This document shows positions 1 through 23,013 of a stretch of DNA of 23,013 bases, in pieces. Numbering within the stretch: position 1 is the stretch's first letter; each line of letters starts with the position of its first letter. The position numbers were made by a program, and so were the translations under genes. The notes beneath the pieces were generated by a model, which did not search any database, was not told where the DNA came from, and saw only the letters and a list, made by a program, of their open reading frames with translations. The DNA is from a virus. Location: the IMG/VR virus record IMGVR_UViG_3300009332_000028, positions 1 through 23,013 of that record; one strand, 5' to 3'.

Positions 1-1
1 A

Positions 2-736
2 TTCTATACAGGAGGCGTGAACAGAGGAAGTGTTAGGTGGATGGGTTTTGTTGGAGGAGCAGGTTCGACGGGACATGCGTATCTAAATTATTTGCAATCC
101 ACAGCAACAGTCCCAGGACATACTTTTGCAGATGATAGTGATACTGGAGTAGGCTGGGCAGGTGCAAATGAACTTACTTTGATAACTGATGGGTCTGAAC
201 AGGTCAGAATCACAAGTTCCGGCAACGTCGGCATAGGGACGACGAGTCCACAAGCAAAACTCCACGTCGAGGGAGCGATAAGTGGAAGCAATAAAATCAC
301 ATTAGGAGATGGAACAGATAAATGGTCTGATGGCTATCTTGGAAATGATGAATTTATTGCACTAACACCTGCAGATTTTGCGCATATTGACAACGATGGG
401 GCATCGCGCGCCTATATGGTGAAGATGAATGATGACGGAGGGTCAGCAACTATTGGAATCGCGAGTAAGGATTTCTACGCAATGAAAATAATACCAAAAG
501 GATTTACAGCAAAAACTGCATATGTATATAGTAGTGTTTCGATATCTGTTACTGCATATTCAGGTTCTATTACCAATGATGGTGCTGCTTCCGTTGGGTC
601 TGGTAATACAAATAGTACAATAACATTCGATCCCGACCCCGCGGGGGATGGGGAAACATATGTTATACTTGAAGTAAACCCCGCGCTTACAACTGATGAG
701 ATTCGTGGTGGAAAAATAGGATTAACGAGAACTTAA
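2..736 (+). CDS. Fibre-like virion structural protein, 3' part (5' end outside window)
   Basis: The frame is open to the left edge, so the true start is upstream; the GTG at 17 is only the first start-like codon in the window. The visible part contains the motif SSGNVGIGTTSPQAKLHVEG at roughly residues 72-91, which is common in tail-fibre and other adsorption proteins of aquatic phages and in bacterial surface proteins. After it comes a Gly/Ser/Thr/Asp-rich, beta-type region with no transmembrane segment or enzymatic motif. It ends 4 bases before the methyltransferase gene. I infer a distal fibre or structural protein. The family assignment rests on the GIGTTSP motif and composition only, so tail-fibre is a role guess, not a demonstrated function. 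Confidence 0.6.
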   Translation, partial: FYTGGVNRGSVRWMGFVGGAGSTGHAYLNYLQSTATVPGHTFADDSDTGVGWAGANELTLITDGSEQVRITSSGNVGIGTTSPQAKLHVEGAISGSNKITLGDGTDKWSDGYLGNDEFIALTPADFAHIDNDGASRAYMVKMNDDGGSATIGIASKDFYAMKIIPKGFTAKTAYVYSSVSISVTAYSGSITNDGAASVGSGNTNSTITFDPDPAGDGETYVILEVNPALTTDEIRGGKIGLTRT

Positions 737-740
737 TAAT

Positions 741-1388
741 ATGTACAAACAGGAATTCAAATTAGACGATAACAATCAAGAAATACTTCTTCGTGAAGAT
801 CACCTTCAAGTAATGATGAGTTGGGAAAAGAATTATATGGAAGCATGTATTGACCAACTAAAACCAAAAGGTCATGTTCTTGAAATTGGATTCGGGTGTG
901 GTTATTCAGCAACACAGATACAGAAACATAATCCAAAAAGTCATACGATTATTGAATGTCACCCCGTTGTCATTAAAAGATTGAAAGAATGGTCAAAGCA
1001 ATATGAAAATATCAATATTGTAGAAGGAATGTGGCAAAAGAAGTTAGGAGAGTTAGGAATATTTGATGAGATATTTTTTGATGACTACCCAACAGAAAAA
1101 CCAATGAATATATTTGAACAGAAACTTCAACAGGAAAGATTCTATATGTTTATCGATATATGTCATGATTGGCACATGAGAGATGGTTCAAAAATATCAG
1201 CGTTTATGGCAAGTGGTGAATCAAAATATAACGACCAACGATTTAAGGATACAGTTATTAATAATCCAAAGTTTAGTTATACAGAAAAGATTATTGATGT
1301 AGATGTTCCCAATAATTGTAATTATTTTACAGGAGATAAAGCAGTTATACCTATTATTGAGAAAACAAAATATACAGGAATTAACTAG
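741..1388 (+). CDS. Class I SAM-dependent methyltransferase, GAMT-like
   Basis: A 215-residue protein with a Rossmann methyltransferase core. Motif I is VLEIGFGCGYSATQIQ (about residues 46-61). The acidic strand-2 end is HTIIECHP (about 68-75) and the motif IV region is FDEIFFDDYPTE (about 108-119). IGFGxGxSAT followed by HxIIECxP is typical of the guanidinoacetate/arginine N-methyltransferase group (GAMT/RMT2-like) rather than of DNA methylases. No target-recognition domain or DPPY motif is present. The substrate cannot be read from sequence; in a phage it could be a small molecule or a protein side chain. There is no clear Shine-Dalgarno before the ATG, which lies 4 bases after the fibre stop, suggesting translational coupling. 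I am fairly sure of the fold and unsure of the substrate. Confidence 0.75.
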   Translation: MYKQEFKLDDNNQEILLREDHLQVMMSWEKNYMEACIDQLKPKGHVLEIGFGCGYSATQIQKHNPKSHTIIECHPVVIKRLKEWSKQYENINIVEGMWQKKLGELGIFDEIFFDDYPTEKPMNIFEQKLQQERFYMFIDICHDWHMRDGSKISAFMASGESKYNDQRFKDTVINNPKFSYTEKIIDVDVPNNCNYFTGDKAVIPIIEKTKYTGIN

Positions 1389-1394
1389 AATCTT

Positions 1395-1405
1395 ATATTT
1401 ATATA
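1395..1405 (+). promoter_or_regulatory. Recurrent intergenic motif ATATTTATATA, copy 1 (putative late promoter)
   Basis: ATATTTATATA followed by TGA, in the 56-base gap before the gene at 1445; the core ends 40 bases before that ATG. Same core as five other gaps in this window. The reverse complement contains TATAAATA, the T4 late-promoter consensus. Function is inferred from position and recurrence. Confidence 0.5.
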
Positions 1406-1444
1406 TGATAGAGTTTATTCACCTTACAGCAGGAGATATTAATT

Positions 1445-1672
1445 ATGCCAAAAACTATTAAGTTAAAAGATATTTTAACAGAAAAAGAGCAGTTAAATGA
1501 AATGGATTACCAAAAATGGATTCCAATTCAAATAACGAACTTGTTGCCTATTATGGCGAAAATGAAAGACCATGTTAAGAAAGGTAACTATACAACAGTA
1601 AAGCGTGAATATATGAAATTTTACAAAATGGTATTATCTATTAAGAAATCAATTGATAATTTGGAGAAGTAA
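1445..1672 (+). CDS. Small helical protein with head-targeting-like N-terminus
   Basis: A 75-residue, lysine-rich, mostly helical protein with no recognised family. The N-terminus MPKTIKLKDILTEKEQLNE is a looser version of the leader shared by the small genes at 12064-19090: a basic stretch, then LKDIL, then candidate (I/L)xE cut sites at ILTE and QLNE. The start is supported by AGGAGAT about 8 bases upstream. It is the first gene after a copy of the recurrent intergenic motif and lies 3 bases before the giant fusion gene, so the two are probably co-transcribed. I infer a possible packaged internal-head protein. The body (from MDYQKW onward) gives no functional clue. Confidence 0.65.
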   Translation: MPKTIKLKDILTEKEQLNEMDYQKWIPIQITNLLPIMAKMKDHVKKGNYTTVKREYMKFYKMVLSIKKSIDNLEK

Positions 1673-1675
1673 ACT

Positions 1676-4600
1676 GTGAGTAAATTAGTAGAAGCAATCA
1701 TTGAACCGTTCCTTACAACAGAAACAATCAAGAAAGTTGGAGATAAGTATGTTGTTTATCCAAAATCTGGTGGTGATCGTTTAGGAACTCATGATACAAA
1801 GGAAAAAGCATTAGCGCAACTCCGTGCAATTGAAGCAAGTAAGAATGAAAATCTTGAAGAGCAGAAAAAAATCAAAAAAGTTATCTTTTGCTACGGGGGA
1901 CGTTTTCAGCCATTCGGGCCTCATCATAAAGGTGTATACGATTATTTGGTGAAGAAATTTGGAAAGGATAGTGTATATATTACAACGTCTGGAATCATGA
2001 AATTCCCACGACATCCAATGAGCTTCAAAGAAAAAGTTACTCATATGGTTAAAATGGGTGTACCTAAGAATAGAATTGTACAGGAGAGAACACCGTATAT
2101 TGCAGCAAATGCATTAGATAAATACGATCCAGAAACAACAGCTGTTGTGTATATTTTTGGTGCTAAGGATGCTGGAAGATTAACGAGCGAGAAATATTTT
2201 GAAGATTACAAAAAGAATAAAGGAAATTTAAAAGGATACAAAGATGTTGGCTATATTTTAACAGCACCACATGTTTCTGTAAGGGTTAGGGGTAAGGAAG
2301 TCAGTGGAACAGTGATGAGACAGTTATTGGGCTCATCAAAAATTGATGATGATGTAAGAAAAAAACTATTCAAGCAAGCTTTCGGATATTTCAATGAAAA
2401 AATCTTCAATATAATGGTAAATAAGTTCAAAAAAATTGTTGAATCGATTGGAACTGGCTATCCAGATGAAGAAGATATGAAAAAAATCAAAAAAAGAGTC
2501 AAAAAAGAACGAAATCGAACAGATTCCAATGAAAAATATCAATATCATCCAATAAATGAAGCAAAGGTTCATCAATCTGCAGGAATAATTCCATTTATCA
2601 GGGAAAATAATGAAATAAAGTTGCTTCTTTTGAAAAATAATTATGGTTGGGGCTTTCCAAAAGGCCATTTAGAGGAAAATGAGAAGGCGTTAGAAGCAGC
2701 ATTCAGAGAAACAAGGGAAGAAACGGGACTGAAAATCAAGAAAGTACTTCCAGGATTCAAACATATATCAAAATATTTAGTAAAAGTAGATTACGAAGCG
2801 GGAGAAAAGCTAGATAAACCAGAAATGAAATTTGTTTTGTATTTTCTCGGTGAATCTCCAACAAAAAACGTAAAATTATCATTTGAGCATAGTGCTTATA
2901 AATGGGTGACAGCAAAAGAAGCCAAAAAATTAGTGAAATTTGCAGATACGAAAAAAGCTATTGATAAAGTTATGTCAGTTTTACAAAAAACAGAAGATAT
3001 CAATATTCCAATTAACGTGGGAGATGTGATTTTAGGTGGTCGTTTCAAAAATAAGAAAATTACAGTAAAATCAATTAGCTGGAATGAAAAGGGTGATGCA
3101 CTAATTAACGGAAAGCCATTAATGAAATATAGGCTTATTACAAAAGAAAATATTGCAGAGTTTATTGGTAGAATTGGTGAAGAAACTATACTTGAACTCA
3201 TCAGAGAAATATCGTATGGAGTATATGGAGCATCTGGAATTGTCGATGACGGTCCAAGATATTGGTGGGGAAATCAAAAAAGCTATAGGATTAATACAGA
3301 AAAGGAAGCCGCAAAGTTAGGATGGGACGTTGTTGATTATATTGTACCAGAAGAAGAATTTCCAGAACATGATACAGGATATCCTAAAGGACCAACAGGA
3401 ACTGTAACATATTTTCCAGCTGGTAAAGTTGGAACAAAAGCTGGTACGGGAATTATGGCAGATAAACGCGGAAACGAAGCATGGATGTTATGGGCCAAAA
3501 ATGTTAACAGAGCAATTGAGCAATTAGGATTTGAACTTGTTGATTATCTAGGAGCTGATAATTCAATAACTGATACAAAAGATGAGCCTATTAGTGATGA
3601 CGATCCAAGAAAGGAAGCACCTGAAGATACAGAACCTCGTACAGAAGATGAGCAGCACGATGATATGGAACCTGTTGAGGAAGCTGCATTTTCAAAGGAT
3701 TGGTGGGCAAACCAATTACTAACAGATATTGAATATTCAGCTGATCCACTAGATACTAGAATTCTATTACAATGTGGTGGAGCAGCCGGGCACATGTCTC
3801 ACCCTTTTGATGATTGGGAGTTAACATTTAAGGATTTTAAGAATATTATTAATTTTGGGTTGTCTGGACAGTTAAATAGAGAAGACAATGTTAGTGAAAA
3901 AATGGACGGTCAGAATATAATGGTGAGCTGGAGAGATGGGAAACTTATATCTGCGCGAAATAAGGGACACATCAAGAATGCAGGAAAAAATGCTCTTGAT
4001 GTTAAAGGTATTATGTCAAAATTTAAGGATCGTGGAGATATTAGAGATGCTTTTGTATTTGCTGTAAAGGATCTTCAATCTGCTATATCTAAATTATCAG
4101 ATAAACAAAGACAAAAAATATTTATGGAAGGAAAAGCTTTCATGAATCTTGAAATAATGTGGCCAAAATCCGCAAATGTTATTGATTATGATATAGTAGC
4201 ATTAGTATTTCATGGAGCTATAGAATATAATGATGAGGGAACGCCTATTGGAATCGTTAAAGGAAGCGCGAGAATACTTGAGGGTATGATTCGACAGATA
4301 AATCAACATATACAAAAACACTTTAAGATTGAAAAGCCGAGATTTCTTGATATACCAAAACATCAAGATTTCGGAAAGAGAAAAAAATATTATTTTAACA
4401 AATTACAAAAACTTCAGAAACAATATGCCTTAAATGATAACGATAGCTTTGGTTTATATCATCAAAGATTTTGGGAAGAGTTTATTTACAATTCAGCGAA
4501 GCAACATAAATACAAAATACCATATAACGTTTTAGTTGGATTAACAAAAAGATGGGCATTTTTCGATAAATCATATAAGATACCACGGCTGAAAAAAGAT

Positions 4601-5005
4601 GTTGATAATGAAAAGTTTCTTGATTGGGCTTTAACGTTTAACAAAACTGATCATGAAAAATACGTTAAACAAAATATGTTTCCTTTTGAAACTTTATTCT
4701 TTGAATTGGGTGCTGATATATTGAAAAATGTAAGTGGATTTATTGCATCCAATCCCGATAAAGCTGTACAGAAAATGAAGCAACAGCTTGATAAAGTTGT
4801 AACTGATATTAGGGCAGGAGGAGATATTTCAAAGATACAAAAAATGAAGACTCAGCTCGAAAAATTACAGGCTATCGGGGGGGCAGAAGCTATTGTACCG
4901 ACAGAGGGATTAGTATTCAAGTATAAAGGAAATATGTATAAGTTTACTGGGACCTTTGCTCCGATAAATCAACTTTTAGGAATGTTAAAATTTAGTGGCA
5001 GATAA
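1676..5005 (+). CDS. Multidomain enzyme: HxGH nucleotidyltransferase + Ap4A-hydrolase-like Nudix + ligase-like nucleotidyltransferase
   Basis: 1109 residues from a GTG start with GGAG upstream. In order: a short leader MSKLVEAIIE; a 20-56 module (KVGDKYVVYPKSGG...LGTH) seen in other phage proteins; a cytidylyltransferase/NMNAT-type fold at about 66-240, with GRFQPF at 75-80, then GPHH where HxGH is usual, and an ISxTxxR-like VSGTVMR at 209-215. At about 296-435 is a Nudix domain with the full box (G330, E336, R344-E345, E348-E349, G351). Its WGFPKGH entry and later FEHSAYKW match asymmetric Ap4A hydrolases. At 447-488 is VGDVILGGRFKNKKI, unassigned; 510-627 is unassigned and 630-670 is an acidic linker. 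The C-terminal part resembles covalent nucleotidyltransferases/ligases: EKMDG at 741-745 (K742 the AMP-accepting candidate), NLEIMW at 824-829, EGLVFKYKG at 1077-1085, YKFTG at 1088-1092. I infer nucleotide, NAD-type or RNA-end processing. The domain calls are firm for Nudix, good for the N-terminal enzyme and moderate for ligase. Confidence 0.85.
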   Translation: MSKLVEAIIEPFLTTETIKKVGDKYVVYPKSGGDRLGTHDTKEKALAQLRAIEASKNENLEEQKKIKKVIFCYGGRFQPFGPHHKGVYDYLVKKFGKDSVYITTSGIMKFPRHPMSFKEKVTHMVKMGVPKNRIVQERTPYIAANALDKYDPETTAVVYIFGAKDAGRLTSEKYFEDYKKNKGNLKGYKDVGYILTAPHVSVRVRGKEVSGTVMRQLLGSSKIDDDVRKKLFKQAFGYFNEKIFNIMVNKFKKIVESIGTGYPDEEDMKKIKKRVKKERNRTDSNEKYQYHPINEAKVHQSAGIIPFIRENNEIKLLLLKNNYGWGFPKGHLEENEKALEAAFRETREETGLKIKKVLPGFKHISKYLVKVDYEAGEKLDKPEMKFVLYFLGESPTKNVKLSFEHSAYKWVTAKEAKKLVKFADTKKAIDKVMSVLQKTEDINIPINVGDVILGGRFKNKKITVKSISWNEKGDALINGKPLMKYRLITKENIAEFIGRIGEETILELIREISYGVYGASGIVDDGPRYWWGNQKSYRINTEKEAAKLGWDVVDYIVPEEEFPEHDTGYPKGPTGTVTYFPAGKVGTKAGTGIMADKRGNEAWMLWAKNVNRAIEQLGFELVDYLGADNSITDTKDEPISDDDPRKEAPEDTEPRTEDEQHDDMEPVEEAAFSKDWWANQLLTDIEYSADPLDTRILLQCGGAAGHMSHPFDDWELTFKDFKNIINFGLSGQLNREDNVSEKMDGQNIMVSWRDGKLISARNKGHIKNAGKNALDVKGIMSKFKDRGDIRDAFVFAVKDLQSAISKLSDKQRQKIFMEGKAFMNLEIMWPKSANVIDYDIVALVFHGAIEYNDEGTPIGIVKGSARILEGMIRQINQHIQKHFKIEKPRFLDIPKHQDFGKRKKYYFNKLQKLQKQYALNDNDSFGLYHQRFWEEFIYNSAKQHKYKIPYNVLVGLTKRWAFFDKSYKIPRLKKDVDNEKFLDWALTFNKTDHEKYVKQNMFPFETLFFELGADILKNVSGFIASNPDKAVQKMKQQLDKVVTDIRAGGDISKIQKMKTQLEKLQAIGGAEAIVPTEGLVFKYKGNMYKFTGTFAPINQLLGMLKFSGR

Positions 5006-5018
5006 ATTGAAAGCGTAT

Positions 5019-5029
5019 ATATTTATATA
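5019..5029 (+). promoter_or_regulatory. Recurrent intergenic motif ATATTTATATA, copy 2, joined to TATAAATA
   Basis: Core ATATTTATATA overlaps TATAAATA on the + strand at 5028-5035, an exact T4 late-promoter consensus. The core ends only 19 bases before the ATG at 5048, leaving little room for a transcription start upstream of the AAGAGGT ribosome site. Confidence 0.5.
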
Positions 5030-5047
5030 TAAATAAGAGGTTAATAT

Positions 5048-5530
5048 ATGGGAAAGAACATTGAAAAAATACAATCTATAGTTGATGGAAAATATCAACG
5101 TAAAATTCAAGTTGGATATCAACCAAAATCGATTCGCGAAGAGGGCGAAACATGGACTGATGATCATGGTTCAGAATGGATTTGGAAAAACGGATCAAGA
5201 AAGCGAATTAACGTCCGTCCTGGAGTAGGATTTGATAGATGCTCTGATTGTGAGCGACTTATTTTGAAACAGCGTGATCAGGATACATATAATCGATTTG
5301 GACGATGCTTTTATTGTCAGATTAACTTTGAAGCTAATCTAAAGATAGAAGGAAAATGGAGTGACTGGGTCGCTGATCAGGAAAAGAAGAGATTTGAGAG
5401 TATTGAAAGGGAAGTTCAGTCAATATTGAAGAACATGAAGGAAGATGCTGATCAAGCTTTTGATAGATCAGTTGTAAATGCTATGGGTAACGAAAATGTG
5501 TCAATGCAAGTGAAAAAAATGAAAGAATGA
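5048..5530 (+). CDS. Zinc-ribbon protein upstream of terminase
   Basis: A 160-residue protein with one CxxC...CxxC pair, CSDC and CFYC about 25 residues apart (roughly residues 62-90), which should bind one zinc. Before it is an aromatic segment (EGETWTDDHGSEWIWKNG) and after it a charged helical tail with WSDWVADQEKKRFE. The same arrangement (W..D..G..W..KNG, then a zinc ribbon, then FE..LK..GKW) is familiar to me from proteins encoded near terminase in aquatic T4-like phages, where it has no assigned role. It lies just upstream of the terminase cluster, but I see no small-terminase signature, so I do not call it gp16. AAGAGGT upstream supports the start. The gene ends in an ATGA overlap region with the next reading frame. 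Confidence 0.7.
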   Translation: MGKNIEKIQSIVDGKYQRKIQVGYQPKSIREEGETWTDDHGSEWIWKNGSRKRINVRPGVGFDRCSDCERLILKQRDQDTYNRFGRCFYCQINFEANLKIEGKWSDWVADQEKKRFESIEREVQSILKNMKEDADQAFDRSVVNAMGNENVSMQVKKMKE

Positions 5531-5541
5531 GGTATAGTAGC

Positions 5542-5871
5542 ATGAGGAAATTTCTTGAAAAGATAAAAGTCTTTTTTGTTGGTATTGGAATTGCAATATT
5601 GATATGTGTTTTCTATGTCATTAGAAAAGAATTTGTTGCAAAACAATTACAAAAATTATTATTGGATAACTATAATAAAAAATCATCAGAAATTGATGCA
5701 GAGATAGATAAGATGACAGACGAAGTTGTAATCAATAATAATGAAATAATTACATATGGTAAGAAAATAGAAGAACTTGATGATAAGCAAAGGAAAATAC
5801 ATGAAAAAGTTAATACATTATCTAATGATGATCTCGTTAGTGCTGTTAACGATTGGTTCAAGTCAAGATAG
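5542..5871 (+). CDS. Membrane-anchored coiled-coil protein
   Basis: 109 residues from the ATG at 5542, which I prefer because GAGGT at 5529-5533 sits 8 bases before it; an in-frame ATG at 5527 is possible and overlaps the previous stop. It has a short basic N-terminus, one hydrophobic segment (VFFVGIGIAILICVFYVI, about residues 9-26), then about 80 charged residues with heptad-like spacing that look like a coiled coil. This is the architecture of an inner-membrane spanin (Rz-like). The next gene starts inside it in another frame, as in Rz/Rz1 pairs, but that partner has no lipobox, so the spanin call is a suggestion only. Confidence 0.6.
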   Translation: MRKFLEKIKVFFVGIGIAILICVFYVIRKEFVAKQLQKLLLDNYNKKSSEIDAEIDKMTDEVVINNNEIITYGKKIEELDDKQRKIHEKVNTLSNDDLVSAVNDWFKSR

Positions 5872-6157
5872 TACAGCAACATATATTACATTATCTGAAG
5901 AGCAAGTTAAAGCTTTATTGGAAGATGCTATGAAATATCAGGTCTGTGAGGAGCAGCTTACTGTAAAAGATTCACTTATTATAGAACTAAATAATAGTAT
6001 AATGTTAAAGGATTCCATTATCGTAAAGCTAAATGAAAATATAGAATTATGCGAAGAGACCTTAGAAGCAAAAACAGAATGTAATGAATGGATAAAATAT
6101 GTATATGGTATATCTGGAGTATTAATAACTGTAAGTATAACCAATTTAGTAAAGTAG
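5801..6157 (+). CDS. Secreted or membrane coiled-coil protein overlapping the previous gene
   Basis: 118 residues from the ATG at 5801, chosen because AAGGAAA lies just upstream; a TTG at 5777 is in frame. The first 71 bases lie inside the previous gene in another frame. The N-terminus MKKLIHYLMMISLVLLTIGS looks like a signal peptide or membrane anchor without a lipobox cysteine. The middle is a repetitive coiled coil (LTVKDSLIIELNNSI, then LKDSIIVKLNENI), with three cysteines. A second hydrophobic stretch (YGISGVLITVSITNLV) ends the protein. The pair could be lysis proteins or an envelope-spanning complex. No homologue is recognised with confidence. Confidence 0.6.
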   Translation: MKKLIHYLMMISLVLLTIGSSQDSTATYITLSEEQVKALLEDAMKYQVCEEQLTVKDSLIIELNNSIMLKDSIIVKLNENIELCEETLEAKTECNEWIKYVYGISGVLITVSITNLVK

Positions 6158-6163
6158 AATAGT

Positions 6164-7759
6164 ATGACACAATCATCAAATATTAAGCAAGTAATCAAGC
6201 GCGAATATATTCAATGTGCACGTGATCCTATACACTTTCTTAAAAAATATTGCATAATTCAACACCCACAGAAAGGAAAGATTAAGTTTGAACTATATGA
6301 CTTCCAGGAGAAGATAGTAGAGGAATTTCAGAATAATAGTTATAACATTATTCTAAAGTCACGTCAGTTAGGTATATCTACATTAATGGCTGGATATTCA
6401 TTATGGTTATTATTATTCCACAATGACAAGAATATTCTGGTCATCGCAACATCAAAGGATACAGCAAAGAATTTAGTGACAAAGGTTAGAGTTATGTTTC
6501 AGGGACTACCTTCATGGCTAAAAGCAAAAGTAGAAGAAGACAATAAACTATCAATGCGACTTACAAATGGCTCACAGATTAAGGCAATCGCTTCAAATGA
6601 ATCAGCTGGTCGCTCCGAAGCGTTGTCGTTATTAATTCTCGATGAATGCGCATTTATTGATAGAATCTCTGAGATCTGGGCAGCGGCTCAACAGACACTC
6701 GCCACCGGAGGAGATTGTATTGTAACATCGACACCAAATGGGGTTGGTGGCTGGTTCCACAAGACATGGCAGAGAGCTATTGATGGAGAAAATAATTTCA
6801 GCTTTACGGAATTACCGTGGTATCTTCATCCAGAGAGAGATCAGGCGTGGAGAGATGAACAGGATGTTATTCTTGGTCCAACAATGGCCGCCCAGGAGTG
6901 CGATGCCAGCTTTTTGTCATCTGGAAATTCAGTAGTCGATCCGCAAATACTTCAATGGTATAAGGAAAACCAAGTAAAAGATCCTGTAGAGAGATTAGGA
7001 ATTGACAATAATTTATGGGTATGGGAACAACCAGATTACTCAAAGGAATATATAGTCGTTGCCGACGTCGCGAGAGGAGATGGAACAGATTATTCAGCAG
7101 CTCAGATTTTTGAAGTAGAAAGTATCAAACAGGTAGCTGAATATAAGGGACAATTATCGACTACTGATTATGGAAATTTTCTAATAGAGATATCAACAAA
7201 ATATAACGATGCATTATTAATTATAGAAAATAATAATGTTGGCTGGGCAACAATTCAAACAGTTATTGATAGAAACTATAAGAATTTATTCTATCAATCA
7301 AAGGATTTACAATATGTCGATACTGAACATCAAATGCAAACTAATCGATATAGGACTCAAGATAGAAATATGCTTCCTGGCTTTACAACATCAGCAAAAT
7401 CAAGGCCACTCATTGTCGCAAAAATGGAAGAATATACGAGGGAGAAATTAGTAGAATTAAGATCAGCGAGACTAGTAGAAGAATTATTTGTTTTCATTTA
7501 TCAGAATTCAAGAGCAGAAGCAATGAGAGGATATAATGATGATCTAGTATTATCATTCGCAATCGCTTTATGGATTAGAGATACAGCATTAAGATTGAAA
7601 ACAGAAAAAGATAATATGCAAAGAGCTCTGATGGATTCTGTACTAAATAGTAATAAAGGATATGATGCGGGATTTTCAAAAGGAAAAGTAAAACCCAAAG
7701 ATAGTGAATGGGAAATCGATATCAGGGGAAAGAAGGAAGACCTTTCATGGCTCCTATAA
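6164..7759 (+). CDS. 17: Terminase large subunit (T4 gp17 family)
   Basis: 531 residues. This is the ATPase-nuclease motor that cuts concatemeric DNA and pumps it through the portal. The ATPase part has a deviant Walker A, SRQLGIST (66-73), with the basic residues at its start (K65, R67) instead of the usual GK(T/S) lysine. Walker B with catalytic Glu is LLILDE (156-161), and the coupling motif is TSTPNG (188-193). The RNase H-like nuclease part begins with VVADVARGDGTDYS (about 298-311, D301 metal ligand), then LLIIENN (about 352-358) and a late YNDDLVLSFAIALW motif. Length is a little below T4 gp17 (610), as in many divergent T4-like phages. The ribosome site before the ATG is weak, and the gene starts 6 bases after the upstream stop. 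Confidence 0.95.
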   Translation: MTQSSNIKQVIKREYIQCARDPIHFLKKYCIIQHPQKGKIKFELYDFQEKIVEEFQNNSYNIILKSRQLGISTLMAGYSLWLLLFHNDKNILVIATSKDTAKNLVTKVRVMFQGLPSWLKAKVEEDNKLSMRLTNGSQIKAIASNESAGRSEALSLLILDECAFIDRISEIWAAAQQTLATGGDCIVTSTPNGVGGWFHKTWQRAIDGENNFSFTELPWYLHPERDQAWRDEQDVILGPTMAAQECDASFLSSGNSVVDPQILQWYKENQVKDPVERLGIDNNLWVWEQPDYSKEYIVVADVARGDGTDYSAAQIFEVESIKQVAEYKGQLSTTDYGNFLIEISTKYNDALLIIENNNVGWATIQTVIDRNYKNLFYQSKDLQYVDTEHQMQTNRYRTQDRNMLPGFTTSAKSRPLIVAKMEEYTREKLVELRSARLVEELFVFIYQNSRAEAMRGYNDDLVLSFAIALWIRDTALRLKTEKDNMQRALMDSVLNSNKGYDAGFSKGKVKPKDSEWEIDIRGKKEDLSWLL

Positions 7760-7785
7760 TAACAATTAAGTAAGAGGTAATAATA

Positions 7786-10700
7786 ATGGCAGAACAAAAC
7801 AATAACTTATTCAATAGACTAAAACGATTATTCGGAAGTAGCGTAGTTATCAGAAAAACTCGCGATAATCAATTAGTAGTAAAAGATGTTGATTTTACTC
7901 AAATGGGACTAACTACTAATTTCATTGATAGGTATACGAGAGTTTCCTCAGGAGCAGGATGGGGAAGAAAATACTCAGCTCAGCAAAACGCAAAGAATTC
8001 ATATGAAATAGCGAGGAATGAATTATTTAGAGATTTTGAGCAAATGGATTCAGATCCTATTCTCTCTTCAGCACTTGATATCTACTCAGATGAGAGTAAT
8101 ATTACAAACGTTGAGGGATCAGTCCTTTCGATTAAGACAGATAATGCTAAATTACATAGGATTTTACATAATTTATTTTTTGATATTCTTAATATCGAAT
8201 TCAATTTATGGTCTTGGCTTAGAAATTTAACAAAATACGGAGATTTTTTCTTATTATTAGACATCGCTGATAAATATGGTATCCTTAGTGTTAAACCATT
8301 ATCACCATATGATGTTATACGATTAGAAGATCATGATCCTTCAGACCCAAAATTAGTTCAATATGAAATAGCAGGAGCATCTGATCGAAATATAACTCCA
8401 CAGGGCGAGAAAAAACTATATGAAAATTATGAAATAGCTCATTTTAGATTATTATCCGATTCTAATTTTCTTCCTTATGGTAAGAGCATGTTAGAAGGAG
8501 CCAGAAAAGTATGGAAACAACTAACACTTATGGAAGATGCTATGCTTATACATCGTATCATGAGAGCTCCAGAAAAAAGAATATTCAAAATCGATATTGG
8601 GAATATTCCACCAAATGAAGTTGATAATTACATGCAAAAAATTATTAATAGGATGAAAAAAATTCCTGTTATTGATCAAACAACAGGAGAATTCAATTTA
8701 CGATATAATGTTGAGCCAATTGCGTGGTATTCTAAAATTCCGCTAGTAGACGGGAGAACTATTACTATTAAGGATCTAGCTAAAGAGCATGAACAAGGTA
8801 AGAAAAATTATGTATATTCAGTTGATCGAGATAATAATAACTCTATTAGAGCGGGAGAGGTAGTTTGGTGTGGATTAACAAAAAAGAATGCGAATATTGT
8901 AAGAGTTACAATAAATGATAATAGTTATGTGGATTTTGAGCCCGAGCATCCTATAATGCTCAGTGACGGTGAATATATATTAGCGAAAAATATTCAACCA
9001 GGAGATTCACTAATGCCATTCTATACAAATATTAGTAGCGAAAAGAATATTGGGGGATATGAAAAAGTCTTTAACCCGGAAACAAATTCTTATAATTTTA
9101 CTCACCGTGTTGTAGCGAATCAGTATAATATTGATAATTATATTAATACATCAAATGTTATTCATCACTCTGATTTTAATAAATTAAATAACATACCTGA
9201 AAATCTAACCTGTACAATGACTTTTGAAGAGTATATACGATATCATGGTAATAACGCCTCTGAAATGTGGAACTCAGAGACTGAAAGTGAACGAGTGAGA
9301 ATAAATCACTCAGTTAAGAGTGTCGAATTCTTAACAGAGAGGTGTGATGTTTATTGTATGGAGGTTAAGGATTTTCATAATTTCGCTATTGATTCTCATG
9401 GAGGTGTGACTAGAGATGGCTTTTTTGTAAAAAATTCAGTGTTAGAAGATTACTATATGCCAGTTCGAGGAGGTGATAGCGGAACTGAGATTGATACTCT
9501 ACCTGGGCTATCAAATGATAATGCAATTGATGATATTGAATATTTAAGAAATAAAATGATGGCGGCGCTTAAAATTCCAAAGGCGTTTTTAGGATACGAA
9601 GAGGGGCTATCTGGCGGAAAATGCCTTCACCCGGATACAAAAATACCACTATTAGATGGAAAAACAAAAACTATTAAAGAAATATCGGATGAATTTGCCA
9701 CAAATAGCGATCCAGATTGGTGGGTATACTCATATGATGTAAAAACAGATAGTATTATCCCAGCGAAAATTAAAATGGCAGAGCAGACTCGTAAAGACGC
9801 CCAATTGGTTCGGGTATATCTTGATAATGATACCCATATAGATTGCACTCCGGATCATAATTTTGTTCTAAAGGGTGGAGATGAAAAACAAGCTCAACAG
9901 CTGGCCTGTGGGGATAGTCTACAAGCGGTTTATCGCCAAAATAAAAAAATAGCTAATAATAGTAATGAATATGAACAAATATATCAACCAAATAACCATA
10001 AAGTTGTTAGAGTTGAATGGTTAAACGAAAGAGTTGATACATATAACATGGAAGTGGATAACGAGAATCATAACTATCTTCTAAGTACAGGTATCATTAT
10101 AAAAAACAGCACGCTTGCAGCAGAAGATGTTCGCTTTGCTAGGACAATTGAGCGTTTACAGAAAATTGTTGTGGCTGAACTCGAAAAGATCGCAATTATT
10201 CATTTATATACTCAGGGATTCAGCGGTGTGGAATTATTGAATTTTGATCTTCGATTAACAAATCCATCAATGATACATGAGCAAGAGAAACTTGAATTGT
10301 TAAATCAGCAAGTTGATATCGCACAGAGTGCAATAGAAAATAAGCTATTTTCACAGAATTGGATATATGAAAATATATTCGACCTAAATGAACATCAGAA
10401 GAAAAAACTGATGAGTGAGATAGCTGCAGATTCAAAACAGAAATTCAGGCATACACAAATTGAAGATGAGGGTAATGATCCTTTTGAAACTGGAGAAAAA
10501 GTCGATGACGATGATGAGAATGGAGCATCATCACTGAAGGGTGATTGGGGAGGATCAGAGAAAGATCCACAATATTCACATCATGATTTTGGAAACGCTA
10601 CATCGAAGGATAGGAAAGATGCTACAAAATATGAGCGTGAACACTTTGGAAAACGAGAATTTAAAGGTGGTAGTCCATTATATCTAGGAAAAGGATCAAC

Positions 10701-10812
10701 TATTGTAAAGTCAGAAGGATTGTTAGATCAGCTAAAGAAAAAATTCAAAAATCAAGAAAAGAAAAGCGGACTTTTAAGCGAAGATTTACTTTTTGTTGAA
10801 GAGGAGGCATAA
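7786..10812 (+). CDS. 20: Portal protein (T4 gp20 family) interrupted by two inteins
   Basis: 1008 codons. About 400 belong to two in-frame protein-splicing elements, leaving an extein of about 608 residues, a normal length for divergent T4-like portals. The portal forms the dodecameric ring at the special head vertex through which DNA is packaged and leaves, and it nucleates head assembly. Extein landmarks shared with T4 gp20 are LEDAM-like HRIMRAPEKRIFKIDIGN, LEDYYMPVRGG, GTEIDTLPG and the later TLAAEDVRFARTIERLQ. A charged C-terminal tail with SSLKGDWGGSEKDPQYSHHDFG follows. GAGGT sits upstream of the ATG at 7786. Both inteins sit in conserved segments of the portal, so splicing must work for head assembly to proceed. 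In-frame reading is intact throughout. Confidence 0.95.
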   Translation: MAEQNNNLFNRLKRLFGSSVVIRKTRDNQLVVKDVDFTQMGLTTNFIDRYTRVSSGAGWGRKYSAQQNAKNSYEIARNELFRDFEQMDSDPILSSALDIYSDESNITNVEGSVLSIKTDNAKLHRILHNLFFDILNIEFNLWSWLRNLTKYGDFFLLLDIADKYGILSVKPLSPYDVIRLEDHDPSDPKLVQYEIAGASDRNITPQGEKKLYENYEIAHFRLLSDSNFLPYGKSMLEGARKVWKQLTLMEDAMLIHRIMRAPEKRIFKIDIGNIPPNEVDNYMQKIINRMKKIPVIDQTTGEFNLRYNVEPIAWYSKIPLVDGRTITIKDLAKEHEQGKKNYVYSVDRDNNNSIRAGEVVWCGLTKKNANIVRVTINDNSYVDFEPEHPIMLSDGEYILAKNIQPGDSLMPFYTNISSEKNIGGYEKVFNPETNSYNFTHRVVANQYNIDNYINTSNVIHHSDFNKLNNIPENLTCTMTFEEYIRYHGNNASEMWNSETESERVRINHSVKSVEFLTERCDVYCMEVKDFHNFAIDSHGGVTRDGFFVKNSVLEDYYMPVRGGDSGTEIDTLPGLSNDNAIDDIEYLRNKMMAALKIPKAFLGYEEGLSGGKCLHPDTKIPLLDGKTKTIKEISDEFATNSDPDWWVYSYDVKTDSIIPAKIKMAEQTRKDAQLVRVYLDNDTHIDCTPDHNFVLKGGDEKQAQQLACGDSLQAVYRQNKKIANNSNEYEQIYQPNNHKVVRVEWLNERVDTYNMEVDNENHNYLLSTGIIIKNSTLAAEDVRFARTIERLQKIVVAELEKIAIIHLYTQGFSGVELLNFDLRLTNPSMIHEQEKLELLNQQVDIAQSAIENKLFSQNWIYENIFDLNEHQKKKLMSEIAADSKQKFRHTQIEDEGNDPFETGEKVDDDDENGASSLKGDWGGSEKDPQYSHHDFGNATSKDRKDATKYEREHFGKREFKGGSPLYLGKGSTIVKSEGLLDQLKKKFKNQEKKSGLLSEDLLFVEEEA
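8716..9435 (+). mobile_element. Intein 1 in gp20, with HNH homing endonuclease
   Basis: Lies between extein RYN and SVLEDYY of the portal (protein residues about 311-550). The C-side is clear: block F-like DVYCMEVKDFHNFAI, then GGVTRDGFFVKN with Ser as +1 residue. The N-side resembles block A (SKIPLVDGRTITIKDL), but there is no Cys or Ser where residue 1 should be: the candidates are P311 or A313, so the left boundary is uncertain by several codons. Block B reads EPEHPIML, with the usual Thr replaced by Glu. Between the splicing blocks is an HNH_3-type domain, HRVV then HHSDFNKLNNIPENL (H460, H461) then YHGNN. The penultimate residue is Lys, not His. I infer an active or recently active mobile intein with a non-standard first step. 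Confidence 0.85.
9622..10107 (+). mobile_element. Intein 2 in gp20, 162-residue mini-intein
   Basis: Lies between extein GLSGGK and STLAAEDVRF (protein residues 613-774). It begins with Cys1 in CLHPDTKIPLLDG (block A); block B is HIDCTPDHNFVL with the standard Thr-x-x-His. Block F is RVDTYNMEVDNENHNYLL and block G is TGIIIKN followed by Ser+1. It has no room for an endonuclease and none is seen, so it is a mini-intein that cannot home on its own. As in intein 1, the penultimate residue is Lys instead of the usual His. Boundaries are firm on both sides because the flanking extein rejoins to a typical T4-like portal segment. Confidence 0.92.
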
Positions 10813-10840
10813 TAATCATACTAGAAAATATAATTTCATC

Positions 10841-10851
10841 ATATTTATATA
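10841..10851 (+). promoter_or_regulatory. Recurrent intergenic motif ATATTTATATA, copy 3 (putative late promoter)
   Basis: In the 78-base gap between gp20 and the gene at 10891, followed by TGA as in copies 1 and 6. The core ends 40 bases before the ATG, the same spacing as copy 1. Confidence 0.5.
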
Positions 10852-10890
10852 TGAAAAACTATATTTTTGCTGAATTATTGGAGATAACTT

Positions 10891-11748
10891 ATGAGTAACA
10901 AAAAAGTGAAGCATAACAAAATTAGAAATACCGGGCTTCTCTTCGAATTCCTATTAAGACAAGTAACATCAGATGTACTTAATGAATCTGGTAAAAGCTT
11001 TGCTTTAGGTATTATTAAGAAACGATTTAATGAGAAGACAGAACTGGGAAAAGAATGGGCTCTGTATAATTTTTTAGTTAATAAGAAGTTCGATAGTGAC
11101 AAAAAAGCAGAATTTTTCATTTCTGAAGTTATTAAAGCGCGAGAGAAGATAGATATTAAGAGGTTAAAGAGAGAAAAGTTCAATCTCATTAAAGAAATTC
11201 GTAGTAAATATGATTTAGGTAAATTTCTCTCTTCAAAAGTCTCAAATTATATAATTTATGCATCAATATATAAGCTCTTTGAAGAAAAAAATGCATTATC
11301 TCCAGCAGAAAAGACTACATCCTATTTTAATTTGATTGAAAATATAACAACGAAAGAAACTATACAGCTTTCTCAGACTATAGATTCAAAATTACCTGAT
11401 GATGAAGATCTAAGAATGATTTCCTATCGTATTTTACTTGAAAAATTCAATCAAAAATATTCTCATTTAGATTCCAGTCAGAAAAAACTTTTAAGGGCAT
11501 ATATCAATAATATTTCCGGAACAAATTCATTAAAAGAATATTTTGAAGAGCAAGTTCCTAAAGTCAAAAATGAACTCAAAAAATATGGAAAGAAAATTGA
11601 TGACAAAATAACAAAAATTAAGTTAAATGAAGCCGTTAACTCAATTGATAAATTTTGCAATACACACCATTCAAGAGTTACAAAAGACTCGTCAGTAATT
11701 CAGCTGATGAGGTATTATGAATTACTTAAAGAGTTGAAAAAGACATGA
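10891..11748 (+). CDS. Conserved head-cluster protein of unknown function
   Basis: 285 residues, highly charged and largely helical, with no signal peptide, membrane segment or catalytic motif that I can see. The opening HNKIRNTGLLFEFLLRQVTS looks like a conserved block I associate with proteins next to the portal gene in divergent T4-like phages. That memory is not strong enough to name a function. It sits between gp20 and gp21, where T4 has the prohead core genes 67 and 68, so a core or assembly role is possible; but at 285 residues it is longer than those proteins and shows no similarity I can recognise. It is led by an intergenic motif copy and TTGGAGAT upstream of the ATG. Its stop overlaps the next start as ATGA. 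Confidence 0.7.
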   Translation: MSNKKVKHNKIRNTGLLFEFLLRQVTSDVLNESGKSFALGIIKKRFNEKTELGKEWALYNFLVNKKFDSDKKAEFFISEVIKAREKIDIKRLKREKFNLIKEIRSKYDLGKFLSSKVSNYIIYASIYKLFEEKNALSPAEKTTSYFNLIENITTKETIQLSQTIDSKLPDDEDLRMISYRILLEKFNQKYSHLDSSQKKLLRAYINNISGTNSLKEYFEEQVPKVKNELKKYGKKIDDKITKIKLNEAVNSIDKFCNTHHSRVTKDSSVIQLMRYYELLKELKKT

Positions 11749-12059
11749 ACGAAAAAGTAGAATCTCAGTTGAGATCATTTATTCGCGGTGTATTAGACGA
11801 GTATATGAAAGAAAAGGAAGATGACCTTGAAGAAATTACTACAACTGGTGATGTTGATGGATATAGCACACCACATGCCTTTTCGGATGATGAAGAAAAG
11901 AAGAAAAAGAAAATGAAAACGGCTTTAGATGCGGTTGGATATGAATTTGTTAACGAAGAATTAGAGAGCAATGATGTAAAGCTCATAAGAAAACTTATAA
12001 GAGATGAAGTCGCTTCAATTATAAGGGATATCTGGATTAAACGAACAAGTTGGAGGTAA
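11745..12059 (+). CDS. Small acidic/basic head-cluster protein
   Basis: 104 residues, start coupled to the previous stop by ATGA. The middle segment TTTGDVDGYSTPHAFSDD followed by EKKKKKMK and VGYEFVNEEL is a block I have seen in small proteins from the head clusters of divergent T4-like phages, without known function. The N-terminus MNEKVESQLRSFIRGVLDE has the same overall pattern as the head-targeting leaders (amphipathic helix ending near LDE). The C-terminal KLIRKLIRDEVASIIRDI again resembles the leader core. It may itself be an internal head or core protein. The gene ends 4 bases before the first canonical leader gene. Confidence 0.65.
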   Translation: MNEKVESQLRSFIRGVLDEYMKEKEDDLEEITTTGDVDGYSTPHAFSDDEEKKKKKMKTALDAVGYEFVNEELESNDVKLIRKLIRDEVASIIRDIWIKRTSWR

Positions 12060-12063
12060 AATA

Positions 12064-12297
12064 ATGAAACTAACAAAATCAAAACTAAAAGAGATGATAA
12101 GAGAAGAATTACTGAATGAAAGATATATCGACCCAGACGATGCTGGTATAGTAATAGTTAATGCGATAGATGATTTAGAGATAGCTATCACGCGCGCAAA
12201 GAATCCTGAAAAATGGGCTGAAACTTACATCAGAAGTCTCCCGGGCTTTATCGATATGGCTGAACGTATAACTAAAATTTTACAAAAAATGAAATAA
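12064..12297 (+). CDS. Leader-bearing small protein 1 (putative packaged internal-head protein)
   Basis: 77 residues. The first 19, MKLTKSKLKEMIREELLNE, are the canonical form of the leader found on many small genes in this window; it ends in LNE, fitting gp21-type cleavage after (I/L)xE. The remaining 58-residue payload (RYIDPDDAGIVIVNAIDDLE...) is helical and of no recognised family. Strong GGAGG at the end of the upstream gene. It lies just before gp21 and the small beta protein, so leader genes flank the protease on both sides. T4 internal proteins IPI and IPIII carry a comparable 10-residue signal ending IAE. The role is inferred from that analogy. Confidence 0.75.
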   Translation: MKLTKSKLKEMIREELLNERYIDPDDAGIVIVNAIDDLEIAITRAKNPEKWAETYIRSLPGFIDMAERITKILQKMK

Positions 12298-12309
12298 CGG
12301 AGAATAATA

Positions 12310-12663
12310 ATGGGAAGATACCAAGCAGATCCAGATGACAATACAAAGTCATCACCAAAAAGTTTACCAACAAGGGCGTTCCAGCAAGTAACGTCACCAG
12401 CTGCTATGGCGGTTGTAGATAGACCAATATGGGTTTATATTGCAAATGAGGGAGATGGTGATATTTCCTTCGAGTTTGGTTCTGGGAGTGGGTACGTTAC
12501 ATTTTACACAAGGAGTGAGGCACCATCATTAACATTTGATACTGGTTCAACAAGTACCGCCGTATTTGAAGGAAATTTAGAGCGTCGTTTTGAAATTTCA
12601 CCTACATCGTGGAGCGGAAGCGCAGGCTCTGTTGTTAATTTTGTTTATCGAGGGGGAATTTAA
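12310..12663 (+). CDS. Small beta-rich virion-type protein
   Basis: 117 residues, rich in Ser, Gly, Thr and aromatic residues with alternating hydrophobic strands (WVYIANEGDGDISFEFG, VTFYTRSEAPSLTFDTG, RRFEISPTSWSG). No helix-rich region, membrane segment or leader. The composition fits a small beta-sandwich such as a decoration or head-surface protein, but no family is recognised. CGGAG lies 8-9 bases upstream of the ATG. The stop is one base before the gp21 ATG (TAAAATG), so the two are translationally linked. It is the only all-beta small protein in the head cluster and has no targeting leader, suggesting an external rather than an internal position. This is inference. Confidence 0.6.
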   Translation: MGRYQADPDDNTKSSPKSLPTRAFQQVTSPAAMAVVDRPIWVYIANEGDGDISFEFGSGSGYVTFYTRSEAPSLTFDTGSTSTAVFEGNLERRFEISPTSWSGSAGSVVNFVYRGGI

Positions 12664-12664
12664 A

Positions 12665-13276
12665 ATGGATAATCGCAAAATACTAGTAGATTACATTCCA
12701 TTTAATGTAACACCAAAACAAATTAATGAATCGTTATCAAAGAACAATGGAAAATTAGTAGTTTCTGGAGTATTACAACGTGCAGAAGCAAAAAATCAGA
12801 ATGGACGGGTTTATCCCCGTGAAACTTTAATGCGAGAAGCAAAGAAATATTCCGGAGTTCAGATCAAAGAACGTAGAGCATTGGGGGAACTTGATCATCC
12901 TGATTCATCTGTTGTCAATCTTCAAAACGCATCACATAATATTCTTGAAATGCATTGGAGCGGAAATGATTTGGTCGGTACTGTTGAAGTTTTAGGAACT
13001 CCGTCTGGAAATATTTTGAAAGAGCTATTTAAATCTGGGATTAAGCTCGGAATATCGAGTCGGGGATTGGGTTCAGTTAAGGAAATCGCTGAGGATAATA
13101 CAGTTGAAGTTCAGCCCGACTTCGAATTAATTGCCTTCGATTTCGTCAGCAACCCAAGTACACATGGAGCTTTCATGGCACCACTTAAAGAGGGCAAAGA
13201 GCATCAACAGGGCAGGACTTGTGGAAAGTGGTGTAAAGCTGAATCAATTATTAATTCTATTATGCACGGAGAATAA
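12665..13276 (+). CDS. 21: Prohead maturation serine protease (T4 gp21 family)
   Basis: 203 residues from the ATG at 12665; an upstream in-frame ATG at 12590 would overlap the previous gene by 74 bases and lacks a ribosome site, whereas GAGGGGGAAT precedes 12665. The fold markers are NGRVYPRETL, GELDHP with the catalytic His (H78), and GISSRGLGS with the catalytic Ser (S131/S132), followed by FELIAFDFVSNPS. This is the assemblin-like protease that digests the scaffold and trims gp23 and internal proteins inside the prohead. T4 gp21 cuts after (I/L)xE. Matching sites occur at the end of the small-protein leaders here and in gp23 (IKE61). A Cys pair near the C-terminus (CGKWC) is unusual and unexplained. 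Confidence 0.92.
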   Translation: MDNRKILVDYIPFNVTPKQINESLSKNNGKLVVSGVLQRAEAKNQNGRVYPRETLMREAKKYSGVQIKERRALGELDHPDSSVVNLQNASHNILEMHWSGNDLVGTVEVLGTPSGNILKELFKSGIKLGISSRGLGSVKEIAEDNTVEVQPDFELIAFDFVSNPSTHGAFMAPLKEGKEHQQGRTCGKWCKAESIINSIMHGE

Positions 13277-13278
13277 AG

Positions 13279-13722
13279 TTGAAATACAAAAAAATGATGA
13301 AGCAGATGCATAATCTCGACGTAAAGAAAGAAAAGAAAAAGCAAAAAGAGATTACAATTTCATTATTAGAGCAAATACAGAATGAAATTGATTCGTCTCC
13401 AGTAAAAGCTTTAATTAATGACGAGATTGATGAGGCAATGCCAGGACAGGGATTCAGTAGTCCAGAAGCACATGATATTTTGTTAAAAGAAGCATCGCGC
13501 TGGACTTCATATCTTAGAAAAGCTTCACATAAAATTATTAAAGAAATGGTAAATGGAGTTAAAACCGGAAAATATGATCCAATGGATATTGCAAGAACTG
13601 TAAATATAAAATATCTTAGTGTTGGACATGGATATGAGTTTGATTTTATAAAAGAATTGTGGTTAAAAGTAAGAGATAAATTTAGAAAGTATATATCAAA
13701 AGGTAAACTAAGGAGATACTAA
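13279..13722 (+). CDS. Hypothetical helical protein
   Basis: 147 residues from a TTG start, supported by GGAG at 13268-13271 and by following the gp21 stop by two bases; an ATG at 13294 is an alternative. The N-terminal 30 residues are very basic (KKEKKKQKE); the rest is helical, with no membrane segment or known motif. A central IDEAMPGQGFSSPEAHD breaks the helices. Basic character and the position directly after the protease suggest an internal or core head protein, but nothing shows this directly. It is the first gene of the accessory stretch between gp21 and gp22. Confidence 0.6.
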   Translation: MKYKKMMKQMHNLDVKKEKKKQKEITISLLEQIQNEIDSSPVKALINDEIDEAMPGQGFSSPEAHDILLKEASRWTSYLRKASHKIIKEMVNGVKTGKYDPMDIARTVNIKYLSVGHGYEFDFIKELWLKVRDKFRKYISKGKLRRY

Positions 13723-13723
13723 A

Positions 13724-14098
13724 ATGGCGAATAAAACGAGAGTGACAAATAAAGAAATTCTTGAAGCCTTGACTGAAATTGAGAAAAGGACACCGAATGG
13801 TGAATTATTATTGATTAAGAATGCTATCGAAAATTTACAAGAAGGTCAAGACGACCTAAAAGATGATTTACGGATTATTAAGAAACAGCTACTCGATCCC
13901 GATAAAGGCGTTATTGTTCGAGTAAATAAGAATACCGAAGATAGGCGATATTGGGAAAATAGAAAAGCAGAAATTGAAGACGCTTTCGATAACATGAAAT
14001 CGTTGTTGATGTGGAAGGGCGGCGTTAATAAAGCATTATGGATTGTATATACTGTTTTGATAGGCGCCGTAATAAGATATATTATATTAACAGTATAG
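13724..14098 (+). CDS. Tail-anchored coiled-coil membrane protein
   Basis: 124 residues. A charged helical, probably coiled-coil region (about 10-95) with the segment LLDPDKGVIVRVNKNTED, then one hydrophobic segment at the C-terminus (ALWIVYTVLIGAVIRYIILTV, about 103-123). The order coiled coil then C-terminal anchor is that of XhlA-type and related phage membrane proteins, which are sometimes linked to lysis, but I do not see enough to assign that family. GGAG sits 8-9 bases before the ATG, one base after the previous stop. It is one of several single-pass membrane proteins in this accessory stretch. Confidence 0.65.
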   Translation: MANKTRVTNKEILEALTEIEKRTPNGELLLIKNAIENLQEGQDDLKDDLRIIKKQLLDPDKGVIVRVNKNTEDRRYWENRKAEIEDAFDNMKSLLMWKGGVNKALWIVYTVLIGAVIRYIILTV

Positions 14099-14108
14099 GA
14101 GAAACAAA

Positions 14109-14333
14109 ATGAAACTAACAAAAACAAAACTCAAAGAGATGATTCGAGAAGAATTGTTGAATGAATATGATGACCGTAATCTAAAAAAAGAATTAGATAA
14201 TGCAAAAAAAAGAATTCAGGTTGCCTTGAATAAAGCAGAATTCAGTATTGAGCCAGAGAAAACTTATACAGAATTAGGTAAATTGGTAGATTGGATTAAG
14301 CGAACATTGAATAAATTAGAGAAACAATTATAA
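14109..14333 (+). CDS. Leader-bearing small protein 2
   Basis: 74 residues. Residues 1-19 are MKLTKTKLKEMIREELLNE, differing from the 12064 copy by a single residue (S6 to T), yet the payloads after LNE are unrelated by eye. This payload (55 residues, NLKKELDNAKKRIQ... to the end) is a lysine/glutamate-rich helix pair, perhaps a coiled coil. GGAG 8 bases upstream. Sharing a near-identical leader with different bodies is the core evidence for a modular targeting signal. Function beyond that is unknown. Confidence 0.75.
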   Translation: MKLTKTKLKEMIREELLNEYDDRNLKKELDNAKKRIQVALNKAEFSIEPEKTYTELGKLVDWIKRTLNKLEKQL

Positions 14334-14365
14334 TCAAAACTCAAAGATTAATTAGGAGAAAGGCA

Positions 14366-14893
14366 ATGACAACAAAACTAAAAGAACTACTTTATGAAGT
14401 ATTTGAAGATGAACAACCAAAAATCAATAAACGTGAAGTTATTGAAGGTGTATCTCAATATAGTATTGTAGGAAAGAAACTATATTCAGAGCATTCAATT
14501 CTTGAAATAGCAGAACAGTTGGTTAAAATTGCAGAATCAGCTCATTCTCATATTTTGTCTGAAACAGATGGTTGGTTTGATAAGGTTTCCGTTAACCGTA
14601 ACATGAAATCTTTATCAGGAATCGTTAAAGAGTTTAAGAAAACAGCTACTGAAGCTCATTCTGTAAATCAACGGCTTCAAGCTTTGTACGAAGATGCTGG
14701 ACATATTTTAAATCGCTACTATGAAATTAACGAAGAATCTGGAGATAAGGAAGAATATCAAGCGTTCTTTAGAAAAGCGTGCGAGAAATTTGGAATTGAT
14801 CCGGGAGATATTGATAATGTTGACGATGAAAAGAAAAAAGAACTGTTTAACTATGTAGACAAAAACTGGCAAGCGGACAAAGAAACCGATTAA
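14366..14893 (+). CDS. Head-cluster protein with leader-like N-terminus
   Basis: 175 residues. The N-terminus MTTKLKELLYEVFEDE is a divergent form of the targeting leader (basic start, LKELL, acidic end), with candidate cleavage points less clear than in the canonical copies. The body is helical and includes VNRNMKSLSGIVKEFKKTAT and HSVNQRLQALYEDAGHIL, which look conserved rather than random. I believe I have seen similar blocks in head clusters of other divergent T4-like phages, with no known function. Strong AGGAG upstream. The C-terminal 40 residues are acidic. Possibly a prohead core protein. Confidence 0.65.
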   Translation: MTTKLKELLYEVFEDEQPKINKREVIEGVSQYSIVGKKLYSEHSILEIAEQLVKIAESAHSHILSETDGWFDKVSVNRNMKSLSGIVKEFKKTATEAHSVNQRLQALYEDAGHILNRYYEINEESGDKEEYQAFFRKACEKFGIDPGDIDNVDDEKKKELFNYVDKNWQADKETD

Positions 14894-14905
14894 GGAGCAA
14901 ACGAA

Positions 14906-15211
14906 ATGAAAATAACAAAATCAAAGCTAAAAGAAATAATTCGAGAAGTTATTGACGAAGCACTTGACCCAGTTGATACAGATGAAGTTGAACCAGAAGA
15001 TGACTTTGAAGATAGAGAAGATAAAGACATCGATAATGACGGTGATACTGATGATAGTGATGAATATATTCATAAGAAAAGAAAAGCTATCACAAAGGCA
15101 GTCAAATCAACAAAAGAATCTATGGATAGACGACCAAAGAAACGATTGAAAGACATTGGTAATGTTGTGAATGGTATTCCTTCACTTGGGGATATGATTA
15201 AGAATAAATAA
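14906..15211 (+). CDS. Leader-bearing acidic protein with EF-hand-like loop
   Basis: 101 residues. The leader MKITKSKLKEIIREVIDE ends in IDE and is followed by an Asp/Glu-rich segment. At about residues 40-52 is DIDNDGDTDDSDEY, the D-x-D-x-D-G pattern of EF-hand and dockerin calcium loops, then a basic helix (KKRKAITKAVKST). An acidic segment with this loop followed by a basic helix recurs in small head proteins of T4-like phages as far as I recall. It could bind divalent ions in the prohead or simply be an acidic spacer. GGAG upstream; 12 bases after the previous stop. Confidence 0.72.
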   Translation: MKITKSKLKEIIREVIDEALDPVDTDEVEPEDDFEDREDKDIDNDGDTDDSDEYIHKKRKAITKAVKSTKESMDRRPKKRLKDIGNVVNGIPSLGDMIKNK

Positions 15212-15229
15212 ACTGAGGAGTTTACGAAA

Positions 15230-15490
15230 ATGAAACTAACAAAAAGTAAATTAAAAGAGATTATAAGAGAAGAATTGTTGAATGAGGCAGAGTTAGATGA
15301 TGTAGTATATGATTTCTTACAAGAAATTGGTCCAAATTTTAATAAATGTCGAAAAGCCAATATGAAAGTTTTCAAAGAGTATTCAAAAAAACATAAGGGA
15401 TTTGAGAAATATTTAAAATCGCAAGCAATGCAGAACTCAGATGAATATATATGGGACTTGATGACAGGTAAAGTAGGATTGTCAATGTAG
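15230..15490 (+). CDS. Leader-bearing small protein 4
   Basis: 86 residues. Leader MKLTKSKLKEIIREELLNE, then a 67-residue payload starting AELDDVVYDFLQ. The payload is helical and basic toward the C-terminus (KEYSKKHKGFEKYLKS), with one cysteine and no known family. GAGGAG upstream. It is the last gene before the 29-residue membrane peptide and the actin-like gene; only one base separates its stop from the next ATG. Confidence 0.75.
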   Translation: MKLTKSKLKEIIREELLNEAELDDVVYDFLQEIGPNFNKCRKANMKVFKEYSKKHKGFEKYLKSQAMQNSDEYIWDLMTGKVGLSM

Positions 15491-15491
15491 C

Positions 15492-15581
15492 ATGCCAGAA
15501 CTACTAATATACAGTTTACTCATTTGGCAAATAATATTAGGAATTTGGTTACTCTTAAAAAAGTTACAGGAGATACAATAA
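15492..15581 (+). CDS. 29-residue single-pass membrane peptide upstream of actin-like gene
   Basis: The frame ATG 15492 to TAA 15579-15581 encodes 29 residues that are almost all one hydrophobic helix, YSLLIWQIILGIWLLLKKL, with a basic end. Its stop overlaps the actin-like start as TAATG, so the two are probably coupled. The best evidence that it is real is similarity to the membrane segment of the gene at 16735, on the other side of the actin-like gene: about 13 of 22 positions are identical, including YS, WQ and LGI. The ribosome site is poor (AGGA about 14 bases upstream), so it may depend on translation of the preceding gene. The role is unknown; a membrane anchor or small holin-like peptide is possible. 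Confidence 0.6.
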   Translation: MPELLIYSLLIWQIILGIWLLLKKLQEIQ

Positions 15582-16603
15582 TGGCAAAAGGTCTTGACTG
15601 TGGTACAAGTTACTACATAGCAGCTACAGAAGATACATTAAAGAAACAAAGAAATGTATTCTTAACTGTTGATGGTGATGCTCAACAAGTAAAAAGAATG
15701 TTGAAAAGACAAAAGATTCCATTTGTGGAAAAAGCAGGTAAAGTTCATATCGTTGGACAACATGCTTTTAACTACGCACAGATATTTCAGTCTGCTAAAT
15801 TGAGACGTCCAATGAAATCTGGATTATTGAATCCAGACGAGAGAGATTCATTGCCAATTCTCAACGCAATCATCGGTGAATTACTCGGAAAGGCAGAAAA
15901 AGACGAAATATGCGTATATTGTGTTCCAGCAAAGCCTATTGATCAGAATCGAAGAGTTGATTATCATGAAGATGTATTGAAAACAATTATCGAGGGGTAT
16001 GGGTATAAAGCAAAAAAGATTGAGGAGGGTGTAGCTTTGGCATATGATTCACTACTTGATAATAATTTAACTGGAATTGCAATCTCAATGGGAGCTGGAC
16101 TCTGCAATATTTGTGTGATGTACGCTGGAATTACAGCAGTATCGTTTTCAGTAACGCGCGGTGGAGATTGGGTGGACACTAATGTTAGTATGGACACAGG
16201 TGTTCCAATTGCAAAAGTTCAAAACATAAAAGAAACTTCAAATTTATTAGACTTGAAAGCGTCAGCGATAAACGATATTTACCAGGAAGAATCAGACGAG
16301 TATAATGTATTACACGCAATACGGAGTTATTATTCAGCGCTTATTAATTATTTGTTTGTAAATTTAGTTAATCAATTTAATAATACTAAGAATGTTCCTA
16401 ATTTTCAAAGCTCAATACCTATAGTTTTTGGTGGGGGAACTTGTCTTGTTAAAGGTTTTTTAGATATAGTAAATGAACAATTTGATCAGGAAAATTTCCC
16501 TATTCCAGTTTCTAATATTATACTTGTTAATGACGCTCATTATGCAGTTGCCCGTGGATGTCTTAATGAAGCACTGTTAATTCAGGAAGAATTTAGTGAA
16601 TAA
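15581..16603 (+). CDS. Actin-like ATPase (ParM/MreB/Hsp70 fold)
   Basis: 340 residues from the ATG at 15581, chosen over the in-frame ATG at 15524 because AGGAG lies 11 bases before it and homology to the fold starts here. Phosphate-1 loop is GLDCGTSYY (4-12). The connecting helix is EEGVALAYDSLLD (148-160, E149 at the usual catalytic Glu). The phosphate-2 region is ISMGAGLCNI (168-177), where the usual Asp of DxGxG is Ser169. The adenosine motif is VFGGGTCLVKGF (282-293). The length and motif order fit a filament-forming actin homologue rather than a kinase. Known phage actins act in DNA positioning; this one lies inside a head-gene cluster, flanked by related membrane proteins. The fold call is strong; polymerisation and role are inferred. 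Confidence 0.85.
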   Translation: MAKGLDCGTSYYIAATEDTLKKQRNVFLTVDGDAQQVKRMLKRQKIPFVEKAGKVHIVGQHAFNYAQIFQSAKLRRPMKSGLLNPDERDSLPILNAIIGELLGKAEKDEICVYCVPAKPIDQNRRVDYHEDVLKTIIEGYGYKAKKIEEGVALAYDSLLDNNLTGIAISMGAGLCNICVMYAGITAVSFSVTRGGDWVDTNVSMDTGVPIAKVQNIKETSNLLDLKASAINDIYQEESDEYNVLHAIRSYYSALINYLFVNLVNQFNNTKNVPNFQSSIPIVFGGGTCLVKGFLDIVNEQFDQENFPIPVSNIILVNDAHYAVARGCLNEALLIQEEFSE

Positions 16604-16733
16604 AATAACTTACCACATATGTAGTATTGAATATCATGTTAATAGACAAAGAAAACAAGAAATTATTGGTTTTCTTGGTTGTAAATTTATTGAATTAAAA
16701 GAATCACAATTGATATCGGAGGAAACAACTTAA
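16596..16733 (+). CDS. Small hypothetical protein overlapping the end of the actin-like gene
   Basis: 45 residues from GTG 16596 to TAA 16731-16733. The start overlaps the actin-like stop by 8 bases and has AGGAAG about 7 bases upstream, the arrangement expected for a coupled gene. The protein begins with a Cys/His-containing segment (ITYHICSIEYHV) and ends acidic; no family is recognised. Without it there would be a 131-base gap in an otherwise gapless operon. It is short enough to be chance, so confidence is moderate. Confidence 0.45.
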   Translation: MNKITYHICSIEYHVNRQRKQEIIGFLGCKFIELKESQLISEETT

Positions 16734-16734
16734 A

Positions 16735-17043
16735 ATGAATCCTCATTTACATCATTTAGAACACTTAATACTTTACAGTTTAGTATTATGGCAAGCTGTA
16801 TTGGGTATCAAAATATTATTAAAATATTTATCAAAGAAAGAGACTAAAGATATATCATTTCAACAAACTTCATTAATGGCTAATGAAGTTAGAGAAATTG
16901 AAGATACTAGAAAAGTAATTGAAACCGATTTTAGCAGAGATATATTTGTCGGAAAAGCAGATTCGGAAAATGTAGAATCTGATGAAGTTGTTAAAGGCGA
17001 AGTTAAAACACAGAAAGACAAGCTTAGGAGAATTTTAAAATGA
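16735..17043 (+). CDS. Single-pass membrane protein downstream of actin-like gene
   Basis: 102 residues. The N-terminal hydrophobic segment (LILYSLVLWQAVLGIKILL, about 10-28) is related to the 29-residue peptide upstream of the actin-like gene. After it comes a hydrophilic, probably cytoplasmic tail of about 70 residues rich in Glu and Lys (KETKDIS..., EVREIEDTRKVIETDF). GGAGG lies 12 bases before the ATG. The stop overlaps the next leader gene as ATGA. Bracketing of the actin-like gene by two related anchors suggests a membrane attachment for it. That is inference from gene order, with no direct binding motif seen. Confidence 0.7.
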   Translation: MNPHLHHLEHLILYSLVLWQAVLGIKILLKYLSKKETKDISFQQTSLMANEVREIEDTRKVIETDFSRDIFVGKADSENVESDEVVKGEVKTQKDKLRRILK

Positions 17044-17312
17044 AAATAACAAAATCAAAACTCAAAGAAATCATTAGAGAAGAAATTCAAAAGTTGAATG
17101 AAGCTGAACGATATGTAGATAGTAAAGCCAAACCTCTAGAAGTAGGTGGGTGGTATATATTTACGTTAGGAAAGAGGGATAATGTAAGAGTAATGAAGGT
17201 AGAAAAGAAAGGAGTTACTATCTTTAGTCAAAAGGATTTAACAAGATTATTTATTCCAGCAACGACCTGGAAAAGGAAACATTTTGGAGGGTATTTTACT
17301 AGGAGCAAATAA
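17040..17312 (+). CDS. Leader-bearing small basic protein 5
   Basis: 90 residues. The leader has the longer form: MKITKSKLKEIIREEI then QKLNE. The payload after LNE (AERYVDSKAKPLEVGGWYIF...) is basic and strand-rich, with VGGWYIFTLG and RVMKVEKKGVTIF suggesting a small SH3-like or OB-like barrel; it ends KRKHFGGYFTRSK. It could bind nucleic acid, but no family is recognised. The start overlaps the upstream stop (ATGA), and AGGAG lies about 12 bases before it. The first 44 bases are nearly identical to the copy at 17314. Confidence 0.75.
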   Translation: MKITKSKLKEIIREEIQKLNEAERYVDSKAKPLEVGGWYIFTLGKRDNVRVMKVEKKGVTIFSQKDLTRLFIPATTWKRKHFGGYFTRSK

Positions 17313-17357
17313 AATAAAAATAACAAAATCAAAACTCAAAGAAATCATTAGAGAAGA
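17040..17357 (+). repeat. Duplicated leader-coding segment (17040-17083 and 17314-17357)
   Basis: Two 44-base segments that differ at one position, 43/44 identical. The single difference is the third base of the start codon (ATG in the first copy, ATA in the second). The interval between them is the payload of the first gene. This indicates recent duplication of the leader rather than convergence. Confidence 0.85.
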
Positions 17358-17571
17358 GCTCAGCGAAGTTGAATATGCTCATCCACATAACGATAAAGAA
17401 TTTACGGCGCTTTTAGTAAAATGTGATGATATGAGTAAGGCATTAAAAAAATATCTAAAAACTCCAGGAATGGTTCAGGATAAGCAATGGAAAAAAACAG
17501 GAGCAGATGTGTTAAAAGCATATAATAAATATGATATGATAATGAAACGGTTATATAATGAAAAACTGTAG
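17284..17571 (+). CDS. Leader-bearing small protein 6 with lost ATG start
   Basis: By comparison with every other copy the leader should start at 17314, with AGGAG 8-9 bases upstream, but the codon there is ATA. From there it reads IKITKSKLKEIIREELSEVE, then the payload YAHPHNDKEFTALLVKCDD and a lysine-rich helix. An in-frame TTG at 17284, with AAGGAAA upstream, would add ten residues (MEGILLGANK) before the leader and overlap the previous gene by 29 bases. Either TTG is used, or ATA initiates weakly, or the gene is decaying. The coding frame is otherwise intact. The leader's end, SEVE, is a weaker match to (I/L)xE than in the other copies. Confidence 0.65.
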   Translation: MEGILLGANKIKITKSKLKEIIREELSEVEYAHPHNDKEFTALLVKCDDMSKALKKYLKTPGMVQDKQWKKTGADVLKAYNKYDMIMKRLYNEKL

Positions 17572-17583
17572 GAGAATATAACA

Positions 17584-18123
17584 ATGAAAAGAGTAACAGT
17601 TAAAGAAATTAGGAGATTTATGAAAACGCTAGAAGAAAATCGATATAGAAAGCTTGTTATAGCGGACGCAAGACGGGTTGCTTGGTTTGTTAATAATAGT
17701 ATGTCGGAAGAATATGATTTAATGCCTAATTCATTAAGAAAAAAATGGGAACATGCGAAGTATGGTAAAGAACGATATGTTGCGAGTAAGTACTTAGAAT
17801 CAATTAAAAAAAATGAATCAGTTGTAGGAAAAATTAGAGAAATCATCAGAGAAGAAATTAAAAGATTAAGTGAAGAAAAATTATCAAGTGGGGAATACCA
17901 ACAGCTAGCAAAAGAATTCGCAGCTGAGCATAAACGAACTATTATTGATATAGTTAAGGATATGGGATATATTGATATCCAATCTATGGTACAAGATACT
18001 GTTAGGGCCCTACAATATGATCCTGAGTATAAAGGAAGAGTTAGTGGTGATTGGCTGTATAATGCAATTGAAAAGGAATTAAAAAAACAACCTTGGTTTA
18101 AAAAGTTAGGAGTAAAATTATGA
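17584..18123 (+). CDS. Hypothetical protein with an internal leader-like segment
   Basis: 179 residues. The first 75 residues (MKRVTVKEIRRFMKTLEE...) form a basic helical region. At about 80-97 is VVGKIREIIREEIKRLSEE, which matches the second half of the shared leader and ends in LSE. A third part (GEYQQLAKEFAAEHKRTI...WLYNAIEKELKKQPWFKKLG) is a compact helical domain. This looks like a leader-payload gene to whose front another coding segment was added, or a protein cut at an internal site by gp21. No recognised family. GGAG upstream supports the ATG at 17584; the stop overlaps the next start (ATGA). Confidence 0.65.
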   Translation: MKRVTVKEIRRFMKTLEENRYRKLVIADARRVAWFVNNSMSEEYDLMPNSLRKKWEHAKYGKERYVASKYLESIKKNESVVGKIREIIREEIKRLSEEKLSSGEYQQLAKEFAAEHKRTIIDIVKDMGYIDIQSMVQDTVRALQYDPEYKGRVSGDWLYNAIEKELKKQPWFKKLGVKL

Positions 18124-18305
18124 AATTAACAAAAACAAAACTAAAACAAATCATTCGTGAAGAACTACTGAATGAAAATAAAGGAAAGAGTGAAGCTACT
18201 AAAATAATCAATAAATGGAGGCGCTCATTATTCCCAAAGTTAAATGAAGATGAGATGTGGGAATTCGGTGTAGCTATGAGGGAATTCTTTAAGGAATATA
18301 AATAA
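18120..18305 (+). CDS. Leader-bearing small protein 7
   Basis: 61 residues. Leader MKLTKTKLKQIIREELLNE followed by only 42 payload residues (NKGKSEATKIINKWRRSLF...). The payload is basic then acidic, helical, with aromatic residues, and has no known family. AGGAG about 9-10 bases before the ATG and an ATGA overlap with the upstream stop. One of the smallest complete members of the set. Confidence 0.72.
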   Translation: MKLTKTKLKQIIREELLNENKGKSEATKIINKWRRSLFPKLNEDEMWEFGVAMREFFKEYK

Positions 18306-18306
18306 A

Positions 18307-18585
18307 ATGATTAAACTTAAAGAACTACTCACAGAAGCCTTGGGGACCAGACATCCAAGCGGCCATCCAGGTCAAGTTGGAATCAAAAAGGGAACCAAAG
18401 TAGAATTATTTGATGGGACCATTGCAGTTGTAATCGGAAGACTATTTCCGAGATCAAATGTACTTCAAGGAACAGTGGAAAGGTTAGGAAAGAATAAAGA
18501 TAAAAAAAATATTGATGGAAAGAAAGCCAAAATTGGTGATACAATTCAATTTAGTAAAACATATGTAATGAGGAAATTAAAATGA
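18307..18585 (+). CDS. Small basic beta protein with short leader
   Basis: 92 residues. The N-terminus MIKLKELLTE is a short variant of the leader, ending in LTE just before Ala, and similar in length to the 10-residue T4 internal-protein signal. The payload is basic (many Lys/Arg) and strand-rich: KKGTKVELFDGTIAVVIGRL, then KAKIGDTIQFSKTYVMRKLK, resembling an SH3/KOW-type barrel, possibly nucleic-acid binding. AGGA about 12 bases before the ATG; the previous stop is one base away. Family not identified. Confidence 0.68.
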   Translation: MIKLKELLTEALGTRHPSGHPGQVGIKKGTKVELFDGTIAVVIGRLFPRSNVLQGTVERLGKNKDKKNIDGKKAKIGDTIQFSKTYVMRKLK

Positions 18586-18752
18586 AAATAACAAAAACAA
18601 AACTTAAAGAAATCATAAGAGAAGAAATTCAGAAGTTGAATGAGAGTGTCGATACTTTGTATGTATATGCAACTACATCGAATGACCATAAAAAATTCAA
18701 AAAGTGGTTATCTAAAAGTGAATTTTATGGAGAAGAATTCAGAATCGGTTAG
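18582..18752 (+). CDS. Leader-bearing microprotein 8
   Basis: 56 residues. The leader has the long form (MKITKTKLKEIIREEI then QKLNE) and is followed by just 35 payload residues, SVDTLYVYATTSNDHKKFKK and WLSKSEFYGEEFRIG. The start overlaps the previous stop (ATGA), with GAGG about 11 bases upstream. The payload's strand-then-charged pattern (TLYVYATT) is too short to assign. It could be a complete microprotein or a payload truncated by a stop; no open frame follows that would extend it. Confidence 0.65.
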   Translation: MKITKTKLKEIIREEIQKLNESVDTLYVYATTSNDHKKFKKWLSKSEFYGEEFRIG

Positions 18753-18779
18753 ATATGAAGTGGAATAGGAGCAAATATA

Positions 18780-19090
18780 ATGAAACTAACTAAACACAAT
18801 TAAGAGAACTCATTAGAGAAGAAATTCAAAAGTTGGATGAAGCACCTAAAAGAGATTCACAATATCTATCCAGAAATGCAGAATTTCTAGCAAAAGATAT
18901 GAGACGTGATGATCCAGATTATGCTGAGGTTATGGGGCAGGTTGCAACAAGGCTTAATCAATCATATCCAGATGGTGATGTATCAAAAAAAGAAGTCGTT
19001 GATATCCTAAAAGATTCGAGAATTAAAAGAGAAATGCGAAAAATAAATATGAGCGCACAACAAATCGTTGATGAGTTGTGGAATATTTAA
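18780..19090 (+). pseudogene. Leader-bearing gene 9 with a 1-base frameshift inside the leader
   Basis: AGGAG and ATG at 18780 are in the expected places, but the frame stops after seven codons (TAA 18801-18803). Adding one A to the AAA run at 18792-18794 restores a complete leader, MKLTKTQLRELIREE then IQKLDE, joined to the open frame that runs to 19090. The payload (about 85 residues from the leader's DE: APKRDSQYLSRNAEFLAKDM... to the end) is intact and helical. It could still be made without leader from the TTG at 18833. Causes could be a real mutation, a homopolymer sequencing error, or ribosome slippage. The payload family is unknown. Confidence 0.7.
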
Positions 19091-19123
19091 TATACGTTAC
19101 AAATTAACATAATAGGAGGTTAT

Positions 19124-19345
19124 ATGCCAAAGAAAAAGAAAGATAAGTTTCAGGGACTCTACGTTGAAGTCAAAAATAATAATATAGAATTTGCACTTCG
19201 GCAATTAAAGCAAAAAGTCAAAGATAGTAATTTATTGGTAGAGTTAAGAGAGAAGTCGTATTACACAAAACCATCAGAAAAACGTAGACGAGCTAAAAAT
19301 TTAGCTAAAAGTAGGGCAAAATATAATAAAGAAAATGAAAAATAA
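19124..19345 (+). CDS. rpsU: Ribosomal protein bS21, phage-encoded
   Basis: 73 residues. Shows the whole bS21 pattern: a strand with YVEVKNNNIEFALRQLKQKV, then LLVELREKSYYTKPSEKRRR and a basic tail (AKNLAKSRAKYNKENEK). In bacteria bS21 sits on the 30S platform next to the anti-Shine-Dalgarno end of 16S rRNA and helps initiation. Phage copies of bS21 are known, including from aquatic T4-like phages, and are thought to replace the host protein and steer ribosomes to phage messages. Very strong GGAGG upstream. It is the last gene before the gp22-gp23 transcription unit. It has no targeting leader, so it is expected to act in the infected cytoplasm. Confidence 0.93.
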   Translation: MPKKKKDKFQGLYVEVKNNNIEFALRQLKQKVKDSNLLVELREKSYYTKPSEKRRRAKNLAKSRAKYNKENEK

Positions 19346-19378
19346 ATATATTTTTTAGTGTATTTTTTAAGATAGGTT

Positions 19379-19389
19379 ATATTTATATA
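19379..19389 (+). promoter_or_regulatory. Recurrent intergenic motif ATATTTATATA, copy 4 (putative promoter of gp22-gp23)
   Basis: In the 149-base gap before the scaffold gene. The core ends 106 bases before the gp22 ATG, the longest leader of the six copies, with two stem-loops between. Followed by C rather than T. Confidence 0.5.
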
Positions 19390-19398
19390 CACAACAAT

Positions 19399-19422
19399 AC
19401 TCCGTTCCCACCTTTACGGAGT
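19399..19422 (+). other. Stem-loop at the 5' end of the predicted gp22-gp23 message
   Basis: ACTCCG (19399-19404) pairs with CGGAGT (19417-19422) around a 12-base pyrimidine-rich loop. It stands out as GC-rich in an AT-rich gap and has no T-run, so it is not an intrinsic terminator. It begins about 10 bases after the putative promoter core, so it would be at the very 5' end of the mRNA, where stem-loops often stabilise abundant transcripts. That function is inferred. Confidence 0.5.
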
Positions 19423-19437
19423 CTAATAAATAGAATA

Positions 19438-19458
19438 TTATTATAGTTCTTATAATAA
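19438..19458 (+). other. AT-only hairpin in the gp22 leader
   Basis: TTATTATA (19438-19445) pairs with TATAATAA (19451-19458) around a 5-base loop. All pairs are A-T, so it is weak, and could be chance in such AT-rich sequence. Confidence 0.3.
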
Positions 19459-19494
19459 CTATATTTCCAAATAACAAATATTAGGAGAAGATTA

Positions 19495-20382
19495 ATGGGC
19501 GATCTATTGAAAGAAGCCATTGCTGATGCTAAAGCTGTACGTGAAACTGCTCTAGCGAATGCTAAAATGGCGTTAGAAGAAGCATTTACTCCACATCTCC
19601 AATCGATGCTATCAGCTAAACTTCGTGAAGATGAAGATGAAGAATTCGAAGATGAAGTCCCTGTAGAGGATGAAGAAGAAATCGAAGTTGAAGAGGAAGA
19701 AGTCGAAGATGAAGTTCCTGTAGAAGACGAAGAAGAAATCGAAGTCGAAGAGGAAGAAGACATTGAAGATGAGGAAGAAATTGGAGATCTTGATCTTGAA
19801 GCTATTATCAAAGAACTTGAAGATGAACTCGTTGAAGATGAAGAGTTTGAAGACGAAGCTGAAGAAGAGGAATTTGAAGCTGAAGCTGAAGTTGAAGACG
19901 AAGAAGAGGAATTCGAAGTTGATGAATCTCTTTTTGAGGAAGACGAAGACGAAGAAGAAGCTGAAGAAGAAGCTGAAGAAGTAGCTGAAGCTGAAGAAAT
20001 CGAAGAAATCAAAGCTGAACTCAAAGAGTACAAAGAAGCTGTTCATTTCTTGAAAGATAAACTTCATGAGATTAACATCCTAAATGCTAAACTTCTATTC
20101 ACAAATAAACTGTTTAAGGAATTTGCACTTGACAATAACCAGAAACTTAAAGTCGTAGAAACATTTGATAGAGCACAAACAACTCGCGAAATCAAACTTG
20201 TTTACACTACATTAGCTGAGAGTTTTCAGAGCGGTGATGTTATAGTACGCAAATCGAAAATTAAAGAATCCGCAAGTAGAAAAACTGGATCAACTAAGCC
20301 TTCCAAAGAATCAAAGAAAGTGATTACAGAGGAAGTTGAAGTTGCAGAAAGGTTTAGAAAACTTGCAGGATTAATCAAATAA
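19495..20382 (+). CDS. 22: Prohead core scaffold protein (T4 gp22 family)
   Basis: 295 residues directly before gp23. The N-terminal helix (MGDLLKEAIADAKAVRETAL) is followed by about 130 residues made mostly of Glu and Asp with Val/Ile/Phe, then a helical C-terminal domain (EYKEAVHFLKDKLHEINILN ... VAERFRKLAGLIK). The order (short helical start, acidic low-complexity middle, helical domain with LKEFALDN...KLKVVETF) matches T4-like scaffolds, which form the core around which gp23 assembles and are then degraded by gp21. The acidic region contains a 57-base tandem repeat. AGGAG 8-9 bases upstream. An Ala/Glu-rich coiled-coil segment at about 150-170 is typical of the family. Confidence 0.88.
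   Translation: MGDLLKEAIADAKAVRETALANAKMALEEAFTPHLQSMLSAKLREDEDEEFEDEVPVEDEEEIEVEEEEVEDEVPVEDEEEIEVEEEEDIEDEEEIGDLDLEAIIKELEDELVEDEEFEDEAEEEEFEAEAEVEDEEEEFEVDESLFEEDEDEEEAEEEAEEVAEAEEIEEIKAELKEYKEAVHFLKDKLHEINILNAKLLFTNKLFKEFALDNNQKLKVVETFDRAQTTREIKLVYTTLAESFQSGDVIVRKSKIKESASRKTGSTKPSKESKKVITEEVEVAERFRKLAGLIK
19648..19761 (+). repeat. 57-base tandem repeat in the scaffold acidic region (two units)
   Basis: Units 19648-19704 and 19705-19761 encode 19 residues each (EDEVPVEDEEEIEVEEEEV, and the same ending in D), protein residues 52-70 and 71-89. The few base differences are nearly all silent, showing a duplication that is under protein-level constraint. It adds a charged spacer to the scaffold. 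Confidence 0.9.
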
Positions 20383-20405
20383 CATTTTAACTTAGGAGAA
20401 GTTTA

Positions 20406-22100
20406 ATGTCAAAATATATTAATGAAGCGCTACTTGGAACAGCTGGATATCAAAAACAGCGAGACCAAGCAAAAGCGCTTACTGAAAAATGGGACAAAAC
20501 TGGTCTACTTGATGGTCTTGAAGGTGACTTCGATCGAGGTGGAATGGCACAACTTCTTGAAAACCAGGCACGTGAGCTTATTAAAGAAGCTTCCTCAACA
20601 AGCCCTTCAGCTGGTTCAGCCGGCGCATATAAGGGTGATGAGGAATGGTCTGGTGTAGCACTTCCATTAGTTCGTAGAATTTTTGGTGAGATTGCTGCTC
20701 AAGAATTTGTTTCTGTTCAACCAATGAATTTACCATCAGGTCTTGTATTCTATCTTGATTTCCAATATGGTTCGAACCGTATGGGATTTGATGATAGTAA
20801 ATCAATTCATGGTAAAACTGGTAAATACAGTCCTTCTGGTTCATCTGCACCTTACGGTGAAGACAGTTATGCTGGCGGTTTCTATGGCGCAGGTCGTTAT
20901 GGATACACAATGGCAACTGGTTCAGATACAACACTTGATATCGCAAGTGCAGCACAAGCTACATGGAAAGACATCAATTTCAATTCTGAATTAAGTTCAT
21001 CTGTAAATGCTGGTGAAATCTTTAAAGTTACTAGTGCTATTACAGCAACTAATGTAGATAAGCTTGCTATTAGAGCAGCTGTTATCGCATCTGGTTCAAT
21101 TAGTGCAGGAAATCCAAATGGTGCCGATATTGGTGCTGGAGATGCAATTAACAGAGTATTTCCAGAACTATTCTCGATTGATGGTACAGACGGTGTAGCA
21201 GGAACACTTACATGGTTCGCTTCTGCCTCATCAGCTGATGATTTCATTGACGAATCAATGACTCTACATTATCCAAAATACACTACAGAAGCAGTTCGTG
21301 GTGACTTTGAAGATACTACAGGTGATGCTACATCAGATTCTTTACAGATTCCGCAAGTAGATATCGAATTGAAATCTAGAGCAATTGTTGCTAAAACCAG
21401 AAAGCTGAAAGCTGTATGGACACCTGAATTAGCTCAAGACTTGAATGCTTATCATTCTGTTGACGGTGAAGCTGAATTGACATCAATGTTAACTGAATAC
21501 GTATCAATGGAAATCGATCTTGAAATCCTCGATATGCTTATCAGTGATGCTCAAACAGTTGACTATTGGTCAGCAAAAATTGGTAACGAATATAACGCAG
21601 CAAATAATGCATTTAGCACATCTGCTGGCGGAACATTCACAGGTACCAAATTCGAATGGTGGCAGACACTTATTGGTAAAGTTCAGAAAGTATCCAATGA
21701 AATTCATAAATTAACACTGCGTGGTGGAGCAAACTTTGTTGTTTGTGGCCCAACTGTAGCTACAATTCTTGAATCTCTACCAGGATATATGGCTGATACT
21801 GATGGTGATAAACAACAGTTCGCTATGGGCGTACAGAAAATCGGTGGAATTTCAAACCGCTGGACAGTTTACAAGAATCCGTATATGACTGAAAATACAA
21901 TTCTTGTTGGTTTCCGCGGAAGTAACTTCCTTGAAACTGGTGCTGTATATGCTCCATATGTACCACTTATCATGACACCTCTTGTATACGATCCTAACGA
22001 CTTTACTCCACGTAAAGGCGTAATGACACGATATGCCAAGAAAATGGTTCGACCAGAATTTTACGGAAAAATCTATGTAGATGGATTAGATCTGGTATAA
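20406..22100 (+). CDS. 23: Major capsid protein (T4 gp23 family)
   Basis: 564 residues, HK97-fold major capsid protein of the T4 family. Landmarks are WSGVALPLVRRIFGEIAAQ, FVSVQPMNLPSGLVFYLDFQ, ELKSRAIVAKTRKLKAVWTPE, LTRGGANFVVCGP-like RGGANFVVCGPTVATIL, and the C-terminal APYVPLIMTP...FTPRKGVMTRYAKKMVRPEF. The first 61 residues form a propeptide ending LIKE, so gp21 cleavage is predicted between E61 and A62, close to the position in T4 (65). This supports use of the (I/L)xE rule for the small-protein leaders. AGGAG upstream. Expected to be the most abundant virion protein; it is followed by the only strong terminator in the window. Residues 120-300 include a Gly/Ser/Ala-rich insertion. Confidence 0.97.
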   Translation: MSKYINEALLGTAGYQKQRDQAKALTEKWDKTGLLDGLEGDFDRGGMAQLLENQARELIKEASSTSPSAGSAGAYKGDEEWSGVALPLVRRIFGEIAAQEFVSVQPMNLPSGLVFYLDFQYGSNRMGFDDSKSIHGKTGKYSPSGSSAPYGEDSYAGGFYGAGRYGYTMATGSDTTLDIASAAQATWKDINFNSELSSSVNAGEIFKVTSAITATNVDKLAIRAAVIASGSISAGNPNGADIGAGDAINRVFPELFSIDGTDGVAGTLTWFASASSADDFIDESMTLHYPKYTTEAVRGDFEDTTGDATSDSLQIPQVDIELKSRAIVAKTRKLKAVWTPELAQDLNAYHSVDGEAELTSMLTEYVSMEIDLEILDMLISDAQTVDYWSAKIGNEYNAANNAFSTSAGGTFTGTKFEWWQTLIGKVQKVSNEIHKLTLRGGANFVVCGPTVATILESLPGYMADTDGDKQQFAMGVQKIGGISNRWTVYKNPYMTENTILVGFRGSNFLETGAVYAPYVPLIMTPLVYDPNDFTPRKGVMTRYAKKMVRPEFYGKIYVDGLDLV

Positions 22101-22113
22101 TCAGTTAATGTAA

Positions 22114-22129
22114 GTTGTTGAAAAACAAC
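22114..22129 (+). other. Small hairpin with GAAA tetraloop after gp23
   Basis: GTTGTT pairs with AACAAC around GAAA, a GNRA-type loop, 13 bases after the gp23 stop and just before the terminator. It may protect the 3' end or be incidental. Confidence 0.45.
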
Positions 22130-22136
22130 GAGCTAC

Positions 22137-22171
22137 AAAAAGAGGCTAATTAATTTTTAGCCTCTTTTTTT
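22137..22171 (+). terminator. Rho-independent terminator after gp23
   Basis: AGAGGCTAA (22141-22149) pairs with TTAGCCTCT (22157-22165) around a 7-base loop, preceded by an A-run and followed by a T-run (22166-22171), which lengthens the stem by A-T pairs. A classic intrinsic terminator, placed to end the gp22-gp23 transcript. Confidence 0.93.
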
Positions 22172-22222
22172 GTATTATTTTGTAGATATATAAAAAAGTT
22201 ATATTTTTTTTCTAAAACTGGT

Positions 22223-22233
22223 ATATTTATATA
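22223..22233 (+). promoter_or_regulatory. Recurrent intergenic motif ATATTTATATA, copy 5
   Basis: Between the gp23 terminator and the zinc-finger gene. The core ends just 15 bases before the ATG, and the GGAG lies almost directly after it. If the motif were a -10 box, the ribosome site would be at or before the transcript start, so here its role as a simple -10 is doubtful. Confidence 0.45.
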
Positions 22234-22247
22234 TAGGAGATATAATT

Positions 22248-22817
22248 ATGAAAAGAAATAAATACACAAAAGCAAATAATATCATATGTAAGATATGCAA
22301 TCAAAAAATATCTTCATATGGTATAGTTAGTCATATAAAATCAAAACACAATATATCAGTAGATGATTATGTTAATCGATTTGGTGAATTTAGGAAAAGT
22401 AAATTATATAAAAAAAAGAATGTTAGAAGAATCAATAAAATGCAATGTGATATATGTGGAAATGAATATACCACAGTTGGGTTTTCAAACCATTTAAGAG
22501 ATTCACATAATATGACAACTAATGAATATGTTGATAAATATAGTGAATTTAGATATAAATATAAAGATTACAATCAAAGAGCATTATCCAACAAAATTGA
22601 ATGTAAAATATGTAAAGAAATATTTGGTTCAGAACGATTGTTATCATATCATATTAGAATGGAACATAATATAACAAAAATAGAATATGTTAAAAAATAT
22701 ATATTTAATAATGAAATACAGTATTGTAAATGTGGGTGTGGTCAAAAAATTAAGTTATTATCACAATTTCCATATAAAAGAGAATACCAAAGTGGACATA
22801 ATCCAAATGGCAGGTAA
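22248..22817 (+). CDS. Triple C2H2-like zinc-finger protein
   Basis: 189 residues with three similar units of about 38 residues: C-x2-C, about 12 residues, H-x3-(S/E)H-N-(I/M), then YV(N/D/K)(R/K)(F/Y). The units begin at about residues 13, 66 and 117. They are followed by a Cys-rich end, YCKCGCGQKI, and a final REYQSGHNPNG. Such C2H2-like units and the CxCGCG...GHN ending occur in phage homing-endonuclease-related proteins, where they bind DNA. I see no nuclease motif (no HNH, GIY-YIG or LAGLIDADG), so this is either a DNA-binding remnant, a stand-alone regulator, or a nuclease of unknown type. It is even more AT-rich than the capsid genes and has its own motif copy and GGAG site, hinting at separate acquisition. 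Confidence 0.7.
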   Translation: MKRNKYTKANNIICKICNQKISSYGIVSHIKSKHNISVDDYVNRFGEFRKSKLYKKKNVRRINKMQCDICGNEYTTVGFSNHLRDSHNMTTNEYVDKYSEFRYKYKDYNQRALSNKIECKICKEIFGSERLLSYHIRMEHNITKIEYVKKYIFNNEIQYCKCGCGQKIKLLSQFPYKREYQSGHNPNGR

Positions 22818-22937
22818 TAATAATAAAGACGAATTAATTATATCATATTATTGAAACTAATTGTTTTTTTTGTAAAATCTAAAATACATTCTTCAGATCT
22901 AGCCAGGTAAATTATTGCTGAATTTCATTTCTTTTTG

Positions 22938-22948
22938 ATATTTATATA
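22938..22948 (+). promoter_or_regulatory. Recurrent intergenic motif ATATTTATATA, copy 6 (putative late promoter)
   Basis: In the 158-base gap before the last gene, followed by TGA as in copies 1 and 3. The core ends 28 bases before the ATG at 22976. The rest of the gap holds a T-run at about 22863-22871 with only a weak 5-base AT stem before it. Confidence 0.5.
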
Positions 22949-22975
22949 TGAACTTAGAACATAGGAGAAATATAG

Positions 22976-23013
22976 ATGTCAAAATTTAATTACATATATG
23001 AAGACCCAACTGA
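22976..23013 (+). CDS. Start of a further gene (3' end outside window)
   Basis: ATG at 22976 with TAGGAG about 8-9 bases upstream and a motif copy before that. Only 12 codons are visible (MSKFNYIYEDPT), too few to name a product. Position after gp23 in a T4-like phage allows a structural protein, but this cannot be seen. Confidence 0.6.
   Translation, partial: MSKFNYIYEDPT

Follow-up and report, generated by a model that had tools for sequence, protein, structure and literature searches.

The locus studied here raises the question of what a modular protein of 1109 amino acids, encoded close to the head genes of a virus, does for that virus. The window (the whole stretch of DNA that was analysed, 23,013 bases) carries T4-type head genes and belongs to a marine T4-like virus. 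The gene lies at nucleotides 1676..5005 (+ strand, as do all its features given below); its translation in the window is an uninterrupted open reading frame with a GTG start and no internal stops. A ribosome-binding-like GGAG is present directly upstream of the GTG, and no notable RNA structure was found when one was looked for at the start codon. An identical protein was found in the IMG/VR contig 3300007511_000224, possibly from the same data set. A first scan of IMG/VR contigs gave two dozen relatives with 48-72% identity over the best segment, and a profile scan of marine metaviromes gave at least 587 candidate relatives.

The first-pass annotation had described the protein as a fusion of a nucleotidyltransferase, a Nudix domain and a ligase-like domain. 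All the motif sequences that it quoted were found in the translation, and the domain calls agree with a Pfam NUDIX match, with CTP_transf_like and NMNAT profile matches in the relatives and with an AF2 model of ligase fold. The motif and domain matches are well above chance. From the N-terminus, the protein contains a short tag, a small conserved segment, an NMNAT-like nucleotidyltransferase, the Nudix domain, an SH3-like barrel in a divergent middle region and an RNA-ligase-like domain.

The small segment, KVGDKYVVYPKSGG...AIEASKN (residues 15-58, 1718..1849), matched phrog_3684 (5e-13), a PHROG with no assigned function. Residues ~67-251 (1874..2428) are assigned to the HIGH superfamily of nucleotidyltransferases from profile membership and the ISxTxxR-type motif VSGTVMR (residues 209-215, 2300..2320). 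The Pfam family CTP_transf_like matched the window protein below threshold (0.02) and its relatives with values of 1.3e-5 to 2e-10, clearly in 24 of 45. With a profile of 14 nucleotidyltransferase-domain sequences, an archaeal NMNAT ranked first among solved structures (3e-6), and searches with an HMM of this domain found HTVC008M gp130 (5e-42), S-PM2 (1e-19) and, with a single target, S-CREM2 gp154 (2.8e-14). The claim of an HxGH motif had to be corrected. The literal HxGH/TxGH signature is absent from the window protein, and the position following GRFQPF (residues 75-80) reads GPHH (residues 81-84, 1916..1927). In the alignment of relatives, GxHH is the majority form (46/61), HxGH is the minority form (15/61) and only the final His is constant.

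Residues 299-431 (2570..2968) are assigned to the asymmetric Ap4A-hydrolase type of Nudix domain, as judged from a complete box and from the nearest similarity, which is to Ap4A hydrolases (Pfam 5.3e-16; human asymmetric Ap4A hydrolase 1.5e-13). The canonical Nudix box GHLEENEKALEAAFRETREETG occupies residues 330-351 (2663..2728), with WGFPKGH in the same stretch, which starts at residue 325. NadM models scored far under their cut-offs against this domain. In the middle region (residues 438-700, AF2 pLDDT 59), the model is reliable only in a small SH3/Tudor-like barrel, NVGD...GRFKNKK (residues ~440-493, 2993..3154; Z 4.5 to Tudor domains), followed by a divergent part with a DDGP motif (residues 500-690, 3173..3745). 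The same barrel occurs as a stand-alone protein, gp128, in Pelagibacter phage HTVC008M.

The C-terminal domain (residues 701-1106, 3776..4993) gave no significant match in sequence and profile searches of Pfam, PHROG and PDB sequences; since the PDB-sequence profile search returned nothing, the relationship to ligases is visible by structure alone. The AF2 model, built from an alignment of 68 sequences (pLDDT 89, pTM 0.85), places the domain in the covalent nucleotidyltransferase fold of Rnl-type ligases. In the Foldseek comparison with the PDB single matches were weak (E 0.056 upward), and the best 23 rows were covalent nucleotidyltransferases throughout, nearly all of them RNA ligases. Using VIA-align 2, the highest score was obtained with Naegleria RNL (Z 8.8, 185 residues, 4.1 A), followed by T4 Rnl1 (Z 8.2), fungal tRNA ligase and trypanosome REL1 (both Z 7.6) and Rnl2 (Z 7.5), with DNA ligases and capping enzymes lower (Z 5-6.8); these ligase scores are near the level at which common arrangements occur, and the consistency of the family among the matches is strong. 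The ligase match is thus carried by consistent hits, Z-scores and motifs, because the Foldseek E-values were only 0.06 or worse.

The strand order of the model agrees with motifs I, III, IIIa, IV and V. Motif I is EKMDG (residues 741-745, 3896..3910), in which E, K, D and G are invariant and K742 is the candidate adenylylated lysine. Motif III contributes the invariant E826 (FMNLEIMWP, 4151..4153), and motifs IV and V, EGLVFKY and YKFTG, lie at 4904..4951 (EGLVFKYKG at residues 1077-1085, YKFTG at 1088-1092). Across the 68 aligned sequences K742, D744, G745, E826, E1077, G1078 and K1089 were invariant, so that the KxDG of motif I, the Glu of motif III and the EG of motif IV are all present. 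In hhalign against a self-built Rnl1 alignment, K742 fell on K99 and E826 on E159 of T4 Rnl1, in register (P 0.013, control profile 0.28), a motif correspondence that is suggestive only. The second lysine of motif V (K242 in T4 Rnl1) is absent; an invariant threonine, T1091, takes its place beside the invariant first lysine, K1089, and for this reason the domain is described here as ligase-like and not as an established Rnl family. A helical insertion of ~200 aa separates motifs IIIa and IV (4265..4891); it was recognised from the secondary structure of the model and was skipped in the structural alignments. The chain comes to its end shortly past motif V, and beyond it the model shows neither an OB domain nor a motif VI. 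The ligase nucleotide-binding fold, on which the first-pass annotation had staked its ligase call, is upheld by the model and its RNA-ligase matches, and K742 behaves as the motif-I lysine that it had proposed; from the fold and the motif register, this residue would lie in the ATP pocket. In a BFVD listing, an S-PM2 cytidyltransferase-like protein was paired with the ligase domain; this match was rejected, since no homologue of that domain came up when the whole S-PM2 genome was searched by profile. We also considered that the domain might be an NAD+-dependent ligase whose NMN is recycled by the NMNAT-like domain; no such ligase was found among the structural matches listed.

The relatives show how the parts of the protein are combined. 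Our survey of modules covered 109 open reading frames with the ligase domain, 50 of them complete. The nucleotidyltransferase and the ligase-like domain were found together in 47 of the 50 and form a constant core; the exceptions were a stand-alone version (L003, LR756500), a frameshift fragment (L071) and one with a divergent nucleotidyltransferase (L110). The two domains were in reversed order in L109. Exchangeable modules stand between or ahead of the core domains. A P-loop kinase module was present in 17 frames; its closest solved relative is L-seryl-tRNA(Sec) kinase (PSTK, 1.3e-5), and it also matched a polynucleotide kinase PHROG. A pol-beta nucleotidyltransferase module with the GSISNYNWSKFSDVDLHL motif (GS...DVD) was present in 12. 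A CCA-adding enzyme was found in L107 (PolyA_pol 1.5e-29, with an RNA-binding domain), an HD tail in L058 and L059, and a DEDDh exonuclease in L067. The Nudix module was limited to the window protein (L005), L026, L054, L057 and L071. Some relatives contained ParB-like and putative Zn_protease domains, which are unrelated to RNA repair, and L083 and L099 contained further, unassigned modules.

The same enzymes were also found as separate neighbouring genes just upstream: the kinase in L008, L022, L023, L029, L047, L099 and HTVC008M, the CCA enzyme in L020 and L022, and the Nudix protein in L015, L031, L035, L040, L044 and L045. In HTVC008M, the barrel, the kinase and the cytidyltransferase are consecutive (gp128-gp130). 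The chief evidence that these parts share one pathway is that they occur either fused or adjacent. The single three-step cycle of adenylyl transfer, Ap4A clean-up and end-joining that had been proposed from the window protein does not hold as a fixed scheme, because the Nudix domain is exchangeable, being present in few relatives and swapped for the kinase, CCA enzyme, pol-beta nucleotidyltransferase or exonuclease, while the nucleotidyltransferase and the ligase-like domain remain a constant pair. Phages are reported to combine RNA ligases with PNK, CCA enzymes and RlaP, and a kinase, a CCA enzyme, a pol-beta nucleotidyltransferase and an RNA ligase make up a published phage RNA-repair enzyme set (PMC7824862).

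The window encodes a terminase (6164-7759), a Portal_T4 protein with two inteins (7786-10812), a gp21-type prohead protease of the Peptidase_S77 family (about 12665-13276) and the Gp23 major capsid protein (20406-22100). Linkage to head genes recurs among the relatives: in 84 of 85 loci the terminase follows 0.4-5.8 kb downstream, in 78 the portal does so too, and the gene order of Microcystis phage Mel-JY01, a cultured relative (WWT39297.1), matches. The N-terminal MSKLVEAIIE (first codon GTG), which had been taken for a possible head-targeting signal, belongs to a tag of residues 1-15 (1676..1720), a candidate capsid-targeting propeptide. Its pattern (MNKLVEEIIKPxLxE and variants) was found in 34 of 47 distinct N-termini and in 3 of 1063 internal windows, the pattern having been drawn from the same data, and it precedes differing modules among the relatives. 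Capsid-targeting propeptides of T4 have 10-19 residues and are cut after Glu (PMC9026906). S-CREM2 gp154, the homologue of the nucleotidyltransferase domain mentioned above, begins with MKNFSSFLTE and was detected as a virion protein by mass spectrometry, with a warning of co-purification by its authors (PMC10665884). The tag, the terminase linkage and this virion-detected homologue are circumstantial, and they make it plausible that the window protein is packaged in the head and injected, as had been suggested. A search of the available phage literature returned no report of a packaged RNA ligase or of an RNA ligase/cytidylyltransferase fusion.

Taken with an even chance of being right, our reading is that the protein is a multi-enzyme, modular in build and probably packaged in the head and injected, that mends RNA ends, most likely those of tRNAs cut by host anticodon nucleases. 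An RNA/tRNA end-repair polyprotein is the best fit because modules are exchanged around a constant core in the relatives; the reading is drawn from the AF2 ligase fold, from the RNA ligases that lead the PDB matches in both comparisons, from the Rnl1 motif register with its weak statistics, and from the constant nucleotidyltransferase-ligase pairing with RNA-repair modules fused or neighbouring. The short tag would bring the protein into the prohead and would be removed by the gp21-type protease of the window, and the protein would then enter the cell together with the DNA. There, the C-terminal domain, which has the fold and most motifs of such enzymes, may transfer AMP from ATP to K742 and seal 5'-phosphate and 3'-OH RNA ends like T4 Rnl1 and Rnl2. 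The HIGH-type domain would transfer adenylyl groups, possibly to NMN to give NAD+ or in end activation. Ligases can make Ap4A as a by-product from ligase-AMP, and the Nudix domain, going by its family, may remove such Ap4A as well as other Ap4A or Np4-type ends. In the relatives, the kinase, CCA-adding enzyme, pol-beta nucleotidyltransferase and exonuclease replace or supplement the Nudix domain, and every one of them suits some step in the repair of ends. Against the RNA-repair reading we count the invariant threonine at the second motif-V lysine, the ParB-like and Zn_protease modules of some relatives, and the window itself, in which the protein has no kinase, CCA or pol-beta module and no tRNA genes were found. 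A search for the kinase module in the virus record, which consists of the 23-kb window only, found none.

The main rival, which we regard as unlikely, is that the NMNAT-like and Nudix domains handle nucleotide alarm signals such as NAD+ or Ap4A and that the ligase-fold domain modifies a target other than RNA ends. A role in managing NAD+ is on record for NMNAT-Nudix fusions such as NatV/NadM (PMC9503650), the similarity to NMNAT profiles and the Ap4A-hydrolase type of the Nudix domain would suit such a role, and the invariant threonine suggests altered chemistry. However, the Nudix domain is not of the NadM/ADPRase type and occurs in a handful of relatives, whereas the kinase, CCA and pol-beta modules recur, and it is not obvious what a CCA-adding enzyme and a tRNA-type kinase would do in NAD metabolism. 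A further rival is a packaged enzyme that repairs or joins the phage genome ends at entry, DNA being the substrate of its ligase-like domain; the CCA-adding and tRNA-kinase-like modules indicate RNA instead. The fold is common to DNA ligases and an exonuclease module is present in L067, but DNA ligases stood below RNA ligases in both structural comparisons and nothing like an OB domain or motif VI follows motif V, and we consider action on DNA ends very unlikely.

It is also rather improbable that the protein is mainly an ejected internal head protein whose enzyme domains are unrelated accessory effectors with no coordinated RNA repair. Polyvalent proteins combine disparate activities by definition (PMC5512222), and the ParB-like and putative Zn-protease domains of some relatives would fit. 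Against this, the nucleotidyltransferase-ligase core stays constant, and the modules that recur are enzymes for RNA ends, not effectors drawn at random. The RNA-repair reading may be extended, and we do so tentatively, to the proposal that T4-like viruses of the sea carry a ready-made, modular machine for tRNA/RNA repair in their heads, with a new RNA-ligase family as its basis. Delivered along with the DNA, this machine would counter the anticodon-nuclease defence of the host before phage gene expression, and its modules would be exchanged between viruses to match the RNA damage.

Phage RNA repair is known chiefly from T4, where the enzymes are the products of separate genes. A single exchangeable polyprotein that is abundant across marine metaviromes and has a ligase-like core not described before would be a new counter to RNA-cleaving immunity, and if packaged it would be active from time zero. 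Testable predictions of the RNA damage that each virus expects follow from its variable modules. A fold can also be given to a domain that the annotation 'cytidyltransferase' had concealed.

Among known systems, the bifunctional NMNAT-Nudix proteins (NadM/NatV) share the order of a HIGH-type nucleotidyltransferase followed by a Nudix domain; the window protein differs in its Ap4A-hydrolase-type Nudix domain, in the added ligase domain and in GPHH for HxGH, so the earlier comparison with NatV stands for the architecture and fails for the Nudix type. With T4 Rnl1 and the Rnl2/Naegleria RNL type, the family shares the covalent nucleotidyltransferase fold, KxDG, the motif III Glu, the EG of motif IV and the first motif-V Lys. 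It differs from them in the helical insertion, in Thr for the second motif-V Lys, in a conserved HxxHPFDD segment ahead of motif I, in being always a large fusion or tagged, and in having no significant sequence match. The cytidyltransferase family of cyanophages and Pelagibacter phages (phrog_395, phrog_3041; S-CREM2 gp154, HTVC008M gp130) has a homologous HIGH-type domain, whereas by profile search HTVC008M gp130 and S-PM2 have no ligase domain.

T4 internal head proteins and Alt resemble the window protein in a short N-terminal segment ending near Glu, in the head gene context and in that the genome also encodes a gp21-type protease (PMC9026906); the window protein is much larger, and its packaging and cleavage are putative. 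Like the polyvalent proteins of Iyer et al. (2017, PMC5512222), it and its relatives are large phage polypeptides, each of which unites several disparate catalytic domains in an architecture that varies, and their genes adjoin virion genes. In the window protein we found none of the polyvalent hub domains MPTase, ArdC, ART, SNF2 and MuF, and in the text of that paper that was searched RNA ligases are mentioned only within the 2H passage; the core is here an RNA-ligase-like domain with a HIGH-type nucleotidyltransferase. We place the window protein as a variant of the polyvalent/internal-head-protein kind.

The module containing the ECIAxxKKFGxDIVIGKNRDRNY...VNSAL motif recurred in two loci bearing relatives of the 1109-residue polyprotein, L049 (L049:2586-3479) and L083 (L083:3288-5000). 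The module was found to have no Pfam match, and by eye its sequence resembled an Ntn-type hydrolase. A ParB-like stretch, also judged by eye, was present in L083 and in the related locus L077. A module of a fourth such locus (L099:4083-5000) contained hydrophobic, possibly membrane-spanning stretches, which could aid the membrane passage of an injected protein. The ligase-like and nucleotidyltransferase domains were present in reversed order in L109:4285-7242, whose contig had been assigned by binning to a Lake Baikal MAG of the Pelagibacteraceae.

A small ORF with cysteines in pairs (window 5048-5530), for which no family match was found, was conserved directly downstream of the polyprotein gene in 89 of the 106 loci. 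Seven small ORFs of the window (at 12064, 14109, 14906, 15230, 17040, 17284, and 18120) contained a near-identical N-terminus, MK[IL]TK[ST]KLK[EQ][IM]IREE, followed by bodies that were unrelated to one another; these ORFs are a candidate family of capsid-targeted internal proteins. The head gene cluster contained an ORF encoding an actin-like protein (window 15524-16603; Pfam Volactin, 1.8e-74). Two inteins were present inside the T4-type portal gene (window 7786-10812), where Pfam Intein_splicing and NCBIfam intein_Nterm each matched two stretches.

Follow-up and report, generated by a model that had tools for sequence, protein, structure and literature searches.

Why should a series of otherwise unrelated small viral genes begin with nearly the same residues? 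The question is raised by a stretch of 23,013 nucleotides from IMG/VR virus record IMGVR_UViG_3300009332_000028 (hereafter the window), in which a sequence-only reading had counted at least nine genes with near-equal leaders and proposed that the leader is a portable tag for loading cargo into the phage head.

Leader-bearing genes of the window

Seven of the nine genes, named here by their start positions (Table 1), carry an intact, ATG-started leader (12064, 14109, 14906, 15230, 17040, 18120 and 18582), with the consensus MK(L/I)TK(S/T)KLK(E/Q)(M/I)IRE. The remaining two are imperfect. At 17314 the leader starts with ATA; it is in frame, the sole standard in-frame start upstream is a TTG at 17284, and a homologue in locus L071 has a leader with V as its first residue. 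At 18780 the ATG frame stops after MKLTKHN and the rest of the leader (TQLRELIREEIQKLDEA) continues in a different frame. The ATA recurs in L108 and the frameshift in both L108 and L049, but these loci show 100% identity to the window across the compared genes and thus do not represent independent phages. Each intact leader scored above 37 bits against a leader PSSM, itself seeded from the window. In an all-pairs comparison of the 35 window gene N-termini that used no PSSM, the same seven genes were linked to one another in 21 pairs; shuffled N-termini gave 0 pairs. The divergent short forms reported at 1445, 14366 and 18307 are present, with relatives of 1445 bearing the full leader, as is the internal form at 17584, for which all six relatives compared have a comparable helix.

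Table 1. Leader-bearing genes and neighbouring head genes, in window coordinates
Feature	Coordinates	Strand	Leader	Remarks
Gene with divergent leader	1445..1672	+	MPKTIKLKDILTEKEQLNE	
Tagged gene	12064..12297	+	MKLTKSKLKEMIREELLNE (12064-12120)	payload follows leader
gp21-type prohead protease (Peptidase_S77)	12665..13276	+		phrog_207 E 3e-55; PF03420 E 9.5e-29; PDB 5jbl E 5.7e-17
Tagged gene	14109..14333	+	MKLTKTKLKEMIREELLNE (14109-14165)	
Conserved head-cluster gene	14366..14893	+	short, MTTKLKELLYE	35 matches
Tagged gene	14906..15211	+	...VIDE	acidic payload ALDPVDTDEVEPEDDF
Tagged gene	15230..15490	+	MKLTKSKLKEIIREELLNE (15230-15286)	
Tagged gene	17040..17312	+	MKITKSKLKEIIREEIQKLNE (17040-17102)	
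Tagged gene, ATA at leader start	17314..17571	+	IKITKSKLKEIIREELSEVE	
Conserved ~80 aa domain, internal leader-like helix, variable C-terminal stretch	17584..18123	+	internal, ~17833-17874, IREIIREEIKRLSE	
Tagged gene	18120..18305	+	MKLTKTKLKQIIREELLNE (18120-18176)	
Short-leader gene	18307..18585	+	MIKLKELLTE/A	
Tagged gene	18582..18752	+	MKITKTKLKEIIREEIQKLNE (18582-18644)	
Tagged gene, leader broken by frameshift	18780..19090	+		payload frame open from 18833
Candidate gp22-like scaffold	19495..20382	+		position and acidic composition
Major capsid protein (gp23 type)	20406..22100	+		phrog_138 E 5e-67

Pfam matches of 10 tagged or leader-bearing window genes were all sub-threshold. Against PHROGs, 14906 gave matches to families without a known function and to one cytidyltransferase family (E 2.7e-6); for 14366 there were weak matches to two families, likewise of unknown function.

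Occurrence of the leader in other records

The leader is common in IMG/VR, at least among the matches listed. Apart from the window and its pieces, the 206 records scanned were almost all retrieved through the leader or the protease. In them, 509 of 43,480 candidate starts matched the leader PSSM, against ~1-5 with permuted PSSM columns. These 509 N-termini include duplicates; without nine duplicate loci they come to 476 ORFs and 445 distinct proteins. The last two counts leave out L001-L006, which are pieces of the window, and L080, L199 and L179, stretches duplicated under another id, and the near-identical L108 and L049 contribute only differing proteins. The non-redundant set holds 319 of the 416 proteins of at least 60 aa. 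Long tagged records contain 3-27 leader matches each, with a median of 7 (23 records; the matches may include non-N-terminal ones).

By comparison, 978 kb of viral DNA drawn at random contained no leader, and none of 120 randomly drawn loci had a leader match of at least 12 bits. In 257 Gb of bacterial and archaeal genomes, an exact DNA pattern for the leader matched at one place, on a contig with T4-type head genes (S77 protease, MCP and TerL), and the genome concerned has 30 leader matches. A tblastn search of INPHARED phages with the 21-residue leader found nothing at a threshold as lax as E 10, which is not readable as absence because the query is so short and the low-complexity filter was on. 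A literature text search for leader words returned a single match, an OCR artefact from 1896.

A cut-site pattern behind the leader

That the leaders end in putative gp21-type cut sites was borne out in the wider set. The motif [LIV]xE occurs within residues 14-26 of 228 of the 319 non-redundant proteins and within residues 27-39 of 37; downstream its frequency is 11-17%, compared with 71% behind the leader. The preference is for Glu over Asp: between residues 16-26 and 27-37, [LIV]xE falls from 227 to 25, while the same motif with D in place of E goes from 28 to 51. It is also specific in spacing, with E enriched 9-fold at +2 and about 2-, 4- and 1.7-fold at +1, +3 and +4. The PSSM search block was residues 2-15, which in itself accounts for part of the conservation there and of the low pN. 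Leaders with and without a match to the scan pattern show the cut-site signal alike: 102 v 9 of 133 in the former, 125 v 16 of 186 in the latter. LxE/A was counted 44 times, against 4 and 2; a second LxE is missing in 29% of proteins. Continuation of the helix could account for part of the L/E pattern.

The leader can be set in register with that of T4. In the available part of PMC9026906, targeting of T4 IPIII depends mainly on residues 4 and 7 and processing on residues 8 and 10, and Asp at position 10 stops processing but leaves targeting intact. The equivalent leader positions 8, 11 and 12 are hydrophobic in 37, 37 and 36 of 37 leaders, and position 14 is Glu in 24 of 37, these leaders coming from protease-fetched loci and being selected on the ten remaining positions alone; background frequencies at starts are 0.36, 0.35, 0.23 and 0.05. 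Over the whole set the counts are 319, 315, 319 and 296 of 319, figures that are partly built in by the search. The leader fits the targeting and processing positions of the T4 CTS, E14 being the weakest of the register positions. In the T4 record, ipII/ipIII start MKTYQEFIAE/A and gp24 starts MAKINELLRES, and the window leader at 18307 equals the IPII/IPIII leader in length and spacing. Sequence homology to the T4 leader was not detectable: a leader profile of 70 sequences had no match in T4 (E 0.01), S-WAM1 or RM378, so that the case for kinship to the T4 tag is a hand alignment of ~10 residues.

Head genes and co-occurrence with the S77 protease

The window had been described as holding gp21, gp22 and gp23 in one cluster. 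The gp21-type protease and the gp23-type capsid protein are both identified by family matches, whereas the gp22-like gene has none and stands as a candidate. We propose the protease as the processing enzyme for the leaders. The propeptide of the major capsid protein is probably cut at ...ARELIKE/A.

Leaders did not prove common in the absence of a gp21-type protease. Among the matches listed, an S77/gp21 protease is present in 17 of the 23 leader-chosen records of at least 70 kb, which are all the leader-scan records of that length, compared with 4 of 25 random contigs of at least 40 kb (p 1e-4) and 3 of 10 of at least 70 kb (p 0.026). Outside this count, the genome with L206 has the protease, as does LR756508, a record chosen by its capsid protein. 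All six leader-chosen records without the protease lack an MCP as well; one of them, G016, has TerL near its contig end. In seven positive-control records the MCP search matched six, the exception being G014, whose contig ends just behind the protease. No leader was seen in 45 of the 79 protease-fetched loci, many of which are short.

Payloads and their joints

Pfam and PHROG scans covered 145 of the 168 eligible payloads (110-700 aa) among the 319 proteins. Few of the 145 have a recognisable function or known domains; Pfam matches to enzyme or repeat folds were seen in a small number. One scanned entry, L184, is a TerL N-terminus and probably a PSSM false positive.

Two window payloads are joined in relatives to other leaders or proteins, mostly directly at xxE. 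The 1445 payload occurs with three leaders: the divergent one in the window, a full one in L036 and L200 (mutually identical) and a short one in L201, where it starts six residues past LKE and not directly at it. The acidic payload of 14906 either stands alone in a tagged gene or belongs to another head protein: in several relatives it forms the C-terminal part of a 14366 homologue, with the joint ...IDE/ALD. The 14366 core ends ...YEINE; the C-terminal stretch beyond it is common to some relatives (for example L136 and L173) and is swapped for the 14906-type acidic part in others (for example L171). The 17584 gene has 11 matches among the fetched loci, L108 included; in the six relatives compared, a variable tail, or little, follows the leader-like helix, and in L175 the helix appears only after an inserted stretch. 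Homologues of the 12064 payload in L031 and L177 are tagged too.

Interpretation and alternatives

The earlier proposal is supported in part: in its modular leader, its gp21-type cut sites, the gp21/gp23 cluster beside them and the cargo-tag reading. Judging from sequence, we put at about 80% the probability that the leader is a T4-type capsid-targeting propeptide, cleaved by a gp21-type protease, on head-borne payloads delivered at infection. Direct support extends to the shared leader, its likeness at the peptide and not the DNA level, the cut-site pattern, the joints at or near cut sites and the protease co-occurrence; from these we infer core binding, cleavage, packaging, injection or delivery, and anti-host function. 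The amphipathic N-terminal helix, hydrophobic at 8, 11 and 12, would dock the tagged protein on the prohead core. The protease would then cut after the I/L-x-E of the helix (IRE14) and/or after a second L-x-E, which usually lies at residues 18-22, and so release within the head a payload that may remain with the DNA and be delivered at infection. New cargo would arise when a coding sequence is joined behind a cut site, to give either a separate tagged gene or an added tail of some other head-cluster protein.

A broader proposition seems to us evenly balanced: an open cargo system in widespread uncultured T4-like and larger phages, with a degenerate peptide address and cut site by which nearly any coding sequence could be turned into a protein carried in the head and injected, up to ~30 cargoes per genome, and cassettes shuffled at protease sites among stand-alone tagged genes, alternative leaders and the tails of head proteins. 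On that view, the unknown payloads, in their hundreds, would amount to a list of first-minute anti-host effectors.

The tagged proteins might instead be structural core (scaffold) parts like T4 gp67/gp68, recruited to the prohead and then degraded or retained, and never delivered as effectors. The tagged genes of the window do lie among head genes, many encode small, charged proteins, some leader-bearing genes such as 14366 are conserved in relatives, and T4 core proteins are likewise gp21 substrates (PMC9026906, available part). We nevertheless consider this unlikely. Strictly tagged genes are poorly conserved: for eight of nine tagged window payloads, the exception being 14906, the fetched loci hold 0-2 homologues, L108 and L049 aside. 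Such fast turnover, with 319 of 416 proteins non-redundant and a few matching enzyme or repeat folds, or 27 in one record, is not expected of a structural core.

Still less probable is that the leader is an uncut interaction helix for a non-head target such as a host protein, membrane, nucleoid or phage compartment. It does resemble a charged amphipathic helix, and delivery is a prediction; the preference for E over D, the spacing at the putative cut, payload joints at xxE, co-occurrence with the S77 protease and the T4 register all argue against it.

Recent duplication of one ancestral small protein with diverged C-terminal parts would suit a cluster of small same-strand genes, but is very improbable, given that the payloads have no common alignment, that tagged proteins range from ~65 to 327 aa (5th-95th percentile) and that payload homologues occur with other leaders or as fused parts. 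Conservation of the 5' ends at the DNA or RNA level (a translation enhancer, or a recombination or homing site), suggested by near-identical starts recurring within one genome, was rejected, as synonymous divergence in the leader (pS 0.67) is almost that of unrelated payload codons (pS 0.74; 71 loci) and the seven window leaders differ at 76 synonymous and 58 residue-changing codons of 315 compared.

Relation to known systems

Like the T4 CTS (IPI, IPII, IPIII and the Alt propeptide, cut by gp21), the leader is a short N-terminal propeptide-like element on unrelated proteins, with hydrophobic targeting positions followed by L/I-x-E and a gp21-family protease. It differs in being longer and of other sequence (16 shared residues, often a second LxE) and in number, with 3-27 matches per long record against three IPs and Alt in T4. 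At least 10 Ip proteins bearing a packaging signal at the N terminus are reported from T-even relatives, and Ip1-3 among them are alike in nothing else (PMC12373910, available part). Their ip loci, like the window, are hotspots of non-homologous small proteins with a packaging leader; Ip1-3 inhibit type IV restriction enzymes, whereas the payloads here mostly lack known domains, number in the hundreds and, in the window, lie inside the head operon.

Other phages offer partial parallels, as far as the available parts of their sources go. In SPN3US/phiKZ, propeptides of head and ejection proteins are cut after x-x-E by a gp21 relative, but they are mostly long (111-254 aa) with the motif A-x-E, and gp53 and gp54, which have 15 N-terminal residues in common, are paralogues. 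In P1, DarB has an N-terminal signal (between 9 and 30 aa) that brings a heterologous protein into the head; unlike the leader here, the Dar N-termini yielded no consensus to their authors.

Novelty had been placed in the number of cargo genes and the portability of the tag. Here the T-even Ip proteins are a precedent, and packaging of foreign proteins with the T4 tag is on record (PMC9026906, available part); the scale, the cut-site joints and the spread go further. If the cargo-tag reading is right, a sequence signature alone would predict head-borne phage proteins, a task that otherwise needs proteomics, and hundreds of anonymous small phage genes would become candidate injected effectors. 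Environmental phages would show the T-even Ip strategy to be a general one, used there on a far larger scale, and the loading of phage heads with proteins would gain a new natural tag.

A cultured relative, Flavobacterium phage immuto, with an S77 protease 50% identical, makes the reading testable. It differs from the window in having its own leader sequences, fewer tagged genes and only one leader-profile match. An N-terminus pair test in immuto was noisy (43 pairs vs 16 shuffled, some being signal peptides) and, limited to starts with Shine-Dalgarno sites, gave one irrelevant pair only. Two sets of four immuto genes have common N-termini in a pattern like that of the window leader, M(E/A)..F(D/N)L(K/R)(K/S)FL(V/T)EN(K/R)LT in one set and MKKSQLRQIIKEAL-like in the other.

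A shared leader within a T4-type head operon

The 23,013-base IMG/VR record holds a T4-type head operon (see table), and small genes amid and around its head genes begin almost identically and are entirely different in the remainder. The sequence-only reading had counted at least nine near-identical leaders. Seven are intact and start with ATG; in an all-versus-all comparison of the N-termini of 35 window genes only these seven linked (21 of 21 pairs), against no linked pairs among shuffled N-termini of the same genes. The other two are altered: at 17314 the first codon is ATA, with AGGAG upstream and an upstream TTG, at 17284, as the sole standard in-frame start, and the leader at 18780 is frameshifted near its beginning. 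Recurrence of the ATA in L108, and of the frameshift in both L108 and L049 (two relative loci), argues against a one-off assembly slip; since both loci match the window at 100% identity in the genes compared, it does not amount to an independent phage. The frameshift points to a tag in decay, to recoding at this site or to a sequencing problem common to all three sequences. Of gp21, gp22 and gp23, also placed in one cluster by that reading, the protease and the major capsid protein (MCP) are recognized by family, and the scaffold-like gene matches none.

Features of the window, with family matches
Feature	Position	Match
Terminase		phrog_2
Portal	7786-10812	phrog_213; PF07230
S77/gp21-type prohead protease	12665-13276	phrog_207; PF03420; PDB 5jbl
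Scaffold-like acidic gene		no family match
Major capsid protein		phrog_138
Genes with intact, ATG-started leader (n = 7)	starts at 12064, 14109, 14906, 15230, 17040, 18120, 18582	
Frameshifted leader	18780-18833	
Volactin family protein	15524-16603	PF25216, E 2.3e-74
Fusion protein, 1109 aa	1676-5005	cytidyltransferase-like and Nudix parts
Ribosomal protein S21 homologue	19124-19345	

We read the leader as a T4-type capsid-targeting propeptide, with a probability of about 0.80. Most likely, by analogy with T4, the leader helix would dock each tagged protein on the prohead core, the S77 protease would cut it at IRE14 (the leader's own I/L-x-E, ending at residue 14) and/or at a second LxE, and the cut payload would stay in the head for later delivery or injection. 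Support here comes from sequence grammar, payload joints and linkage. The estimate is down from 0.83 for three reasons: matching for length weakens the protease contrast, E14 varies more among loci retrieved through the protease, and the joint in one relative, L201, does not lie exactly at xxE.

Conservation of the leader and diversity of the payloads

The consensus over 434 distinct tagged proteins of at least 45 aa is MKITKSQLKQIIKEEL; from about residue 17 on, its information is little above background. Since residues 2-15 were the search target, part of their conservation follows from the search itself. Residue 16, which is L, I or V in 81% of these proteins, and the residues after it lie outside the search target. 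Across 71 loci, pS was 0.67 in leader codons versus 0.74 in unrelated payload codons, and pN was 0.22 versus 0.72, the low leader value being partly built in by the search. Over 315 codons compared, the seven window leaders show 76 synonymous and 58 residue-changing differences. Because synonymous sites of the leader are nearly as diverged as payload codons, and given the 76 versus 58 window differences, the leader is kept as a peptide and not as DNA.

Judged by alignment, the payloads are mutually unrelated. Among tagged proteins of at least 60 aa, 319 of 416 were non-redundant, and for 145 of the 319 no common alignment was found behind the leader. Pfam recognized few of these 145 payloads, with 29 families matched, each by one member among the 25 listed of the 29; many are overlapping repeat models, and the matches include pentapeptide, leucine-rich repeat, L,D-transpeptidase, GNAT, zeta toxin and FliG_C. 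One terminase match is probably a false positive of the position-specific leader matrix. The main rival explanation is that the tagged proteins are building blocks of the core and not delivered cargo; payload turnover counts against it.

Distribution and linkage to the S77 protease

The exact degenerate leader DNA pattern occurred in at least 120 IMG/VR stretches and, across 257 Gb of bacterial and archaeal genomes, at a single site, on a 306-kb contig (L206; NHDW01000006.1, C5) binned in a Methylococcaceae MAG (TMED69). Because the S77 protease, MCP and large terminase (TerL) matches of that genome all lie on C5, as do all those listed of its 30 leader matches, densely arrayed around 184-213 kb, this contig is viral and looks like a large phage; its placement in the MAG is probably a binning error. 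Leader ORFs of at least 12 bits numbered 406 in the 120 leader-scan loci and 61, spread over 34 loci, among the 79 that were retrieved through the protease alone; the 978 kb of 120 loci picked with an arbitrary 14-mer contained none. With a profile of 70 leader sequences (threshold E 0.01), 23 leader-found IMG/VR records of at least 70 kb, among the matches listed, each carried between 3 and 27 matches (190 in total, median 7), the 484-kb phage LR756508 carried 13 and 25 random long contigs carried none. Most among the IMG/VR records were the 27 in G003, a 242-kb tagged phage (the record of L020). G003 also has two adjacent MCP genes at 139-143 kb.

The protease family phrog_207 was found in 17 of 23 leader-chosen long records among the matches listed, versus 4 of 25 random contigs of at least 40 kb (p 1e-4) and, as a fair length match, 3 of 10 of at least 70 kb (p 0.026). 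Constant company of a gp21-family protease, raised in the sequence-only reading, thus held in 17 records and failed in six, in all of which MCP was absent too; the same search detects 6 of 7 control records, and one of the six has TerL near the contig end. In protease-bearing loci all 114 leader ORFs share the strand of the protease, which one-strand operons would yield anyway. The four random contigs with the protease, as well as S-WAM1, RM378 and T4, had no leader-profile match at E 0.01, so the leader marks a subset of gp21 phages. Microcystis phage Mel-JY01 gave one partial match (E 0.0067).

A cultured relative, Flavobacterium phage immuto (protease 50% identical), has two four-gene sets with shared N-termini in the same pattern, one of those being in addition a leader-profile match (E 8e-7). 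Of 209 immuto ORFs, 19 carry a loosely defined N-terminal motif, versus 8, 5 and 4 for downstream stretches; the 26 kb that end at the head genes contain 11 of these 19 ORFs, the protease among them. The N-terminus pair test was noisy in this phage (43 pairs versus 16 shuffled). At position 109812 of the immuto record (L336), a gene annotated as 5'-nucleotidase (NT5C) has a leader-like start, MKKVMGNLADLLLEES, and is possibly enzymatic cargo.

T4 register, predicted cut sites and payload joints

According to PMC9026906, point changes in T4 IPIII act on targeting chiefly at residues 4 and 7 and on processing at residues 8 and 10, Asp at 10 blocking processing alone. T4 MKTYQEFIAE/A and MIKLKELLTE/A of window gene 18307 align without gaps (a short alignment of our own); by sequence, the long leader would be a T4-type core plus four additional front residues, with hydrophobic 8, 11 and 12 and E14. 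In a non-circular test, 37 leaders from protease-fetched loci, picked by the other ten positions only, were hydrophobic at 8 in 37, at 11 in 37 and at 12 in 36, with E14 in 24; background frequencies at starts in random loci were 0.36, 0.35, 0.23 and 0.05.

T4 gp21 cleaves after L/I-x-E (PMC9026906, section 2.5). The earlier proposal that leaders end in a gp21-type xxE is upheld for predicted sites: directly after the conserved stretch, residues 14-26 contain [LIV]-x-E in 228 of 319 proteins; for residues 27-39 the figure is 37 of 319, and four downstream stretches give 11-17%. The enrichment is specific. Between residues 16-26 and 27-37 the E version counts 227 v 25 and the D version 28 v 51; the E contrast is alike in scan-pattern leaders (102 v 9 of 133) and those outside the pattern (125 v 16 of 186). 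E is enriched nine-fold at +2, about two-fold at +1, about four-fold at +3 and about 1.7-fold at +4. An Ala directly after LxE is seen 44 times versus 4 and 2 in control stretches. Plain continuation of the helix may contribute, although it would not obviously account for a preference for E rather than D, or for +2 rather than +3.

Payloads appear to have been rejoined at or near cut sites. The 1445 payload stands behind MPKTIKLKDILTEKEQLNE in the window and behind MKMTKSKLKEIIREEILNE in L036 and L200 (identical sequences), where the homologous part starts directly after LNE; in L201 a short leader, MIKLKELLKE, precedes it with six residues intervening. The acidic 14906 payload (ALDPVDTDEVEPEDDF...), in the window a stand-alone gene with a leader ending VIDE/ALD, is fused as the C-terminal portion to the 14366 homologue in L171/L175 (identical), L183, L162 and L148, joined at ...IDE(VVDE)/ALD. 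Window 14366 itself continues beyond YEINE with a different stretch, common to relatives L136 and L173. In the 17584 family a domain of about 80 aa is kept, with a leader-like helix behind it in 6 of 6 relatives printed (preceded by an inserted stretch in L175) and differing tails or little beyond.

Relation to known systems

According to PMC12373910, T-even phages have at least ten internal proteins (Ips) with an N-terminal packaging signal; the leader is the sole shared part of Ip1-3, which block type IV restriction enzymes. P1 DarB carries a packaging signal, with no consensus reported among the Dar proteins (PMC9024508), and SPN3US gp53 and gp54 share 15 residues (PMC5694885). Packaged, unrelated proteins with a common leader thus have precedent in the T-even Ips, whereas this leader has its own sequence, and literature searches of open-licence papers found no published report of it. 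Given these precedents and the absence of such a report, we regard it as known in kind and new in form. The sequence-only reading had placed the novelty in cargo number and tag portability. The scale is indeed remarkable, as are the leader's own sequence and the payload joints at cut sites; T-even Ips and the suggestion in PMC9026906 that T4-like phages can load various proteins into their heads by means of the capsid-targeting sequence came before.

Other features of the window

The fusion protein has candidate xxE/A sites between its parts (for example PINE/A and PVEE/A), and it may therefore be a head polyprotein; by our own reading, its C-terminal part has a possible ligase-like KxDG motif. 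The portal gene matches the intein splicing domain PF14890 in two stretches and an HNH endonuclease, and its protein probably holds two intein insertions. The Volactin gene, actin-like by name, lies within the head cluster and is 72-74% identical in several relatives; no solved structural relative was found by sequence. The S21 homologue adjoins the scaffold-like gene, and in Mel-JY01 an RpsU gene likewise lies between protease and capsid genes.
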